A DNA stretch of 64,000 nucleotides from Sphingobium sp. (GTDB lineage: Bacteria; Pseudomonadota; Alphaproteobacteria; Sphingomonadales; Sphingomonadaceae). The translations under genes and the position numbers were made by a program. The stretch lies in contig JAHFPV010000001.1 in the NCBI GenBank assembly GCA_023266575.1, forward strand, positions 62,001-126,000, in the 5' to 3' direction. Within the stretch, counting starts at the first letter, position 1. Every line of letters starts with the position of its first letter. Of this stretch, positions 1 through 64,000 are shown piece by piece. The notes beneath the pieces were generated by a model. The model did not search any database. It saw nothing but the letters and a program-made list of their open reading frames with translations, and was not told where the DNA came from.

Positions 1-2370
1 GGGCGAGGTGAGCGAGAGGATGAGCGGGATGCGCGCGCTGCCAACGGTCGGATGCTCGGCCAGGCCATAGAGCGCCTGCACCCGCAATTCGACGCGCGGG
101 CCGCCATCGGCCATATAGTCGATCGCGTGGCTACTGCCTGCGGGGGATCGGAAATCGGGCGGGGCGAGCCGGTCCACCTGCTGCTTGCCATCCCAGCCGA
201 TCAGCCCGTCCAGCACGCCCGACAGTTGCGACCGGTCTATGTCGGACAGGCGGCGCTTGCCCGCCAGCAAAGGCGGGAGCCAGTCGTCGAGGCTGGCCAT
301 CAATGCTGCGTCGGACAGCGCCTCGACCCCGGCGAAATCGGCGCGCATCCGCAGCGATTGGGCGGCCTCCGACCAGGGGAGCAGGTCCAGTCCGCCCTGC
401 CGTACCCCGTCCAGCAGCGCCGCGACCACTGCCGCCGGATCGGGCCGGTCGTCGGAGCCGGACGACAGGCGCACCGCGCCCAGCCGCCGTTCCCGCAGCG
501 CCTCTATCCCGCCATTGGCGGGTCGGAAGCGGACGGTGCGGCTGGTCATGATCCGGTCGGGGAACAGCGCCAGCACGTCGGCTTCGCTGATCGGCGCGGC
601 GGACAATATGCGTGCGCCCGCCGCGCTGCCCTGCACCTCGCCCACGGCCAGCCATTCTTCGCGCGCTAGGGGTGAGAGGGGGTCAAGCCGGAAGCCGCGC
701 CCGCCCACGCTCGCCCAGTCCGCGCCATCGGCGGAGCGGCGCTTGGATACGCGATCGGGGAAGGCGAGGGCGAGGCAGAGGCCGGTCGCTTCCGTAGCGC
801 TGACTGTCCCCCTCCCGCTTGCGGGAGGGGCTAGGGGAGGGCGTGTCGCTAGATTAGCTGTTACAGACCCTCCCCCGACCCCTCCCGCAAGCGGGAGGGG
901 AGCAAGACGGTCGGGCGTCGCCACCAGTCTCGCCCACCGTTTCGCCAGCGTGCGGCCTGCGTCCGCGCGTTTGCCGCTTTCGCGCCGCCAGCGTTGCAGG
1001 CGCAGGGTGAGGTCGGTGTCCTGCCCGCCAATGCCGCGCTCACCCAGCAGCACGGCGATTTCGGCGGCGGTCTGGGCCAGACCCATTTCGCCCGCCCGCA
1101 CCAGCATATGGGCGATGCGGGGGCTGAGCGGCAGTTTGGCCAGCGCCTTGCCATGCGGGGTGATGCGCCCGTCGCTATCCAGCGCCTCCAGCGCCGTCAG
1201 CCGGGTGCGCGCCTCCGCCACCGCCGCAGCGGGCGGCGGGTCCAGCCAGCGCAGCGTCGCCGGATCGCTCACCCCCCACAAAGCGCAGTCGAGCAGCAGG
1301 CTGGAGAGGTCGCTTTCCAAAATCTCCGGTGGATCGAAGGGTGGCATTCCCGCGCTGGCGGCTGCCTCCCACAGGCGATAGGCGACGCCGGGCCGCTGGC
1401 GGGCGGCCCGGCCCGCGCGCTGGGTCGCCGAAGCCTGACTGGCGCGTTCGGTGACCAGCCGGGTGACGCCCGCCGCCCGATCATAGCGGGGGCGCCGCGC
1501 CAGCCCGCTATCGACCACGATCCGCACCCCGTCGATCGTCAGACTGGTTTCGGCAATGCTGGTCGCCAATATGATCTTGCGCGCGCCCGACCGCGATGGC
1601 CTGATCGCGGCGCGCTGGGCCGCCGGGTCGAGCGATCCGTGGAGCAGATGGACCTCATAGGGACCGCCTTCGATCCGTTCCGCCGTCCGCTCAATCTCGC
1701 GCACGCCAGGCAGGAAGGCGAGCAGGTCGCCCTCTGCTTCCTCGCTGATGGCGCGGCGGATGGCGGCGGCCATCTCATCCTCGATTCTGCGTTCGGCATT
1801 GCGACCGATATGGCGCAGTTCGAGCGGCTGGATGCGGCCTTCGCTCTCAATCACCGGCGCGTCGCCCAGCAAGGCGGCGAAGCGCGCTCCATCCAGCGTT
1901 GCCGACATCGGCACGATGCGCAGGTCGGGGCGCAATCCCTCCTGCGCGTCGAGTGCTAGGGCGAGGCCGAAGTCGCTGTCCAGGCTGCGCTCATGGACTT
2001 CGTCGAACAGCACTGCCGACACCCCGGCAAGTTCCGGGTCGTCCTGAATCCGCCGCACGAATATGCCCTCGGTCAGGACCAGCAGCCGGGTGCGCGCGGA
2101 CATCTTGCTGTCCATCCGGGTGGCATAGCCGACCGTGCCGCCCGGCTGCTCACCCAGCATTTCGGCAATCCGCTCGGCAGCGGCGCGCGCGGCAAGGCGA
2201 CGGGGGGAGAGCAGCAATATCTGACCGCTGCACCATGGCTCGTCCAGCAGGGCGGGCGCGACCGCTGTCGTCTTGCCAGCCCCAGGCGGCGCGACCAGCA
2301 CGGCGTTGCTGCCGGTGCGCAGCGCGGCAAGCAGGTCCGGCAGGACGGCGTGGATGGGCAGGGCGGTCAT
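1..2370 (-). CDS. hrpB: ATP-dependent helicase HrpB (3' end outside window)
   Basis: This is a DEAH-type superfamily 2 helicase; HrpB proteins are ATP-dependent nucleic-acid helicases whose substrate in most bacteria is not firmly known. 790 residues are visible, starting at ATG 2368-2370, and the frame runs open to base 1, so the C-terminus is missing. Walker A APPGAGKTT lies near residues 28-36, the DEVH box (DEVHERS) near 120 and motif III as MSATLDG. The helicase core is followed by the HrpB-type C-terminal region. Residues about 491-521 (PLPLAGG...PPASGRG) are encoded by a palindromic repeat inserted in frame (808-900). The gene is divergent from the histidine kinase at 2522. Identification is from motifs and overall length; family members are usually a little over 800 residues. 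Confidence 0.93.
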   Translation of the reverse strand, partial: MTALPIHAVLPDLLAALRTGSNAVLVAPPGAGKTTAVAPALLDEPWCSGQILLLSPRRLAARAAAERIAEMLGEQPGGTVGYATRMDSKMSARTRLLVLTEGIFVRRIQDDPELAGVSAVLFDEVHERSLDSDFGLALALDAQEGLRPDLRIVPMSATLDGARFAALLGDAPVIESEGRIQPLELRHIGRNAERRIEDEMAAAIRRAISEEAEGDLLAFLPGVREIERTAERIEGGPYEVHLLHGSLDPAAQRAAIRPSRSGARKIILATSIAETSLTIDGVRIVVDSGLARRPRYDRAAGVTRLVTERASQASATQRAGRAARQRPGVAYRLWEAAASAGMPPFDPPEILESDLSSLLLDCALWGVSDPATLRWLDPPPAAAVAEARTRLTALEALDSDGRITPHGKALAKLPLSPRIAHMLVRAGEMGLAQTAAEIAVLLGERGIGGQDTDLTLRLQRWRRESGKRADAGRTLAKRWARLVATPDRLAPLPLAGGVGGGSVTANLATRPPLAPPASGRGTVSATEATGLCLALAFPDRVSKRRSADGADWASVGGRGFRLDPLSPLAREEWLAVGEVQGSAAGARILSAAPISEADVLALFPDRIMTSRTVRFRPANGGIEALRERRLGAVRLSSGSDDRPDPAAVVAALLDGVRQGGLDLLPWSEAAQSLRMRADFAGVEALSDAALMASLDDWLPPLLAGKRRLSDIDRSQLSGVLDGLIGWDGKQQVDRLAPPDFRSPAGSSHAIDYMADGGPRVELRVQALYGLAEHPTVGSARIPLILSLTSP
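808..900. repeat. 93-bp palindromic repeat inserted in frame within hrpB
   Basis: Two GC-rich hairpins (808-830 and 879-900, core CTCCCGC...GCGGGAG) are arranged as an inverted pair around a short centre. The length is 93 bp, divisible by three, and no stop codon occurs in the hrpB frame, so the element is translated as about 31 extra residues. The same hairpin core recurs outside genes at 7415-7436, so this is a dispersed repeat family. Confidence 0.85.
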
Positions 2371-2521
2371 CGCCTTCCCTCTCGCGCCAATCCCGCCAAA
2401 CCGCAAGCGGAACGAAAAATGCACGGCCATGGGAAAGAATCGCCATTCCAGGCGTTCGCGCGGCAGGCAGGCATTCCAACCCCTGCGCCACCAAATGGAA
2501 GATCAGGGGGACAATCGGGGT

Positions 2522-4147
2522 ATGTCGGCATTTACAGAAGATGCGGAACGCTATCGCACGCTGTTTGAAACGATGGACGAAGGCTTTTGCATCATCGAAT
2601 TTTTCGATGGACCGCACGGACCGTTAAGCGACTACATCCATATCGAGGCGAATGCCGCCTATGAACGCAATGCCGGCATCCCCAATGTTGTTGGCCAGAA
2701 ATTGCGTGAAATGGTGCCGGACGAGGCCGATGGCTGGGTCGAGCTTTATGGCCGCGTATTGCACACGGGCGAACCGATCCGCTTCCAGCGCGAACTGGTC
2801 GCGACCGGCCGCTATCTCGACATCTCCTCCTTCCGCGTTGGCGCGTTCGAGGACAAGCAGGTCGCGGTCCTGTTCAAGGATGTGACCGACCGCATCCGCA
2901 TCGAAAACGAACTCCGCCAACTCAACGAAACGCTGGAGGCGCGGATTGCGCAGGCGCTGGCCGAGCAGGAGGAGGCTGAAGCCGCCCTGCGACAGGCGCA
3001 GAAGATGGAGGCAGTGGGCCAGCTGACCGGCGGCCTTGCGCATGATTTCAACAATTTGCTGGCCGGCATTTCCGGCGCGTTCGAGATGATCGGGCTGCGG
3101 CTGGCCGAAGGGCGCACGGCGGATGTCGAACGCTATCTGGCCGCCGGGCAGGGCGCGACCCGCCGCGCCGCTGCGTTAACCCATCGCCTGCTCGCCTTCT
3201 CCCGCCGCCAGACGCTGACCCCGAAGCCGACCGTCATCAACCGGCTGTTCACCGATTTTACCGAACTGGTACGCCGCACCGTCGGACCGCAGATCGAGGT
3301 GCAGACGATCGCGGCGGGCGGGCTGTGGCCTGCGCTGGTCGATGCCAACCAGCTGGAAAATGCGCTGCTCAACCTGTGCATCAATGCGCGCGACGCCATG
3401 CCGGACGGGGGCAAGATCACGATCGAGACCGCCAATCGCTGGCTGGACGATCGCACTGCGCGCGACCATGGGCTGACGCCCGGCCAATATGTGACGGTGT
3501 GCGTCAGCGATACCGGGACCGGCATCGACAAGGCGATCCTGGACCGGGTGTTCGATCCCTTCTTCACCACCAAGCCGATGGGGCAGGGGACCGGGCTTGG
3601 CCTGTCGATGGTCTATGGTTTTGCCCGGCAGAGCCACGGCCATGTCCGCATCTATTCCGAGATAGGGCAGGGAACGATGGTATGCGTCTATCTGCCCCGC
3701 CATCGCGGTGAGGAGGATGAAGAGGCACCCGTCGCCCCGGACGCCACAGTCGAGGCGGAAGCGGGCGAAACCGTACTGGTTATCGACGACGAACCATCGG
3801 TCCGCATGTTGATGGTCGATGCCCTGACCGATCTGGGCTATGCCTGCGTCGAGGCGGGCGACGGTCCGTCGGGCCTTAAAATCCTGGAATCGCGGACGCG
3901 GGTGGACCTGCTGGTCACCGATGTTGGCCTGCCGGGCGGGCTGAACGGGCGGCAGGTGGCGGATGCCGCGCGGGCGCTGCGGCCCGACCTGCGGATATTG
4001 TTCGTGACCGGCTATGCCGAAAATGCGGTGCTGAACCACGGCCATATCGAACATGGCATGGAAGTGCTGACCAAGCCCTTCGCGGTCGAAGAATTGCGCC
4101 GCCGGGTGGCTGGGCTGCTCCAGCCGGACGATCAGCCGAACAGATAG
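2522..4147 (+). CDS. PAS-domain hybrid sensor histidine kinase with receiver domain
   Basis: A soluble hybrid kinase of 541 residues. A PAS domain spans roughly residues 8-125, followed by a coiled linker (about 125-165) and a HisKA-type phosphoacceptor motif GGLAHDFNNLL with His174. An HATPase_c domain follows (NARDAMPDGG N-box, DTGTGI, FFTTKPMGQGTGLGLS). A receiver domain covers the last ~120 residues, with acidic VIDDEPS, phospho-acceptor Asp in LLVTDVGLPGG and Lys in LTKPF. No membrane segment is seen, so it probably senses a cytoplasmic signal. The start chosen is ATG 2522 after a purine-rich stretch (AGGGGGA); the frame is open further upstream but would run into the hrpB start region. 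Its stop overlaps the convergent permease gene. No dedicated response regulator is adjacent, so the target is unknown. Confidence 0.92.
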   Translation: MSAFTEDAERYRTLFETMDEGFCIIEFFDGPHGPLSDYIHIEANAAYERNAGIPNVVGQKLREMVPDEADGWVELYGRVLHTGEPIRFQRELVATGRYLDISSFRVGAFEDKQVAVLFKDVTDRIRIENELRQLNETLEARIAQALAEQEEAEAALRQAQKMEAVGQLTGGLAHDFNNLLAGISGAFEMIGLRLAEGRTADVERYLAAGQGATRRAAALTHRLLAFSRRQTLTPKPTVINRLFTDFTELVRRTVGPQIEVQTIAAGGLWPALVDANQLENALLNLCINARDAMPDGGKITIETANRWLDDRTARDHGLTPGQYVTVCVSDTGTGIDKAILDRVFDPFFTTKPMGQGTGLGLSMVYGFARQSHGHVRIYSEIGQGTMVCVYLPRHRGEEDEEAPVAPDATVEAEAGETVLVIDDEPSVRMLMVDALTDLGYACVEAGDGPSGLKILESRTRVDLLVTDVGLPGGLNGRQVADAARALRPDLRILFVTGYAENAVLNHGHIEHGMEVLTKPFAVEELRRRVAGLLQPDDQPNR

Positions 4148-4911
4148 ATGTGGATCGGATTTTTCGGGTCGATCAGCATCTTGGCGGTCAGCGCCAGCGA
4201 CATGATGATCAGCAGCGGCTTGATCAGCCGGGAGCCGAACCGCATGGCAAGGTGCGATCCGACCTGCCCGCCAATGACGCTGCCGATTGCCATGGTGAGA
4301 CCCGCGACCCACAGCACATGGCCGCCCGCGACCATGGTGAGCAGGCCCGCGACATTGCTGGCGAAATTGGCGGCCTTGGTCTGGGCAGTGGCGCGCAGGA
4401 TGGAGAGGCCGCCGAGCGCCAGGAAGATGGTCGTGTAGAAAGCGCCGGCACCGGGACCGAAAAAGCCGTCGTAAAAGCCGATGACGCCGATCAGGCCGCT
4501 TAGCGCAGCAATGCCGACGCGCGCGTGCCGGTCGGCCTCGCCCAGCTTGGGCGAGAAAGTGAAATAGGCGGCGATGGTGATGAGCAGGGCAGGCATCAGC
4601 CCGGCCAGGATCGACGGATCGACCCGTTGAAGCAGCCAGGCGCCACCGACCGATCCGATAAAGGCGGCGATCACCGGCCCCTTGTAGGTTTTCAGGTCCA
4701 TATGCCCGCGCCGGGCATAGGCGAGGCAGGCGCCGAAGGTGCCGAAACAGCTTTGCAACTTGTTGGTCGCGACCGCCTGCACCGGCGGGATGCCCGCGGC
4801 CATCAGCGCTGGCAGGGTGATCAGGCCACCCCCGCCCGCCATCGCGTCGATACAGCCCGCCATCAATGCGGCGGCCATCAGGAAGGCGAGGGTTTCGGGG
4901 GTCAGGATCAT
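4132..4911 (-). CDS. TSUP-family (TauE/SafE-type) membrane permease
   Basis: A hydrophobic protein of 259 residues with about eight predicted membrane segments and two TSUP repeats. The N-terminal repeat carries the glycine-rich GCIDAMAGGGGLITLPALM followed by VATNKLQS. The second repeat has GFYDGFFGPGAGAFY and TKAANFASN. The family moves sulfite, sulfonate-related organic anions or similar substrates across the inner membrane; the substrate here cannot be read from sequence. I prefer ATG 4911 because the next upstream ATG (4935) only adds a basic, non-family leader. The 3' end overlaps the 3' end of the histidine kinase gene by 16 bp (convergent). Confidence 0.9.
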   Translation of the reverse strand: MILTPETLAFLMAAALMAGCIDAMAGGGGLITLPALMAAGIPPVQAVATNKLQSCFGTFGACLAYARRGHMDLKTYKGPVIAAFIGSVGGAWLLQRVDPSILAGLMPALLITIAAYFTFSPKLGEADRHARVGIAALSGLIGVIGFYDGFFGPGAGAFYTTIFLALGGLSILRATAQTKAANFASNVAGLLTMVAGGHVLWVAGLTMAIGSVIGGQVGSHLAMRFGSRLIKPLLIIMSLALTAKMLIDPKNPIHIYLFG

Positions 4912-4936
4912 GGGTGCTTTGGCCCGCCATCTCATC

Positions 4937-5007
4937 CCGTTCGGGCTGAGCCTGTCGAAGCCTTGTACTTTCTAAGAACGACCCTTCGACGAGCTTAGGG
5001 TGAACGG
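4937..5007. repeat. Palindromic repeat, family A (GTTCGGGCTGAGCCTGTCGAAG type)
   Basis: Left arm 4937-4960 and imperfect right arm 4982-5007 form an inverted repeat upstream of the TSUP permease gene and beyond the 3' end of the polyprenyl synthase gene. Related copies are at 12542, 15315, 17467, 26753 and 61549. Confidence 0.8.
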
Positions 5008-5042
5008 CGTTTATTGGTCAGACGAAACGCAGACCCAAATCC

Positions 5043-6071
5043 TCAATAAGCGCGGATCGTCGCGAATTCGACCGCTTCAGTGAGCGCGGCCTTGGCCTTG
5101 CCATTATCGAACATGCCGAGCGCGTCGATTGCGCGCTGGCCGTAGTGGCGGGCGCGGGCGAGCGTGTCGGCGATCGCGCCGGTGCGGCGCAGCAGGGCAG
5201 TGGCGTGGGCCAGATCGTCGTCGCCAATCTTGTGGCCGGCAATCGCGGCCTTCCAGAAGGCGCGATCCTCATCACTGCCACGGGCATAGGCGAGGATGAC
5301 GGGCAGCGTCACCTTGCCATCACGGAAATCGTCGCCCGCATCCTTGCCCATGGTCGCGCCGTCCGATTCATAGTCGATCGCGTCGTCGATCAGCTGGAAG
5401 GCGATGCCGAGGTTGCGGCCATAGACGTCGAGCGCCTGTTCTTCCCGCTCGTCCCGGTCGGCGACCACGGCGGAGATTCGGCAGGCGGCGGCGAACAGCG
5501 CAGCGGTCTTGGCACCGATAATGTCGAGATACTGGTCCTCGCTGGTGTCGATCTTGCGCTGAGCGGTCAGCTGGTTGACTTCGCCCTCCGCGATGACAGC
5601 CGACGCATTCGCCAGGATTTTGAGGACTTTGAGCGACTCGGCCTCGACCATCAGCTCAAACGAGCGGGAGAAGAGGAAGTCACCCACCAGCACGCTGGCG
5701 CTGTTGCCCCAGATGATGTTGGCGGTCTTGCGGCCCCGGCGCAGGCCGGATCCATCGACGACATCGTCGTGCAGCAGCGTGGCGGTGTGGATGAATTCGA
5801 CCGCGGCGGCCAGCTTGTAATGGCGCGACCCGGCATAACCGACCAGATCGGCGCAGGCCAATGTCAGCATCGGCCGCAGCCTCTTGCCCCCGCCCGCGAT
5901 CAGATGGCCGGCCAGTTCGGGGATCAGCGGGATGCGCGACTGCATCCGGTCCAGAATCACGGCATTGACCTGGTTCATGCCGTCGGCGACCAGGTTCATG
6001 ATGGGGGCCAGCGACGGCGCGCTCTTGGCGCGGCCGATGGGGTGGACGTTACCGGGGGCGGGTGCTGTCAT
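5043..6071 (-). CDS. ispB: Polyprenyl diphosphate synthase (octaprenyl/decaprenyl type)
   Basis: A trans-prenyltransferase of 342 residues that condenses isopentenyl diphosphate onto an allylic diphosphate to make the side chain of ubiquinone. Signature motifs are GGGKRLRPML (about 60-69), the first aspartate-rich motif DDVVDGSGLRRGR (102-114) and the second, QLIDDAIDYESD. The start is ATG 6071, with AAGGGACG a few bases upstream; an in-frame ATG at 6185 would add a 38-residue leader and overlap the divergent chorismate mutase promoter. Chain length (C40 or C50) cannot be decided by eye; sphingomonads usually make Q-10. Divergent from the chorismate mutase gene. Confidence 0.93.
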   Translation of the reverse strand: MTAPAPGNVHPIGRAKSAPSLAPIMNLVADGMNQVNAVILDRMQSRIPLIPELAGHLIAGGGKRLRPMLTLACADLVGYAGSRHYKLAAAVEFIHTATLLHDDVVDGSGLRRGRKTANIIWGNSASVLVGDFLFSRSFELMVEAESLKVLKILANASAVIAEGEVNQLTAQRKIDTSEDQYLDIIGAKTAALFAAACRISAVVADRDEREEQALDVYGRNLGIAFQLIDDAIDYESDGATMGKDAGDDFRDGKVTLPVILAYARGSDEDRAFWKAAIAGHKIGDDDLAHATALLRRTGAIADTLARARHYGQRAIDALGMFDNGKAKAALTEAVEFATIRAY

Positions 6072-6174
6072 GACCTGCGTCCCTTGGCGGGGCAAAATGC
6101 AGATGGCAAGCGGGAATAGCTTGCCTGAAAGGCCATATGGCGCAAAAAGCGCGCCGACTGAGCGGAGGACGGAC

Positions 6175-6453
6175 GTGACCGACACATTGCAGCGCTATCG
6201 CGAGAGCATCGACAATATCGACGCGGCGCTGGTGTTCATGCTGGCCGAGCGGTTCAAGATAACCCAGGCAGTGGGCGAATATAAGGCGACCCACGCGCTG
6301 CCCCCCGCCGATCCGGGGCGCGAGGAGCGGCAGGTCGCGCGGCTACGCCAGCTGGCGCTCGACGCCAATCTGGACCCGGATTTCACCGAAAAATTCCTGC
6401 GCTTCATCATTGATGAGGTGATCCGCCACCATGAAAGGTTGCGGGAGGGTTAG
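6175..6453 (+). CDS. Chorismate mutase (AroQ class)
   Basis: A small all-helical protein of 92 residues matching stand-alone AroQ-type chorismate mutase, which converts chorismate to prephenate for phenylalanine and tyrosine synthesis. Family features are the N-terminal YRESIDNIDAALVFMLAERF helix, with Arg and Asp in the usual active-site positions, K in FKITQAVGEYK, and the C-terminal FLRFIIDEVIRHHE helix. The start is GTG 6175, because GGAGGAC sits at 6163-6169 with ideal spacing and translation begins MTDTLQRYRE. Its stop codon overlaps the stop of the convergent DMT exporter (6450-6453). Confidence 0.92.
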   Translation: MTDTLQRYRESIDNIDAALVFMLAERFKITQAVGEYKATHALPPADPGREERQVARLRQLALDANLDPDFTEKFLRFIIDEVIRHHERLREG

Positions 6454-7343
6454 GCCGGTTCGGTCAGGTCGGCTTTTTTCGCCGGGGCCGATCGACCGAG
6501 CAATACGCCGCCCAGCGCCAGCGCAAAGCCGATCAGCTGTATCGGGCCAAGCCGTTCGCCAAAGAGCAGCCAGGCCTCGATCGCGGCCAGCGGCGGCACG
6601 AGCAGCAGCAGCATCGACATGGCGGTCGGCCCCTGATGCCGCACCAGCCAGACGAGCAGGCTGAGACCAGCAGCTGACAGGACAAGCACCGACCAGCCGA
6701 GCGCCGCCCACAGCAGAGGATCATTGTCCCAGCGCCATTCGCCCACGATCAGCGTCGCGGCGATCGCGACCAGTGCGCCGCCGATATTCTGGACGCCGCC
6801 CGACACCAGGATCGGATCGCCCGCGAGTCCCCCGCGCTGGATCAGCGTGCCGCCGGTCATGGCGATGATCGCGACGATGCCCGCTATGGCGAGCACGACC
6901 GTGATCGAGCCGGTGCCGGTGCGGGCGATGGCAGGCAGCAGGACGCAGGTGACGCCCATGATCGCGATGGCCAGCCCCGCCCAGGTGCGGCGCGGCAGCC
7001 GGTCGCCTAGCAGGACGACGCTGGCGACAGCGACCATCAGCGGCTGGAGCGACCCTAGCAGCGCCATCACGCCTGCGGGCATCCCTCGGCTGACCGCCCA
7101 CCAGCTGACCGTCAGATAGACGCCATGCAGCATCGCGCCGGCGACCAGATGCAGGGCCAGCCTGCGCCCGCGCGGGAAGCCTTGTCGCGCAAACAGCGCC
7201 GCGCAGCACAGCAGCAGCGCGACTAGCGAGAGGCGTATCGCCAGCACCAGTTCGGGCGCACCATGCGGCACTACTGCGCGGGCGACGATGAAGCCGGTGG
7301 ACCAGATCAGGACGAACAGGGCGGAGGCGGCAAAAGCAAGCAT
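6450..7343 (-). CDS. EamA/DMT-family membrane exporter
   Basis: 297 residues with about ten membrane segments in two EamA repeats, typical of the drug/metabolite transporter superfamily (RhaT/YdcZ-like exporters in the inner membrane). Characteristic stretches are ALFVLIWSTGFIVAR at the N-terminus, WWAVSRGMPAGVMALLGSLQPL in repeat one and LLLLVPPLAAIEAWLLFGERL in repeat two. The start is ATG 7343; the longer frame upstream passes through a repeat and lacks family sequence. Substrate unknown. Convergent with the chorismate mutase gene. Confidence 0.9.
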   Translation of the reverse strand: MLAFAASALFVLIWSTGFIVARAVVPHGAPELVLAIRLSLVALLLCCAALFARQGFPRGRRLALHLVAGAMLHGVYLTVSWWAVSRGMPAGVMALLGSLQPLMVAVASVVLLGDRLPRRTWAGLAIAIMGVTCVLLPAIARTGTGSITVVLAIAGIVAIIAMTGGTLIQRGGLAGDPILVSGGVQNIGGALVAIAATLIVGEWRWDNDPLLWAALGWSVLVLSAAGLSLLVWLVRHQGPTAMSMLLLLVPPLAAIEAWLLFGERLGPIQLIGFALALGGVLLGRSAPAKKADLTEPA

Positions 7344-7414
7344 GGCCGCGGCTTTGGCGCAGGCGCAACGCGATGTCGAGTGGCGGAAGGGATAGGGAGG
7401 TGCGGCTCTTGGCT

Positions 7415-7436
7415 CCCCTCCCGCAGGCGGGAGGGG
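7415..7436. repeat. Short GC-rich hairpin repeat
   Basis: A perfect palindrome-like hairpin CCCCTCCCGC/GCGGGAGGGG in the 121-bp gap between ccmB and the DMT exporter gene. It has the same core as the repeat embedded in hrpB. It could act as a weak transcriptional barrier after ccmB, but there is no T-run. Confidence 0.75.
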
Positions 7437-7464
7437 CTGGGGGTGGGCCAGCGCGACCTTCGTG

Positions 7465-8112
7465 TTACTCCCGCCCTGCCCGTATCGCCGCGCCACCGGC
7501 AAAAGGCGTGATTGCGACCAGCAACAGCGAGGCGGCGGCGAGAAATTTGAGCGCTGCGCCGCTGCCATCGCCCAGCGTGCCTGCGCCAAAGATCAGCAGC
7601 GGCACCGCCAGCGGCAAAGCCAGTAACCCCGCCAGCGCGCCGCTCGACCGCAGGCCTGCGGTCAGCGTTGCAACCAGCAGGCCGAGCGCCGCCAGCGCCG
7701 GGGTGCCGACCAGCAGGCCCGCCTCCAGCATCCATATCGTGTCGCCATCCAGCTTCAGCAGCGCGGCGGCGGGCAGGGTGGCGATCATCAGCGGCGGGCC
7801 AAAGCCCAGCCAATGGGCGATCAGCCGGGCCAGCACGACCATTTCATCGCTTATGCCGCGCAGCGCCATCTGGTCCAGCACGCCCGCGTCCCGATCCGGC
7901 GCGATCAGCCGGTCGACCGGCAACAGGCTGGCGAGCAGCGCGGCGATCCACAGCATGCCGCCACCGGTACGGCGCAGCAGGCTGAGGTCCGGCCCGACCG
8001 CGAAGGGATAGAGGCTGGCGACCAGCAGCAGGAAGGCGACCGGCAGCCACAGGCCTGATGATCGCCAGGCCGCACCCAGATCGCGCGAGGCGAGCAGCCA
8101 GAGCATCCTCAT
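7465..8112 (-). CDS. ccmB: Heme exporter permease CcmB
   Basis: A 215-residue membrane protein with six predicted helices, the permease of the CcmAB heme transporter in system I cytochrome c maturation. The family N-terminus is recognisable (LWLLASRDLGAAWRSSG, then the PFAVGPD loop), followed by LIAPDRDAGVLDQMAL and GISDEMVVLARLIAHWLG. The start ATG 8110-8112 overlaps the ccmA stop as ATGA, implying translational coupling; an ATG three codons earlier (8121) is possible. No other ccm genes (C, D, E, F, G, H) are in the window, so the pathway is split in this genome. Confidence 0.93.
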   Translation of the reverse strand: MRMLWLLASRDLGAAWRSSGLWLPVAFLLLVASLYPFAVGPDLSLLRRTGGGMLWIAALLASLLPVDRLIAPDRDAGVLDQMALRGISDEMVVLARLIAHWLGFGPPLMIATLPAAALLKLDGDTIWMLEAGLLVGTPALAALGLLVATLTAGLRSSGALAGLLALPLAVPLLIFGAGTLGDGSGAALKFLAAASLLLVAITPFAGGAAIRAGRE

Positions 8113-8720
8113 GCGTCCCACTCCGCTGGATCGGGCAGATGGTCGGAAAGCGACAGGATGACCGGCGTGCCGAGCGGCAGCGGCTGGTGCGACGCGGTCA
8201 CAACGATGCCGCCGCCCGCCAGATGCGCGGAAACGGCCGCGCCCAGCAATACCAGCGAGGCGGTATCAAGCCCATTGCCCGGCTCGTCCAGCAGCCAGAT
8301 CGGCGCGCCGCTGGCGATCACCCGCGCCAGCATCGCCCGCTTGCGCTGCCCGGTCGAGAGCATCCGCACCGGCACATCGGTGAGCGGGGTAAGTGCCATC
8401 GCATCGAGCGCTGCTGCGACCGCGCCGTCCGCACTGTCGTCCAGTCGCGCCCAGAAATCGAGCGCGCGGGCGAGCGGCAATTCGCTGTCGAGCGCCAGCC
8501 GCTCATCGGCCAGCGCGACCGCGCCAGTGCGCTCGATCGTACCGGAAAAGGCGGGGAGCAACCCGGCGCATAGGCGCAACAGGCTGGACTTGCCGACGCC
8601 ATTGGGGCCGGTCAGCAATGCGCTGGCGCCCGCATTCATTGTCAGGTTGACGCCCCGGAACAGCATCCGGCCGCCGCGCAGGCAGGCGACATCGGACAGA
8701 TGCAGCCCCGCCCCGTTCAT
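8109..8720 (-). CDS. ccmA: Heme ABC exporter ATP-binding protein CcmA
   Basis: A single ABC ATPase domain of 203 residues that energises the CcmAB heme/apocytochrome maturation system at the cytoplasmic face. Walker A is GPNGVGKSS, the ABC signature LSTGQRKRAML and Walker B IWLLDEPGNGLD. The H-loop follows in VTASHQPL. The sequence is short for an ABC ATPase, as is normal for CcmA. Its start overlaps the stop of the upstream zincin gene (8717-8720, ATGA) and its stop overlaps the ccmB start, so the three genes form a coupled operon read leftward. Confidence 0.95.
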   Translation of the reverse strand: MNGAGLHLSDVACLRGGRMLFRGVNLTMNAGASALLTGPNGVGKSSLLRLCAGLLPAFSGTIERTGAVALADERLALDSELPLARALDFWARLDDSADGAVAAALDAMALTPLTDVPVRMLSTGQRKRAMLARVIASGAPIWLLDEPGNGLDTASLVLLGAAVSAHLAGGGIVVTASHQPLPLGTPVILSLSDHLPDPAEWDA

Positions 8721-9124
8721 GGCGCGACCATATCCTCCAGCACATGCATGTCGAGGTCGGACAGGCCGAAATGATGGCCGATTTCATGGACGACGACATG
8801 GGTGATCAGCGCATCCAGCGGCACGCCCGTCTCCACCCATTCGTCGAGCAAAGGGCGGCGGAACAAATGGACGGTGGGCGGCGCGTCCCCTGTCTGCGCC
8901 TCCTGCCCGACGGGGCGACCAGTGTAGAGGCCGGTTAGGCCGAACGGGTCGTCAATCTCCATGTCTTTTAAGGTCTGCGCGTCGGCAAATTCCTCCACGA
9001 ACAGGACGACATTGTGGAGATGGTCGGTGAAAGGGGCGGGAAGGCGCGCGAGTGCTTCGAGCGCCAGCGCCTCAATATCCTGCGCGGTGGGAGCGAAGCG
9101 GGGCGGTTGACCGTTGTGCGACAT
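8717..9124 (-). CDS. Zincin-like metallopeptidase-family protein
   Basis: 135 residues matching the small metallopeptidase family common in alphaproteobacteria (formerly DUF1025). The C-terminus has the zinc-binding motif HEIGHHFGLSD preceded by VPLDALITHVVV; upstream is VVLFVEEFAD. The start is ATG 9124, giving MSHNGQPPRF; the longer frame upstream overlaps the divergent pterin dehydratase gene. The gene leads a coupled operon with ccmA and ccmB. Whether it participates in heme or cytochrome maturation is untested; family members have no clear assigned substrate. Confidence 0.88.
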   Translation of the reverse strand: MSHNGQPPRFAPTAQDIEALALEALARLPAPFTDHLHNVVLFVEEFADAQTLKDMEIDDPFGLTGLYTGRPVGQEAQTGDAPPTVHLFRRPLLDEWVETGVPLDALITHVVVHEIGHHFGLSDLDMHVLEDMVAP

Positions 9125-9164
9125 GGCTGCCACATAGGCGAAACTATTTTCAGAGGATAGGGAC

Positions 9165-9452
9165 ATGATCGAGAAGCTGAGCGATGAGGCGCGCGCGCTG
9201 GCGCTGGCTAAGCTGCCCGAATGGACGGTTGTAGCCGACCCGGACGGCATATCGCGCCGCTTTACCTTCCCCGATTTCGTCGCGGCGTTCGGCTTCATGA
9301 CGCGGGTGGCGATAGTCGCGGAGAAAGCGGACCATCATCCTGAGTGGAGCAATGTGTATAACCGGGTGGACATGGTTCTGACCACCCATGATGCGGGCGG
9401 GCTGTCGCAACGGGACATTGATCTGGCCCATCAGGTGGAGGGGTTGTTGTAA
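9165..9452 (+). CDS. phhB: 4a-hydroxytetrahydrobiopterin dehydratase (pterin-4a-carbinolamine dehydratase)
   Basis: A 95-residue single-domain enzyme that dehydrates 4a-hydroxytetrahydrobiopterin, regenerating the pterin cofactor of phenylalanine hydroxylase. The active-site signature [16 protein letters not shown] is complete, including the paired histidines, and is preceded by [18 protein letters not shown] 9165 follows a plausible ribosome site (AGAGGATAGGGAC). No phenylalanine hydroxylase is in the window. Divergent from the zincin-ccmAB operon across a 40-bp gap that must hold both promoters. Confidence 0.94.
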
Positions 9453-9457
9453 TATGC

Positions 9458-9649
9458 ATCCTCCCCTTGAAGGGGATCGTTGCGAAATTCCCTGTTCATA
9501 GATTTTTACGTCATCCCCGCGCAGGCGGGGATCCATCTCCGAACCTGAAATCACGGCGATAAGGCGGGAGATGGATTCCCGCCTGCGCGGGAATGACGAA
9601 GCCTTATAGGTTTATCGAGTTTCGCCATGATCCCCTTGCAGGGGAGGAT
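9458..9649. repeat. Nested palindromic repeat: MITE-like outer element containing a family B repeat
   Basis: The outer arms 9458-9490 and 9617-9649 are imperfect inverted repeats of about 33 bp (core CTCCCCTTGAAGGGGATC). Inside lies a second inverted-repeat element, 9509-9598, with arms beginning CGTCATCCCCGCGCAGGCGG. The inner type also occurs at 31797-31887. The arrangement looks like one repeat having landed in another. No coding sequence is present. Confidence 0.85.
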
Positions 9650-9655
9650 TTAGAG

Positions 9656-10159
9656 CTACTCTTCCTCCCGCCCCTCGATGCGGTCCTCATAGCTGTGCAG
9701 CGCGGCGGTGACGGCGGGGTCGGTGGCGTAGCGGCGGCGGAGCATGGCCAGGGTCGCGTCGGACCCGTGGCACAGTTCCGCGACATTTTCCTCGATATAG
9801 GCGCGGCGTTCCGCGTCATAGGGTTCCTCGCCCCGGAAATGGTCACAACTGTCGCGCGCGACCATGAACTGGGTCACTTCGCGCGGGAAAGGGTCTGCGC
9901 TGGCGGCGACGTCGGACGGGGGCAGGTCAAGCGAATGCCAGGGCGCGGGTTGGGCGCGGACGGTGACCACGGGACCGGCTTTGGGGGTCGGACTGACCAC
10001 CGGTTCGGGCTGCGGCGCGACGGGCGCGGGGGTAGCCACCATGGCTGCGGGCTTGGCAGGGCTGGCATCGGCCTGCGCGACCTGCGGCGACGGGTCCCCA
10101 CAGCCCGCGACGAGCGCCAGCATCATGCCTATCGGAACCAGCCTTAACCGCCTGCTCAC
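9656..10159 (-). CDS. Putative lipoprotein, proline/alanine-rich
   Basis: 167 residues; the start is GTG 10159, overlapping the patatin-like gene's stop as GTGA. The N-terminus MSRRLRLVPIGMMLALVAGC is a lipoprotein signal peptide with lipobox LVAGC (lipidated Cys20). A low-complexity Pro/Ala/Val linker follows (to about residue 75), then a folded C-terminal region with two cysteines (DSCDHF, AELCHGS) that could form a disulfide. No domain is recognised. Translational coupling with the patatin-like gene suggests a shared function or localisation, which is inference. Confidence 0.75.
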   Translation of the reverse strand: MSRRLRLVPIGMMLALVAGCGDPSPQVAQADASPAKPAAMVATPAPVAPQPEPVVSPTPKAGPVVTVRAQPAPWHSLDLPPSDVAASADPFPREVTQFMVARDSCDHFRGEEPYDAERRAYIEENVAELCHGSDATLAMLRRRYATDPAVTAALHSYEDRIEGREEE

Positions 10160-12489
10160 CCGATTTCCTCCCGCAAGCTGGCGATCAGGTCCGCGACATG
10201 GGGTAGCCGCGACTCTTCTTCGTCCAGGATCGCCAGAAAAGCCGCCCGCCTATAGTCGCGCAGCGCGTCGGGGGAAAGGCGGCTTGCGGCGGGCATGGCG
10301 GAAATCACGATGTCCAGCAGCCGCTCGACCCCGTGCAGGCGGCCCCACAAATAGTCATTCTCCCGATAGACCCTGCTAAAGAAAGCCCCGAAATTATTGA
10401 ATTCTATGCCTTTGAGCGTGGCGGCCGCTCCGCCGGGCCGGATCGCGGAGCAATCTTCGGGCGAAATCCGGTCGACCTTCACCGGATCATATTCGTCCAT
10501 AGTGTCACCCTGAAGCAACGGTAGGGTGGCGATGTCGTAGAAGGGAAAGCCCAGATAGGCGAGCAGCATGGACCGGCGGCCTGCCTTGGGAAGCGCAGCG
10601 AAGGCTTCGGCCAGGATCAGGTCCGCGCCATCGTCCCGCGCCCGCAGGTCACGGTCCTGCGCCACCGCCTCCAGCGCGGCGGCGGCGTCGCCCGCCACGG
10701 TGCGCGCGGCGGCCAGCACCGTGGCGCCGTGGAAATCGCTCTCCTCGCACGCGGCATAGAGGGCCAGCGCGCGGTAGATCGCGTCATGCATGGCCAGCAC
10801 GGCCTCATCCTCCGCCGCGCCGTCGCTTTCCAACGTGTCGGCCAGATGCCGCGCCAGAAAGCGCAGCCGGCGGATGCGGAAGGCCAGATCATGGGTGCGG
10901 AAGAAGGTGACGGGGGCGGAACCTGACCCGCCGCTGTCGTTCAACTGGTCCGCGCCATCCTTGCGCACCTGCGCCCAGATCGCCGTGCGGTAGGTTTCGC
11001 GCAGCATCCGGCTGTCCTCCCCCGACAGGCGGAACAAGAGGGTGGCGAGCGATTCCACGATCCCCGACAGTTTCAGATGACCATAAGCGGGGAAGGCAAA
11101 ACCCGCAGAACTGGCCGCCCGCTGCTGCGCCTTGGCGCGCCAGGCCGACAGGCGGGCAGGGGTGGGCCGGTCAAGGAACAGCATCCCGCCAATCGCCCCT
11201 TCCACCTCCGCCTCGATACCGGGGCGCAGCGCGTTCAGGATGCGGCGCATCCGGCGGATCCGCGCGGAATGGCGGTCGATCGCCTCCAGATTGTCACGGA
11301 TCGGCTGTTCGCGCGGAATGTCGCTCAAAGCGCCGAAAATGGTGCGGAAGAAGCCGGGCAGCGGCGCGTCCTCGCCGGTCGGCACCGCGACCTGATCACC
11401 ATGGCGGTTCAACTGGATGGTGCGGTGGCCGGGCTTGGGATCGATATAGACGAAGCGCCGGTCAACCTCCCGCCGTGACGGTCGGTTACGCAGCGCGCCG
11501 ATCGCCTGCGCGAAAGGAGCGTTGGCCAGCACCGAACCGTCGATCAGCACCGCATCCTCCGCCGTGCCGCGCGCCCAGTGGCGGGGCAAAGCGCGGGCGA
11601 GAAAGGCGTCGCGTGTCGGCCAGACGCGATGACGGCGCTTCAACACCCGGTCCAGTTCGCGCACGGTGAAGGGCGGGAAAGCGCCGGGGAAGCTGGCGGT
11701 CGCACGCGCGGCGAATACCAGTTCGGCGGTGTCGGCGAAGCTGCGCGTCCCCCGCCCCCGCGCTCGGAAGCCGATCGACAGGCGATGCTCGGTCTCGATC
11801 ACCTGCGGCGGGCTGTTGAGGGTCAGGCTTTGCGGATGGCCTTCAAAATCGGTGACGGTGACGAACAGGTCGAGCGGATGACCGTCGGGCAGCAGCACCG
11901 GGCCGCGTTCGCTGGCCGCCATCGCATCGAAGGCGTCGAGAATCAGGGTGGTGAAAATCTCCCCGCCAAAGGGCGGCTCGAACCAGCGCGAGCGGATGAA
12001 GCGGGACAGTTTCATCCGCACTTCCTCACGCGTTTCCGGGGCAACGGTGCGCTCCACCGCGTCGCCCGGTCGTCGCGCCGCCATCCAGACGAGCGGCGTC
12101 GCCCAGAACTTCGTGAGCGCGCGGGCGGGGCGGGCGTCGGGGTCGAGCAGGCTGTCGACATCGGCATTGTCGAGCCACAGATCGGTCAGTGGTTCGAGCG
12201 ACTGGCCGGTCTCGATCGCCTGCGCCAGAAAAATGCCGTTGATCCCGCCAGCGCTGGCCCCGGCGATAATGTCCGGCAGCACCCGCAGTCGCACGCCGCT
12301 GGCGGCTTCCATGTCTGCCAGCAATTTGTGATAAATCGCCTCGCTGCCCGTGGTCGGCGGCACGCCATCATGGAAGGCGCGACTGGCACGCGCTAACCGC
12401 CACACCTCCTTGGTGATGCCATGCATGTAGATCGCCAGGCTGATGCCGCCATAGCAGACCAGACCGAGCCTGAGTTCCCTCTCCTTCAT
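10156..12489 (-). CDS. Patatin-like phospholipase-family protein with large C-terminal region
   Basis: 777 residues. An N-terminal patatin domain (about 1-370) has the oxyanion glycine loop (CYGGISLAIYMHG), nucleophile elbow GASAG with Ser79, and catalytic Asp in LIDGSVLANAPF. Ser-Asp dyad enzymes of this family hydrolyse acyl esters of lipids. The remaining ~400 residues match the long C-terminal part of bacterial 'patatin-like protein' of this length rather than classic short patatins. The start ATG 12489 gives MKERELRLGL; an in-frame start at 12534 lies within a poorly conserved leader. No signal peptide, so probably cytoplasmic or membrane-associated. Coupled to the downstream lipoprotein gene. 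Confidence 0.88.
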   Translation of the reverse strand: MKERELRLGLVCYGGISLAIYMHGITKEVWRLARASRAFHDGVPPTTGSEAIYHKLLADMEAASGVRLRVLPDIIAGASAGGINGIFLAQAIETGQSLEPLTDLWLDNADVDSLLDPDARPARALTKFWATPLVWMAARRPGDAVERTVAPETREEVRMKLSRFIRSRWFEPPFGGEIFTTLILDAFDAMAASERGPVLLPDGHPLDLFVTVTDFEGHPQSLTLNSPPQVIETEHRLSIGFRARGRGTRSFADTAELVFAARATASFPGAFPPFTVRELDRVLKRRHRVWPTRDAFLARALPRHWARGTAEDAVLIDGSVLANAPFAQAIGALRNRPSRREVDRRFVYIDPKPGHRTIQLNRHGDQVAVPTGEDAPLPGFFRTIFGALSDIPREQPIRDNLEAIDRHSARIRRMRRILNALRPGIEAEVEGAIGGMLFLDRPTPARLSAWRAKAQQRAASSAGFAFPAYGHLKLSGIVESLATLLFRLSGEDSRMLRETYRTAIWAQVRKDGADQLNDSGGSGSAPVTFFRTHDLAFRIRRLRFLARHLADTLESDGAAEDEAVLAMHDAIYRALALYAACEESDFHGATVLAAARTVAGDAAAALEAVAQDRDLRARDDGADLILAEAFAALPKAGRRSMLLAYLGFPFYDIATLPLLQGDTMDEYDPVKVDRISPEDCSAIRPGGAAATLKGIEFNNFGAFFSRVYRENDYLWGRLHGVERLLDIVISAMPAASRLSPDALRDYRRAAFLAILDEEESRLPHVADLIASLREEIG

Positions 12490-12541
12490 GCAAGGAGATT
12501 CGCAGAGGGCAGGGCTATTGTCGAGAGCAACCAACCAAATT

Positions 12542-12620
12542 CCGTTCGCCCTGAGCCTGTCGAAGGGGCGCCCTTCTTCGCGAAGAAGGGCAGGGCTTCG
12601 ACAGGCTCAGCCCGAACGGG
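12542..12620. repeat. Palindromic repeat, family A, with internal hairpin
   Basis: Near-perfect 24-bp arms (12542-12565 and 12596-12620; core CCCTGAGCCTGTCGAAG) surround a second hairpin (CCCTTCTTCGCGAAGAAGGG). It lies between the patatin-like gene start and the end of the EEP-family gene. Confidence 0.85.
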
Positions 12621-12634
12621 GAGAGGGAGTTCAT

Positions 12635-13333
12635 TCAGCCAACCGTCAAATCGGCCCAGATCGGCAGATGGTCCGACGCCTTGCGCGACGAAGCGCTGTC
12701 ATGCACGCCGCAGTCGGTCAGCGTCAGGCGGGCGCAATGCATGATCCGGTCGAGGCTGGCGACGGGACGGCGGGCATGGAAACTGCGGCCGCAGGGTGCG
12801 AAGCTGTAATGATGGGCAAAGTCGGCCAGACAGCCGCGATTGGCGCTCCATTCGTTTAGGTCGCCCATCAGGATGGTGGGCATCGCATCGCCCTGCGCCG
12901 CCGCGTGGATCACCGCTGCGGCCTGTCGCCGCCGCCACAGGCCCGACAGGTCCAGATGCATCCCGAACACGCGCAGCGACACGCCATTGAGCGTCACTTG
13001 CGCCATGGTCGCGCCGCGCGGTTCCAGATAGGGCAGGTGCAGCACATCGCTCATGTCGATCTGCGCGGCCTTGCGCACCAGCAGCGCATTGCCGTGCCAG
13101 CCCATCGAATCGATCTGCACATTGAGCGGCACGGGTTTATAATCGCTCAGTCGCTCCATCAGCGCGGGCGGGATCGCGGCAGAGCGCACGCCAAAACGGC
13201 GGTCGGCCTCCTGCAGGGCGACAATGTCCGCATCCACCTCGCTTAATACCTCCAGCACCCGTTCGGGCATCCGTCGCCGGTCGGTGCCGATGGCCTTGCG
13301 GATATTGTAGCTGGCAACGCGGATTCTTCTCAT
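12635..13333 (-). CDS. Endonuclease/exonuclease/phosphatase-family hydrolase
   Basis: A 232-residue single EEP domain (the fold of DNase I, exonuclease III and sphingomyelinase). Motifs in order: ASYNIRK, ALQEAD (metal-binding Glu), HGNALL, GMHLDLSG, GDLNEW (Asp-Leu-Asn), SLDRI and the catalytic SDHLPIWADL. Start ATG 13333 (MRRIRVASYN) puts the first beta strand at the very N-terminus with no signal peptide. The substrate could be nucleic acid or a phosphodiester; sequence alone does not decide. Divergent from radA across an 89-bp gap. Confidence 0.9.
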   Translation of the reverse strand: MRRIRVASYNIRKAIGTDRRRMPERVLEVLSEVDADIVALQEADRRFGVRSAAIPPALMERLSDYKPVPLNVQIDSMGWHGNALLVRKAAQIDMSDVLHLPYLEPRGATMAQVTLNGVSLRVFGMHLDLSGLWRRRQAAAVIHAAAQGDAMPTILMGDLNEWSANRGCLADFAHHYSFAPCGRSFHARRPVASLDRIMHCARLTLTDCGVHDSASSRKASDHLPIWADLTVG

Positions 13334-13422
13334 CGCCGCTTCAATGCCTGAGCCGTGGCGATGTTTCCAGTGTGTCGCTAGATGTTCTTGCAATGTTCGC
13401 GCGTGATCGGCATATCTTCGCC

Positions 13423-14790
13423 ATGGCCAAGGCAAAGCGTAAATTCGTCTGTCAGCAATGCGGCACCGTCGCGGCACGGTGGCAGGGGCAGTGCGAGGAT
13501 TGCGGCGAGTGGAACAGCATTGTCGAGGAGGCGCCGGAAACCGCCTTTTCCGCGCGGCACGATCTGCACGCTGGCGGGCGGGCGATCACGCTCATCGGGC
13601 TGGACAGCAAGATCGAGCTGCCGCCGCGCACCAGCACCGGCATTGCCGAGTTTGACCGGGCGCTGGGCGGCGGGATCGTGGCGGGATCGGCGACTCTGAT
13701 CGGCGGCGATCCGGGTATCGGCAAATCGACATTGCTGTTGCAGGCCGCGGCACGGGTCGCGTCGCGCGGACTGTCGGTGGTCTATATCAGTGGCGAGGAA
13801 GCGACCGATCAGGTGCGGTTGCGCGCGCAGCGGCTGGGGCTGGGCAGCGCGCCAGTCATGCTGGCGAGCGCCACGTCGGTGCGGGATATTTTGACCACGC
13901 TGGGGGAGGGGGAGCCGCCCGCTCTGCTGATCATCGATTCGATCCAGACGATGCATAGCGACCTGATCGAGGGGGCACCCGGCACGGTCAGCCAGGTGCG
14001 CGCCTCGTCACAGGAGCTGATCCGCTTCGCCAAGCAGCGCAACACCGCGCTGGTGCTGGTGGGCCATGTCACCAAGGATGGCAGCATCGCCGGGCCGCGC
14101 GTGCTGGAGCATATGGTCGACACGGTGCTGGCGTTCGAGGGCGAGCGCAGCCATCAATATCGCATCCTGCGCGCGATCAAGAACCGCTTTGGCGGCACCG
14201 ACGAGATTGGCGTGTTCGCGATGGTGGCAGAGGGACTTGAGGAAGTCTCCAACCCGTCCGCCTTGTTCTTGACCCATCGCGACGAAAGCGTGACCGGCGC
14301 GACGGTGTTCCCCGCGCTGGAAGGGACGCGGCCGGTGCTGGTCGAGATTCAGGCGCTGGTCGTGCGCCTGTCGAGCGGGGCGACGCCGCGCCGGGCGGTG
14401 GTGGGCTGGGACAGCGGACGGCTGGCGATGGTGCTGGCGGTGCTGGAATCGCGCTGTGGTCTCAGTTTCTCGACCTGCGAAGTCTATCTGAACGTCGCGG
14501 GCGGCTATCGCCTGTCGGACCCGGCGGCAGACCTGGCCGTCGCGGCGGCTTTGGTGTCGGCCCTGTCGGAAAAGCCGGTGCCAGCCGATGTCGTGCTGTT
14601 CGGCGAAATCGCGCTGTCGAGCGAAATACGGCCCGTCGCCCATGCGCCGCTGCGTCTGCGCGAATCGGCCAAGCTGGGCTTCAACCGCGCCTTCATTCCG
14701 GCTGCCGCCGCCGACGGGGTGAAGGGGATTGCGGTCAATGGTTTCCGCACGTTGGCCCAACTGGTTGACCAGATGCTGGGCAGGGGATAG
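13423..14790 (+). CDS. radA: DNA repair protein RadA
   Basis: 455 residues. RadA (Sms) is a RecA-related helicase that drives branch migration of recombination intermediates. The N-terminal four-cysteine zinc finger is CQQCGTVAARWQGQCEDC; Walker A is GGDPGIGKST, the KNRFG motif is present, and the C-terminus is the Lon-protease-like domain (EVYLNVAGGYRLSDPAADLA). The start is ATG 13423, because the zinc finger begins ten residues later; an in-frame GTG at 13372 adds an unrelated leader. Followed 11 bp downstream by cvpA, so probably co-transcribed. Confidence 0.97.
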   Translation: MAKAKRKFVCQQCGTVAARWQGQCEDCGEWNSIVEEAPETAFSARHDLHAGGRAITLIGLDSKIELPPRTSTGIAEFDRALGGGIVAGSATLIGGDPGIGKSTLLLQAAARVASRGLSVVYISGEEATDQVRLRAQRLGLGSAPVMLASATSVRDILTTLGEGEPPALLIIDSIQTMHSDLIEGAPGTVSQVRASSQELIRFAKQRNTALVLVGHVTKDGSIAGPRVLEHMVDTVLAFEGERSHQYRILRAIKNRFGGTDEIGVFAMVAEGLEEVSNPSALFLTHRDESVTGATVFPALEGTRPVLVEIQALVVRLSSGATPRRAVVGWDSGRLAMVLAVLESRCGLSFSTCEVYLNVAGGYRLSDPAADLAVAAALVSALSEKPVPADVVLFGEIALSSEIRPVAHAPLRLRESAKLGFNRAFIPAAAADGVKGIAVNGFRTLAQLVDQMLGRG

Positions 14791-14801
14791 CCACGCTGGC
14801 G

Positions 14802-15314
14802 ATGAACGCCGTCGATATTCTCGTCCTGCTCGCCATTGGCGGTTGCGCCGTGCTGGGGTTGCTGCGCGGTTTCGTGCTGGAAACCCTCTCGCTGATGGCC
14901 TGGGTGCTGGCGATCTTTGCGATCCGCCTGTTCCATGCGTCGGCGACTGACTTGCTGAGCGCTTTTGTTGGCACGAAGAGTGGCGCTGCGGTGCTGGCGC
15001 TGGTGCTGGTGTTTGGCGTCACTTTCGCCGTGGGCAAGCTGGTCGCCCACGCCATCGGTCGCCGCACGCGCCAGTCGGTGCTGGGTCCGGTCGATCGTGT
15101 GCTGGGCGGCGGCTTTGGCGCGGTCAAGGGGCTGATCGGCGCGACGCTCATCTTCCTCGCCTTCAGCCTGGTTTACGACACCATGTATGGCAGCGGCGCG
15201 CGCCGTCCCGACTGGCTGTCCGACGCGCGCACTTTCCCCCTGCTCAATGCCAGCGGGCAGGCGATCAGTGAATTTCTGGCGGAACAGCGGGCCAAGAAGG
15301 TGGTCGAACCATAA
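14802..15314 (+). CDS. cvpA: CvpA-family membrane protein
   Basis: 170 residues with four predicted membrane helices, matching CvpA, named for colicin V production and implicated in envelope homeostasis. Family signatures are MNAVDILVLLAIGG at the N-terminus, LGLLRGFVLETLSLMAWV, and PVDRVLGGGFGAVKGLI between helices three and four. Starts 11 bp after radA. In many alphaproteobacteria radA-cvpA-purF are neighbours; purF is not present here. Confidence 0.92.
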   Translation: MNAVDILVLLAIGGCAVLGLLRGFVLETLSLMAWVLAIFAIRLFHASATDLLSAFVGTKSGAAVLALVLVFGVTFAVGKLVAHAIGRRTRQSVLGPVDRVLGGGFGAVKGLIGATLIFLAFSLVYDTMYGSGARRPDWLSDARTFPLLNASGQAISEFLAEQRAKKVVEP

Positions 15315-15388
15315 CTACCTCCGTTCGGTTCGAGCTTGTCGAGAAGGTTGCGCGTTGTTCTCGACAAGCTCGAACCGAACGGAGGTAG
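15315..15388. repeat. Palindromic repeat, family A variant, likely bidirectional 3'-end hairpin
   Basis: Nearly perfect 31-bp arms (core CCGTTCGGTTCGAGCTTGTC) at 15315-15345 and 15358-15388 start right after the cvpA stop and end 15 bp before the convergent epimerase stop. It probably serves as a shared transcript-end hairpin, although no T-run follows. Confidence 0.85.
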
Positions 15389-15403
15389 GTTAGCGGACCG
15401 GAC

Positions 15404-16318
15404 TTACACCCAACCCTTGGCCCGATACGCCTCTGCCGTCGCCTTCAATCCCGCCTCGGTCGGCACCTGCGGCATCCATAATTGTTTCGGTACATGCGCG
15501 CCGGTCGCGGCGACCCAGTCGGGGTGGCAGAAATAGTCGACCCGGTCGGGTGTCAGCTTTGCGCCTTTGCCCCGGATCATCCGGTCGGTCCGTGCCGCCA
15601 CGCCCAGCAGCCAGGCGGGGGTCGCCAGAGTCCGGACCGCCCGACCCATGGCGCGACCGATGGCCGCGCCAAAATCCTTGTGGTCCCAGCCGCCCACCGT
15701 GCCGTCATCCGCCTCATAGATGTGGGTCAGGCTAATCTCGCGTTCACCGGCCAGCACCAGCAGCAACCGCGCCAGATCGCCCACCTCGATCACTGAAAGC
15801 CGCCCGCCCGGCGGCAGCATCATGATGCCGCGCTTGGCCATGCGGAACAGTTCGAGCATTTCCCGGTCATTCGGCCCGTAAATCGCCGGTGGCCGCACGA
15901 TGGTCCAGTCAAGCCCGCTGGCCTTCACATGGCGTTCGGCCAATGCCTTGGACCAGCCATAATCGGACAGGTCCGGCTCGCGCGCGGCTAGCGACGACAC
16001 ATGCACCAGCCGCCGAACCCCGCGTTTGCGCATGGCGTCGATCACCGCAATCGTCCCGCGCGCATTGCCCGCCTCGAACGCATCGCGATCAGGCGCATTC
16101 ACCACGCCCGCTATATGCACCACGACATCGGCGTCGCGCACCAGCGTATCCAGGCTCGCCGCATCGTCCAGCGACCCCGGCACCCATTTCAGCCGCGCGC
16201 GCGGCGGCTGCGCCTTTCGGGTCAGCGCGGTGACATGATGCCCCGCAGCCAGCGCCTGATCCAACGTCTCCGCGCCGACGAAACCCGTCGCGCCGGTCAT
16301 AACCATCCGCAATGCCAT
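15404..16318 (-). CDS. NAD(P)-binding epimerase/dehydratase-like protein (NDUFA9-like atypical SDR)
   Basis: 304 residues with a Rossmann nucleotide-binding loop at the N-terminus (TGATGFVGAETL), VVHIAGVVNAPD, and the SDR catalytic pair in SDYGWSKALAERHVK (Tyr-x3-Lys) followed by VRPPAIYGPNDREMLELF. The family includes ubiquinone-complex-associated and sugar/quinone-related proteins; the substrate is unknown. The start is ATG 16318; the ATG lies 4 bp after the proB stop, so it is likely the distal gene of the obgE-proB transcription unit, or at least co-transcribed with proB. Confidence 0.86.
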   Translation of the reverse strand: MALRMVMTGATGFVGAETLDQALAAGHHVTALTRKAQPPRARLKWVPGSLDDAASLDTLVRDADVVVHIAGVVNAPDRDAFEAGNARGTIAVIDAMRKRGVRRLVHVSSLAAREPDLSDYGWSKALAERHVKASGLDWTIVRPPAIYGPNDREMLELFRMAKRGIMMLPPGGRLSVIEVGDLARLLLVLAGEREISLTHIYEADDGTVGGWDHKDFGAAIGRAMGRAVRTLATPAWLLGVAARTDRMIRGKGAKLTPDRVDYFCHPDWVAATGAHVPKQLWMPQVPTEAGLKATAEAYRAKGWV

Positions 16319-16322
16319 GGCG

Positions 16323-17450
16323 TCAGACCATCGCCATATGGTCACGATGGACCAGGACGGATCGGGGCAGGTGGCCGAGCAGCGTGGCGATATCCTCGCT
16401 GCGCTTGCCCGCGATCCGCGCCGCTTCGTCGCTGTCATATTCTGACAGGCCGCGCGCGATCACCCGGCCATCGGCGGTCATGATATCCACCACATCGCCG
16501 CGGGCAAACACGCCCTCGACACTGGCGACCCCGGCGGGCAGCAGGCTGTTGCCCTTGCCCAGCGCCCGTTCCGCGCCCGCATCCACGATAATCCGCCCGC
16601 GCACGGTCAGCCGTCCGGCCAGCCAGCCCTTGCGCGCGCGTTTGGCAGGTGCGGCCAGGAAGATCGACCCCTTGCCGCCACCCGCCCAGTGCGACAGCGG
16701 CGCATCGACCTTGCCCGAAATGATCGCCAGATGCGCGCCCGCGCCCGTCGCGATCTTCGCCGCTTCGATTTTCGACGTCATGCCGCCCGATCCCATGCCG
16801 GATGCGGAACCGCCATCCGCCATGGCGGCGATTCGCGCATCGATGCGCTCTATTGTTTCGATCAGCATGGCGTCCGCATCGACGTGCGGATTGGCGGTGT
16901 AAAGCCCGTCCACGTCCGACAGCAGTACAACTGCGTCAGCCCGTGCCGCCTGTCCGATACGCGCCGCGAGACGATCATTGTCGCCAAAGCGGATTTCGGC
17001 GGTCGCCACGCTGTCATTCTCGTTCACCACCGGCACGACGCCCAGCGCCATCAGCCGCTCCAGCGTCGCGGACGCATTGAGATAACGGCGGCGATTTTCC
17101 AGATCATCGAGCGTAACCAGCATCTGCGCGGCAACTATGCCCTGTTCGTCGAGCAGGCTCGCCCAGCATTGCGACAAAGCGATCTGCCCGGTCGCCGCCG
17201 CCGCCTGCGCATCCTCCAGGCTCCCGCGCCCACCCTTGGGCAGTTTCAGCCGCCGCGCGCCCAGCGCGATCGCGCCCGACGACACGATGATGACCTGCTG
17301 CTCCGCCGCCTTGCGGGCCGCGACATCGGCCACCAGCGTGCGCAACCAGTCCACCCGCACCTGCCCCGCCGGATCGACCAGCAGGGCAGAGCCGATCTTA
17401 ATCACCAGACGGCGGATGAGGGCGGGGGGAAAGCCGGAGAGGGGGGGCAT
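16323..17450 (-). CDS. proB: Glutamate 5-kinase
   Basis: 375 residues; phosphorylates glutamate in the first step of proline synthesis. An amino-acid kinase domain (RLVIKIGSALLVD, VSSGAIALGARRL, PVVNENDSV, FGDNDRLAARIG, LLSDVDGLYTANP, GSGGMTSKIEAAKIA) is followed by a C-terminal PUA domain (IIVDAGAERAL, LLPAGVASVEG). Start ATG 17450; the upstream frame runs into repeat DNA at 17467. Its order beside obgE is usual in alphaproteobacteria. proA is not in the window. Confidence 0.96.
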   Translation of the reverse strand: MPPLSGFPPALIRRLVIKIGSALLVDPAGQVRVDWLRTLVADVAARKAAEQQVIIVSSGAIALGARRLKLPKGGRGSLEDAQAAAATGQIALSQCWASLLDEQGIVAAQMLVTLDDLENRRRYLNASATLERLMALGVVPVVNENDSVATAEIRFGDNDRLAARIGQAARADAVVLLSDVDGLYTANPHVDADAMLIETIERIDARIAAMADGGSASGMGSGGMTSKIEAAKIATGAGAHLAIISGKVDAPLSHWAGGGKGSIFLAAPAKRARKGWLAGRLTVRGRIIVDAGAERALGKGNSLLPAGVASVEGVFARGDVVDIMTADGRVIARGLSEYDSDEAARIAGKRSEDIATLLGHLPRSVLVHRDHMAMV

Positions 17451-17466
17451 GGGATTAAAACAACAT

Positions 17467-17528
17467 CCGTTCGGTTCGAGCCTGTCGAGAACTATGTGCG
17501 CCGTTCTCGACAAGCTCGAACCGAACGG
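17467..17528. repeat. Palindromic repeat, family A variant
   Basis: Arms 17467-17491 and 17503-17528 (core CGGTTCGAG...CTGTCGAGAAC) form a strong hairpin in the obgE-proB gap. It could partially separate expression of the two genes. Confidence 0.85.
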
Positions 17529-17546
17529 GGGTGGGCGGGTTGACGC

Positions 17547-18647
17547 CTAGAGCGGCGACCATGGGCTTTCGCCTTCTTCGTGCGCATCGCTTTCAGGCTT
17601 TGCATCGTCCAGCGCTTGGCCCACGATCGGCAGGATCGCGTCGAGCAGCGCTTCCACGCCCTCGCCGGTGCCGGCGGAGATGATGAACACATCCTCCACG
17701 CCTTCCTCGCGCAGCTGGTCGGCAATATCTTCCATCAGCTCCGGGCCGAGCAGGTCGCCCTTGTTGAGCGCCACGATCTGCGGCTTTTCGTCCAGCCCCT
17801 CGCCATAAGCGGACAGTTCGTCCTGCACGATGTGGAAGGCCTCGATCGGATCGTCCCCGGTCGCGTCGATCAAATGGAGCAGCACGCGGCAGCGTTCGAT
17901 ATGGCCCAGGAACCGGTCGCCAATCCCCACGCCTTCGGCCGCGCCCGCGATCAGGCCCGGAATGTCGGCCAGCACGAATTCGCGCTGCTTGTGCAGCACA
18001 ACGCCCAGTTGCGGCTTGGTGGTGGTGAAGGCATAGGCACCAACCTTCGCCTTGGTATTGGTCACCTGATTGATCAGCGTCGACTTGCCCGCATTGGGCA
18101 TCCCGACCAGGCCGACATCCGCCAGCAGTTTGAGGCGCAGCCACACCCACATTTCCTGGCCCGGCCAGCCCGTGCCATGCTGGCGCGGGGCGCGGTTGGT
18201 GCTGGTCTTGTAGGACATGTTGCCCCGCCCGCCATCGCCGCCGCGCAGGAAAGTGATGCGCTGCCCCACCTCGGTGAAGTCGGCCAGCACCTCTTGTTCC
18301 TCATAATCGGGAATGCCGTCCTCATCCTCGCTGCCCTCGATCGGCTTGGGATCGGACAATATCTGGGTGCCGACCGGCACCTTGATGACCAAGTCCTTGC
18401 CACCCGCGCCATAGCGATTCTTGCCCATGCCCGGCGTGCCGCGCTGCGCCTTGAAATGCTGGGTGTAGCGGAAGTCGATCAGGGTGTTGAGACCCTGCAC
18501 CGCTTCAAAAATGATGTCGCCGCCCTTGCCGCCATTGCCGCCGTCCGGGCCGCCATATTCCTCATATTTTTCGCGCCGGAAACTGACCGCACCGGGGCCG
18601 CCCCAGCCGGACTTGATGAAGATTTTTGCTTGATCGAGAAAATGCAT
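17547..18647 (-). CDS. obgE: Obg-family GTPase
   Basis: 366 residues. Obg is an essential GTPase linked to 50S ribosome assembly and stress control. The glycine-rich Obg fold comes first (FIKSGWGGPGAVSFRREKY, GPDGGNGGKGGD), then the G domain: G1 GMPNAGKST, the switch region AFTTTKPQLG, G3 DIPGLIAGAAEG and G4 NKGDL. The C-terminal tail is short and acidic. Next to L21/L27 genes as in most bacteria, but separated from them here by two GNAT genes. Confidence 0.97.
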   Translation of the reverse strand: MHFLDQAKIFIKSGWGGPGAVSFRREKYEEYGGPDGGNGGKGGDIIFEAVQGLNTLIDFRYTQHFKAQRGTPGMGKNRYGAGGKDLVIKVPVGTQILSDPKPIEGSEDEDGIPDYEEQEVLADFTEVGQRITFLRGGDGGRGNMSYKTSTNRAPRQHGTGWPGQEMWVWLRLKLLADVGLVGMPNAGKSTLINQVTNTKAKVGAYAFTTTKPQLGVVLHKQREFVLADIPGLIAGAAEGVGIGDRFLGHIERCRVLLHLIDATGDDPIEAFHIVQDELSAYGEGLDEKPQIVALNKGDLLGPELMEDIADQLREEGVEDVFIISAGTGEGVEALLDAILPIVGQALDDAKPESDAHEEGESPWSPL

Positions 18648-18747
18648 GGGGCGCCCATAGCGCCTAATGGCGCGAAATTAAACCTTTGCGCGCGACGATA
18701 AACGCGCGCGGCTTGACGGAGGGCGGACGACAGCCTTTGATCGCAGC

Positions 18748-19317
18748 ATGATGACCGCATCGCTGCTCCATACCGACCGCCTGATCCTGCGTCCGCACGT
18801 GCTTGCGGACTATTCCGCCTGCTGCGCGCTATGGAGCGATGTGGAGGTCGTCCGCCACATCGGCGGATCGCCGCAGGACGCGCAGGCGGTGTGGTTTCGT
18901 CTGCTGCGCTATGCGGGCATGTGGTCGCTGTTGGGCTATGGCATGTGGGTGATGGAGGATCGCGCGACCGGCGCGATGATCGGCGAGGCGGGCTTGCTGA
19001 GCGCCGCGCGTGGCCTGCCGGAGTTGGACGGTGTGCCGGAGGCGGGCTGGGTATTGGGACCGCAGGCCTGGGGCCGGGGGCTGGCGACCGAAGCTATGGA
19101 GGCGGTGTTGGGCTGGGCCGACGCGCATCTGGAGGCGGATGCAATCCGCTGCATCATCGAGCCGGACAATGGCGCGTCGATCAGGGTGGCGGAGAAGCTG
19201 GGCTTTACAGCATTGGGCGACGCGGTGCTGGGGGGCAAGGTGATTAGAGTGTTTGACCGGCGGCTACTCCTCCCCGGCACGGGGAGGGGGACCGGCGCAG
19301 CCGGTGGAGGGGGCTAG
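18748..19317 (+). CDS. GNAT-family N-acetyltransferase
   Basis: 189 residues of the RimJ/RimL-like GNAT group: TDRLILRPHVLADY at the N-terminus, WVLGPQAWGRGLATEAMEAV as the acetyl-CoA pyrophosphate-binding A motif, and IEPDNGASIRVAEKLGF near the C-terminus. Such enzymes acetylate N-terminal or small-molecule amines; the substrate is unknown. The last ~18 residues (LLLPGTGRGTGAAGGGG) are encoded by a repeat (19267-19400), so the native C-terminus was probably shorter. Convergent with a second GNAT gene. Confidence 0.88.
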   Translation: MMTASLLHTDRLILRPHVLADYSACCALWSDVEVVRHIGGSPQDAQAVWFRLLRYAGMWSLLGYGMWVMEDRATGAMIGEAGLLSAARGLPELDGVPEAGWVLGPQAWGRGLATEAMEAVLGWADAHLEADAIRCIIEPDNGASIRVAEKLGFTALGDAVLGGKVIRVFDRRLLLPGTGRGTGAAGGGG

Positions 19318-19400
19318 CCGTCTGACACAAGTCTCGCGTCCAGACGCCCTCCGCCTCCGTCACGCCTTCGGCGCGCCACCTCCCCGCGAGCGGGGAGGAT
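19267..19400. repeat. GC-rich palindromic repeat spanning two convergent gene ends
   Basis: Hairpin CTCCCCGGCACGGGGAG-like sequence at 19267-19290 and CTCCCCGCGAGCGGGGAG at 19380-19397 bracket a centre with further short inverted repeats (CCGGCGCAGCCGG). It supplies the final codons of the left GNAT gene and abuts the stop of the right one. A related copy lies at 56967-57090. Confidence 0.78.
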
Positions 19401-19975
19401 CAAGCCGCCATAGCGGGCAGGGCGTCGGCGTACAGATCCATCGCCGGATCATCGCCTTGCCGAGCCACCGCGCCTTCCTCGAAGACCAAACACGGCGCAG
19501 TGCCGCCGCGCGCGGGGCTGAAGCGCGGCTCGACGCGGCCATTATGGCGAAAGCCCAGCTTGCGCAGGACATTGCCCGACGCGCCATTGTCGGCGAAATG
19601 CGCGGCGCGGATGTCGCCCACGCCGTTGGCGCGCGCCATGCGCAGCACCGCGTGCGCGGCTTCGGTTGCGAAACCCAGCCCCCAATAGGGACGGGCGATC
19701 CAGTAGCCCAGTTCATGGCCGCCAACTTCGGCGCGCATGACGCCGCAGCCGCCGACCAGACGCGGCGCGCCATGGGTGCGGGTGAAGGCGAGCAGGCTGG
19801 GCTGGCGCACATCCTGCGGTCGGGCCAGAAATTCCTGTGCGTCCGCCAAGCCATAGGGGCTGGGCGCGCGGGTCAGGTTGCGTAGGACCGCCGGGTCGCC
19901 GATGGCCTGGGCCAGGGCAGGGGCATCCTCCATCCAGCCCGGACGCAGGAGCAGGCGGGGGGTACGGGCGAACAT
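19400..19975 (-). CDS. GNAT-family N-acetyltransferase
   Basis: 191 residues, again RimJ/RimL-like: TPRLLLRPGWMEDAPALAQAI, then GGCGVMRAEVGGHELGYWIA and the cofactor-binding ARPYWGLGFATEAAHAVLR, followed by HFADNGASGNVLRKLGF. Substrate unknown. It is a paralogue in family, not a close duplicate, of the GNAT gene on the opposite strand. It lies in the rpmA-obgE gap, a position often occupied by a GNAT gene in alphaproteobacteria. Confidence 0.88.
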   Translation of the reverse strand: MFARTPRLLLRPGWMEDAPALAQAIGDPAVLRNLTRAPSPYGLADAQEFLARPQDVRQPSLLAFTRTHGAPRLVGGCGVMRAEVGGHELGYWIARPYWGLGFATEAAHAVLRMARANGVGDIRAAHFADNGASGNVLRKLGFRHNGRVEPRFSPARGGTAPCLVFEEGAVARQGDDPAMDLYADALPAMAA

Positions 19976-20133
19976 TCTCGTCTCTCCTCTTTGTCTGCGC
20001 CGATAGCCGCCAATGATGACGGCTTGACGACGCTGTGGCTTTCCGGACTGGCCCCGCCCGCATGACGCGCGGGAAGGGCTTTAGTTCCAGGGACTTGAGG
20101 GAAAGTGGAGGGGAGCCCCGTAACAATGAAAAA

Positions 20134-20166
20134 GGGGCGCTCCTTGTGGAAGGAGCGCCCCTTTTT
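20134..20166 (-). terminator. Intrinsic terminator after rplU-rpmA
   Basis: Perfect 12-bp stem GGGGCGCTCCTT/AAGGAGCGCCCC with a 4-nt loop, T-rich on both flanks, so it can act in either direction. It lies 82 bp beyond the rpmA stop. Confidence 0.9.
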
Positions 20167-20247
20167 CCCTCGAAAACCGACTGCGCCTGATGGCCCTGTC
20201 GGGAGGATCGCCCCTTTGCGGAGGGACGATCCGTCATTGATCGTCCG

Positions 20248-20517
20248 TTATTCGGCGGCCTGCGCCATAGCGTCTACCGACACATATTTGCGGCCCTGCT
20301 TGCCCGCATGGAATACCACGCGACCTTCGCCCAGCGCGAACAGCGTGTGGTCCTTGCCCATGCCGACGTTACGGCCGGGATAGACGCGGGTGCCGCGCTG
20401 GCGAATGATGATGTTGCCGCCGATCACTTCCTGACCGCCGAACTTCTTGACGCCAAGGCGCTTCGATTCCGAATCACGACCGTTGCGCGACGAACCGCCA
20501 GCTTTCTTATGTGCCAT
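20248..20517 (-). CDS. rpmA: 50S ribosomal protein L27
   Basis: 89 residues, full length for L27, with the conserved N-terminus [20 protein letters not shown], then [17 protein letters not shown] and [19 protein letters not shown]27 sits near the peptidyl-transferase centre of the 50S subunit. Transcribed with rplU, 32 bp upstream, and followed by an intrinsic terminator. Confidence 0.99.
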
Positions 20518-20549
20518 TGTCTAAACTCCTAATTCTAGTCGCGAAGCGA

Positions 20550-20915
20550 TCAGGCTTCAGCAGCGGCAGGGGCCGCGTCATCACTCTTGGCAGCGGCCTT
20601 CTTGGCCTTCTTTTCTTCGCTGCCGATCGACACGATCCGCAGGATCGTGTGACGCTGACGGTGGCCGTTCTTGCGGCGATAATTATGGCGGCGGCGCTTC
20701 TTGAAAACGATGACCTTTTCGCCCTTCGCCTGCGCGATGATCTCGGCTGCGACGGTCAGACCGGCCACATCCTTCAGGTCGCCGCCTTCACCGGCCAGCA
20801 GGACGTCGTCCAGCGTGATCTTGTCACCGGCCTCACCGGCCATTTTCTCGACGACGATCTTGTCTCCGGCGGCGACGCGATATTGCTTGCCGCCTGTGCG
20901 CACGATAGCGAACAT
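20550..20915 (-). CDS. rplU: 50S ribosomal protein L21
   Basis: 121 residues: [18 protein letters not shown], then the conserved [21 protein letters not shown]-binding stretch. The C-terminus has an Ala/Lys-rich extension ([20 protein letters not shown]), common in alphaproteobacterial L21. Start ATG 20915; the frame continues upstream without family sequence. First gene of the rplU-rpmA operon; its promoter must lie in 20916-21100. Confidence 0.98.
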
Positions 20916-21116
20916 GGCTTGTCTCTTCTCGTTCAAATCTGCTTTACGCAAATCACCAAAGACATGAAGCCTTAGCCGACCCGCGCGGGAATGTGGCCCG
21001 GTAGTGGAATGACTCGGACCTGTCAACCACGATGGGCCGGTTCAGGGGGTGGTTTTCCACCTGCCTTGCCTTATCTATAGCAGGATAAAGGGCCGGATAA
21101 AGGGATAGTGGCACGC

Positions 21117-21509
21117 ATGAAGCGCATCGGAGCAGACAGCAAAGGATTCGCGGGTCAACGCCTGCCAGTCATCGCTGCCCTGTGGACGTTGGTTGCTATC
21201 GTCTTGCTCTCCGCCCTCGCGCCGCTGGGGCCGCCGCTCAGTCGGGTCGCAGGGTCCGCCTTCAATCCCGCGACGAGCGATGTGGTGATCAAGGCGCGCG
21301 CGCCGCTCCCTCCGCAGGCAGTGCAGACCGCCCGGCTGGACGGTGATGGTCCCTCTGCCTTTCACCTGCTGCTGGCAGTAGCGGCAGCCACTTTACTCAT
21401 CGTCTGGCGGCTATGTACCGTTCCGGCATTGTCTCTCTCAGCAGCGATGGTGCGATCCGGCGTCCACTCCCGCACCAGGCTCGCGCGCGCACCCCCTGCC
21501 TGTTCCTGA
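21117..21509 (+). CDS. Hypothetical small membrane protein
   Basis: An open frame of 130 residues from ATG 21117 (an in-frame GTG at 21108 is also possible). Two hydrophobic stretches are visible, PVIAALWTLVAIVLLSALAPL (about 18-38) and FHLLLAVAAATLLIVWRL, separated by a loop, with a basic, Ser/Arg-rich tail. No family is recognised. It lies upstream of the antiporter gene on the same strand with a 54-bp gap. The hydrophobic pattern favours a real gene, but no conserved motif supports it. Confidence 0.45.
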   Translation: MKRIGADSKGFAGQRLPVIAALWTLVAIVLLSALAPLGPPLSRVAGSAFNPATSDVVIKARAPLPPQAVQTARLDGDGPSAFHLLLAVAAATLLIVWRLCTVPALSLSAAMVRSGVHSRTRLARAPPACS

Positions 21510-21563
21510 CGAATCGACTCCGGCCCCTGTGCGCGGGCCTTCGTTCGGAACAAGGATTTGCCT

Positions 21564-23201
21564 ATGCCCCATCACACGCCCTTGATCGGCACCATCGTTG
21601 CCGGTCTTGTCGTCGCCTTCATCATGGGGGCGATCGCGCATCGCCTCAAACTTTCGCCGCTGGTCGGCTATCTCGTCGCCGGGATCATGGTCGGTCCCTT
21701 CACCCCCGGTTTTGTGGCCGATGCCGGGCTGGCCAATGAACTGGCCGAAATCGGCGTCATCCTGCTGATGTTCGGGGTGGGGCTGCATTTCTCCTTAAAA
21801 GACCTGCTCTCGGTCAAGCATATCGCCATCCCCGGCGCGCTGGTGCAGATCGCTGTCGCGACCGGCCTTGGCATGGCGCTGGCGCATGTCATGGACTGGC
21901 CGCTGATGGGCGGCATCGTCTTTGGCCTAGCCTTGTCGGTCGCCAGTACCGTCGTGTTGCTGCGGGCGTTGCAGGGCGCTGATCTGGTTGAAACCCGGCG
22001 GGGCCGAATCGCTGTCGGCTGGTTGATTGTCGAGGATCTGGTGATGGTCCTTGCGCTCGTCCTGCTGCCCGCCCTCGCCGCCGTCATCAATGATGCGGAT
22101 TCCGGCGCAGGGGCGGGCGCACTGATCGCGCCTCTGGTCGGCACCCTGCTCAAGGTCGCGGGCTTCGTCGCGCTGATGCTGGTGGTCGGGCGGCGGGTCA
22201 TCCCCTGGGCGCTGCACTGGGTCGTCCATACCGGATCGCGCGAGCTGTTCCGCCTCGCCGTCCTCGCCATCGCGCTGGGCGTCGCGTTCGGCGCGGCCTA
22301 TGCGTTCGATGTGTCCTTCGCGCTGGGGGCATTCTTTGCCGGCATGATCCTGGGCGAAACGCCGCTCAGCCGCCGCGCGACCGAAGAAACGCTCCCGCTG
22401 CGCGATGCCTTTGCGGTGCTGTTCTTCGTGTCGGTGGGCATGTTGTTCAATCCCGCCGTGCTGGTGCAGCAGCCGCTGCCGCTGCTCGCCACCGTCGCGA
22501 TCATCATCGTCGGCAAATCGATCGCCGCCTATGCCATCGTCCGCCTGTTCGGCAAACCAGGCGACACTGCCATGACCATCGCGGTCAGCCTGGCGCAGAT
22601 CGGCGAATTTTCCTTCATCCTTGCGACGCTGGGGACAGGCCTTGGCGTGCTGCCTGCGGACGCCCGCGACCTGATCCTGGCGGGCGCGATCGTTTCGATC
22701 TTCCTTAACCCCATCCTCTTCTCGCTGGCGGTGCGCGGTCGCAAGCAGGAGGAGGTCGATGCCGAAGCCGCCCGTGTCGCCGCTGCGCGCCCGGCGATGG
22801 GCCATGTCGTGCTTGTCGGCTATGGCCGTGTCGGCAAGCTGATCGCCACCCGCCTGACCCAGCGCGCCGTCCCCTTCGTGGTGATCGAGGGAGACGCGGA
22901 GAAGGCCGAGGAGGCGCAAGCCGCCGGGCTGTCCGTGGTGCGCGGCAATGCGCTGGAGGACCGCCACCTTATAAAAGCGGGCGTGAAGGAAGCGCATCAC
23001 CTGCTGATCGCCGTGCCGGAGGGTTTTGAAGGCGGCGCGATCCACGAACATGCGATCCGCCTGAACCCCAAGTTGGCTGTCATCGCCCGCGCCCATAGCG
23101 ATGCGGAGGTCGACTATCTCGAAAAGCTCGGCGTCCCCCATGTGGTGATGGGCGAACGGGAACTGGCGGGCCGTATGCTCAGCCTGTGCGGCGCGAATTA
23201 A
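21564..23201 (+). CDS. CPA2-family monovalent cation:proton antiporter with TrkA-N domain (YbaL/KefB-like)
   Basis: 545 residues. The N-terminal ~390 form a 12-13-helix Na+/H+ exchanger domain (LVGYLVAGIMVGPFTPG, LLMFGVGLHFSLKDL, GLALSVASTVVLLRAL, ALGAFFAGMILGETPLS). A Rossmann RCK/TrkA-N domain follows (GHVVLVGYGRVGKLIATRL, VVRGNALEDRHLIKAG). The layout matches KefB/KefC/YbaL potassium- or sodium-proton antiporters of the inner membrane. Start ATG 21564 is preceded by AAGGAT; a TTG two codons earlier is possible. Ion selectivity cannot be deduced. The stop overlaps the stop of the convergent photolyase-like gene. Confidence 0.93.
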   Translation: MPHHTPLIGTIVAGLVVAFIMGAIAHRLKLSPLVGYLVAGIMVGPFTPGFVADAGLANELAEIGVILLMFGVGLHFSLKDLLSVKHIAIPGALVQIAVATGLGMALAHVMDWPLMGGIVFGLALSVASTVVLLRALQGADLVETRRGRIAVGWLIVEDLVMVLALVLLPALAAVINDADSGAGAGALIAPLVGTLLKVAGFVALMLVVGRRVIPWALHWVVHTGSRELFRLAVLAIALGVAFGAAYAFDVSFALGAFFAGMILGETPLSRRATEETLPLRDAFAVLFFVSVGMLFNPAVLVQQPLPLLATVAIIIVGKSIAAYAIVRLFGKPGDTAMTIAVSLAQIGEFSFILATLGTGLGVLPADARDLILAGAIVSIFLNPILFSLAVRGRKQEEVDAEAARVAAARPAMGHVVLVGYGRVGKLIATRLTQRAVPFVVIEGDAEKAEEAQAAGLSVVRGNALEDRHLIKAGVKEAHHLLIAVPEGFEGGAIHEHAIRLNPKLAVIARAHSDAEVDYLEKLGVPHVVMGERELAGRMLSLCGAN

Positions 23202-24736
23202 TCGAGTGACGCCAGAAACCGCGCGGCCTGATCCCTAATCGCCGCGCGGTCCTCCTGTGCCATCTTCGCCCAGTTGCGATAGGGCATGGCCAGCCGCACA
23301 TTGCCGCCCAACAGCTTTTCGTTGCGGGCCAGAAAATCCCAGTAAAGCGCATTGAATGGGCAGGCATCCTCGCCCACCCGCTGCTTCACATCATAGCGGC
23401 AGGACGCACAATAATCCGACATCCGGTTGATATAGGCCCCGCTCGCCGCATAGGGCTTTGACCCCAGCAGGCCCCCGTCGGCAAACTGGCTCATCCCCAA
23501 TGTGTTGGGCAGCTCGACCCATTCATAGGCGTCGGCATAGACTTCCAGATACCAGACATGCACGGCATGCGGGTCGATGCCCGCCAGCAGCGCGAAATTG
23601 CCGGTGATCATCAGCCGCTGGATATGATGGGCGTAGGCATGGTCGATGGTCTGGCCGATCGCTTGGGCCATGCAGTGCATGTCCGTGTCACCCGTCCAGT
23701 AAAAGCCGGGCAGGGGCCGCGTCGCTCCCAGCGCATTGCGCTGCGCATAGTCCGGCCCTTCATGCCAATAGATGCCGCGCACATATTCGCGCCAGCCGAT
23801 GATCTGGCGGATAAAGCCCTCCGCTGCGTTCAGCGGCACCTTGCCGGCCCGATAGCGCGCCTCGACCGCGCGGCAGAGCGCCAGCGGATCGAGCAGCCCG
23901 GCGTTGACATAGGGCGACAGGACCGAGTGCCACAGGAACGGCTCGTCCGTCAGCATCGCGTCCTGATAATCGCCAAAGCGCGGCAGTGCCTCGTCCAGAA
24001 ATCGGCGTTGCTGGCGTAGCGCTTCCTCATGCGTCACAGCGAAATGGAAATGGTCGAGGCTGCCGATATGGTCGGCAAAGCGAGCTGCGACCAGCGCCAG
24101 CACATCCTGCGTGATGGCGTCGGGCCGGAAGCGGATAGGCTGGGGCATCAGCAGGTCGCGCCGGGGCGGGGGCTTGCGATTGTCCGCGTCATAATTCCAG
24201 TCGCCGCCTTCCGGCTTGCCCGTCTCGGTCATCAAAAGCCCGGTCTTGCGCCGCATGTCGCGATAGAAAAACTCCATCCGCAACTGCCTGCGCGCTGCCG
24301 CCCAAGTGTCGAACTCCGCGTGGGAACAGAAGAAACGGTCATCCTCATGGATCGTGACCGGCAGGCCGAACCGCAATGCCCAGCTGTCGAGCATCGCGCG
24401 CACCCGCCATTCGCCCGCCTCGGTCACATGGATGGATGCGGGCTTGTGCCGCTCGATCGCACGGGCAACCTCGCCAGTGAAGCTGCCGCTATTGGCCGGA
24501 TCGTCCAGCGTCACATAATCGACGGTCCAGCCCAACGTGCGCAGCCGTTCGGCATGATGGCGCATGGCCGACAGGATGAAGGCAATCTTCGCCTTGTGGT
24601 GGCGGACATAGGTGGTTTCATCCGCCACCTCCATCATCAGCACGACGATACGCGCCTTGTCCGCGTGACGCAGCGCGGCGATGTCGGGCGTCAACTGGTC
24701 GCCCAGTAACACAATGAGAAAGGGGCCGTCGGTCAT
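23198..24736 (-). CDS. Cryptochrome/photolyase-family protein, FeS-bacterial (PhrB-like) type
   Basis: 512 residues of the group once called deoxyribodipyrimidine photolyase-related proteins, which includes the iron-sulfur (6-4) photolyase PhrB of Agrobacterium. The N-terminal antenna-binding Rossmann-like domain begins FLIVLLGDQLTPDIAAL. The helical FAD-binding domain contains GWREYVRGIYW, HHIQRLMITGNFALLAGIDP, WVELPNTLGMSQFADGG and KPYAASGAYI. Four cysteines expected for a [4Fe-4S] cluster are present: one in MHCMAQ, two in YCASCRYD and one in EDACPFN. Probably repairs UV photoproducts or acts as a light sensor. Convergent with the antiporter gene, stops overlapping. Confidence 0.94.
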   Translation of the reverse strand: MTDGPFLIVLLGDQLTPDIAALRHADKARIVVLMMEVADETTYVRHHKAKIAFILSAMRHHAERLRTLGWTVDYVTLDDPANSGSFTGEVARAIERHKPASIHVTEAGEWRVRAMLDSWALRFGLPVTIHEDDRFFCSHAEFDTWAAARRQLRMEFFYRDMRRKTGLLMTETGKPEGGDWNYDADNRKPPPRRDLLMPQPIRFRPDAITQDVLALVAARFADHIGSLDHFHFAVTHEEALRQQRRFLDEALPRFGDYQDAMLTDEPFLWHSVLSPYVNAGLLDPLALCRAVEARYRAGKVPLNAAEGFIRQIIGWREYVRGIYWHEGPDYAQRNALGATRPLPGFYWTGDTDMHCMAQAIGQTIDHAYAHHIQRLMITGNFALLAGIDPHAVHVWYLEVYADAYEWVELPNTLGMSQFADGGLLGSKPYAASGAYINRMSDYCASCRYDVKQRVGEDACPFNALYWDFLARNEKLLGGNVRLAMPYRNWAKMAQEDRAAIRDQAARFLASLD

Positions 24737-24809
24737 GCTTATAGCAATGACCGACGGCCCCTTTGGCTCCTAGCTGTTCTAAAGGGTGTTACCCCAAACC
24801 CGTTAAAAG

Positions 24810-24831
24810 CCCCTCCCCTAAAGGGGAGGGG
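24810..24831. repeat. Short hairpin repeat CCCCTCCCCTAAAGGGGAGGGG
   Basis: A perfect 9-bp-plus stem in the gap between the photolyase start and the end of the helicase gene. It probably doubles as a 3'-end hairpin for the helicase transcript. Confidence 0.7.
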
Positions 24832-24842
24832 TGAGTCTAATG

Positions 24843-26648
24843 TTACCCCCGGCTGCGCGGCGGACCCTTGCGGGGGCCACCGGCGCCAGCGCCCTTGAAC
24901 GGACGCGGGCTGTGCGGGGCTGCGCCGCCACGCGAAAAATTGCCCGGACCGCCACGGGGCGGACCGCTGCGGTTGGGACGATCGCCATTGGCGGGGCGCA
25001 ACTGCTTGCGCTTTTCGCGGGCTTCCTCGCGCGGGGCGCCATCGACCGGATCGAACAGCACGTCCGCGCCCTCGTCACCCGCTTCGCCGGTGCGGCGGAC
25101 GGCGGCCAGGAATTTGGACGCGATCGCCTTGGGGATTTCGAACATCGTATCGTTGGTGGTGATGCGGATCGCGCCGATGTCCCCGCGCGACACATGCCCG
25201 CGACGGCAGATCAGCGGCAAAATCCAGCGCGGATCGGCATTCTGGTTGCGGCCGATATTCATGCGGAACCACTGGGTATCCTCAAAACCGGGACGCGGCC
25301 CTTCGCGGCGGGCCGGGGCATCGCTGCCGTCCAGCAGCTCTTCCGGCGCAGGCAGCGCGGCGCGGGCGCTGCGCACCAGCATCGCCGCGATTTCCTTGGC
25401 GCTCTTGGCCTCCAGCAGTTCGCCGCCCAGCGCCCAGTCGGACTCTTCCAGCTCCATGGGCTCCAGCAGGCGCGCGCGCAGACGCTCGGCATCCTGCGCG
25501 GCGATCGCTTCCTTGGTGGGGGCGGACGTCCATTCGACGGGAATCTTGGCACCTTTCAGCATCCCTTCCACCCGGCGACGGCGCGGATAGGGGACGATCA
25601 GCACGGCGGTGCCTTTCTTGCCCGCACGACCGGTACGGCCCGACCGATGCTGCATGGTTTCCGCGTCGCGCGGAATTTCCACATGCACAACCAGCGTCAG
25701 CGTGGGCAGATCGATGCCGCGTGCGGCGACGTCGGTCGCGACGCACACCCGCGCCCGCTTGTCGCGCAGCGCCTGCAACGCATGGTTACGCTCATTCTGG
25801 CTATGTTCGCCCGACAGCGCGACAGCGGCAAAGCCCCGCTCGGTCAGGCTTGCGTGCAGATGGCGGACATTGTCGCGCGTGGCGCAGAACAGCATCGCCG
25901 TCTCCGCCTCATGGAAACGCAGCAGGTTGACCACGGCATTTTCAATGTCGGCGGGGGCGACGGTCATTGCCTGATAGCTGATGTCACCATGACCGCGCTC
26001 GGTCGATGTGGTCGCGATCTGGATCGCGTCCTTCTGGTAGCGACGGGCCAGCGCCACGATGGGCTTGGGCATGGTCGCCGAAAACAGCAATGTGCGGCGG
26101 CCATCGGGGGTGGCGTCGAGTATGCCCTCCAGATCTTCGCGGAAGCCCATGTCGAGCATCTCGTCGGCTTCGTCCAGCACGGCGGTCCTGAGCGCCGACA
26201 GGTCGAGCGCGCCGCGTTCCAGATGGTCGCGCAGACGCCCCGGCGTGCCGACAACGATATGCGCGCCCTGCGCCAGTGCCTTGCGTTCCCGCGCAGCGTC
26301 CATGCCGCCCACGCAGGTGGCGATGCGCGCGCGCGCGCCGGCATAGAGCCATTCCAGTTCGCGGCTGACCTGCAACGCGAGTTCGCGCGTCGGCGCGATC
26401 ACCAGCGCCAGCGGCCAGGCTGGCGGCGGCAAGCGACCTTCTTCGCTCAGCAATTCGCTGGCCATGGCCAGGCCGAAGGCGACGGTCTTGCCCGACCCGG
26501 TCTTGGCCGACACGATCATGTCGCGGCCAATCGCTTCGGGTTCGATGACGGACGCCTGCACTTCGGTCAGGGTCTCATAGCCCTTGGTCGTGAGCGCTTG
26601 CGCGAGGATAGGGGGGAGAGTTTCAAATGCCATGTCTATATTGTCCAT
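24843..26648 (-). CDS. DEAD-box ATP-dependent RNA helicase with DbpA-like RNA-binding domain
   Basis: 601 residues. Core motifs: Q-motif region (GYETLTEVQASVI), Walker A SAKTGSGKT (47-55), PTRELALQ, VGTPGRL, VLDEADEMLDMGF, LLFSATMP, and the second RecA domain with CATDVAARGIDLP and HRSGRTGRAGKKG. Residues about 460-530 match the DbpA/CsdA RNA-binding domain (WFRMNIGRNQNADPRWIL). The tail is Arg/Gly/Pro-rich, as in DeaD homologues. Probably acts in ribosome assembly or cold-shock RNA unwinding. Start ATG 26648 has GAGGCGGA upstream; ATG 26633 is an alternative five codons on. Confidence 0.93.
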   Translation of the reverse strand: MDNIDMAFETLPPILAQALTTKGYETLTEVQASVIEPEAIGRDMIVSAKTGSGKTVAFGLAMASELLSEEGRLPPPAWPLALVIAPTRELALQVSRELEWLYAGARARIATCVGGMDAARERKALAQGAHIVVGTPGRLRDHLERGALDLSALRTAVLDEADEMLDMGFREDLEGILDATPDGRRTLLFSATMPKPIVALARRYQKDAIQIATTSTERGHGDISYQAMTVAPADIENAVVNLLRFHEAETAMLFCATRDNVRHLHASLTERGFAAVALSGEHSQNERNHALQALRDKRARVCVATDVAARGIDLPTLTLVVHVEIPRDAETMQHRSGRTGRAGKKGTAVLIVPYPRRRRVEGMLKGAKIPVEWTSAPTKEAIAAQDAERLRARLLEPMELEESDWALGGELLEAKSAKEIAAMLVRSARAALPAPEELLDGSDAPARREGPRPGFEDTQWFRMNIGRNQNADPRWILPLICRRGHVSRGDIGAIRITTNDTMFEIPKAIASKFLAAVRRTGEAGDEGADVLFDPVDGAPREEAREKRKQLRPANGDRPNRSGPPRGGPGNFSRGGAAPHSPRPFKGAGAGGPRKGPPRSRG

Positions 26649-26752
26649 CGGGAGTGCGATTCCGCCTCTACCGACGGCATCATGAGAACCTTCCATGCTT
26701 CCAACATCGCGGAAGCCTGGGGCGTCAGGTCAAGCGCCCCAATCACTAATCT

Positions 26753-26850
26753 CCGTTCGGGCTGAGCGAAGTCGAAGCCTTCCACTGAGCGCAGCGAAGT
26801 GCCTTCGCTATGCTCAGGCGAACCCTTCGACTTCGCTCAGGGCGAACGGG
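26753..26850. repeat. Palindromic repeat, family A (GCTGAGCGAAGTCGAAG variant)
   Basis: Outer arms at 26753-26776 and about 26823-26850 with extra internal copies of CTGAGCGCAGCGAAG-like units. It lies in the non-coding gap between the helicase gene's start and the rplA terminator. The remainder of the 26649-26943 gap holds no visible gene. Confidence 0.8.
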
Positions 26851-26880
26851 AGGAAGATGGCGGCAACCAAATTCCAAAAC

Positions 26881-26923
26881 AGGAAAGCCTCCTTCCCCAT
26901 TTCGCGAGGAAGGAGGCTTGCCT
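26881..26923 (-). terminator. Intrinsic terminator after rplA
   Basis: A 16-bp stem with one mismatch (AAGCCTCCTTCC paired with GGAAGGAGGCTT) and 11-nt loop, followed on the minus strand by GTTTTGG. It starts 20 bp beyond the rplA stop and closes the secE-nusG-rplK-rplA unit. Confidence 0.85.
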
Positions 26924-26943
26924 GATTGTCTATAGCGCAAAAA

Positions 26944-27642
26944 TCAGATTGCGGCGACTTCCGCCACATCGACCTTCACGCCGGGACCCATCGAAGAGGA
27001 CAGGGCGATCTTGCGCACATATTTGCCCTTCGAACCGGTCGGCTTGGCCTTGACGATCGCATCAACGAAGGCGTCGAAGTTGCGACGCAGATCTTCGGCG
27101 GTGAAGCTCGCCTTGCCGATGCCCGCATGGATGATACCGGCCTTTTCGACGCGGAATTCGATCTGGCCACCCTTGGCGGCTTTCACGGCTTCGGCCACGT
27201 TCGGCGTCACGGTGCCAAGCTTGGGGTTCGGCATCAGGCCCTTGGGACCCAGAACCTTACCCAGACGACCGACCAGACCCATCATGTCCGGCGTCGCGAT
27301 GACGCGCTGGAAATCGATGTTACCGGCCTGGATCGATTCGAGCAGGTCCTCGGCACCCACAATGTCGGCGCCGGCGTCGAGCGCCTGCTGTGCCTTGTCG
27401 TTACGGGCGAACACAGCGACGCGCACGTCCTTGCCGGTGCCGGCGGGCAGGGTGACGACGCCACGGACCATCTGGTCGGCGTGACGGGGATCGACGCCCA
27501 GGTTGATCGCGATTTCGACGCCTTCGTCGAACTTGGCGGTCGCGTGGGTCTTGATCAGGCCCAGCGCTTCATTGACGCCGTGCAGCTTTTCCTTGTTGAT
27601 CGCTGCGGCCAGAGCCTTCGCCTTCTTGGTCTGCTTTGCCAT
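26944..27642 (-). CDS. rplA: 50S ribosomal protein L1
   Basis: 232 residues, standard length. It opens [19 protein letters not shown] and has the conserved [50 protein letters not shown] and [18 protein letters not shown]1 forms the stalk over the ribosomal E site and in many bacteria represses the rplKA mRNA. Starts 4 bp after rplK. Confidence 0.99.
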
Positions 27643-27646
27643 GGTC

Positions 27647-28078
27647 TTAGCCCTCCACCACGTCGAGGCCCATCGCGCGAGCGGAGCCTTCGATGATCTT
27701 CGTTGCTGCGTCGATGTCGTTCGCGTTCAGGTCTACCATCTTGGCCTGCGCGATTTCGGTCAGCTGGGTGCGGGTGATCTTGCCAGCGACGATCTTGCCC
27801 GGTTCCTTGGAACCCGACTTCAGGTTGATCGCCTTCTTGATCAGGAAGGTGGCAGGCGGCTGCTTCATCGTGAAGGTGAAGCTGCGATCCGCATAGACGG
27901 TGATGATCGTCGGCAGGGGCGTACCCTTTTCGACATTGGCCGTCTGCGCGTTGAACGCCTTGCAGAATTCCATGATGTTCACGCCGCGCTGACCCAGTGC
28001 TGGGCCGATCGGCGGGGCAGGCTTGGCATCTCCAGCGGGCACCTGGAGCTTGATATAGCCCGTAATTTTCTTGGCCAT
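27647..28078 (-). CDS. rplK: 50S ribosomal protein L11
   Basis: 143 residues: [42 protein letters not shown], and the C-terminal rRNA-binding [12 protein letters not shown]11 is part of the GTPase-associated centre. Separated from nusG by 211 bp holding a palindromic repeat, so an internal promoter or readthrough is needed. Confidence 0.99.
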
Positions 28079-28196
28079 GATGACTCACTCTGTTGCTGGG
28101 CGGCCCCGAAAGGCACGCCCGGTTCAAGTTTAGCGGTGCAAACGAAGGCAAAGCCTCCTCCCGCGCTTATTCCCGGTTGCCCGGAAATCTTGTTAT

Positions 28197-28286
28197 CGTC
28201 ATGCCAGCGAAAGCTGGCATCTCACTTTATCTTCCTCAAGCCCTGGCGAAGAAGGCAGTGGGATCCCAGCCTTCGCTGGGATGACG
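28197..28286. repeat. Palindromic repeat in the nusG-rplK gap (CGTCATGCCAGC type)
   Basis: Arms CGTCATGCCAGCGAAAGCTGG (from 28197) and its partner ending at 28286 (CCCAGCCTTCGCTGGGATGACG) enclose a 40-bp centre. It ends 3 bp before the nusG stop. The elements at 9509 and 31797 share the GTCAT/ATGAC ends. Confidence 0.85.
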
Positions 28287-28289
28287 AAA

Positions 28290-28826
28290 TTACTTCGACA
28301 GCTCTACCTGCTCGAAATCCAGTTCCACAGGGGTGGCGCGACCGAAGATCGACACCGACACCTTGACCCGGTTCTTCTCGAAATCCAGTTCCTCGACCGT
28401 GCCGTTGAAGCTGGCGAAGGGACCGTCCAAAACCTTGACCGCATCGCCGATTTCGTAATCGACGCTGACCTTGTGCTTGGGGGCGGCTTCGGCTTCCTTG
28501 CGGGCGCCGAAATAACGTGCGGCTTCCGATTCGCTGATCGGCTGCGGCTTGCCCATCGACCCCAGGAACCCCGTCACCTTGGGCGTGTTCTTGATCAGGT
28601 GATAAATGTCGTCGTTCATGGCGAGCTTGGCCAGGACATAGCCGGGCATGAACTTGCGCTCGACCTGCACCTTCTTGCCGCGCTTCACCTCGGTCACGGT
28701 TTCGACAGGCACTTCGACCTGCTCGACCAACTGCGTCAGGCCCATGCGCTCCGCTTCGGACAGGATCGATTCCTTGACCTTGTTCTCGAAGCCCGAATAG
28801 GCGTGGATGATGTACCAGCGCGCCAT
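28290..28826 (-). CDS. nusG: Transcription termination/antitermination factor NusG
   Basis: 178 residues: an NGN domain beginning [20 protein letters not shown], with [20 protein letters not shown] and TPKVTGFLG, followed by a C-terminal KOW domain ([23 protein letters not shown]). NusG couples RNA polymerase to Rho and the ribosome. 39 bp downstream of secE. Confidence 0.98.
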
Positions 28827-28865
28827 GTTACCGTTTCAAACTCCCAAAAACCAACGCAGTCACGT

Positions 28866-29072
28866 TCACGCCTGACCCGCCGCGAGGCCCAGCAGCCACT
28901 GGACGATCGCACCGAAAAAAGTGTCGATGCCAAAGAAGAAGAGGCCCAGCAGCGTCGTCATGATGACGACCATCACGCCGGTCATGACCGTTTCGCGACC
29001 CGTGGGCCACACGATCTTCGACGCTTCGGTTTTCACCTGATTGACGAATTCGCCGGGGGAAACCTTCGCCAT
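28866..29072 (-). CDS. secE: Preprotein translocase subunit SecE
   Basis: 68 residues with a single C-terminal membrane helix, the minimal SecE found in alphaproteobacteria. The conserved amphipathic part VKTEASKIVWPTGRETV precedes the helix VMVVIMTTLLGLFFFGIDTF. It stabilises SecY in the translocon. Start ATG 29072 (MAKVSPGEF) is preferred over one four codons earlier. Confidence 0.96.
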   Translation of the reverse strand: MAKVSPGEFVNQVKTEASKIVWPTGRETVMTGVMVVIMTTLLGLFFFGIDTFFGAIVQWLLGLAAGQA

Positions 29073-29242
29073 CGCCTGCCTCAAACCCTTTGCACAAACA
29101 CCAAAACGCGAAGCAATAGTCCGCCCTCCCGATCCCGCCCATATCGGCGTCCGGGGGATGCGGCCGCATGGCTTCGCGACACAATTTCGACGGCGCGTCT
29201 AGCGGCAAACCTCATGGAAAACAAGGATGCTGCTGGAACGCT

Positions 29243-29318
29243 TGGCAGGAGTGGAGGGACTCGAACCCACGGCATTCGGTTTTGGAGACCGACGCTCTAC
29301 CAACTGAGCTACACTCCT
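29243..29318 (-). tRNA. trpT: tRNA-Trp (anticodon CCA)
   Basis: A cloverleaf reads on the minus strand: acceptor AGGAGTG/CACTCCT, D-arm GCTCAGTTGGTAGAGC, anticodon stem TCGGT/ACCGA around loop CTCCAAA (anticodon CCA), and T-arm GTGGGTTCGAGTCCCTC. The terminal CCA is encoded at 29243-29245. Upstream of secE-nusG-rplK-rplA, the usual bacterial order. Confidence 0.98.
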
Positions 29319-29371
29319 GTGCCAGCGAAGGAGGGCGCTTTAGCGTGGCCTGCCGGGCAGGGCAAGCGCGA

Positions 29372-30289
29372 TTATGCAGCTTTTTCTTGGGGGTCGGCGA
29401 TGGTCGTTTTGGCACTGGTCTGCCGCTCCGCCTCCGCATTGATCTGTGCGCCCAGCAGCACGACATAGGCCGACACGAACAGCCATAATTGCAGCACGAC
29501 GACCGCGCCCAGTGACCCATAGGTCTCGTTATAATTGCCAAATGTCGCGACATAGACGGACACGCCCAGAGTCACGACCAGCCAGAACAGGGTTGCCGTG
29601 ACCGACCCGACCGTCAGCCATTGCCACTGCGCCTGCCGCCGGTTCGGTCCGAAGCGATAAATGAGGCCAAAGATCACACTGGCCAGCAACCCTGCGCACA
29701 TCCAGGTCACCGCCTTGATCGCGAACAATACGCCCGGCCCCCAACTGATCAGCCATGTCTGGATGAGGCCGATGACCGTGGCGGTAAATACGCCTGCCAC
29801 CATCACAAGTACGGCGGAGAAAGTGATGCCCATCGACACACGGGTAAAGGCGATGATCCCGCGCCCTTCCTTCTGCCCATAGACGATGTTCAGGGCTTCC
29901 ATGATCGCCGAAGCCGCCCGCGTCGCGCCATAAACCGCAATGCCCAGCGCCGCCGCCAGGCCAAAGCCGATAGCAGGCTTGGCGGTGCTGACGACGCCTA
30001 GCAACTGGTCATTGATCAGCTTGGCCGCATCGGTCGGCACCACCGCGATGATCGCCTGCATATGCCGCCCGACCATCGCCGGATCGCCAAACAGCCCATA
30101 GGTCAGCACGACCGCCGCCATCATCGGCGCGATCGACAGAAAGGCATAATAGGCAACGCCCGCCGCCAGCAATCCCACATGATTGGACGACAGCGCGCCA
30201 TAGACCCGCTTCAAAATCTCCCACCAAGCCCGCGGCGGTATCTTCCACGGCGCATCGACATGCACCTGCTGCGCGACTGGCTGGTTCAT
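29372..30289 (-). CDS. YihY/virulence factor BrkB-family membrane protein
   Basis: 305 residues with six predicted membrane helices. Family markers are GLLAAGVAYYAFLSIAPMM, GIAVYGATRAASAIMEALN and FGNYNETYGSLGAVVVLQLWL. These proteins (formerly annotated as RNase BN) have unclear function at the inner membrane. Start ATG 30289 follows AGGGA with good spacing; the upstream frame lies in repeat-rich sequence. The Ala/Lys-rich C-terminus is cytoplasmic. Confidence 0.92.
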   Translation of the reverse strand: MNQPVAQQVHVDAPWKIPPRAWWEILKRVYGALSSNHVGLLAAGVAYYAFLSIAPMMAAVVLTYGLFGDPAMVGRHMQAIIAVVPTDAAKLINDQLLGVVSTAKPAIGFGLAAALGIAVYGATRAASAIMEALNIVYGQKEGRGIIAFTRVSMGITFSAVLVMVAGVFTATVIGLIQTWLISWGPGVLFAIKAVTWMCAGLLASVIFGLIYRFGPNRRQAQWQWLTVGSVTATLFWLVVTLGVSVYVATFGNYNETYGSLGAVVVLQLWLFVSAYVVLLGAQINAEAERQTSAKTTIADPQEKAA

Positions 30290-30343
30290 CGGCGTTCCCT
30301 GTTGCTCAACCGGGCAAGCGCATGAAGGGGGAGGGCGGTTCCC

Positions 30344-30545
30344 ACCCTTTATCCCTCTCCCTTGAGGGTCGGCCAGAGTCACGTGCCTCTGGCCGAGGTT
30401 GCGCAGACTTGGTAGCGTGCTGCCTTAGTCGTAGCTGGGAAAGGGTGTTCTGCGCCATCGCCACCAGCACCCCCTCATCCAATTGCGCCTAACCTCATAG
30501 CTTTCGGTAAGGCTCCATATCCTTCTCCCCCAAGGGAGAAGGTAA
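30344..30545. repeat. Non-coding gap with inverted-repeat (MITE-like) ends
   Basis: The 260-bp gap 30290-30549 has no credible gene. Left sequence CCCTCTCCCTTGAGGG (from about 30353) and right CCTTCTCCCCCAAGGGAGAAGG (to 30542) resemble each other in inverted orientation. A clean hairpin GGCCAGAG...CTCTGGCC lies at 30371-30394. It is probably a degenerate small repeat element. Confidence 0.55.
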
Positions 30546-30549
30546 TATG

Positions 30550-31773
30550 TTACAAAAACACCCCGCCCTTCATGATCCGCCGGGCGCGGCCCTGCACCGG
30601 CACGCGGTCGAACGGCGTATTGCCTGCCGCCGCCGCCATCTTTGCGCTGTCCACGATCCACGGCGCGTCGGGATCGACAAAGATCAGGTCCGCCGCGCTG
30701 CCAGGCGCAAAGCTGCCCGCATTGACGCCCAAAATCAGCGCCGGATTGGCGCTCAGCAGGGTCATCAGCCGGTTGAGCGACACATGCCCCTCCCGCACCA
30801 GATTGAGCGAGAGCGCCAGTAGCGTCTCCGCCCCCGCCATGCCGGGCGAGGCGTCTGCGAAGGGCAGGCGCTTGTCCTCCGCCCCGCGCGGATCATGGCT
30901 GGAGGTGATGACATCGACTGTTCCGTCCGCCACCGCCGCGATGCTGGCCTTGCGGTCATCCTCCGACCGGAGCGGGGGCGACAGCCGCGCAAAGGTGCGG
31001 AAGTTGGACACCGCATTATCGGCCAGGAAAAGATAGGCGGGACTGATCCCGCAACTGACCCGCAACCCTTCGGCCTTCGCCGCGCGAACGAGGTCGAAGC
31101 CCGCCTTGGTCGTCACCAGCCGGAAATGGATCGCCGCGCCCGCCTGCCGCGCCAGCATGATGTCGCGCGCGATCGCCATCGCCTCGGCGCAGGCTGGCGC
31201 ATGGGGCAGGCCCAGCCGCGTCGCCGTCTCGCCCGATGTCGCCACCGCCTTGCCCGCCAGCCCGCCATCCTCGGCATGGGCGATCACCGTCAGCCCCAGC
31301 CCCGACGCATAGGACAAGACCCTCAGCATCACGCCGGAATCCGCAATCCACTGCCGCCCGGTGCCAACCGCCTTTGCGCCCGCCGCCTGCATCATGCCGA
31401 TCTCGGCCAGTTCCGTGCCAGCCAGGCCGCGCGTCGCCGCCGCGATCGGGTGGACCCAGAAATCGGGTTTCCCCGCCCGCGTCGCCTGCCGGATCAACCC
31501 CGCATCGTCGAGCAACGACGACTGATCGGGCATCAACGCCGCGCGGGTGATCCCGCCAAAATGAAAGGCCGGCTTGTCGGTCGCGAATACACCCAGGTCG
31601 ATAAGGCCAGGCGCCACCACCAGCCCCTGCGCGTCGATCCTCTCCGCGTCGGCAGGCACGACAATGTCCCCGGCCGCAACGATCCGGTCGCCCTCGATCA
31701 GGATGGAGCCAGAGACCAGCGCATCCCCCGCCGGATCGGCCAGGCGGCCATTGATGATGGCGAGTTTAGTCAC
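30550..31773 (-). CDS. Dihydroorotase-like protein (probable non-catalytic PyrC', partner of PyrB)
   Basis: 407 residues of the amidohydrolase fold, GTG start 31773. The usual zinc motif after PGLID is missing: residues 57-63 read GLIDLGV-F where active enzymes have an H-x-H. The later catalytic Asp region reads TSSHDPRG instead of TDHAPH. It matches the pseudo-dihydroorotases encoded next to pyrB that support assembly of aspartate carbamoyltransferase without catalysing. Downstream of pyrB with a palindromic repeat in the 129-bp gap. A genuine dihydroorotase must be elsewhere. The call rests on missing residues plus context. Confidence 0.85.
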   Translation of the reverse strand: MTKLAIINGRLADPAGDALVSGSILIEGDRIVAAGDIVVPADAERIDAQGLVVAPGLIDLGVFATDKPAFHFGGITRAALMPDQSSLLDDAGLIRQATRAGKPDFWVHPIAAATRGLAGTELAEIGMMQAAGAKAVGTGRQWIADSGVMLRVLSYASGLGLTVIAHAEDGGLAGKAVATSGETATRLGLPHAPACAEAMAIARDIMLARQAGAAIHFRLVTTKAGFDLVRAAKAEGLRVSCGISPAYLFLADNAVSNFRTFARLSPPLRSEDDRKASIAAVADGTVDVITSSHDPRGAEDKRLPFADASPGMAGAETLLALSLNLVREGHVSLNRLMTLLSANPALILGVNAGSFAPGSAADLIFVDPDAPWIVDSAKMAAAAGNTPFDRVPVQGRARRIMKGGVFL

Positions 31774-31796
31774 GCGCTATTCCCTCAAACCAAAAC

Positions 31797-31887
31797 CCGT
31801 CATTCCCGCGCAGGCGGGAACCGATCTCGCCTCCCATGCCTTGGCCAGCGACGGCAAAATGGGTCCCCGCCTGCGCGGGGATGACGG
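31797..31887. repeat. Palindromic repeat, family B (GTCATTCCCGCGCAGGCGGG)
   Basis: Arms CCGTCATTCCCGCGCAGGCG (from 31797) and TCCCCGCCTGCGCGGGGATG (ending at 31887 with ACGG) with a 40-bp centre, in the pyrB-pyrC' gap. Same family as 9509-9598. Confidence 0.88.
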
Positions 31888-31902
31888 ATGTGGATACGAG
31901 CA

Positions 31903-32898
31903 TCACGCCCACCCCTCCACACCGCGCGCCCCGCGCGTCAGTACGTCCAGGCACGCCATGCGGATCGCGACGCCCATCTCCACCTGCTCGGTGATCGCGG
32001 AGCGCGTCGGATGGTCCGCCACCACGCTCGAAATCTCCACGCCCCGGTTCATAGGCCCCGGATGCATCACCAGCGCATCGGGCTTGGCCAGCGCCAGCCG
32101 CTCCGGCGTCAGCCCATAGAGCATATGATATTCGCGCGCCGACGGGATGAACGCCCCGTCCATCCGCTCATTCTGGAGCCGCAGCATCATCACCACGTCC
32201 GCGCCGTCCAGCCCCTGCGCCATGCTGGTAAAGGGCGTCGCGCCCAGCATCTCCACCTCCGGCGGCATCAAGGTGGGCGGCGCCACCGCGCGCACCTGCG
32301 CGCCCAGCGCGGCCAGGCACAGCATGTTGGATCGCGCGACCCGGCTGTGCAGTACGTCGCCGCAGATCGCGACAATCAGCCCCTCGAAACCGCCCTTGCG
32401 CCGCCTGATGGTCAGCGCGTCCAGCAGCGCTTGCGTGGGATGCTGATGCCAGCCATCGCCCGCATTCAGCACCGGGCAGTCCACCTTGTCCGCGATCAGC
32501 GCGACCGCGCCGGAACTGGCATGACGGATGACGATGACGTCGGCGGCCATGGCGTTCAATGTCATCGCCGTGTCGATCAGCGTCTCGCCCTTCTTCACGC
32601 TCGACTGGCCAGCATGCATATTGACCACGTCCGCGCCCAGCCGCTTGCCCGCAATCTCGAACGACAGCAAAGTCCGCGTGCTATTCTCGAAAAAGGCGTT
32701 GATCTGGGTCATGCCCGCCAGCCTGTCATCATGCTTGCGCGCCCCGCTGCGGTTCGCCCGCGCCCAATGCTCCGCCTCATCCAGCAGAAAACGGATTTCC
32801 CAGGGCATCAGGTCCGCAATGGACAGCAAATGCCTGTGCGGAAACAGCGCCCGACCAGTCAGGTCGGACGAAGCGGGCGCGGCGGTCGTTTCGGGCAT
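31903..32898 (-). CDS. pyrB: Aspartate carbamoyltransferase catalytic subunit
   Basis: 331 residues; condenses carbamoyl phosphate with aspartate in pyrimidine synthesis. Substrate-binding motifs: [51 protein letters not shown] and [11 protein letters not shown]. Start ATG 32898 ([10 protein letters not shown]); a longer start at 32973 exists, with no ribosome site clearly favouring either. No regulatory subunit gene (pyrI) is adjacent. Pairs with the degenerate dihydroorotase downstream. Confidence 0.97.
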
Positions 32899-33017
32899 GG
32901 GATGCGCTTTAGGCGAGGGGAGGGGCGAGGGCAAGGCGGAGATGCGAGAGTGCATACTCACACCCATTGGCACTGAGCTTGTCGAAGGGTCGTCCCGAAC
33001 CTAAAAACGAAAAGCGT

Positions 33018-33275
33018 ATGGCCATCACGATTCTAACACTTCCCAACGGTCATCTGTCGCTAGAGTTCGACGTCATCGACCTACCCAATGTCATTGCTGC
33101 TGTACGCAAACACTATGGCGTCCCATTGATACAACAATACCCAGTTCTAGCGGTGTTTGCCTTTGGCGGCTGTTCATTCACTTTTCAGAACGAATGGGAT
33201 GATCCCTGCCTGATTTCCAGTTCATCCGACGGTGATGAAATTCTGAACAAGCTATGCGCAGAATTGAACGGCTGA
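33018..33275 (+). CDS. Hypothetical small protein of atypical composition
   Basis: 85 residues from ATG 33018 (MAITILTLPN). The coding sequence is visibly less GC-rich than its neighbours. It is acidic, with one hydrophobic strand (PVLAVFAFGGCSFTF) and no signal peptide or recognised motif. It sits between pyrB and an oxidoreductase gene just after a half copy of the family A repeat (32971-32987). Alpha/beta character and size would fit a small immunity-type or orphan protein, but nothing proves it. Confidence 0.5.
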   Translation: MAITILTLPNGHLSLEFDVIDLPNVIAAVRKHYGVPLIQQYPVLAVFAFGGCSFTFQNEWDDPCLISSSSDGDEILNKLCAELNG

Positions 33276-33284
33276 CAGGTCGAC

Positions 33285-34895
33285 CTACCCCCGCCGCCAC
33301 AACCGTCCAAACATCGCCCCGTCCCGCAAAACCTCCCGCGCGGCATTATGCCCTGGCGCGCCGGTCACCCCGCCGCCCGGATGCGTGCCAGCGCCGCACA
33401 TATACAGCCCCTTCACCGGCCCGCGATAGGCGCCATGGCCCAGCACCGGACGCGCGGCCCACATCTGGTCCAGCGACAGATGGCCGTGCATGATGTCGCC
33501 GCCGACCAGCCCGAATTTGCGCTCCAGGTCGAGTGGCGAATGGATCTGCCGCGCGATCACGCTGCCCGCAAAGCCCGGCGCGGCGGCTTCCACCGTTGCG
33601 ATGATGCAGTCCGCCGCCGCCTCCCGCTCATCGTCCCAACTCCTGCCATCGGGCAGTTCCGGCGCGAATTGCTGGCAGAAGAGGCTCGCCACATGACACC
33701 CCTCCGGTGCCAGTGAAGCGTCGATGGTGGACGGGATCAGCATCTCGACGATCGGTGCTTTCGACCAGCCATCGCGTTTGGCGTCCATGAACGCCCGGTC
33801 CATATAATCCAGCGTCGGGGCAAGGATGATGCCTGACTGGTGATGCTCGCCAACGCCCGGCAAACAGGTGAAGTCGGGCAGGGCGCTCAGAGCCACATTC
33901 ATGCGGAAGGTGCCGGACCCCGCCTTGAATGTCTTGATCCGCTTGACGAAATCGACAGGCAGATCAGCGGGCGCCATCATCTGCTCATAAAGCAATTTCG
34001 GCCCGACATTGGCGATCACCGCCTTGCCCATCACCTCTTCGCCGCTCTCCAGCCGCACGCCCACGGCCCGCGCGCCATCCACCAGCACGCGATCGACGGG
34101 CGCTTCCAGGCTGATCTCCACCCCCATGGCGCTCACGACCCGCGCCATGATCTGGGTGATCGCCCCCATGCCGCCGATAGAATGGCCCCATGCGCCCTTC
34201 TTGCCATTCACCTCGCCAAAGACATGGTGCAGCAGCACATAGGCGCTGCCCGGCGTGTCGGGCGATGCATAATTGCCGACCACAGCGTCAAAACCGAAAG
34301 CCGCCTTCACCGCATCGCTCTCGAACCAGCTGTCGAGGAAGCTGCGCGCCGATTTGGTGAACAGGTCGAGCGCGTCGCGTTGCTGCTCGATCGACAGCCC
34401 CGCAATCCGCCGCCCCTGTTTCAGCGCATCGACGATCATCGACAGCCCGTCACCGACATTAGGCGGGCTTTTCAGCACCATGCCGCGCAGCACGTCCGCG
34501 ACCACCTCCAGCGCGTCATAATAAGCGAGCAGGGCAGCTGCATCCTTCGCGCTGAACCGCGCGAATTCCGCCTGCGTCCGCTCCAGCCCGCCGCCCAGTT
34601 TCAGATAACCGCCATCGGGCTGGGGCAGGAAATTGCTGATCGGCCGCTCGATGACGCGATAGCCATGATCGGCCAGCTTCATGTCGGCGATGACCTTGGG
34701 ATTGAGCAGGCTGACCGTGTAGCTGGCGGTCGAATTGCGGAAGCCGGGGTGAAACTCCTCCGTCACCGCCGCCCCGCCCACGACGTTGCGGCGCTCGAGG
34801 ATGCGGACCTTATACCCCGCCCGCGCCAGATAAAAGGCGCAGACCAGCCCATTATGCCCCCCGCCGATGATGACGGCATCGTAGCGTTGAGTCAT
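33285..34895 (-). CDS. FAD-dependent phytoene-desaturase-like oxidoreductase (PYROXD2-like)
   Basis: 536 residues. The N-terminal dinucleotide-binding motif AVIIGGGHNGLVCAFYLARAG is followed by ERRNVVGGAAVTEE. The C-terminus carries the FAD-contacting GLYMCGAGTHPGGGVTGAPG. This matches the CrtI-related family that includes human PYROXD2, not a dedicated carotenoid desaturase. The substrate is unknown. The ATG overlaps the stop of the Rieske oxygenase gene upstream (34892-34895, ATGA), so the two are co-translated and probably act in one pathway. Confidence 0.9.
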   Translation of the reverse strand: MTQRYDAVIIGGGHNGLVCAFYLARAGYKVRILERRNVVGGAAVTEEFHPGFRNSTASYTVSLLNPKVIADMKLADHGYRVIERPISNFLPQPDGGYLKLGGGLERTQAEFARFSAKDAAALLAYYDALEVVADVLRGMVLKSPPNVGDGLSMIVDALKQGRRIAGLSIEQQRDALDLFTKSARSFLDSWFESDAVKAAFGFDAVVGNYASPDTPGSAYVLLHHVFGEVNGKKGAWGHSIGGMGAITQIMARVVSAMGVEISLEAPVDRVLVDGARAVGVRLESGEEVMGKAVIANVGPKLLYEQMMAPADLPVDFVKRIKTFKAGSGTFRMNVALSALPDFTCLPGVGEHHQSGIILAPTLDYMDRAFMDAKRDGWSKAPIVEMLIPSTIDASLAPEGCHVASLFCQQFAPELPDGRSWDDEREAAADCIIATVEAAAPGFAGSVIARQIHSPLDLERKFGLVGGDIMHGHLSLDQMWAARPVLGHGAYRGPVKGLYMCGAGTHPGGGVTGAPGHNAAREVLRDGAMFGRLWRRG

Positions 34896-36178
34896 GGCGG
34901 GCTTCCTTTGGAAAGCCCCTCTCCTTCAGGGGAGGGGTTGGGGTGGGGGCGTGCCGCCTGAAATGTGGTATCAATGGGGCACGCCCCCACCCCTCGGTCC
35001 CCTCCCCTGAAGGGGAGGGGATGAGGAAGGCTCCACCCCGCCGCCGGCGCGCGATGCTGCCGCGCCTGCGGGATAATCCCCCGCATCCGCCCGCAAAAAT
35101 GGCGCAGCGCCACTTCATCCTGGTGCAGCGGTCCCACGGTAAAACTGTCCGACGCCATCCCCGCCTGCACCCGCGCGATCAAGGCCGTATCCTCGGCATT
35201 GACCTGCCGGTTGATCCGCCAGTTGAGGTAGCGCGCCGCTTTCATCTCCCGCCGCGCGTCCGGCACCGCATAGCTGATCTCGCGGATCAGCGTCTGGGTC
35301 GGCGATACCGGCAGCCAGGCCATGAAATCGACCTGATCGGGATAGATGTCGAAGGCGACATTGGGCCACGGCTTGAAATAGGTCCAGAGCCGCTGCCGTT
35401 CGGGTGGCAGATGCGGCACGTCCGGCAGAAATCGCTGATAGGCCCGCTCGGACCAGTTGGCCGATGGCCGCTCGACGATCGGTCCCCACATCTTGTCGAC
35501 ATGGGTGCTTGCCTCGACACCATAGCCATCGCCCATCAGCCGTTTTAGGCCCGGATGCGCGACGCTGATGTGCAGCCCGTCAGAATAATTGTCGCCGATA
35601 TTTTTCCAGTTCACGTTTCGGGGCCGCAACGTTACCCGCCCCAGCGCGCGCAGATCGGCAAAGCGATAGGGCGTGATTTCCGCGACATAGGGCGCCATCA
35701 TCTGCGCCACAGACGGCCCGCCATCATCGGTCAGCCGGACGAACAGGAAGCCGTGAAAATCCTCGACCTCCACGCGCGTCAGGCCATGGTCGGCCATGTT
35801 CATGGCATAGCCCGCTTTCATCGGCACGCCCGTCAGCCGCCCGTCATTTTCGTAAGTCCAGCCATGATAGGGGCAGACCAGCTTCTTCGCGCAGCCCGAA
35901 GCACCATCCATGATCCGCGCACCGCGATGGCGGCACACATTGGTGAAGGCGCGCACCGCGCCATCCTCGCCCCGGATGACGATGACGCTCTCGCCGATAT
36001 AATCGAGCGTGTGGAAATCGCCGGGGTTGGGGATGTCGCTCACATGGCAGACGATCTGCCAGCTTGGGCGAAAGATGCGTTCGACTTCGGCGGCAAAAAA
36101 TTCCGGGTCGCTATAGGTCCAGGCTGGCAGGCTCCAGCCCGCATCCGGGTCTGCCCCACCTTCCGCCTGCTCCACCAT
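34892..36178 (-). CDS. Rieske 2Fe-2S aromatic-ring-hydroxylating oxygenase, large subunit
   Basis: 428 residues. The N-terminal Rieske domain binds [2Fe-2S] through CRHRGARIMDG and CPYHGW; the C-terminal catalytic domain has the mononuclear iron motif NYSDGLHISVAHPGL. Such oxygenases hydroxylate or demethylate aromatic or quaternary amine substrates, with electrons from a separate reductase, none of which is adjacent. Start ATG 36178 (MVEQAEGG). The last ~40 residues (from about PHPLPFRGG) are encoded by a palindromic repeat and are not family sequence. Upstream of, and coupled to, the PYROXD2-like gene. Confidence 0.92.
   Translation of the reverse strand: MVEQAEGGADPDAGWSLPAWTYSDPEFFAAEVERIFRPSWQIVCHVSDIPNPGDFHTLDYIGESVIVIRGEDGAVRAFTNVCRHRGARIMDGASGCAKKLVCPYHGWTYENDGRLTGVPMKAGYAMNMADHGLTRVEVEDFHGFLFVRLTDDGGPSVAQMMAPYVAEITPYRFADLRALGRVTLRPRNVNWKNIGDNYSDGLHISVAHPGLKRLMGDGYGVEASTHVDKMWGPIVERPSANWSERAYQRFLPDVPHLPPERQRLWTYFKPWPNVAFDIYPDQVDFMAWLPVSPTQTLIREISYAVPDARREMKAARYLNWRINRQVNAEDTALIARVQAGMASDSFTVGPLHQDEVALRHFCGRMRGIIPQARQHRAPAAGWSLPHPLPFRGGDRGVGACPIDTTFQAARPHPNPSPEGEGLSKGSPP
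34915..35020. repeat. GC-rich palindromic repeat forming the 3' end of the Rieske gene
   Basis: Left arm 34915-34955 and right arm 34977-35020 are long imperfect inverted repeats (core CCCCTCCCCTGAAGGGGAGG and GGGCACGCCCCCACCC). The element lies inside the Rieske reading frame and its left flank leads directly to the stop/start overlap at 34892-34895. Confidence 0.88.
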
Positions 36179-36245
36179 CTCCGTGCATCCCCCGACGCTG
36201 CCGATCAATTTTACGAACGTATAATAAATGCGCGAAAAATGCCAG

Positions 36246-37232
36246 CTATATGTCCAGCTCAGTGTCGGCTTTTTCCGCCTGCGCACCGTAGCGTCGCGCC
36301 AGCACCGCGCAGGCCATCAGCTGAATCTGGTGGAACAACATCACCGGCAACAATATCGCGCCCACTGCACTGGCCGGGAATAGCAGCCCCGCCATCGGCA
36401 CCCCGGTCGCCAGGCTCTTCTTCGACCCGCAAAAGACCAGCACGATCCTCTCTGCCCGCGACAGGCCCATCATCCGCCCCAACCCCCAGGTGAAGCCCAG
36501 CACCACCGTGAGCAGAGCGACGCAAAGCCCGGCAAGCAACGCCATCTCCCCCGCCGACACGGTCTGCCACAGACCCTCGACCACCGCCGCGCTAAAGGCG
36601 GCATAGACCACCAGCAATATCGATCCGCGATCGACCCGCCCGATCATCGCCTTGTGCCGCGCCACGAACCCGCCGATCCACGGCCGAGCCAGATGGCCGA
36701 TCAGGAAGGGCAGCAGCAATTGCAGCACGATCCCCTCGATCGAGGCCAGCGAGATCAGGCTGCCGTTGCCCGTCCGCTGCATCAGCAGTGCGACCAGCAG
36801 CGGCGTCAGAACGATGCCCAGCAGGTTGGAGAAGGAGGCGCTGACCACGGCGGCGGCGACATTCCCCCGCGCAATCGCGGTAAAGGCGATGGAGGATTGC
36901 ACCGTCGATGGCAGCAGCGTGAGAAACAGCAGCCCCGCCCGCATCCCGTCCGGCACCGCGCCGATATGCTGGCTCGCCAGTCCCAGCAGCGGAAAGACGG
37001 CGAAGGTCGTCGCCAGCACTGCAAGATGCAGCCGCCACGCCTTTGCCCCCTCCCATATCGCCGCCCGCGACAATTTTGCGCCATGCAGAAAAAACAGCAG
37101 CACAATGCCCGCATCCGCCACGGCATCTGCGATCCGCGCTCCGTCGCCCCGCGCAGGCAGGATTGACGCTAGCGCAACCGTGCCAAGCAACAGCAGCAGG
37201 AAGGGATCGATCAGTTCACGAAGGCGGGTCAT
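36246..37232 (-). CDS. Bile acid:sodium symporter-family (SBF-like, YfeH-type) transporter
   Basis: 328 residues with about nine or ten membrane helices. Recognisable elements are DPFLLLLLGTVALASILPARG, FFLHGAKLSR, LTLLPSTVQSSIAFTAIARGN, ASFSNLLGIVLTPLL and the CGSKKSLATGVPMA stretch. The family carries organic anions by sodium coupling; the substrate is unknown. Start ATG 37232 (MTRLRELIDPF). The stop is 67 bp beyond the start of the Rieske gene, same strand. Confidence 0.9.
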   Translation of the reverse strand: MTRLRELIDPFLLLLLGTVALASILPARGDGARIADAVADAGIVLLFFLHGAKLSRAAIWEGAKAWRLHLAVLATTFAVFPLLGLASQHIGAVPDGMRAGLLFLTLLPSTVQSSIAFTAIARGNVAAAVVSASFSNLLGIVLTPLLVALLMQRTGNGSLISLASIEGIVLQLLLPFLIGHLARPWIGGFVARHKAMIGRVDRGSILLVVYAAFSAAVVEGLWQTVSAGEMALLAGLCVALLTVVLGFTWGLGRMMGLSRAERIVLVFCGSKKSLATGVPMAGLLFPASAVGAILLPVMLFHQIQLMACAVLARRYGAQAEKADTELDI

Positions 37233-37327
37233 CAGGCAACCTGGGCAGGGAAGGGCGAAAAAAGGGGGATAGACGCCGCCCCATCGTTGAGCCAACAGAT
37301 TCGCACAAGTCACAGAGGGAGCGGATC

Positions 37328-38086
37328 GTGAGCGAGTCTATTGCGGTGATCGAGCAGGGCGGCGTGCTGGAAATCCACATCGACCGGCCCGACAAGAAAA
37401 ATGCGCTGACCGGTCCCATGTATCGCACCATGACTGCCGCGCTGGCCGACGCCTCTGCCCGTGCCGACATTGGCGTGGTGCTCTTTGCGGGGCGCGGCGA
37501 CGCCTTTTGCGCAGGCAATGACCTCAAGGACTTCATGGCCGGGCCGGAAGGAGGCGCTGCGGCCTTCGCCTTCATCCGCGCCATCGCCGCCTTCGACAAG
37601 CCGCTGGTCGCTGCCGTACAGGGGCTGGCCGTGGGCGTCGGCACAACGATGCTGTTCCACTGCGATCTGGTCTATGCCGCGCCCGATGCGCGCTTCATCA
37701 TGCCGTTCGTCAATCTGGGGATCGTGCCGGAAGCGGGGTCCAGCCTGCTTGCGCCGGCCGTGATGGGCCATGCCAAGGCAGCGGCGATGCTGATGCTGGG
37801 CGAACCGATGGATGCGGAAGGGGCCGACCGCGCGGGCTTTGTCACCGCCATCGTCCCGGCCGACACATTGCTCGACCATGCCCGCGCTAAAGCCGCCGCG
37901 CTGATGGCCAAACCGCCCCAGGCGCTTGCCGCCACCCGTCGCCTGATGAAGGGCGATCCGGCAGCACTAACCGCCCGGATTGAAGAGGAGGCGCGGCTTT
38001 TCCAGCAATCTCTGGCCTCGCCCGAAGCCCAGGAAGCCTTCACCGCCTTCTTCGAAAAACGCCCCCCGGTCTTTAAGAGGGGATAG
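37328..38086 (+). CDS. Enoyl-CoA hydratase/isomerase-family protein
   Basis: 252 residues of the crotonase fold; hydrates or isomerises an enoyl-CoA. Features: IDRPDKKNALTGPMYRTM, oxyanion-hole strands FAGRGDAFCAGNDLKDF and AVQGLAVGVGTTMLFHCDLV, then FVNLGIVPEAGSSLLAP. The glutamate of the VPEAGS stretch is the usual catalytic acid position. GTG 37328 is the start, with AGGGAGCGG upstream. Overlaps the 3' end of the convergent DMT exporter by 14 bp. The specific substrate is not identifiable. Confidence 0.92.
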   Translation: MSESIAVIEQGGVLEIHIDRPDKKNALTGPMYRTMTAALADASARADIGVVLFAGRGDAFCAGNDLKDFMAGPEGGAAAFAFIRAIAAFDKPLVAAVQGLAVGVGTTMLFHCDLVYAAPDARFIMPFVNLGIVPEAGSSLLAPAVMGHAKAAAMLMLGEPMDAEGADRAGFVTAIVPADTLLDHARAKAAALMAKPPQALAATRRLMKGDPAALTARIEEEARLFQQSLASPEAQEAFTAFFEKRPPVFKRG

Positions 38087-38993
38087 GTCCGTCCACCTGT
38101 TTGCCAAAGCGTAACTCGCTCACGATCACCGCAGCAACGATCAGCACCCCGCCCAGCAGCGCCATGGGCGGCAGGCGGTCGCCCGCTATTCTGCCGATGA
38201 TCCCGGCCCAGACCGGTTCCCCCGCATAGATCAAAGTCGCCCGCGTCGGCGACACGGTGCGCTGCGCCCAGTTCATCACCAGCTGGATGATCGCGGTCAT
38301 CGCGCCAAGGCCACAGGCGGCGATCACCACTGCCCAGGAGAAGGGCGGGATCGCCTCACCCGCCGGGACCATGCAGGCAAAGGCGAGCAGGGACGTCACC
38401 GCCAGTTGCACCACCGTCACCCGCAGCACGTTCACGCTGCCTGCCCACAGGCTGATGAAGATGATCTCCAGCGCAATCGCCACCGTGCTGATCAGCGTCA
38501 ATATCTCGCCCCGGCCCAGCGCCATGCCACCCTCTGGCGCGGCGACCAGCAAAAGGCCGATGAACGCCAGCGCCACCCCGATCCAGCTGGCGAGTCTAGG
38601 TCGCCGCCGCAGGATGATCCATTGCAGCACCGGCACCAACGGCACATAGGCGGCGGTAATGAAAGCCGAAGCGCTGCTCGAAATCGTCTGAAGTCCCCAG
38701 GTTTGGAGCGTGTAGCCGACGAAAATCCCCAGCCCGATCACCAGCCCCGCCCAGGCTTCACGCCAGGTCAGCCCGCGCAGTACCGGGATCGCCAGTGGCA
38801 GGGTCAGCAACGCCGCCGTGCCGAAACGCAGTCCGACAAAGTAAAGCGGTCCCGACTGCGTCATCGCGCCATGGACAATCAGGAACGTCCCGCCCCACAG
38901 CATCGTCACGCCGATCAGCGCGAGTTCGGGACGGCCGATCAGCCAGCGGCTGGGGGCAGGGGGACGGTCAAGGACGGCGGCGGCTTGGGTCAT
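38073..38993 (-). CDS. EamA/DMT-family membrane exporter
   Basis: 306 residues with ten predicted helices in two EamA repeats. Examples are LALIGVTMLWGGTFLIVHGAM, LQTISSSASAFITAAYVPLVPVLQWI and SPTRATLIYAGEPVWAGIIG. Different in sequence from the DMT exporter at 6450. Start ATG 38993 (MTQAAAVLDRPP); an in-frame start at 39047 adds a non-hydrophobic leader. Substrate unknown. Confidence 0.9.
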   Translation of the reverse strand: MTQAAAVLDRPPAPSRWLIGRPELALIGVTMLWGGTFLIVHGAMTQSGPLYFVGLRFGTAALLTLPLAIPVLRGLTWREAWAGLVIGLGIFVGYTLQTWGLQTISSSASAFITAAYVPLVPVLQWIILRRRPRLASWIGVALAFIGLLLVAAPEGGMALGRGEILTLISTVAIALEIIFISLWAGSVNVLRVTVVQLAVTSLLAFACMVPAGEAIPPFSWAVVIAACGLGAMTAIIQLVMNWAQRTVSPTRATLIYAGEPVWAGIIGRIAGDRLPPMALLGGVLIVAAVIVSELRFGKQVDGPIPS

Positions 38994-39068
38994 GCGCCGA
39001 CCGCTATGGACCCCGCAGGGCGCGGTCAAGCCGAGGGTGCGCGGCATGAGGGCCGCGCCCCGGACGGA

Positions 39069-39383
39069 TCATTCGTTCTTCAGGTCCTTGCCTGCTTCTT
39101 CCAGCGATGCGCCGACATCGCGCTTGGCGGCGTCCGCCTTGCGTTCAGCGTCGCTGGTTGCTTCGCTCGTCGTCGCGCCGATCTTTTCCGCGCCCTCGTC
39201 GATTGCGCGTCCGGCCTTGTCCAGCCCATTGTCGATCTTGTCGCCAGCGCGATCGACCGACTGGCTGATGTCATTGCCGATCGAAGCGCCGGCATTTTCG
39301 ACGCTATCCTCGGTCTTTTCCGAGCAGGCCGAGAGGCTGGCGACCGACAGGACCGCAAGTGCGGCCAGAACAGATGTGCGCAT
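39069..39383 (-). CDS. Small putative lipoprotein with amphipathic helical repeats
   Basis: 104 residues; signal peptide MRTSVLAALAVLSVASLSAC with lipobox LSAC (lipidated Cys20). The mature part is a long, highly charged, alanine-rich stretch with recurring D/E-x-A-G-x-x-I/L units (IGNDISQSVDRAGDKIDNGL, DEGAEKIGATTSEATSDAE), resembling late-embryogenesis-abundant/ElaB-like helices. It probably sits in the cell envelope; stress protection is a guess from the repeat type. Start ATG 39383 follows a GGAGCC. Confidence 0.8.
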   Translation of the reverse strand: MRTSVLAALAVLSVASLSACSEKTEDSVENAGASIGNDISQSVDRAGDKIDNGLDKAGRAIDEGAEKIGATTSEATSDAERKADAAKRDVGASLEEAGKDLKNE

Positions 39384-39446
39384 GATGGCTCCTTTTCCCA
39401 TTTGCGTGGAGCGACATAAGCGCAGCAGGCGCGATAAGGTTGCGTG

Positions 39447-39962
39447 CTATCCGCCGCGCAGCCCGAACACCATCGACCGGTCCTGATCGGGGATCAGCCC
39501 TTCCAATACCCGCCAGAAACCGGTGACCGACCCTTGCCCCGCCTGCGCATAGGCCGCGGCCATCTTCTCGCGCAGCGCGCGGAACAGTTCCGCCTCCAGC
39601 GTCGCGCCCGCCGCGCTCAGCCGCAGCAATTTCTGGCGACGGTCGTTGGGACCGGGCCGCGTCTCGATATAGCCGCGCTCGATCAGGTCATTGAGAACCC
39701 GCCCCAATGACTGCTTGGTGATCGCCAGCAACCGCAGCAGATCCTTGACCGTCAGGTCGGGCTGGCGCGAGATGAAATAGAGTGCGCGATGATGCGCCCG
39801 GCCCAGCCCGATCGCCGCCAGCCCTTCGTCAATAGACCGGGTCAGGGCCGAATAGCCGAAATAGAGCATCTCGATCCCGCGCCGTATCTCATCCTCGCGC
39901 AGGAACAGCGGGGAGGCAGGCGACATTTGGGCGGAGGAAGGCGATGAACTGGTGACGGTCAT
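39447..39962 (-). CDS. MarR-family transcriptional regulator
   Basis: 171 residues with a winged helix: LGRAHHRALYFISRQPDLTVKDLLRLL, the recognition helix ITKQSLGRVLNDLIERGYI and the wing TRPGPNDRRQKLLRLSAAG. Probably a dimeric repressor responding to a small molecule. No target operon is obvious; the neighbours are a lipoprotein gene and tRNA-Gln. No operator-like palindrome was identified in the short upstream gap. Confidence 0.93.
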   Translation of the reverse strand: MTVTSSSPSSAQMSPASPLFLREDEIRRGIEMLYFGYSALTRSIDEGLAAIGLGRAHHRALYFISRQPDLTVKDLLRLLAITKQSLGRVLNDLIERGYIETRPGPNDRRQKLLRLSAAGATLEAELFRALREKMAAAYAQAGQGSVTGFWRVLEGLIPDQDRSMVFGLRGG

Positions 39963-40085
39963 GGCTGCGTTGATCCAGCGCGGGAGGAAAGTATCCTAAT
40001 GCCGTCCCAAAAGGATGATGACTAGGCTTTCCTTTCGCCAATCACACGCTATATGCCTGACCGCGCCGACGAAAGTCGGCCCTGC

Positions 40086-40160
40086 TGGGGCGTCGCCAAG
40101 CGGTAAGGCAGCGGCTTTTGATGCCGCCATGCGCAGGTTCGAATCCTGCCGCCCCAGCCA
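40086..40160 (+). tRNA. tRNA-Gln (anticodon TTG), integration site of an island
   Basis: Cloverleaf: acceptor TGGGGCG/CGCCCCA, D-arm GCCAAGCGGTAAGGC, anticodon stem GCGGC/GCCGC with loop TTTTGAT (anticodon TTG), T-arm GCAGGTTCGAATCCTGC, and encoded CCA end. Its last bases are duplicated 2.5 kb downstream at 42624-42641, marking an integration event that left the tRNA intact. Confidence 0.97.
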
Positions 40161-40161
40161 A
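40144..40161 (+). repeat. attL direct repeat (tRNA-Gln 3' end)
   Basis: TCCTGCCGCCCCAGCCAA, part of the intact tRNA-Gln gene; an identical copy is at 42624-42641. Confidence 0.93.
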
Positions 40162-40211
40162 ACACAGATTTTCCTTATAATACATAAACTTACGGGTAAT
40201 TTTTCTCTGAT

Positions 40212-40236
40212 TGTGTGACAGGTCTGTGTGACAGGT
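40212..40236 (+). promoter_or_regulatory. Paired TGTGTGACAGGT repeats, left end (candidate integrase arm sites)
   Basis: Two perfect copies of TGTGTGACAGGT (40212-40223 and 40225-40236) with a 13-bp period, 51 bp inside attL. The second overlaps the GTG start of the abi gene, so a bound recombinase could affect its expression. Confidence 0.7.
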
Positions 40237-41040
40237 TCGGATGACTTCTTTAAACCATCGGGATCAGCGGATGATGGCTTTGACCCTGTCGCATCATTGC
40301 CGACAGACAGGATTGAACGTGCCCTCACCTTCCGCACCGCCTTAATCAATGAAGCAACTGGCGGCTCAATGAGTAGCGCCGTCTACAAGGTTCTGCGGGC
40401 TGAGCTGTTAGCCGATCCGAGCTTAGCCTCGCTCGTGCCCCGTTTCATCCGCGTCTGTCAGGACAGCGGCGATTTCTGGCAGTTCATCAAGGCCGAGTAC
40501 AGCACTTATGCCGAGCGCAGAACGTATCTGAGGGAACAGTTTGCGCCGCTCATGGAAAGGATTGAGCAAGGGGCCAGCCCTAGCTCCACCTTCATTACGG
40601 AGGGGTTACAGACATTCGATGCGGCGGAGGTGCATCGTGTTTGGTCGAAGGCCATCTCTCGATGTGAGCAGGACCCAGAAGGAGCGGTCACTTCAGCGCG
40701 CACACTGCTTGAAAGCGTCTGTATGTACGTCCTTGACGGTATTGATGCCAATACACCCCTCTACGGCCCTGGTGATGATCTCCCGAAACTATATCGGCTG
40801 ACTGCCGAGAAGCTTAATCTTGCCCCGTCCCAGCATACTGAACAAGTTTTCAAACAGCTGCTCGGAGGATGCGTGACGGTGGTTGAGGGTGTGGGCGCAA
40901 TCCGAAACCGCCTTGGTGATGCCCACGGCAAGGGGCGTCGGCCTGTACGGATTGCCGCTAGGCACGCGCATCTAGTCGTCAATCTTTCAGGCGCTATGGC
41001 GCTTTATCTAGTGCAGACCGCTGCAGCGCGCGGTATTTGA
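40228..41040 (+). CDS. Abortive-infection-family protein (Abi_C-type C-terminal domain)
   Basis: 270 residues from GTG 40228; no later start fits before Met48. The C-terminal ~90 residues contain the family signature, with GVGAIRNRLGDAHGKGRR followed by RHAHLVVNLSGAMALYLVQT, as in 'abortive infection family protein' (PF14355-type, recalled from memory). The middle has a conserved-looking ARTLLESVCMYVLDG helix. No signal peptide or membrane helix. Family members are encoded in defence and mobile regions; toxicity or phage resistance has been shown only for some. First gene inside attL; composition is less GC-rich than the chromosome around it. It may form a unit with the FRG-like fragment 36 bp downstream. 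Confidence 0.85.
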   Translation: MTGSDDFFKPSGSADDGFDPVASLPTDRIERALTFRTALINEATGGSMSSAVYKVLRAELLADPSLASLVPRFIRVCQDSGDFWQFIKAEYSTYAERRTYLREQFAPLMERIEQGASPSSTFITEGLQTFDAAEVHRVWSKAISRCEQDPEGAVTSARTLLESVCMYVLDGIDANTPLYGPGDDLPKLYRLTAEKLNLAPSQHTEQVFKQLLGGCVTVVEGVGAIRNRLGDAHGKGRRPVRIAARHAHLVVNLSGAMALYLVQTAAARGI

Positions 41041-41062
41041 TCGGACCGCAAGGTTTTTACGA

Positions 41063-41072
41063 GGGGGGGGGG
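41063..41072 (+). repeat. G10 homopolymer before a GTG start
   Basis: Ten consecutive guanines just upstream of the candidate GTG start 41077, in the position of a ribosome-binding site. Such tracts are prone to slippage in replication and also to sequencing error. Confidence 0.9.
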
Positions 41073-41076
41073 CCGG

Positions 41077-41493
41077 GTGCAGGGACAGTGGATCGGACGT
41101 TGCGAAGGAACGAACTCGGGAACGGTCATTATCGATGTGGACGATTGCGGGCCATTTTTTCAAGGCACCGCTGCTCTCTTTGAGGATGAGCAAGGCTTGC
41201 CGGGGAGCTTTGTCAGCTTTAGGACACTTGACCGTGGAAGAGAACATCAGTTCGATGAACTAACCGTTACGCCTTTAGACCCCACCAATTATAATTTCAG
41301 CGATCGTGATGCCCTCGTTGCGTATTATAAAAACGCTGGTCACGAGTTGACATTCCCAAGGACCGCCAGTGTTCACCTGAAGCTAGAAGGCGATGTCCTA
41401 AACGCGAGCTGGAAAACCGACATAGGGACGACCGGAAGCGCGGCTAGGCACCTGCTTGAGCCAGCCGACGCTGGGGCCGCGCCGCCGCCTTGA
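41077..41493 (+). CDS. Fragment resembling the N-terminal domain of FRG-domain proteins
   Basis: 138 residues from GTG 41077. The sequence WIGRCEGTNSGTVIIDVDD followed by GTAALFEDEQGLPGSFVSF, FPRTASVHLKLEG and ASWKTDIGTTGSA resembles, from memory, the beta-rich N-terminal region of proteins that carry an FRG domain further on. The FRG domain is absent: family-like sequence ends near 41448 and the frame closes in a Pro/Ala-rich tail, so this is probably a truncated gene. Same strand as the abi gene, 36 bp after it. It may be non-functional or may be a stand-alone beta domain. Confidence 0.55.
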   Translation: MQGQWIGRCEGTNSGTVIIDVDDCGPFFQGTAALFEDEQGLPGSFVSFRTLDRGREHQFDELTVTPLDPTNYNFSDRDALVAYYKNAGHELTFPRTASVHLKLEGDVLNASWKTDIGTTGSAARHLLEPADAGAAPPP

Positions 41494-41793
41494 TAAGAAT
41501 ACGCCGTAGGTTGTGTGGACGGAGCCGCCGGGGGAGCCTTGGAACAACGCCCGGAGTTCGGTGAAGGTTGTCGGCGTCCCCGACCGGCAGGCCATCGCGG
41601 CGAACATGAATACGGCCATTTGGGTTGATGACAGGCGGGTCGGGGTGGCGGACGCCAAAAACGCAAGTCCCAGCGCCCATGTGCGCAAGCTAGGAATCGC
41701 CTCCATTTCACTTACAGTCCCGCGCACCCTTCCTGCCCCTTCTCCGCCCGGTGCATTGTGGCGGACGGCACGATGGTTTGTCACCCGTGCCAA
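41398..41793 (-). pseudogene. Possible remnant of a winged-helix regulator
   Basis: An open frame of 131 residues on the minus strand. The middle, LSSTQMAVFMFAAMACRSG followed by FTELRALFQGSPGGSVHTTY and VGWLKQ, resembles the MarR-like winged-helix proteins found in integrase-bearing islands. Sequence after VGWLKQ overlaps the FRG-like fragment antisense and is not family-like, suggesting a deletion junction near 41450-41500. The first ~30 residues are also unconvincing. Low confidence. Confidence 0.35.
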
Positions 41794-41896
41794 TCGACTT
41801 TTCTTCGACCAGAAAACAGAAAGTTACGGCGGGTCGATTCCCTCAAATGTCGGGAAATGAACTGGACTGCGTCGTAGCAGTAGGAGCAAGGCTCCT

Positions 41897-42509
41897 TTAT
41901 GCGGAAGGCAGGTTCACGCCGGGATATGCGATCATCGCCACGATTGACGCCATGCGCGCCAGCGACACGGTCTTGCCGTAGGTCTTGAACGTAAACACCT
42001 TCTCGTGTCCGACCAGCTGCGCCACCTCGTTGGCCGGAATGCCTGCCTCTTCCAGCTGCCCCACGAAGTTCTTACGAAACGAGTGGAACACCTTGCGCCG
42101 GTCATTGAAGCCCCGCGCTTGCTTCAGCCGTGAGAACTCCCGGCCAGCGTCGGCCCCTGCTTTCTTCCCCGGCCCTTCTTCGTTGAATTGAGGCCACACG
42201 CGGCCCGATGATTTGCCCGCAGCGCGCTCCGCCAGCCATGACAGGGCGGGATGCAAAGGCAGCTTCTTCGCGAACGCGGGCGTAAATCGCGCGCAATGAC
42301 CCGGTGGTCGGGTCTGCCGTATTTGCCAGCCCGCTCCACTCCAGCCGCAGGGTCGCCTCCCAAGCCCCTGCCTCGACCCGCGCCAGTTTCCTGTCGGAGG
42401 TTCCTAAGGTTTTCTGGAGGAACTCTTTGCCGTCGTAAAGGAGTTGCATTTCCTTCGGAATGCGGACCTTGGCGGAGTAGCGATTGTGGCGGAGGATCAG
42501 GGTAGCCAT
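41897..42509 (-). pseudogene. Tyrosine recombinase/integrase with internal deletion
   Basis: The N-terminal piece begins at ATG 42509 (MATLILRHNRYSAKVRIPKE) and reads in frame to about 42250. The C-terminal piece, in another frame from about 42256 to the stop at 41897, has VFHSFRKNFVGQLEEAG, with the box II His-x-x-Arg (HSFR), then VAQLVGHE and the tyrosine region FKTYGKT. The core-binding domain and first catalytic arginine are missing: about 205 codons remain of a family that usually has 350-450. Located just inside attR, the expected position for an island integrase. Confidence 0.82.
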
Positions 42510-42525
42510 GTGTCATCTTTGCCCG

Positions 42526-42550
42526 TGTGTGACAGGTTTGTGTGACAGCT
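42526..42550 (+). promoter_or_regulatory. Paired TGTGTGACAGGT repeats, right end (candidate integrase arm sites)
   Basis: TGTGTGACAGGT (42526-42537) and TGTGTGACAGCT (42539-42550, one mismatch), with the same 13-bp period and same strand as the pair at 40212-40236. They lie between the integrase start and attR. Confidence 0.7.
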
Positions 42551-42623
42551 ATGTGTGGCATAACCACCGGTAAATCAACAGAATATATACGATCCAAGGC
42601 CTTAACCCCTGTCTGGCTCAGCC

Positions 42624-42641
42624 TCCTGCCGCCCCAGCCAA
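42624..42641 (+). repeat. attR direct repeat
   Basis: TCCTGCCGCCCCAGCCAA, identical to 40144-40161; no tRNA body precedes it, so this is the duplicated end left by integration. Confidence 0.93.
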
Positions 42642-42723
42642 TTTTCCTGAACATCACCGAATCACCCTGACAGGGGAGGCGGAGAAGGCTTCTGCCTTCC
42701 GCGCCTCCCGTCATGGGGATGTC

Positions 42724-45700
42724 TTACCGCCCCAGCAGTCCGCGGGCCTGGCCCGCAATCTCCGCCAGCATCGCGACATTGGGGGTTGCCGCCGCTTTGG
42801 CGCGTTGCACAAGGGTGCGGAACTGGCGGATACGCGGACCGCGCTGGATCAGCCAATGTTCGACATGGGCCGAAATATCCTTGCCTTTCCCCTGCGCCAG
42901 GAAATCGAGCCGGACCTGCTGCATGTCGCGGGCGACGCCGGAAATCAGCAGTCGCTCCCACGGGTCGGTCGGTTCCATGCGCGCGGCGGCGGACTGGACC
43001 CAGTCGATGCCCACTGCTTCGCCCAGATGGGTGAAGGCGCGGGTCAGCGCGATTTCATCCACGCCCATCTTTCCGGCCAGCGCTGCGATGCCGACCGCAC
43101 CGTCTAGCTTGAACAGCCCCGCCGTGCGCCGCGCCAACGCCTCTGGCGCGCCAAGCGCCAGCAGCCTGTCCGTCACCGCATTGGTGCGTCGCTGCGCCTC
43201 GCTGGTCAGCAGATCATCGACCTGCGCCGCCAGTGATCCGACGCCCTGGGTCAGTGCCGTCAGACCTGCGCTGGGCAGCGTGCCCGCCGGCTGGCTGCGC
43301 AAGATATCGGCAATCTGCGCCCGCATCCCGCCGGCAATATCGCCGAACAGGGCAAGACGCGCGCTTTCCGCCATATCGGCCGCGTCAATGTCTGCCCATA
43401 GCGTGCCAATGTCATAGAGCCGCTCGGCGATCAGGAAGGCGCTGGCCATGTCGCCCAGCGAACAGCCTTCCTCCTCCACAAGTTCGAACGGATGAATGAG
43501 GCCCAGCCGGTTGACGATGCGGTTGGCGACCTTTGTGGCGATAATCTCTTTGCGCAGGGCATGGGCAGCGATCGCGTCAGCTTCCTTCTCCTGCATCGCA
43601 GCGGGGAAGGCGGCCATCAGCTCGCCGGTCATGCTTTCATCGCTGGCGAGGTCGCCTTGTTCGATCGCGTCCTGCAAGGTCAGCTTGGCGGTGGACAGCA
43701 GCACGGCCAGTTCCGGCCGGGTCAGCCCCTGTCCATCCTGTCCGCGCCGCAGCAACTGGTCATTGGCGGCAAGTCCTTCAACCTGCCGGTCCAGTCGCCC
43801 GCTTTCCTCGAACGTCTCGATCAGCCGCACATAGCTTGCCAGATCCGCCGCGCCGCCACTTTCGGCAATCGACAGGCCAAGCGCCTGCAAGCGGTTATCC
43901 TCCAGCACGATCGCGCCGACCGCATCGGTCATGCTTTCCAGCAGGGCATTGCGCTCCTCGAACGGCAGGCGGCCCTCGGCCATCTCCTTGTTGAGGGCAA
44001 TCTTGATATTGACCTCATTATCCGAACAATCGACGCCTGCGCTATTGTCGATGAAATCGGTGTTGATCCGCCCACCGCGCAGCGAAAAGGCGATGCGCCC
44101 CGCCTGTGTCGTGCCCAGATTGGCGCCTTCGCCAATCACCTTGACCCGCAGCTGCTCGGCATTGACGCGCAGCCGGTCATTGGCCGGGTCACCGACATCG
44201 CCATGGCTCTGCGCTGCCGCTTTCACATAGGTGCCTATGCCACCGAACCAGAGCAGGTCGGCAGGGGCTTTGAGGATCGCGGAAATGAGTGCGGTCGGCT
44301 CCATCTCCGCTTCCGTCACGCCCAGTATCGCCTGGATTTCCGGGGTCAGCGGGATGCTCTTGAGCGCGCGGGAAAACACCCCGCCGCCCTTGGAGATCAG
44401 CGCCTTGTCATAATCCTCCCAGCTCGACCGGGGCAGCTGGAACAGCCGGTTACGCTCCTCCCAGCTCTTGCCCGGATCGGGCGCGGGGTCGAAGAAGATG
44501 TGGCGATGGTCGAACGCGGCGACCAGCTTGATCGCCTTGCTGAGCAGCATCCCGTTGCCGAACACGTCGCCCGACATGTCGCCACAGCCCACGACGCTGA
44601 CCGGCTCACTCTGCACATCAACGCCCATTTCGGCAAAGTGGCGCTGCACCGAAATCCATGCGCCACGCGCGGTGATGCCCATCGCCTTATGGTCGTAACC
44701 ATTGGACCCGCCGCTGGCAAAGGCGTCGCCCAGCCAGAATTTGCGGTCGAGCGCGATGGCATTGGCTACGTCGCTGAAAGTGGCGGTCCCCTTGTCGGCG
44801 GCGACCACGAAATAGGGGTCGTCGCCGTCGCGCACCACGACTTGCGCGGGATGCTTCACATGGTCGTTGACGATATTGTCGGTGACCGACAGCAGCGCGC
44901 GGATGAAGATGCGATAGCTTTCGGTGCCTTCCGCCAGCCAGGCGTCGCGATCGACCTGGGGGCTTGGCAATTGCTTGGGATAGAAGCCGCCCTTGGCCCC
45001 GGTCGGCACGATCACGGCGTTCTTGACCCGCTGGGCCTTCATCAGGCCAAGGATTTCGGTGCGGAAATCGTCGCGCCGGTCGGACCAGCGCAGCCCGCCG
45101 CGCGCCACGGGGCCGGCGCGCAGATGGATGCCTTCGACCCGCGGGCTATAGACCCAGATTTCGCGCCATGGCAGCGGCGCGGGCAGGCCGGGCACCTGCG
45201 CACTGTCCAGCTTGAACGCCAGCGCCTCGACCGCTGCCTTGCTGAAGAAATTGGTGCGCAGCGTTGCGCTGATGACCGCGCGCAACAGGCGCAACACCCG
45301 GTCCTCGTCAATTGCCGTGACCGCTTCGAGTCCGGCGTCGATCGCGGCCTGCGCCTCTGCCACCCGCGCGTCCGCGCCATCGCGCGCGGCGGGATCGTGC
45401 AGCGCTTCGAACAGGGTGATCAGATTGACCGCAACCCCCTGCGCCCGGCGCAGCGTTTCGGCAAAGGTCGCCATGCCATAGGCCATGCCGGTCTGGCGCA
45501 GATAGCGGAACAGCGCGCGGAACAGCACCACCGATCGCGGGGTCAGTCCGGCGGTGACGATCAGTTCGTTGAACCGGTCATTTTCCGCCCGGCCTTCCAG
45601 CACCTGGGCGATCGCTTCGGTGACTATGTCGGCGCGGGCCACGACGCCCTGCGCATCGCCGCCCGCGGGCAGTTCCAGCACGAAACGCTGGACATGACCC

Positions 45701-47388
45701 AGCGCGCCGCCATCAATCGCCGTCGTCATTTCCTCGATCACGCGGAAACCGAAATTCTCGAACGCCGGGACCACTTCGGACAAAGCGATCGTCACATGGC
45801 TGTAGAGTTTGAGCCGCAGCCGTTCGGCGCTGTCCTCCGGGTTGCGATAGATGCGGATCGCCTTGTCGCCCGGACCGGACAGACCGTGGATCAGGCGAAT
45901 GTCGATCGCCGCTTCGGCTGGCCCCGCGCCATTGCGATAGACCGCCGGGAAGCCCCCGGCGTAACGCTGCGCCAGCGCGGCGGCGCGGCCCGGCTCTTCG
46001 GTCTGGGTCAGCGCTTCCTCGACAGCGGGCAGCCAGCCACGCACCATTTGCTTCAATTGATGGTCCAGCGCCACATCGTCCGGCACCACGCCGCCTTCGC
46101 GCAGGTCGAGCGTGATGCGCAGCAGCGCGAGGCCACCTTCCTCCAGCGCGATCGACCAGCTGAGCACCGGGCCATTGGCGGCTTCCGACAGCATGTCCTG
46201 CACCGCTACCCGTCGCGCGGTCGACAATTCGTCGCGCGGCAACCAGACGAAGGCGTAGAGATGCCGCGCCAGCGCACTGGTCGCCAGCGCCAGCTTGGGC
46301 CGGGGCCGGTCGGTCAGCGACATGAAGGTCAGCGCCAGCCGCTCCAGCGTCTCGCGATCGAAACCGATGGTAATGTCATGGGGCAGGGCGGTCAGCGCAT
46401 GGGCCAGCGTCTTGCCCGCATGGCCCGCGGGATCGAAGCCGAACTTGTCCATCAGATTCGACAAGGTCGAACGCAGCAACGGCACCTTGTCCGGCGTCGC
46501 CGACAGGCCCGAACTGGTCCACATGCCCGCATGGATCGACAGCGCCTTGACCTCGCGCCCTTCGCGCACGGGGACGATGATCAGGTCGAGCAGCACATGG
46601 CGATGGATGCGCGAGATGCGGCTGGACTTGATGATCAGCGGCGTGCGCTTGCCTTCCTCGAACCAGACGAACGCCGCCTCCAGCGATGCGGGCGCGATCA
46701 GCGTCTTGTCGCGCAGGGTGCAGATGCCCAGCCGCGACTGGGTGGTGCCGTCGCGGTTGCACAGCTCATGCCCGGTCTGGGTGAAATGGCGCGCCAGGAA
46801 CCAGCGCAGCAGCGCCGCGCCTTCCTCGTCCGGCACCGCGTCGGCGTCCGCCGCCATCGCCGCCTGCATCGGCGCCCAGTCGGCCACCGCCGCCCGCACA
46901 TCGGTCAGCGTATCGCGCAGCGCCTTTTCCAGCCCCCGGCGCGCCTTGGCGTCGGCCCGGTCAGCCTCGATATAAATCATCGATTCGCGGCGCGCGCCCG
47001 GCACGTCATCGTCCAGGATCGCGGCGAGCGTTCCGTCGGCATGGCGCGTCACCGACAGGACTGGGTGCAACAGGCGGTGGATGGTGATGTCGGCGGCGGC
47101 CAGCGTGTTGGCGATGCTGTCGACCAGGAAGGGCATGTCGTCATTGACGATCGCGATCCGCATGTAGCGGCCATTGGCGCCTTCGCCCAGCGTCTCGACC
47201 ATGATCGCGGCGTCGCCCGGCTTGCGCCCGTTGGCGGTGCGGCCCAGGAAGGCGGCGGCGGCCGCTATGCCCTGCTCGTCCAGTCCTTCGCGTTCGCCGG
47301 GCAAGGCACCCCGCTCCAGCGCTGCCTCCAGCGCCTCCCGGATGAACGTATCGACTTCCTTGATGTTCGCGTCCGCCAGCGCCGTCAT
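42724..47388 (-). CDS. gdh2: NAD-specific glutamate dehydrogenase, large (180-kDa) type
   Basis: 1554 residues, typical of the large bacterial NAD-GDH, which converts glutamate to 2-oxoglutarate and ammonia and serves catabolism. A long N-terminal regulatory region (ACT-like segments; MRIAIVNDDMPFLVDSIANT) precedes the catalytic core with GPVARGGLRWSDRRDDFRTE, MKAQRVKNAVIVPTGAKGG and VVAADKGTATFSDVAN. The NAD-binding part follows (GVDVQSEPVSVVGCGDMSGD). Then comes a long helical C-terminus. The stop lies 83 bp from attR, so the island integrated just beyond its 3' end. No regulator is adjacent. Confidence 0.97.
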   Translation of the reverse strand: MTALADANIKEVDTFIREALEAALERGALPGEREGLDEQGIAAAAAFLGRTANGRKPGDAAIMVETLGEGANGRYMRIAIVNDDMPFLVDSIANTLAAADITIHRLLHPVLSVTRHADGTLAAILDDDVPGARRESMIYIEADRADAKARRGLEKALRDTLTDVRAAVADWAPMQAAMAADADAVPDEEGAALLRWFLARHFTQTGHELCNRDGTTQSRLGICTLRDKTLIAPASLEAAFVWFEEGKRTPLIIKSSRISRIHRHVLLDLIIVPVREGREVKALSIHAGMWTSSGLSATPDKVPLLRSTLSNLMDKFGFDPAGHAGKTLAHALTALPHDITIGFDRETLERLALTFMSLTDRPRPKLALATSALARHLYAFVWLPRDELSTARRVAVQDMLSEAANGPVLSWSIALEEGGLALLRITLDLREGGVVPDDVALDHQLKQMVRGWLPAVEEALTQTEEPGRAAALAQRYAGGFPAVYRNGAGPAEAAIDIRLIHGLSGPGDKAIRIYRNPEDSAERLRLKLYSHVTIALSEVVPAFENFGFRVIEEMTTAIDGGALGHVQRFVLELPAGGDAQGVVARADIVTEAIAQVLEGRAENDRFNELIVTAGLTPRSVVLFRALFRYLRQTGMAYGMATFAETLRRAQGVAVNLITLFEALHDPAARDGADARVAEAQAAIDAGLEAVTAIDEDRVLRLLRAVISATLRTNFFSKAAVEALAFKLDSAQVPGLPAPLPWREIWVYSPRVEGIHLRAGPVARGGLRWSDRRDDFRTEILGLMKAQRVKNAVIVPTGAKGGFYPKQLPSPQVDRDAWLAEGTESYRIFIRALLSVTDNIVNDHVKHPAQVVVRDGDDPYFVVAADKGTATFSDVANAIALDRKFWLGDAFASGGSNGYDHKAMGITARGAWISVQRHFAEMGVDVQSEPVSVVGCGDMSGDVFGNGMLLSKAIKLVAAFDHRHIFFDPAPDPGKSWEERNRLFQLPRSSWEDYDKALISKGGGVFSRALKSIPLTPEIQAILGVTEAEMEPTALISAILKAPADLLWFGGIGTYVKAAAQSHGDVGDPANDRLRVNAEQLRVKVIGEGANLGTTQAGRIAFSLRGGRINTDFIDNSAGVDCSDNEVNIKIALNKEMAEGRLPFEERNALLESMTDAVGAIVLEDNRLQALGLSIAESGGAADLASYVRLIETFEESGRLDRQVEGLAANDQLLRRGQDGQGLTRPELAVLLSTAKLTLQDAIEQGDLASDESMTGELMAAFPAAMQEKEADAIAAHALRKEIIATKVANRIVNRLGLIHPFELVEEEGCSLGDMASAFLIAERLYDIGTLWADIDAADMAESARLALFGDIAGGMRAQIADILRSQPAGTLPSAGLTALTQGVGSLAAQVDDLLTSEAQRRTNAVTDRLLALGAPEALARRTAGLFKLDGAVGIAALAGKMGVDEIALTRAFTHLGEAVGIDWVQSAAARMEPTDPWERLLISGVARDMQQVRLDFLAQGKGKDISAHVEHWLIQRGPRIRQFRTLVQRAKAAATPNVAMLAEIAGQARGLLGR

Positions 47389-47809
47389 TCGCCTAACCTC
47401 TCACGCGGGCTTGTCCCGCTTGGAATTGAACGGAGGAGACGCTGGATCGCCGCCATGCGACTCCTCGGCTTTTGACCGTCTATATGCCTCCGCCCATGGG
47501 GAGGCTCAACCCTGTTTGTGAAATAAAGTGTCTTAGCGTTGAAATAATATGATGCAGCGCAACATGCCCCGCGCGTGGTGGCGGGGCAGATGGTGGCGCG
47601 ACTATCGGCCAGCCCGCGCCGCATGTCGAGCGCGGATAAGGGCGCTTCTGGAGCATTTTCCCGCGATCCGCGCCGACCGGGCAGCGCGTCGTGCCGTATT
47701 GGCATCCTTGCTCACGATGTGCGATTTCCGGCACATGTGAATAATGCGATTTCGAAGCCAGGATTAGGATAGGATGATCTGTTCGCTCATAAGTTGGTAT
47801 GAGTTGGGC
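47389..47809. other. Intergenic region upstream of glutamate dehydrogenase
   Basis: 421 bp without a supportable gene. A 63-residue open frame at 47549-47740 is arginine/alanine-rich and has no visible ribosome site. The right part grades into AT-rich DNA from about 47750, the left edge of the acquired segment. It must contain the glutamate dehydrogenase promoter. Confidence 0.6.
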
Positions 47810-48979
47810 CTAACCCTTGTCACAACTTGCGGGTGCCAAATTGCCCCGTTTTGAGGGTTTTATTAGTTGTAAGGTATCTCTTAAGGTGGCCCATCGTGGC
47901 CATATTTGGTTAAGATAGCTCAAATAATAATCCATAATTTTCGGCATGTCTGTTACACTATTACCTGTAATCAGTACAGCTGCAGATAGCATTCCGAAAT
48001 AAAACTCAACAATTTTCTTATAAGGATTATCAGAAAGTTGATGATGGCGCAAAAATTCTGCTATAGTTAGCTGGGTGCACCAAGATCTAATATCAGAACT
48101 GGAATGGGTGTTATTAAAAGTATAATATTCACTATCGCGGTGAGGAATTGCATCGTCGCCGAGGAACATAAGAAATGAACACACTAAAGAAAATTCTGCT
48201 AAAGCTTCGGGATTGTTAGCCGAAAATTTGAGAAACTCCGGTGCTTTTGAATACCGATTATTCATAGTACTCTGTACCATATTCAACCAGCCAATTGCCG
48301 CGAAAGCGTCAGCGTCAAATTCCAGAGTGTTTTGGGTTCTCAAGGATGAGATTTCATCCGCAAACAAAGGAATTCCATCCATGTAAAGGAAATCATTTTT
48401 AGATAATATAAAATCTAAATGACCATTTAAGATATGGCCAATTTCATGGAATATCACCGTCCCAAATGTTCCGCACAATAATTTGAAAATTGAAGGGTCT
48501 TTACTAGTTATGATATCTGGTATCCCATCATATCTGGGCAGATTTTTATAATTTTGTTCTGTTATTGTATCGTGCAAGTCATTTGATATGCCAGTGAATT
48601 TTTTTCCTGCTTCGGTGCATGGCCATATGCTGCAATTCCTAAGTAGTAAGCCAATAAGTCCACTAAAATAACAAATGACATATCTATCTTTTATTTTTGC
48701 GCAAAACGCATTGGACAATTGATCGGAATCTATAAAACAAATATTTATATTTGATTTACATTCCCATGTAATTTTGCAAAAATTAATAATATTGTCTGCA
48801 AGATTGCATAGGACGGCATTTATAGGTGAAAAATGATAAATGTCTTGATGGCTTATTATTTTACCTATAATTCCCTTTTTGATCATTATTTGTTCGACAT
48901 CTCCAAATCTATTATCAGGCAGATAGTATTGAAAATAATGACCAAATGATCCTGAATATTCGTCATCAGATATATTCAT
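47810..48979 (-). CDS. Putative zinc metallopeptidase in AT-rich foreign DNA
   Basis: 389 residues, ATG 48979. A metallopeptidase motif is clear: FHEIGHILNGH (HExxH at 178-182) and a downstream acidic ligand candidate EFDADAFAAIGW (220-231), the arrangement of M48/ImmA-like zincins. A hydrophobic stretch lies near 101-113; no signal peptide. No close family is recognised. Composition is drastically AT-rich (bases 48721-48780 have 14 G+C of 60) and codons such as AAA, ATA and TTA dominate, unlike all neighbours, so it was acquired recently. It stands alone between glutamate dehydrogenase and uvrA. Orphan proteases of this type include phage-exclusion and regulator-cleaving enzymes, but that role is inference. 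Confidence 0.85.
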   Translation of the reverse strand: MNISDDEYSGSFGHYFQYYLPDNRFGDVEQIMIKKGIIGKIISHQDIYHFSPINAVLCNLADNIINFCKITWECKSNINICFIDSDQLSNAFCAKIKDRYVICYFSGLIGLLLRNCSIWPCTEAGKKFTGISNDLHDTITEQNYKNLPRYDGIPDIITSKDPSIFKLLCGTFGTVIFHEIGHILNGHLDFILSKNDFLYMDGIPLFADEISSLRTQNTLEFDADAFAAIGWLNMVQSTMNNRYSKAPEFLKFSANNPEALAEFSLVCSFLMFLGDDAIPHRDSEYYTFNNTHSSSDIRSWCTQLTIAEFLRHHQLSDNPYKKIVEFYFGMLSAAVLITGNSVTDMPKIMDYYLSYLNQIWPRWATLRDTLQLIKPSKRGNLAPASCDKG

Positions 48980-49223
48980 TTAAATAATTCCCGAAAATAT
49001 TATGACGAAATTCAATTAATATCACAGAAATTTTTATAAATATTCTCTATTTATAACTATAATCTGCATAATTTTTCTGCAAAATATCGAATAATTCGCT
49101 GAATATTTTATCGAAAAATTCTGCTAATCAAATGAATACGCATGGCATTATTTAATTTCATGCGTATTAAATATAGTATCGCATTAATGACCGCACGCGC
49201 ATCATTACCTTTTATGGCATGTC
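48980..49223. other. AT-rich non-coding segment with perfect 10-bp inverted repeat
   Basis: 244 bp of very AT-rich sequence upstream of the metallopeptidase gene and downstream of uvrA. It holds AATACGCATG/CATGCGTATT (49135-49144 and 49159-49168), a hairpin with 14-nt loop, plus imperfect repeats of AAAAATTCTGC/AATTTTTCTGC type near 49066-49125. It likely contains the promoter of the metallopeptidase gene. No integrase or transposase end is visible. Confidence 0.7.
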
Positions 49224-52200
49224 TTACTTCGCTGTCCTTGAAACGGATTTCTGGTTGGGCGCGCCAACGCTGTCGGATGGTCTCGATGCGCTCAAATGAC
49301 CAGAATCCGGTCGCTCTGCTTCCCTTGCCTTCGAGTTGGACAAAAGGGGGGCAAGATAATAGCCGGTGAAACTGCGTGGCTCCTTCGCGACCTTTTCCGG
49401 CGTGCCTTCCGCCACAACCTCGCCGCCCTTGACGCCGCCTTCCGGTCCCATGTCGATGATCCAGTCCGCCGTCTTGATGACGTCCAAATTGTGTTCGATC
49501 ACGACGACGCTGTTGCCCTGGTCGACCAGCGCGTGGAGGACTTCGAGCAGTTTGCGGACATCTTCGAAATGCAGGCCGGTGGTGGGTTCGTCCAGGATAT
49601 AGAGGGTCTGGCCGGTGGCTCTGCGGGCGAGTTCCTTGGCGAGTTTGACGCGCTGGGCTTCGCCGCCCGACAGGGTCGTGGCCTGCTGGCCGACCTTGAC
49701 ATAGCCCAGGCCCACTTCGGCGAGCATGGCCATCTTGTCGCGGATGGGCGGGACGGCCTTGAAGAACTCGACCGCATCCTCGACCGTCATGTCCAGCACG
49801 TCGGCGATCGAGTGGCCCTTGAACTTCACCTCCAGCGTTTCGCGATTGTAGCGCGCGCCGTGGCACACGTCGCACGTCACATAGACGTCGGGGAGGAAGT
49901 GCATCTCGATCTTGATCAGGCCGTCGCCGGTGCAGGCTTCGCAGCGGCCGCCCTTGACGTTGAAGCTGAAGCGGCCGGGCTTGTAGCCGCGCGCCTGGCT
50001 TTCGGGGAGGCCCGCGAACCAGTCGCGAATGTTGGTGAAGGCGCCGGTATAGGTAGCCGGGTTGGAGCGGGGGGTGCGGCCGATGGGCGACTGGTCGATG
50101 TCGATCACCTTGTCGCAATGTTCCAGACCCGTCACCTTGTCATGCGCGCCAGCCAGGATGCGCGCGCCGTTCAGCGCGCGGGCGGAGGCGGCGTAGAGCG
50201 TGTCGATGGTGAAGCTGGACTTGCCGGAGCCGGAGACGCCGGTGATGCAGGTGAAGGTGCCGAGCGGGATGCTGGCCGTGACGCCGGTCAGGTTGTTGGC
50301 GCGGGCGTTATGGACGGTGATCTTCTTGCCATTGCCCTTGCGGCGCTTGGCCGGCACGTCGATGCGGCGGGTGCCGTTCAGATAATCGGCGGTGAGGCTG
50401 TTTTTGGCTTTGAGGATTTCAGGCAGCGTGCCTTGGGCCACGATCTGGCCGCCATGGATGCCTGCGCCCGGCCCCATATCGACAATATAGTCGGCGTGGC
50501 GGATTGCGTCCTCGTCATGCTCGACGACGATGACGCTGTTGCCGAGGTCGCGGAGGCGCTTCAGCGTCACGAGCAGCCGGTCATTGTCGCGCTGGTGCAG
50601 CCCGATCGAGGGTTCGTCGAGGACGTAGAGGACGCCGGACAGGCCGCTGCCGATCTGGCTGGCGAGGCGAATGCGCTGGGATTCGCCGCCCGACAGCGTG
50701 CCTGACGTGCGGTCTAGGTTAAGATAATCGAGGCCGACATTGTTGAGGAAGCCGAGGCGCTCGACAATTTCCTTGAGGATGGCCTTGGCGATCTGGTTCT
50801 GCTGGTCATTCAGCTTCTCCGGCATCGCGGTGAAGAAATTGAGCGCGTCCACGACACTGCGGCGGGTGGAGAGGGAGATGTCCTCGCCAGCAATCTTGAC
50901 CGCGAGCGCTTCGGGTTTCAGGCGCGCGCCGTGGCAGGTTTCGCAGGGCTGGGCGCGCTGATATTTGCTGAGTTCCTCGCGCATCCAGGCGGATTCGGTT
51001 TGCAGGAGGCGGCGGTTCAAATTGCCGATGACGCCCTCAAACGCTTTCTTCACCTCATAGCTTTTGCGGCCGTCCATGAATTTCAATGTTACCGGCTTGC
51101 CGCCGGTGCCGTGGAGGATGATGAGCTTCACCTCGCCGGGCAGGTCGGCCCAGGGCGTGTCGAGGCTGAACCCGAATTCGCGGGCGAGCGAGCCGAGGAC
51201 TTGCATATAATAAGGCGAGGGCGGGTTGGATTTGGCCCAGGGGACGACCGCGCCCTTTTTGAGGGACAGGGCTTCGTTGGGGACGACGAGTTCGGGGTCG
51301 AACTCCTGCCGTTCGCCGAGGCCATCGCAGGCGGGGCAGGCACCCATCGGGGCGTTGAAGGAGAAGAGGCGCGGCTCGATCTCCGCGATGGTGAAGCCGC
51401 TGACGGGGCAGGCGAATTTTTCGCTGAACACGATGCGGTTGGCGGGGATGCCGGACCCCTTCATCCTCTTGTCGGCGGCGGGGGCTTCATCCTCGCGGCC
51501 CGGCACGACGCCATCGGCCAGATCCACAAATGCCAGCCCGTCCGCCAGCTTCAGCGCCTGCTCGAAACTGTCGGCCAGGCGGGTGCCCATGTCGGGTTCC
51601 ACGGCCAGGCGGTCGACCACGACTTCGATGTCATGCTTATACTTCTTGTCGAGCGCGGGGGCGTCCTCGATCAGCATCATTTCGCCGTCGATGCGGACGC
51701 GGGTGTAGCCCGCCTTCTGCCATTCGGCCAGTTCCTTGCGATACTCGCCCTTGCGCCCGCGCACGACGGGAGCGAGGAGGTAGAAGCGCGTGCCTTCCGG
51801 CAGCAGCATCACGCGATCGACCATCTGGCTGACGGTCTGGGCGCTGATCGGCAGGCCGGTCGCGGGGCTGTAGGGGATGCCGACGCGCGCCCATAGCAGG
51901 CGCATATAGTCGTAGATTTCGGTGACGGTCGCAACGGTGGAGCGCGGGTTTTTCGACGTGGTTTTCTGCTCGATACTGATCGCGGGGCTTAAGCCCTCGA
52001 TATGCTCGACATCGGGCTTCTGCATCATCTCCAGAAACTGGCGCGCATAGGCGGAGAGCGATTCCACATAGCGCCGCTGCCCTTCGGCATAGATGGTGTC
52101 GAAGGCGAGCGAACTTTTGCCCGATCCCGACAGGCCGGTGATGACGATCAGGCTGTCGCGCGGCAGATCGACATCGACGCCCTTGAGATTATGCTCGCGC

Positions 52201-52232
52201 GCGCCGCGGACGGATATGTGGGTCAGACTCAT
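49224..52232 (-). CDS. uvrA: Excinuclease ABC subunit A
   Basis: 1002 residues. UvrA scans DNA for damage and loads UvrB in nucleotide excision repair. Two ABC ATPase modules are present: Walker [21 protein letters not shown] near the N-terminus and [18 protein letters not shown] in the second. Signatures [16 protein letters not shown] and [16 protein letters not shown] and zinc modules ([44 protein letters not shown]) are all there. Start ATG 52232 ([14 protein letters not shown]). The usual end around GYYLAPLL is followed by ~37 non-family residues ([14 protein letters not shown]...), beside the AT-rich segment. Confidence 0.98.
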
Positions 52233-52680
52233 GGGGCGTGTTGTTCCAGATTTGTTCTGATCCGGCAAGACCATCTGCCAGTCGCCCCGACAGATGGGGC
52301 GAGGGCAAGGATTTGAGAAGGGAAAATCCGCAGCGTGGGGCGGAAAGAGGCTTGTCCTGCACCAAAGACATGGGCGCGCGGTCAGATGCTATGTCGGATT
52401 TTCTTAGCCATGACGTAGCGTTATCGGCCCAAGTCGAGGGTGCGCTGGCTATCGCTGGATGGCCGCCGTTGGACGCATGATGTCGTTGGTGGACGCAGGT
52501 TGACGGTTTGTCGCCCGATCATGCTGCCGGGCGTGTTGCGGGGGCAGATTGTCGAACGGTGGGTTCGCGCCGCCGTGTTGGAGCTATGATGGGCGTCATG
52601 CAGGATACGGTTACGCGAATGTCGCACCGTCTTTCCCGCAACAGTTTATAGCGATCCCGGTGCCCGACAGCATCCTGGAT

Positions 52681-52715
52681 ACGCCCCCGGCCATCCCTTG
52701 CGCCGGGGGCGTTTT
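52681..52715 (+). terminator. Orphan intrinsic terminator
   Basis: Perfect 11-bp stem ACGCCCCCGGC/GCCGGGGGCGT with a 10-nt loop, followed by TTTT. No credible gene lies upstream on the plus strand within 440 bp, so it may end a non-coding RNA. Confidence 0.8.
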
Positions 52716-52765
52716 ACAAAGCCAATCGACAATTAGCCCATGTGGGCCTGCAAAGCGCGATTTTC

Positions 52766-52812
52766 TGCGCTCCGGTGCTCACCTACTTTGAGTAGGCTGC
52801 GCTCCGGTGCTC
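52766..52812. repeat. Direct repeats TGCGCTCCGGTGCTC flanking a small palindrome
   Basis: Two identical 15-bp copies (52766-52780 and 52798-52812) lie either side of CCTACTTTGAGTAGG (52782-52796). This compact motif is 47 bp long and sits in non-coding DNA. Confidence 0.85.
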
Positions 52813-53201
52813 CAAAATCACACTTTTCGCCTCCACCTGAACTCACTGTCGATCGGCTCTGGCTTGCTTTCCGCTCCGAACGAGCCTTCCCCAAACATAA
52901 TAGTTATGAGCGTGGGCTTTCCGTTACGGCAGATGTCGTTTGGCGGGGCGGTGATGTCGTTCGTCGCGCTGTTTGTCTGTGCCGCGCGGCGCTTTGTCGA
53001 TGGCAGTGTCGTTGGCCGATGCGGGGTGCTGCCGGTCGAAGTGGGCGGGCGCGCTGACCGCCATGCGCCTAAACAGGGTGGGCGAACGGGAGACGGCGCC
53101 GCCCCCAAATGACCCTAAGGCCCGCCCCGTTCGCACCCGAACCGCCGCCAGCCCCTAACAGGCAGCGGCCGGGCCACAGCAGATTTTGAGGAGACAAGCC
53201 G

Positions 53202-53534
53202 ATGTTCCGTTCGACCCTTTTCGCCGCGCTGGGTTCGCTTGCGCTGATCGCCACTGCCGGTTCGGCCAGCGCTGGAGAATTTATTTCTAACGGCCGCACG
53301 AGCGAAGTGCGCCATGGTGACCTGGACCTGTCCAAAGCATCTGACCAGCAGCAACTGCGCCAGCGCATCGCCCGCGCGGCAAGCAGGGTGTGCAAGTCGG
53401 ACGACCGCTCCACCGCACAGGCGTGCAAGGCCATGGCGATCGCGCAGGTCGAAGCGCCGATCAGCGCCGCCATTGCCCGCGCCGAAACCAGTGAACGCTA
53501 TGCCGATGCAGGTGCGAAGGGCGTGCAGAACTGA
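53202..53534 (+). CDS. UrcA-family secreted protein
   Basis: 110 residues with a signal peptide (MFRSTLFAALGSLALIATAG, cleavage after GSASA). The mature protein has the UrcA-family pattern VRHGDLDLSKASDQQQLRQRI followed by AASRVC and a second cysteine (AQACKAMAIAQV), which probably form a disulfide in the periplasm. The function of this alphaproteobacterial family is unknown. A GAGGAG ribosome site is upstream of ATG 53202 and an intrinsic terminator follows 27 bp after the stop. Confidence 0.88.
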   Translation: MFRSTLFAALGSLALIATAGSASAGEFISNGRTSEVRHGDLDLSKASDQQQLRQRIARAASRVCKSDDRSTAQACKAMAIAQVEAPISAAIARAETSERYADAGAKGVQN

Positions 53535-53560
53535 TTGCTGCAATGCCAGCCCAGACGTGA

Positions 53561-53588
53561 AAAAGCCCGGCGGATGCCGGGCTTTTTT
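53561..53588 (+). terminator. Intrinsic terminator after urcA-family gene
   Basis: Perfect stem AAAAGCCCGGC/GCCGGGCTTTT, 4-nt loop GGAT, then a T-run. Confidence 0.93.
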
Positions 53589-53606
53589 GCGTGGGGCTTG
53601 CGCATG

Positions 53607-53664
53607 GCCCCTCCGTCAGCGCTTCGCGCTGCCACCTCCCCAAGACAAGCTTGGGGAGGATTTT
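53607..53664. repeat. Partial GC-rich palindromic repeat
   Basis: Contains CAGCGCTTCGCGCTGC and CCTCCCCAAG...CTTGGGGAGG hairpins, and ends adjacent to the LytTR regulator's stop codon. Related to the elements at 19267 and 56967. Confidence 0.65.
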
Positions 53665-54408
53665 TTAGCGTCCGGTCATGGCGCGGGCGTTGGCGAGGAA
53701 GGTGCGGCCGATGCGGATTTCATTGCCGTCGGTGAGCGCGGCGAACCAGACGCCGCTGCCGTCGTGACGCAGGCGGGCGATATGGTCGCGGCGGACGATG
53801 TGGGAGCGGTGGAGGCGGACGAATTGCTGCGGGTCGAGCCGCTCCTCCAGGCTGCTGATCGTCTGGTGCAGCAGATAGCTGTGGCTGCCGACATGCAGGC
53901 GCATATAGTCGCGCTCGGCCTCGATCCTGTCGATCTGGTCGGTGGCGATGCGGATCAGTTCGGATCGGTGGGGTACCCAGAATTCCTCGGCCCAGTCGGG
54001 TTGCGGCTCGGCAGGGGCGGGGGTGGTTTCGGGCGCGCGGTTGCGCAGCGCCGCCTCCACCCGGTCGATCGCGCGGGTCAGGCGATCATGCGCGACGGGC
54101 TTGAGCATATAGTCGATAGCGGCAAGGTCGAAGGCTTCGACGGCGAAACCCTCGAACGCGGTGACGAAGATGACCGCCGGGCGGATGCCCATGCGCCCGA
54201 CGGCACGGGCGACGCCGATGCCGTCGAGCAGGGGCATGGCGATGTCGAGCATGACAAGGTCGGGCTTCAACCCCTCGATCAGGCGCAGCGCGGCTTCGCC
54301 ATCGGTGGCGGTGCCGACCAGCGCAATGCGCGGTTCGCGCGCGCACAACATCTGGAGCCGCTCGACCGCGAGCGGTTCATCGTCAACGATCATGGTGCGG
54401 ATGGACAT
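53665..54408 (-). CDS. LytTR-family response regulator
   Basis: 247 residues: an N-terminal receiver domain (acidic pair in MIVDDEPL, phospho-acceptor Asp55 in VMLDIAMP, Lys in DYMLKPV), then an Ala/Pro linker and a C-terminal LytTR DNA-binding domain (HRSELIRIATDQIDRIEAERDYMRLH, FVRLHRSHIVRRDHIARL). Start ATG 54408 is 5 bp after the stop of the partner kinase gene, so they are one operon. LytTR regulators usually control envelope or surface functions; the targets here are not evident. Confidence 0.95.
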   Translation of the reverse strand: MSIRTMIVDDEPLAVERLQMLCAREPRIALVGTATDGEAALRLIEGLKPDLVMLDIAMPLLDGIGVARAVGRMGIRPAVIFVTAFEGFAVEAFDLAAIDYMLKPVAHDRLTRAIDRVEAALRNRAPETTPAPAEPQPDWAEEFWVPHRSELIRIATDQIDRIEAERDYMRLHVGSHSYLLHQTISSLEERLDPQQFVRLHRSHIVRRDHIARLRHDGSGVWFAALTDGNEIRIGRTFLANARAMTGR

Positions 54409-54413
54409 GGGCG

Positions 54414-55526
54414 TTAGCAACCCCGGCGGATGATGGGTAGGGTGATGAGAACGGAAAAGCCCTTCTCCTGGCGCGGACCATAAGTGATCTGGCCCTGATC
54501 ACCAAAGCGCGCCGTCAGCCGATCCCGCACATTGGCGAGGCCAATGCCGCTGCCGCTGTCCGACAGGCCGGGCGGGTTGTCGCCATCGTCGGTGACGGCG
54601 ATGTGCATCAAGCCGCCATCCTCCCGCGCGGTGATGCGGATCTCCACCGGGCTGGAGGTGCGCGAGACGCCATATTTGATCGCGTTTTCGACGAGCGGCT
54701 GGAGGATGAGGCCGGGGACGCAGGCGCTCATCAGGGCGGGCGGAATGTCGATCACCGTGTTGAGCCGGTCGGGAAAGCGGACCCCTTCGATATCGAGATA
54801 GAGTTTCTGGAGATGCACTTCTTCTTCCAGCGGCACGTCGTCCAGCGGATCGCCGGTCAGGCTGGTGCGGTAGAAGTTGGAGAGCGACATGATCATCTGT
54901 TCGGCCTCGTCCCGCCGATCCTTCATCACCAGAGAGGAGAGGGAGTTGAGCGTGTTGAACAGGAAATGCGGGTTCACCTGATAGCGTAGCGAGCGCAGTT
55001 CGGCCTGCTGGGCGGCGCGTTCCAGCCGGGCGGCGCGGCGTTCGGTGCGGTGCGCTTCGCTGGCGTAAGACAGAGCGAGATAGAGACCGGCCCAGGCGGC
55101 GAGGAAGAAATAGCGGCTGATCGCATCCTCGACGATCTGGACGAAGGCATAGGCTTCTTCGCTGCCATATTTGCTGTGGTCGGCATCGGCAAAGATGTTC
55201 ACCGGGTCATAGACGTTGAACATGTAGAAATTGGCCGACGCCATGGCGAGCGCGAAGGGCGCGGCAAGCGAGAAGGCGGCGACGATGCGGACGCTCAAGG
55301 GCTTGGCGTCGAACCGGCGCAGCACCAGATAGAGTATCCAGGTGACGACGATGCCGATCACAGTGACGACTGCGCGGCGGATGCCCAGTTCGCCCTGCGA
55401 TTCAAAGCCCATCACGGCGGCGCGCAGGGTCACGAGTATGGCGTAGAAGAGCCAGAAACCCAGAATGGAATAAAGCGCGATCGCGGGCGATACGCCGCGT
55501 TCGTCGTCGTCGGGAAGGCTTGTCAT
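54414..55526 (-). CDS. LytS/YehU-type sensor histidine kinase
   Basis: 370 residues. Four or more N-terminal membrane helices (for example ALYSILGFWLFYAILVTL and RIVAAFSLAAPFALAMA) are followed by a His_kinase domain of the LytS type, RYQVNPHFLFNTLNSLSSL, with the phosphoacceptor His in NPHFLFN. The ATP-binding domain has LILQPLVENAIKYG and SGSGIGLANVRDRL. It senses an unknown membrane or extracellular signal and phosphorylates the adjacent LytTR regulator. Divergent from the small acidic protein gene at 55664. Confidence 0.94.
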   Translation of the reverse strand: MTSLPDDDERGVSPAIALYSILGFWLFYAILVTLRAAVMGFESQGELGIRRAVVTVIGIVVTWILYLVLRRFDAKPLSVRIVAAFSLAAPFALAMASANFYMFNVYDPVNIFADADHSKYGSEEAYAFVQIVEDAISRYFFLAAWAGLYLALSYASEAHRTERRAARLERAAQQAELRSLRYQVNPHFLFNTLNSLSSLVMKDRRDEAEQMIMSLSNFYRTSLTGDPLDDVPLEEEVHLQKLYLDIEGVRFPDRLNTVIDIPPALMSACVPGLILQPLVENAIKYGVSRTSSPVEIRITAREDGGLMHIAVTDDGDNPPGLSDSGSGIGLANVRDRLTARFGDQGQITYGPRQEKGFSVLITLPIIRRGC

Positions 55527-55663
55527 CCTGTCCTTTTACGCGCTGCCGGGGGAAATGTCGCCCCAGCCGCGCGTAGCTGGTCGAACTGGCCCGACAGTTG
55601 GTCGAATTGGGCCGGAACCGCAGCCCGCCGCCGCCCGTTGATCTGGCCTAGAAGGAGAGAGCG

Positions 55664-55876
55664 ATGAACGAGCAAGATGGCGTCCGTCCCAACAGCCGCG
55701 AGGAAGCAGGCGACGACCGCGAATCCGACGCGCAGGACCATGTGCTGGGCGAGGAAGAGAAGCTGGACGAAGGGTTGAAGGATTCGATGGATGCGTCCGA
55801 TCCGCCCGCCAACAGCCATCCCGATGACAAGGGTGATCCGGTGCCGTCATCCGGCTTCAAGCAAGATCAGGATTGA
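55664..55876 (+). CDS. Small highly acidic hypothetical protein
   Basis: 70 residues, dominated by Asp/Glu with Ser/Pro/Gly (EEAGDDRESDAQDHVLGEEEKLDEG) and lacking aromatic residues apart from a single Phe. It has no signal peptide and is probably disordered. A good ribosome site (AGGAGAG) precedes ATG 55664, which supports translation. Function unknown. Divergent from the LytS-type kinase gene. Confidence 0.75.
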   Translation: MNEQDGVRPNSREEAGDDRESDAQDHVLGEEEKLDEGLKDSMDASDPPANSHPDDKGDPVPSSGFKQDQD

Positions 55877-55959
55877 TGGTTATTTGCCGGGAATCATGCT
55901 AGTTTTGTGCAGCGGGACGGCGAATACGCGCCTGCGCTTTTGAGAGGAGCGACCAATCT

Positions 55960-56214
55960 ATGCCGACATCTGCCACCCCCGCGATCGAACGCATTGCCCG
56001 CGTCCTGGCCGGCCGCCAGCTGAGCCATAATGGCGGCGGCAGCGACCCCCATGCCGCCGGTGCAGTGGATGCGGCGTGGCCCAATCATGTCGATGACGCC
56101 TATGCGATATTGCACACGCTGCGTGAGCCGGATGCGCAGATGGCGCAGGCTGGCGACGTGGCGGTGTGGCGCAGCATGATCGGCGCAGTGCTGGAGCGGC
56201 GACCGGGTGCCTGA
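55960..56214 (+). CDS. Conserved-looking small hypothetical protein
   Basis: 84 residues from ATG 55960 with GAGAGG upstream. The sequence ATPAIERIARVLAGRQLS, then DAAWPNHVDDAYAILHTLREP and VAVWRSMIGAVLE is helix-rich and balanced in composition, consistent with a real gene. No family with known function is recognised. Same strand as the genes on either side, with gaps of 83 and 142 bp. Confidence 0.72.
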   Translation: MPTSATPAIERIARVLAGRQLSHNGGGSDPHAAGAVDAAWPNHVDDAYAILHTLREPDAQMAQAGDVAVWRSMIGAVLERRPGA

Positions 56215-56356
56215 CGCTGCGCGGGCGGCTATGACATTTTCATGTTGCGCCGCACAAAAAAATCTGGTCCCTTGTGAATGGCCGTGGAACAGGTGCTTAA
56301 GCCTATAGTAACCATAACAGGCGCATGTTCTGACGATCGACTTCAAGTCGGAGGGC

Positions 56357-56911
56357 ATGACAATGGGTACGAGTGCAAGACCTGCGGACGGGGCCGTTAC
56401 CCTGGCGGAGTTGCGTGAATTCGCCAGTTTTCCGTCTGCCACACAACGCTATATTCGCCGGTCGCTCGACATCGGCCTGCATCGCCGCGATGCGATGAAG
56501 CTATGGTCGCGCGATCTGGTGGAGGAAGCCTCCATCCGCGCGCAGGCGCGGATCTATGGCCGGATCGAGGAAATCAAGGCGCGCGTCCCCGACGACAGCG
56601 GGTTGGACCAGGTCGAGCCGTTCATGGCCCCCCTGGTGACCATCTCCGCTTTCGACCTGGGGCAGGACCGGCTGGCGAGTTTTTCGGCCTATCGTTTTCT
56701 CTATGAGCGGCTGCTGGGTGCGGGCGCGCGGCCATGGTTGCCGGGCGCTTTCTGCGCGGCGGCCAGCCTGCCGCATCTGCATCCTGAAAAGCGCCGCGTG
56801 CTGCTCCAGTCAATCAGCGAAGCGGCGGCGACGGCGGTGGGCTGGTCCAACCGCGAGCCGACCTTCTACCCTGAATGGGTAGAGAAGGTGGATTTGAGCA
56901 AGGCCAACTAA
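56357..56911 (+). CDS. Hypothetical protein, sphingomonad-like
   Basis: 184 residues from ATG 56357 (an ATG two codons on is also possible). Predominantly helical: TLAELREFASFPSATQRYIR, LWSRDLVEEASIRAQARIYG, then FSAYRFLYERLLGAGARPWLP and a C-terminal NREPTFYPEWVEKVDLSKAN. No signal peptide, membrane helix or catalytic motif. Function unknown. The 142-bp gap upstream has AT-richer sequence suited to a promoter. Confidence 0.75.
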   Translation: MTMGTSARPADGAVTLAELREFASFPSATQRYIRRSLDIGLHRRDAMKLWSRDLVEEASIRAQARIYGRIEEIKARVPDDSGLDQVEPFMAPLVTISAFDLGQDRLASFSAYRFLYERLLGAGARPWLPGAFCAAASLPHLHPEKRRVLLQSISEAAATAVGWSNREPTFYPEWVEKVDLSKAN

Positions 56912-56966
56912 GGCCGGGCAGGGCGGCACTTCCGGGGGGAGGTGGCGTTTTGCCGTTGATCGTCCC

Positions 56967-57090
56967 CTGTAAGGAGAGGTGGCTGGCCGTAGGCCAGACG
57001 GAGGGGGAGGCTTTTGATCCCAAAGCGGGAGTCAGGTCTCCCGTCCCCTCCACCGGCTTCGCCGGTCCCCCTCCCCGTGCCGGGGAGGAA
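56967..57090. repeat. GC-rich palindromic repeat beyond the pgl 3' end
   Basis: Hairpins GGCTGGCCGTAGGCCAG, CCACCGGCTTCGCCGG and CCTCCCCGTGCCGGGGAGG occur in sequence between the hypothetical gene at 56357 and the pgl stop. Same family as 19267-19400. Confidence 0.7.
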
Positions 57091-57783
57091 TTATTGGGCG
57101 CTGATCCAGACTTCTACCGGGGTTTCGTCCTGACGCAGGGCCAGGCGGATGGGCAGCTGTTCTACCGGGCCGTTCTCCAGCGCTTGCGCATAGATCGCCT
57201 TTTTGGCGTCTCCGCTGATTTGCAGACAGATATGGCGTGCGGCCAATATGGCGCTGGCGGTCAAGGACAGGCGCTGGTGTGGCGCGGCGGGGGGTGTGAC
57301 GGCGATGGTGCGGGCGGTGCTGGTGAGGCCGTTGGCGAGTTCCGCGGCGGCCGGGAAGAGCGAGGCCGTGTGGCCATCCTCTCCCATGCCGAGCAGGACG
57401 ATATCGAGCGGCCAGCGGATGGCGGCGAAGGCGCCTTCGACGGCGGGTTGAGCTGCATAAGCGTCGGGCGCGTCATTTTTCATCGGGACGAAATGCGCGG
57501 CGGCGGCGGGGCCGGTCAGCAGGGTTTCGCGCAGCAGCCGTTCGTTGCTGTCGGGCGCATCCGGGGCGACCCAGCGTTCATCGACCAGAGTGACGACGAC
57601 CTTGCTCCAGTCGAGCGGGGTGCGGGCGAGTGCCTCCAGCACGGGTTTGGGCGAACGACCGCCGGACAGGGCCAGGCTGGCAGTGCCGCGGGCCATAATC
57701 GCGTCGGCCAACAACGTGGCGATGCGGGTGGCGAGGTGGGCGGCGGCCTGATCGCCGTCGGCAAAATGATGCTCTATAGGCAT
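57091..57783 (-). CDS. pgl: 6-phosphogluconolactonase
   Basis: 230 residues of the DevB/Pgl type, hydrolysing 6-phosphogluconolactone in the pentose phosphate/Entner-Doudoroff routes. Signature stretches are ALSGGRSPKPVLEALA, VVVTLVDERWVAPDAPDSNERLLRE with Arg and Glu in place, and LLGMGEDGHTASLFP. Start ATG 57783 (MPIEHHFADGDQ). The usual partners (zwf, edd) are not beside it; the gene follows a YbaK-type deacylase gene with a 4-bp gap. Confidence 0.94.
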   Translation of the reverse strand: MPIEHHFADGDQAAAHLATRIATLLADAIMARGTASLALSGGRSPKPVLEALARTPLDWSKVVVTLVDERWVAPDAPDSNERLLRETLLTGPAAAAHFVPMKNDAPDAYAAQPAVEGAFAAIRWPLDIVLLGMGEDGHTASLFPAAAELANGLTSTARTIAVTPPAAPHQRLSLTASAILAARHICLQISGDAKKAIYAQALENGPVEQLPIRLALRQDETPVEVWISAQ

Positions 57784-57787
57784 GAGA

Positions 57788-58264
57788 TTATTCCACAGGT
57801 TCGGGCAGGGTGCAGATGTCGATCCACGTTGCGCCGGTGAGATCAGCGAGACGCGCAGGGCTGAGTTCGACCGAGCTGGTGCGCGACCCGGCGGCGGGAA
57901 AGACGGTGGCGAAGGCTTGCAGCGACACGTCGCAATAGATGGGCAGGGGCGTGGCGAGGCCGAAGGGGCAGACGCCGCCGACCGGGTGGCCGGTGATCGC
58001 CTCAACCTCGTCCGCGCCGAGCATCCGGGGCTTGGCGCCTAGCGCCGCCTTCGCCTTGGCATTATGCAGGCGCGCGTCGCCGCGGGTGCAGACTAAGGCG
58101 ACAGTCTCGCCGACGCGCAGCGAGAGCGTCTTGGCGATGCGGGCGGGTTCGACGCCCAGCGCTTGCGCAGCCTCGATCACGGTCGCGGTGCTGACGCCCT
58201 GGTCGATGATGGCAATGTCGGGCGCGTTTATCGTAAACCAGGCGCGGACAGAGGCTTCGCTCAT
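57788..58264 (-). CDS. YbaK/EbsC-family aminoacyl-tRNA deacylase
   Basis: 158 residues. The YbaK domain clears mischarged tRNA (Cys-tRNA-Pro or similar). It shows VEPARIAKTLSLRVGETVALV with the conserved lysine, ALGAKPRML, then TGHPVGGVCPFGLATPLPIY and the GSRTSSVELSP loop. Which tRNA is edited cannot be told. The start ATG 58264 overlaps the galE stop (58261-58264), so it is coupled to galE and followed 4 bp later by pgl: one operon galE-ybaK-pgl. Confidence 0.9.
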   Translation of the reverse strand: MSEASVRAWFTINAPDIAIIDQGVSTATVIEAAQALGVEPARIAKTLSLRVGETVALVCTRGDARLHNAKAKAALGAKPRMLGADEVEAITGHPVGGVCPFGLATPLPIYCDVSLQAFATVFPAAGSRTSSVELSPARLADLTGATWIDICTLPEPVE

Positions 58265-59259
58265 GCGCGTTCGCTTAACGTCCGCTCCCACGCCAGCGCG
58301 TGGCGGACGATAAGGTCCAGGTCGGCGTAGCGCGGCTCCCATGGAAAGGTGGCGATGATGGCACGATTGTCGGAGATCAGCGCGTCCGGGTCGCCCGCGC
58401 GGCGCGGTCCCATGGTCCGGTCGATCGTCATGTTGGTGACGCGATCGACTGCGTCCAGAACTTCAAGGACCGAAAAGCCCTTGCCATAGCCGCAGTTGAG
58501 CAGGTGGCTGCGCGCCGGATCGGCGATCAAGGCTTCGAGCGCGAGGACATGGGCGGCGGCAAGGTCGGTCACATGGATATAGTCGCGCACGCCGGTGCCG
58601 TCCGGGGTGTCAAAGTCGGTGCCGAATACGGAAACGCCGTTGCGCTTGCCCAGCGCGGCTTCCACCGCGACCTTGATGAGGTGGGTCGCGCCAGCGGTCG
58701 ACTGGCCGCTGCGGCCATGCGGGTCGGCACCCGCGACGTTGAAATAGCGGAGCGCACAGAAGTTCATCGGGTGGGCCGCTGCGACGTCACGCAGCATATA
58801 TTCGGTCATCAGCTTCGACATGCCGTAGGGATTGATTGGACGCTGCGGCGTTGTTTCCTTGACCGGGCTTTCTTCGGGGATGCCGTAGGTGGCGGCAGTC
58901 GATGAGAAGATGAAATGCTTGACGCCGATGCGGACTGCGCTCTCGATCAGGTCGCGGGTCTTGGCGCTGTTATTGTGATAATATTTGAGCGGGTTTTCGA
59001 CCGATTCCGGCACCACGACCGAGCCTGCGAAGTGCATGATCGCGGTGATATTGTGATCGCGCAGTGTCGCTTCGACCATTGGCTGATCGGCAATGTCGCC
59101 ACGTACCAGTGGCACGCCTTCTGGCACGGCCCAGTCGAAGCCGGTGACGAGATTGTCGATGACGACAACGCCATAGCCAGCATCCTTGAGCGCCAATACC
59201 GCGTGGCTACCGATATAGCCTGCGCCGCCTGTGACCAATATCGTCGGTTTGTCGCTCAT
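58261..59259 (-). CDS. galE: UDP-glucose 4-epimerase
   Basis: 332 residues of the extended SDR family; interconverts UDP-glucose and UDP-galactose for cell-surface polysaccharide. NAD loop TGGAGYIGSHAVLALKDAGY, catalytic Ser in FSSTAATYG and Tyr-Lys in INPYGMSKLMTEYML. Substrate-binding LRYFNVAGADPHGR and TPDGTGVRDYIHVTDLA follow. No separate galactose genes are nearby; the first gene of a coupled set with a deacylase and pgl. Confidence 0.96.
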   Translation of the reverse strand: MSDKPTILVTGGAGYIGSHAVLALKDAGYGVVVIDNLVTGFDWAVPEGVPLVRGDIADQPMVEATLRDHNITAIMHFAGSVVVPESVENPLKYYHNNSAKTRDLIESAVRIGVKHFIFSSTAATYGIPEESPVKETTPQRPINPYGMSKLMTEYMLRDVAAAHPMNFCALRYFNVAGADPHGRSGQSTAGATHLIKVAVEAALGKRNGVSVFGTDFDTPDGTGVRDYIHVTDLAAAHVLALEALIADPARSHLLNCGYGKGFSVLEVLDAVDRVTNMTIDRTMGPRRAGDPDALISDNRAIIATFPWEPRYADLDLIVRHALAWERTLSERA

Positions 59260-59354
59260 ATGCTCACCTCATAAACTGTCGTGTCCCCGCCCGCGCGGGA
59301 ACACGATATATGGGAGGGAGACCTAAACGAGGGACGTTACGAATTACAGTCTTT

Positions 59355-61532
59355 TCATGCTGCGGCGCGGGAGAGGGCGGGGCGGTAGAAGGTGCCGCCG
59401 GTCGCCGCCATGGCGCGCAGTTGCTCGGTGGCGGCGAAGCGGTCGCCATGAGTGGCCCGCAAGCGGTCCAGCACGGCGACGACATGGGCGATGCCGACCG
59501 TATCCATGTGAGCAAACGGCCCGCCGGTATAGGGCGCAAAGCCCCAGCCGAAGATCGCGCCAATGTCGCCATCTTCCGGCGTTTCCAGCACGCCTTCCTC
59601 GAAACAGCGGGCGCATTCGACCAGCTGACGATAGAGGAGGCGTTCCTTGACCGCATCGACATCGGGCTGGTCGTCCGCGCGGGGGAACAGGTCAGCAATG
59701 CCGGGCCAGAGCAGCTTCTTTCCGTCTTCGGGATAGTCATACCAGCCCTTGGCGTTCTTGCGGCCAAGGCGGTCCATCTGAACCATCTGCGTCATGACCT
59801 CGTCGGAGCGTTGCGCGACATAGGCGTCGCCCAGTTCCTTCTTCGCCGCCGTCATGACCTTATAGCCCAGTTCGATCGACACTTCGTCACTGACCGCGAG
59901 CGGGCCGACCGGCATTCCGAGTTGCTTGCCGGCATTTTCGATGAGCGCGGGGTTGATCCCTTCGGCGACCAGTTCCGCGCCCTCCTGCACATAGGTGCCG
60001 AAACAGCGCGAGGTGTAGAAACCGCGCGAGTCATTGACGACGATCGGCGTTTTCTTGATCTGCGCGACGAAGTCGAGCGCCTTGGCAATTGCGGCAGGGC
60101 CGGTCTGTTTGCCAAGGATGATCTCCACTAGCGGCATTTTCTCGACCGGTGAGAAGAAATGGACGCCGATGAAATTTTCGGGCTTGCCCCAAGCGCCTGC
60201 CAGTTTGGTGATCGGCAGGGTGGAGGTGTTGGAACCGAAGATGACGTCCGAGCCGAGGATAGCCTCCACCTGTCTGGTGACTTCGGCCTTGATCGCGACA
60301 TCCTCGAACACCGCTTCGATTACGAAGTCCGCGCCTGCGAGGTCCGCATAGCTGGCGGTGGGGGTGACGCGGGCGAGAGTGGCGGCCAGCTTTTCAGGCG
60401 TCATGCCCTTGCCCAGCCGCTTGGACAGGACGGATTCGACATGGGCCTTGCCCTTTTCCGCATAAGCAATGTCGCGGTCGAACAGGATGACCTCCATCCC
60501 CGCCTGCGCGGCGACGGTGGCGATGCCTGCGCCCATCATGCCCGCGCCGAGCATGGCGAGTTTCATGGTGGGGGCTTTGGGCTGATCCTTGGGACGGCGC
60601 GCGCCGCGTTCGGCGGCAGTCTTGTTGACGAACAGGCTGCGGATCATGTTGGCGGCCTGCGGATCGGCAGCCACTTTAGCGAAATATTTGCTTTCGATGC
60701 GGATCGCCCGGTCGAAGGGGAGTTGCGCGCCTTCATAGACGGCAGAGAGCAGCGCGACAGGCGCGTTCATGTTGCGCTGGGTCTGCTTGAGCGTCATCGG
60801 CAACGCACCGACCATGGTTTGCACGAAGCCGGGATTGAACTGGCCGACGCCACCGGGGAATTTGAAGCCCTTGACGTCCCAAGGCTGGGTGGCGGCGGTG
60901 GGATTGGCCTTGACCCATTCGCGCGCCGCCTCGACCGCCGTGCCCTGCGGCACGACCTGATCGACGGCCTTGAGCATCGCGGCTTCGGCGGGGCGGAACA
61001 GCTTGCCCTGGAGCATATACATGAGCGCGGCCTGCACGCCGATGAGCCGCGGCAGGCGCTGCGACCCGCCGCCGCCGGGGAAGAGGCCGATGAGGATTTC
61101 GGGCAGGCCCAGCTGGGTTTTGGGGCTGTCGCCGACGATGCGGCGGTGGCAGGCGAGGGCGAGTTCAAAGCCGCCGCCGACGCAGGTGCCTTCGATCGCG
61201 CAGGCAATGGGCTTGCCGCAGGTTTCGAGGCGGCGGAACAGCTGGTTGAGGACGAAAACCTGGTCGAAGATCGCGGCTGGTTGCGGGCGGCTGCCATCGC
61301 TGGTGGCGAGCATCGAGCCGAAATATTTAAGGTCCATCCCGGCCATGAAGCCGCTGTCCTTGCCCGAAGCGATGACCGCACCCTTGATGGCTTCGTCCGA
61401 GGCGATGCGGGTGATGGCGGCGTCGAGATCGGCGATGAAATCGGGACCGATGACGTTCATCGACTGGTCGGGTACGTCGATCGTCAGGGTGGCGATGCCG
61501 TCGGCGTCAGTGGTGATTGTGATGGTGTTCAT
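59355..61532 (-). CDS. Bifunctional enoyl-CoA hydratase/3-hydroxyacyl-CoA dehydrogenase
   Basis: 725 residues, FadB/FadJ-type. The N-terminal crotonase domain (about 1-190) has KDSGFMAGMDLKYFG and GTCVGGGFELALACHRRIV; then LGLPEILIGLFPGGGGSQRL. The dehydrogenase part starts AMLGAGMMGAGIATVAAQAG, continues DFVIEAVFEDVAIKAEV, SNTSTLPIT and the catalytic HFFSPVEKMPLVEII, and ends in the 3HCDH C-terminal domain. It carries out the two middle steps of fatty acid beta-oxidation. Start ATG 61532 has GGAGATC upstream. Downstream partner of the thiolase gene, separated from it by a repeat. Confidence 0.96.
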   Translation of the reverse strand: MNTITITTDADGIATLTIDVPDQSMNVIGPDFIADLDAAITRIASDEAIKGAVIASGKDSGFMAGMDLKYFGSMLATSDGSRPQPAAIFDQVFVLNQLFRRLETCGKPIACAIEGTCVGGGFELALACHRRIVGDSPKTQLGLPEILIGLFPGGGGSQRLPRLIGVQAALMYMLQGKLFRPAEAAMLKAVDQVVPQGTAVEAAREWVKANPTAATQPWDVKGFKFPGGVGQFNPGFVQTMVGALPMTLKQTQRNMNAPVALLSAVYEGAQLPFDRAIRIESKYFAKVAADPQAANMIRSLFVNKTAAERGARRPKDQPKAPTMKLAMLGAGMMGAGIATVAAQAGMEVILFDRDIAYAEKGKAHVESVLSKRLGKGMTPEKLAATLARVTPTASYADLAGADFVIEAVFEDVAIKAEVTRQVEAILGSDVIFGSNTSTLPITKLAGAWGKPENFIGVHFFSPVEKMPLVEIILGKQTGPAAIAKALDFVAQIKKTPIVVNDSRGFYTSRCFGTYVQEGAELVAEGINPALIENAGKQLGMPVGPLAVSDEVSIELGYKVMTAAKKELGDAYVAQRSDEVMTQMVQMDRLGRKNAKGWYDYPEDGKKLLWPGIADLFPRADDQPDVDAVKERLLYRQLVECARCFEEGVLETPEDGDIGAIFGWGFAPYTGGPFAHMDTVGIAHVVAVLDRLRATHGDRFAATEQLRAMAATGGTFYRPALSRAAA

Positions 61533-61548
61533 TTTGATCTCCTCTCCC

Positions 61549-61644
61549 CCGTTCGCCCTGAGCCTGTCGAAGGGCTCGCCTGAGCGGAGCGAAGGCATCT
61601 CACTGCGTTCGATGGGGGGCTTCGACTTCGCTCAGCCCGAACGG
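61549..61644. repeat. Palindromic repeat, family A, between fad genes
   Basis: Arms 61549-61572 and 61620-61644 (core CCCTGAGCCTGTCGAAG and partner) with an internal second hairpin. It lies in the 119-bp gap between thiolase and the fadB-like gene, and could attenuate readthrough. Confidence 0.85.
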
Positions 61645-61651
61645 AAATTCT

Positions 61652-62860
61652 CTAAATACGTTCGATGATGATCCCGGTGCCCATGCCTGCGCCCACGCAC
61701 AGGTTGATGAGCGCAGTGCCCTTGCCCGACCGTTCCAGTTCGTCGAGCGCGGTGCCCAGCACCATCGCGCCGGTCGCGCCGAGTGGATGGCCCATGGCGA
61801 TCGCGCCGCCATTGACGTTGATCTGGTCGTGGCTGAGGTTCATCGCCTGCATGTAGCGCAGGACGACGCTGGCAAAGGCTTCGTTGAGTTCCCACAGGTC
61901 GATGTCGGCGGTGGTCATGCCAGCGCGCTTGAGCAGCTTGCCAGCGACGAATTCCGGGCCGGTCAGCATGATGAGGGGTTCAGAGCCGATCGAGGCCATG
62001 GCGCGGATGCGGGCGCGGGGTTTCAGGCCATATTTGTCGCCAATATCCTTGCCACCGACCAGCACGGCGGCGGCACCATCGACGATGCCGCTACTGTTGC
62101 CGGCATGGTGGATATGGTTGACCCGCTCCAGTTCGGGATAGCGCAGCAGAGCCACGGTGTCGAAGCCTGGCATCTCCTCGCCGAGCGCGGTGAAGCTGGG
62201 CTTCAAGGCGCCAAGCGACTGCATCGTGGCTTCGGGGCGCATATGTTCGTCATGGTCGAGGACGACCTGGTCGATCACGTCGCGAACAGGGACGATCGAG
62301 CGGGCGAAGCGACCTTCGTCCCATGCCATCTTGGCGCGCTTCTGGCTTTCGACGGCATAGGCGTCGGCATCGTCGCGGCTGATGCCGAATTTGGTGGCGA
62401 TGACGTCCGCGCCGATGCCCTGCGGCGCGAAATAGGTCTTGTAGGCGACTGCGGGGTCCATCGCGATCGCGCCACCGTCCGAGGCCATCGGCACGCGGCT
62501 CATCGATTCGACGCCGCCGCCAATGGCGAACAAAGCCTCGCCCGACATGACCTTGGCCGCCGCGATGTTAACGGCTTCAAGGCCGGATGCGCAGAAGCGA
62601 TTGACCTGCACGCCCGGCGTGGTCTGCGCATAATCGGCGTTGAGGACGGCGGTGCGGGCAATGTCCGCGCCCTGTTCGCCGACCGGGGTGACGCAGCCCA
62701 GGATCACGTCATCGACATCGACCGTATCGATTGCCGAGCGATCGCGGATCGCCTCCAGCACTTGCGTTGCCAGCTGCACCGGAGTGATGTCGTGCAGCGA
62801 CCCGTCGGCCTTGCCCCGACCACGGGGCGTCCTGACGGCGTCGTAAATATAGGCTTCCAT
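61652..62860 (-). CDS. Acetyl-CoA C-acyltransferase (thiolase)
   Basis: 402 residues, FadA/PhaA type. Nucleophilic cysteine in [13 protein letters not shown], the conserved [11 protein letters not shown], the histidine in [11 protein letters not shown] and the C-terminal cysteine in [11 protein letters not shown]. It performs the final thiolytic step of beta-oxidation. Operon partner with the fadB-like gene; transcription begins upstream of 62860 where a LiuR-like palindrome lies. Divergent from an MFS gene. Confidence 0.95.
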
Positions 62861-62920
62861 AAGATTTTCCCTCTCCGTGGGTCACCCTTGCCAGGCGCAT
62901 CGGATACGGACGTGAATGTA

Positions 62921-62936
62921 TTTACGTTTACGTAAA
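62921..62936. promoter_or_regulatory. LiuR-like palindromic operator candidate
   Basis: TTTACGTTTACGTAAA: 6-bp arms TTTACG/CGTAAA with a 4-bp centre. It is 61 bp upstream of the thiolase start and 104 bp from the MFS start. From memory it resembles the MerR-family LiuR motif reported for branched-chain amino acid and fatty acid degradation genes; the regulator gene is not in the window. Confidence 0.6.
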
Positions 62937-63040
62937 GTGCAAGCGAGAAATGCGGTTTTTGCGCACTGCCGCCATGACGTAGGGGCAGGGCGGACGAGTC
63001 TCGGGTTTGACGCTTGGGCGATATTCCGCTTCATGGGGGC

Positions 63041-64000
63041 GTGCCCGATGTCGATTCCCCCAAAGCCCCGTCGCCGCTCTCCATTCCCATCTTTCGCGCG
63101 ATCTGGACGGCCAGTCTGGCGTCCAATTTCGGCGGGCTGATTCAGTCGGTCGGCGCGGCGTGGATGATGACGTCGCTGTCAGCCTCTCCGCTGCTGATCG
63201 CGCTGGTCCCGGCGGCGACGACGCTGCCGATCATGCTGCTGTCTTTATGGGCGGGCGCGGTTGCGGACAATCTGGACCGGCGCAAGGTGATGATCGGCTG
63301 CCAGCTGGCGATGCTGGTCGTGTCGGCGGTACTGGCGATCACGGCCTGGGCGGGGCTGATCACGCCCTGGTTGCTGCTGGCCTTCACCTTTGCCTTGGGT
63401 TGCGCCACGGCGATCAACGGCCCGGCCTGGCAGGCGTCGGTCGGGGACATGGTGCCGCGCGCAATTTTACCGAGCGCAGTGGCGATGAACAGCATGGGCT
63501 TCAACCTGGCGCGCAGCGTCGGACCGGCGCTGGGCGGGGTGATCGTTGCGACGGCAGGGGCGGCGGCGGCGTTCCTGACCAATGCAATGAGCTATGTCGC
63601 GCTGCTGACAGTGCTGTTCCGCTGGAAGCCGGACCTGCCGCCCAAGCTGTTGCCGCGCGAACGGCTGGGCGTCGCGATGCGGGCAGGCGTGCGCTATGTT
63701 GCGATGTCGCCCAAGATCCAGCTGGTGCTGCTGCGCGCAAGCGTGTTCGGCATTGGCGCGAGCGCGGTGTCGGCGCTGATGCCGCTGGTCGCGCGCGACA
63801 TATTGGGTGGCGGGGCGCTGACATTTGGCGTGACCAGCGGCGCTTTCGGCATCGGGGCGGTGATCGGGGCGTTGTCCACCCGCTACCTGCGGGCACGTTT
63901 TTCGATCGAGACGATCGTGCGCAATGCGGCACTGGTGCTGGCGCTGGGGACGGCGATTACCGGGGCGAGTAGTTGGCTGGCGCTGGCCTTGCTGGGCTAT
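63041..64000 (+). CDS. MFS transporter, EntS/MFS_3 type (3' end outside window)
   Basis: 320 residues visible, frame open to the window edge. The frame is established by GGLIQSVGAAWMMTSL, SLWAGAVADNLDRRKVMIGC (a cytoplasmic loop between helices), GPAWQASVGDMVPRAILPSA and FNLARSVGPALGG. These fit the MFS_3 group, which includes enterobactin exporter-like proteins; about nine helices are seen. The start is uncertain: GTG 63041 is used, and TTG 63014 is the first possible codon after the upstream stop at 63008. Substrate unknown. Divergent from the thiolase gene. Confidence 0.82.
   Translation, partial: MPDVDSPKAPSPLSIPIFRAIWTASLASNFGGLIQSVGAAWMMTSLSASPLLIALVPAATTLPIMLLSLWAGAVADNLDRRKVMIGCQLAMLVVSAVLAITAWAGLITPWLLLAFTFALGCATAINGPAWQASVGDMVPRAILPSAVAMNSMGFNLARSVGPALGGVIVATAGAAAAFLTNAMSYVALLTVLFRWKPDLPPKLLPRERLGVAMRAGVRYVAMSPKIQLVLLRASVFGIGASAVSALMPLVARDILGGGALTFGVTSGAFGIGAVIGALSTRYLRARFSIETIVRNAALVLALGTAITGASSWLALALLGY

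What the first reader, a model, noticed from the sequence alone, without database searches (positions are those of the whole stretch)
40144..42641. Decayed tRNA-Gln integrative island with abortive-infection gene
An 18-bp identical duplication of the tRNA-Gln 3' end brackets 2.5 kb that contains defence-type and integrase-type sequences. The integrase has lost its middle, so the island is stranded and its cargo has probably been trimmed to the part under selection. The retained cargo is an Abi_C-type gene with an apparently intact reading frame, which makes it a small candidate defence locus.
Basis: partly seen in the sequence, partly recalled or inferred. Interest (0 to 1): 0.75.

Follow-up and report, generated by a model that had tools for sequence, protein, structure and literature searches.

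The report
Dead mobile element keeping antiphage gene
A small mobile DNA element once inserted itself behind a glutamine tRNA gene of this bacterium, then lost most of its genes and its ability to move, but still holds one intact gene that looks like an RNA-cutting defence against viruses; several intact cousins of the element carry other defence-type genes in a similar place.

Summary
An exact 18-bp copy of the tRNA-Gln 3' end brackets 2.5 kb. The integrase here lost about 260 codons; a second gene (FRG-type) is cut to its N-terminal domain. Only the abi gene is whole. Its C-terminal half is a HEPN domain by fold comparison, with an invariant R-N-x3-D-x-H motif, so a ribonuclease of the AbiJ/Abi_C kind is the best guess; antiphage activity is untested. 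New here: 13-bp tandem repeats just inside both ends, unique in the genome, and a family of 13 intact elements (5.5-15.7 kb; tRNA-Gln, -Pro, -Trp) with related integrases, a serine resolvase in 12, and exchangeable cargo towards the tRNA (SIR2, reverse transcriptase, FRG, Abi_C and others; defence-type in 7 of 13). Two of these and a related viral contig carry phage virion or packaging genes, suggesting phage satellites. That trimming was driven by selection is not shown.

The parts
40086..40160 (+). tRNA-Gln (TTG), the integration target; still complete
   Evidence: ARAGORN, Rfam RF00005 62.9 bits
40144..40161 (+). attL-side 18-bp repeat (tRNA 3' end)
40212..40235 (+). left tandem pair of TGTGTGACAGG units with 13-bp period, candidate integrase arm sites (role inferred)
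   Evidence: the pair is found only at the island ends in the whole genome; counterpart in L001
40228..41040 (+). abi: 270-aa HEPN protein, intact frame, GTG start inside the left repeat; N terminus lines up with the ATG start of L002
   Evidence: Pfam Abi_C 71.6 bits, PADLOC AbiJ 1.2e-18, phrog_23253 2.4e-57, alignment A2, AF2 and VIA-align
41077..41493 (+). truncated gene: N-terminal domain of an FRG-type protein; homology ends near 41442, FRG domain lost
   Evidence: 47% to L093 over residues 1-122; L093 full protein holds FRG PF08867 at 157-250
41482..41682 (-). remnant of a short gene of unknown family, tentative; its relative lies just upstream of an integrase-like gene in another genome
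   Evidence: 40% over 67 aa, E 3e-10, in G119 (L098); Pfam finds nothing in either
41897..42256 (-). integrase C-terminal piece (HxxR, H and Y kept)
   Evidence: PF00589 28.5 bits; 60-65% to full-length integrases
42102..42509 (-). integrase N-terminal piece (DUF6538), other frame; homology about 42224-42509
   Evidence: PF20172 37.7 bits; 37-45% to full-length integrases
42526..42561 (+). right tandem repeats of the same unit
42624..42641 (+). attR-side 18-bp repeat
42724..47388 (-). chromosomal neighbour (1554-aa ORF; NAD-glutamate dehydrogenase by recall), next to tRNA-Gln in the empty sites
   Evidence: ORF; adjacency in G023, G091, G054

Best explanation
The 2.5 kb is the wreck of a tRNA-Gln-targeted integrative element. 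A DUF6538-type tyrosine recombinase inserted an element, probably 7-8 kb like many of its cousins, at the tRNA 3' end (duplicating about 17 bp), using arm repeats of 13-bp period that lie just inside both ends. At least two internal deletions then removed the middle of the integrase, the core of the element and the FRG domain of an FRG-type gene. The gene next to the tRNA survived whole. It encodes a helical N-terminal domain of unknown role joined to a HEPN domain with the R-N-x3-D-x-H site. Most likely mode of action (inferred): the N-terminal part senses phage infection, the HEPN domain cleaves RNA, and translation stops so that the phage burst is lost. The gene lies 67 nt behind the tRNA on the same strand with no terminator-like site between, so it may be transcribed by read-through from the tRNA promoter (inferred).
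Confidence: 0.75

Rival explanations
1. The abi gene is simply the last piece not yet deleted: a dying element with no function for the host.
For: Neighbouring genes are broken; no second strain shows preservation; no promoter-like site upstream; no other of 94 genus genomes has a close copy of the gene.
Against: All HEPN motif residues and the whole 270-codon frame are kept, while the integrase and the FRG-type gene are both broken.
Confidence: 0.3
2. HEPN toxin of a toxin-antitoxin or stress system rather than an antiphage gene.
For: MntA-HepT and SO_3166-SO_3165 structures are among the fold matches; HEPN proteins serve several conflict systems (PMC3710099, passages).
Against: No nucleotidyltransferase partner among the island ORFs scanned; relatives of the element carry PADLOC defence genes towards the tRNA; in L001 the neighbour of abi is a serine resolvase, not an antitoxin.
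Confidence: 0.2
3. Not one element: abi entered the tRNA-Gln site on a different element and the integrase pieces come from a later one.
For: The tRNA is a repeated target: other DNA behind the tRNA in G062 and about 20 kb between tRNA and neighbour in G085.
Against: L001 shows the same order and the same repeat layout at both ends with abi and integrase in one 7.7-kb unit.
Confidence: 0.08

Closest known systems
AbiJ / Abi_C (PF14355) HEPN abortive-infection proteins
   Same: C-terminal HEPN domain with R-x6-H and a polar residue after R, as described for HEPN families including AbiJ (PMC3710099, passages seen); Pfam Abi_C well above cut-off
   Different: N-terminal half matched no Pfam family above cut-off; PADLOC AbiJ aligns only the C-terminal part
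P4-like satellites with a defence hotspot between psu and int (PMC9122126, passages seen)
   Same: Small integrase-borne element with exchangeable defence genes near one end
   Different: Slot lies towards the tRNA, mostly behind a serine resolvase, at the end away from int; no P4-type gene turned up among the proteins scanned, though psu was not searched for by name; no helper known
Integrative element of Sphingomonas sp. ATCC 31555 (L001)
   Same: Same tRNA, gene order, arm-repeat layout, abi (72%) and integrase family
   Different: Intact, 7.7 kb, with resolvase, zinc proteins and core A/C genes; no match to the FRG-type gene
Capsid-forming phage-inducible islands (recalled, not looked up)
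   Same: L114, a viral contig with a related integrase, has terminase, major head protein and adaptor genes behind it
   Different: No such genes in the window; none recognised in most family members

Membership tests
tRNA-targeted integrative element | tRNA 3' end duplicated at both borders, tRNA left complete | tested here: met
tRNA-targeted integrative element | empty site in relatives | tested here: met
   3 of 93 other genus genomes (G023, G091, G054) show tRNA and neighbour joined with one copy; in most others the two loci are not adjacent, so the site cannot be judged there
tRNA-targeted integrative element | functional integrase | tested here: not met
   two pieces in different frames, about 260 residues missing; none of the family elsewhere in the genome at 1e-60. 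It is a relic of such an element
HEPN ribonuclease, AbiJ/Abi_C | Rx4-6H motif with polar residue after R | tested here: met
   R226-N227...H233, invariant in 19 of 19; definition from PMC3710099
HEPN ribonuclease, AbiJ/Abi_C | HEPN fold | tested here: met
HEPN ribonuclease, AbiJ/Abi_C | AbiJ N-terminal domain of types 1-5 | tested here: inconclusive
   no Pfam match above cut-off in the N-terminal half; it is not known that all five types are in that library
HEPN ribonuclease, AbiJ/Abi_C | RNA cleavage and phage protection | not testable with these tools
   needs experiment
Phage satellite | virion or packaging genes that act on a helper | tested here: inconclusive
   none in the window; T7-type internal virion proteins in L131 and L120, terminase and head genes in L114
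Phage satellite | mobilised by a helper phage | not testable with these tools
   needs experiment

The most novel reading that the evidence does not exclude
The island is the fossil of an undescribed family of sphingomonad phage satellites: DUF6538-type integrase, arm repeats at both ends, tRNA-Gln/Pro/Trp sites, a set of small conserved core genes, a serine resolvase, and an exchangeable antiphage slot towards the tRNA, some members bringing their own DNA-ejection or capsid proteins. Here the satellite has died and its HEPN defence gene has been left to the host as a single-gene immune locus that may be expressed from the tRNA promoter.
Probability: 0.45. Interest if true: 0.68.

Novelty: new variant of a known kind. 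Interest (0 to 1): 0.5.

Why it matters
It shows, in one genome, how a mobile element can decay down to its defence gene, and it points to a coherent family of small tRNA-targeted elements in sphingomonads with a predictable cargo slot. That slot is a place to look for new antiphage genes: 7 of 13 intact elements already hold recognisable defence-type genes, and the others hold small to middle-sized unknown proteins. It also gives a testable case of a satellite-type gene kept after the element has died.

Tried and rejected
The repeat as chance or dispersed family: rejected. The ARAGORN tRNA-Pro at 43095-43188 lies inside the neighbouring 1554-aa gene and was treated as a false call. A search with the frame 41373-41711 found nothing outside the own genome; that was my wrong choice of frame, and it was repeated with 41398-41793. 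The latter's likeness to a winged-helix regulator is recall only; Pfam found nothing in it or in its relative. PDB by sequence found no relative of abi at a meaningful E-value (best 0.11). The whole-protein Foldseek list is mostly unrelated helical proteins. Two core A proteins had no match in phage records. ORF2 had no match in plasmids. Relatives of abi in the genus: 15 of 93 other genomes have weak ones, at most 39% identical apart from one 46-residue match at 46%; in the family sample 5 other genomes of 397 reach 1e-30, best 56%. Literature: DUF6538 in 0 papers; searches on satellites with sphingomonads, alphaproteobacteria, internal virion proteins and tRNA-Gln islands listed no description of this element family; only the listings were read there. 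Searches on AbiJ gave PMC3710099, of which passages were read. One search was swamped by unrelated words.

Limits: the elements come from 17 loci (L001, L082, L083 and L119-L132); 4 of 17 have no tRNA-end repeat (L083, L126 at a contig end, L129, L130) and were left out of the gene counts. Cargo scans: L125's slot ORF was not submitted to any library; L082, L121, L122 and L124 cargo had no PADLOC hit; L132 only a weak one (0.0015). Gene calls in the relatives are from my own codon-score script and open-frame lists, not a gene finder. The abi alignment A2 used 18 of the 22 fetched relatives plus the window protein; L012 (unknown letters), L015, L018 and L118 (partial) were left out; the motif is visible in the first three.

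Full report
What is there. The window holds a complete tRNA-Gln(TTG) at 40086-40160. Its last 17 bases plus one more recur exactly at 42624-42641. In the window these are the only two matches within 3 mismatches (shuffle mean 0.18, 1 of 100 shuffles with two), and in the 3.62-Mb genome the 17-bp core is exact only at these two places, with one further place at one mismatch. Just inside each end lies a tandem of the unit TGTGTGACAGG with 13-bp period (40212/40225 and 42526/42539). The tandem pattern occurs at the two ends of this island and nowhere else in the genome, against 0 for the reversed pattern. Such repeats at both ends of an integrase-borne element are what arm-type integrase sites look like; that role is inferred.

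Empty site. In the genus, 93 of 94 genomes (own included) matched the tRNA query; in the relatives the best match stops at or within 8 bases of the tRNA end, except overruns of 19 bases in G043 and 11 in G027. The query for the other flank matched 94 of 94. In G023 and G091 the two flank matches overlap by exactly 17 bp, that is, one copy and no insert; in G054 the two matches lie 111 bp apart with one copy. The letters were read. In most other genomes the two flanks lie apart, so the site cannot be judged. G062, the closest by the neighbouring gene (94%), has other DNA behind the tRNA on one contig and a second repeat copy before the neighbour on another, so a different island there is inferred across a contig break; G085 (94%) has about 20 kb between tRNA and neighbour. 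DNA of the island interior (41041-42600) matches only 2 of the other 93 genomes, both over the integrase C-terminal part. So the content is not ancestral and the site is a repeated target.

Genes inside. (a) abi, 40228-41040 +, 270 codons, Abi_C 71.6 bits against a cut-off of 24, PADLOC AbiJ over residues 147-263, phrog_23253 over residues 28-264. The GTG start lies in the left arm repeat; the N terminus lines up with the ATG start of the S. naasensis protein L002. (b) ORF2, 41077-41493 +: 47% over residues 1-122 to a 373-aa protein whose FRG domain (PF08867) begins at 157. Here the FRG domain is gone. (c) 41482-41682 -: 40% over 67 residues to a 195-aa protein that sits just upstream of an integrase-like gene in another genome; tentative. 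If it is real, a deletion junction lies between 41443 and 41482. (d) Integrase in two pieces on the minus strand in different frames. Against three full-length relatives (L001, L082, L083) the N piece covers about the first 90 residues and the C piece starts at the 'HPxLxWL' stretch; about 260 residues are absent, including R321 and K348, invariant in the three, while H415/R418, H441 and Y451 are kept (numbers of L001). That these are catalytic positions of tyrosine recombinases is recalled. No integrase of this family was found elsewhere in the genome at 1e-60.

Intact cousin. The closest abi relative found in a pattern-based scan of genome contigs (18 loci) is 72% identical and in Sphingomonas sp. 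ATCC 31555. There tRNA-Gln(TTG) 7734-7808 is followed by an 18-bp repeat at 7792 and 15472, a 36-bp arm repeat at 7857 and 15371, abi next to the tRNA, and a 477-aa integrase of the same family at the far end.

A family of such elements. An alignment of three full-length integrases (A1) found 15 genes in 14 of 397 family genomes at 1e-60. With L001, L082 and L083 this gave 17 loci, 14 of them newly fetched. In 13 of 17 the element is bounded by an exact 16-20 bp copy of a tRNA 3' end: tRNA-Gln 9, tRNA-Pro 3, tRNA-Trp 1; sizes 5.5-15.7 kb (L001 and L082). In 9 of these 13, as in the window, a further exact repeat of 13-36 bp lies just inside both ends; in L123, L125, L127 and L132 none of 13 or more was found. 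Clustering of open frames in the 13 elements shows shared genes: integrase (13 of 13), a 250-280 aa protein A (9), a small protein B (6 in each clustering, 7 in all), a cysteine-rich protein C (9), a zinc protein D (7; four of them scanned, all with endonuclease-VII-type PHROGs), and a serine resolvase (12), in that order as a rule (D lies before A in L119), then cargo up to the tRNA. Cargo towards the tRNA is of defence type in 7 of 13: Abi_C (L001), a reverse transcriptase (L119), SIR2 of PDC-S25 (L120), a PDC-M30/M41 pair (L123, which has no resolvase), HSDR_N (L127, Pfam), a PDC-M07 pair (L128, which also has a type I RM on the other side of the resolvase), FRG of PDC-S15 (L131). L132 has only a weak Csx1-type match; L082, L121, L122 and L124 cargo had none; L125's was not scanned. 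The PDC families are, by their library, candidate rather than proven systems.

Are they satellites? L131 carries three genes with matches to internal virion protein families, one being T7_gp14; L120 carries a 1399-aa protein, without a PHROG or Pfam match of note, related to phage proteins of which several are annotated internal virion protein D (Caulobacter phage S2B 4e-37, annotated hypothetical; Roseobacter and Pelagibacter phages). L121 has an anti-repressor. A viral contig with a related integrase (L114, 55% over residues 148-472) has terminase large subunit, major head protein and head-tail adaptor genes behind it, followed by genes of unknown function; it was the only viral contig found with A1. 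Against this, two core A proteins have no match in 50,697 phage records, and no virion gene was recognised in the other elements. So satellite is a lead, not a result.

Verdict. The part that goes beyond it is the family of elements with arm repeats and an exchangeable defence slot. The claim that selection trimmed the island to the defence gene remains open.

Noticed in passing
L114 (IMGVR_UViG_3300049136_000125), 1-10327: Viral contig with this integrase type, terminase, major head protein and adaptor genes, then a 490-aa and a 269-aa gene of unknown function (the latter with an RNPHAH motif): looks like a capsid-forming satellite or small prophage.
   Followed up: partly
L131 (G331) and L120 (G407): Large members (15.4 and 15.7 kb) of the tRNA element family carry genes related to T7-type internal virion (ejection) proteins; no capsid gene was recognised among the proteins scanned.
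   Followed up: partly
G005:C1 38569/104276, G042:C1 3215045/3294060, G011:C50 8680/18029, G047:C9 70733/81136, G058:C2 338009/342151: Second copies of the tRNA-Gln 3' end 4 to 79 kb from the tRNA: probably further islands at the same tRNA in other genomes of the genus.
   Followed up: no
L082 9044-9847 (-): 267-aa tRNA-proximal cargo of the tRNA-Pro element in G002 with no Pfam or PADLOC hit; candidate unknown defence gene.
   Followed up: partly
window 40228: The GTG start of abi lies within the arm repeat, so a possible integrase site overlaps the translation start; integrase binding could have repressed the gene in the intact element.
   Followed up: no
window 43095-43188 (-): ARAGORN tRNA-Pro call inside the neighbouring 1554-aa gene; probably false.
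   Followed up: no
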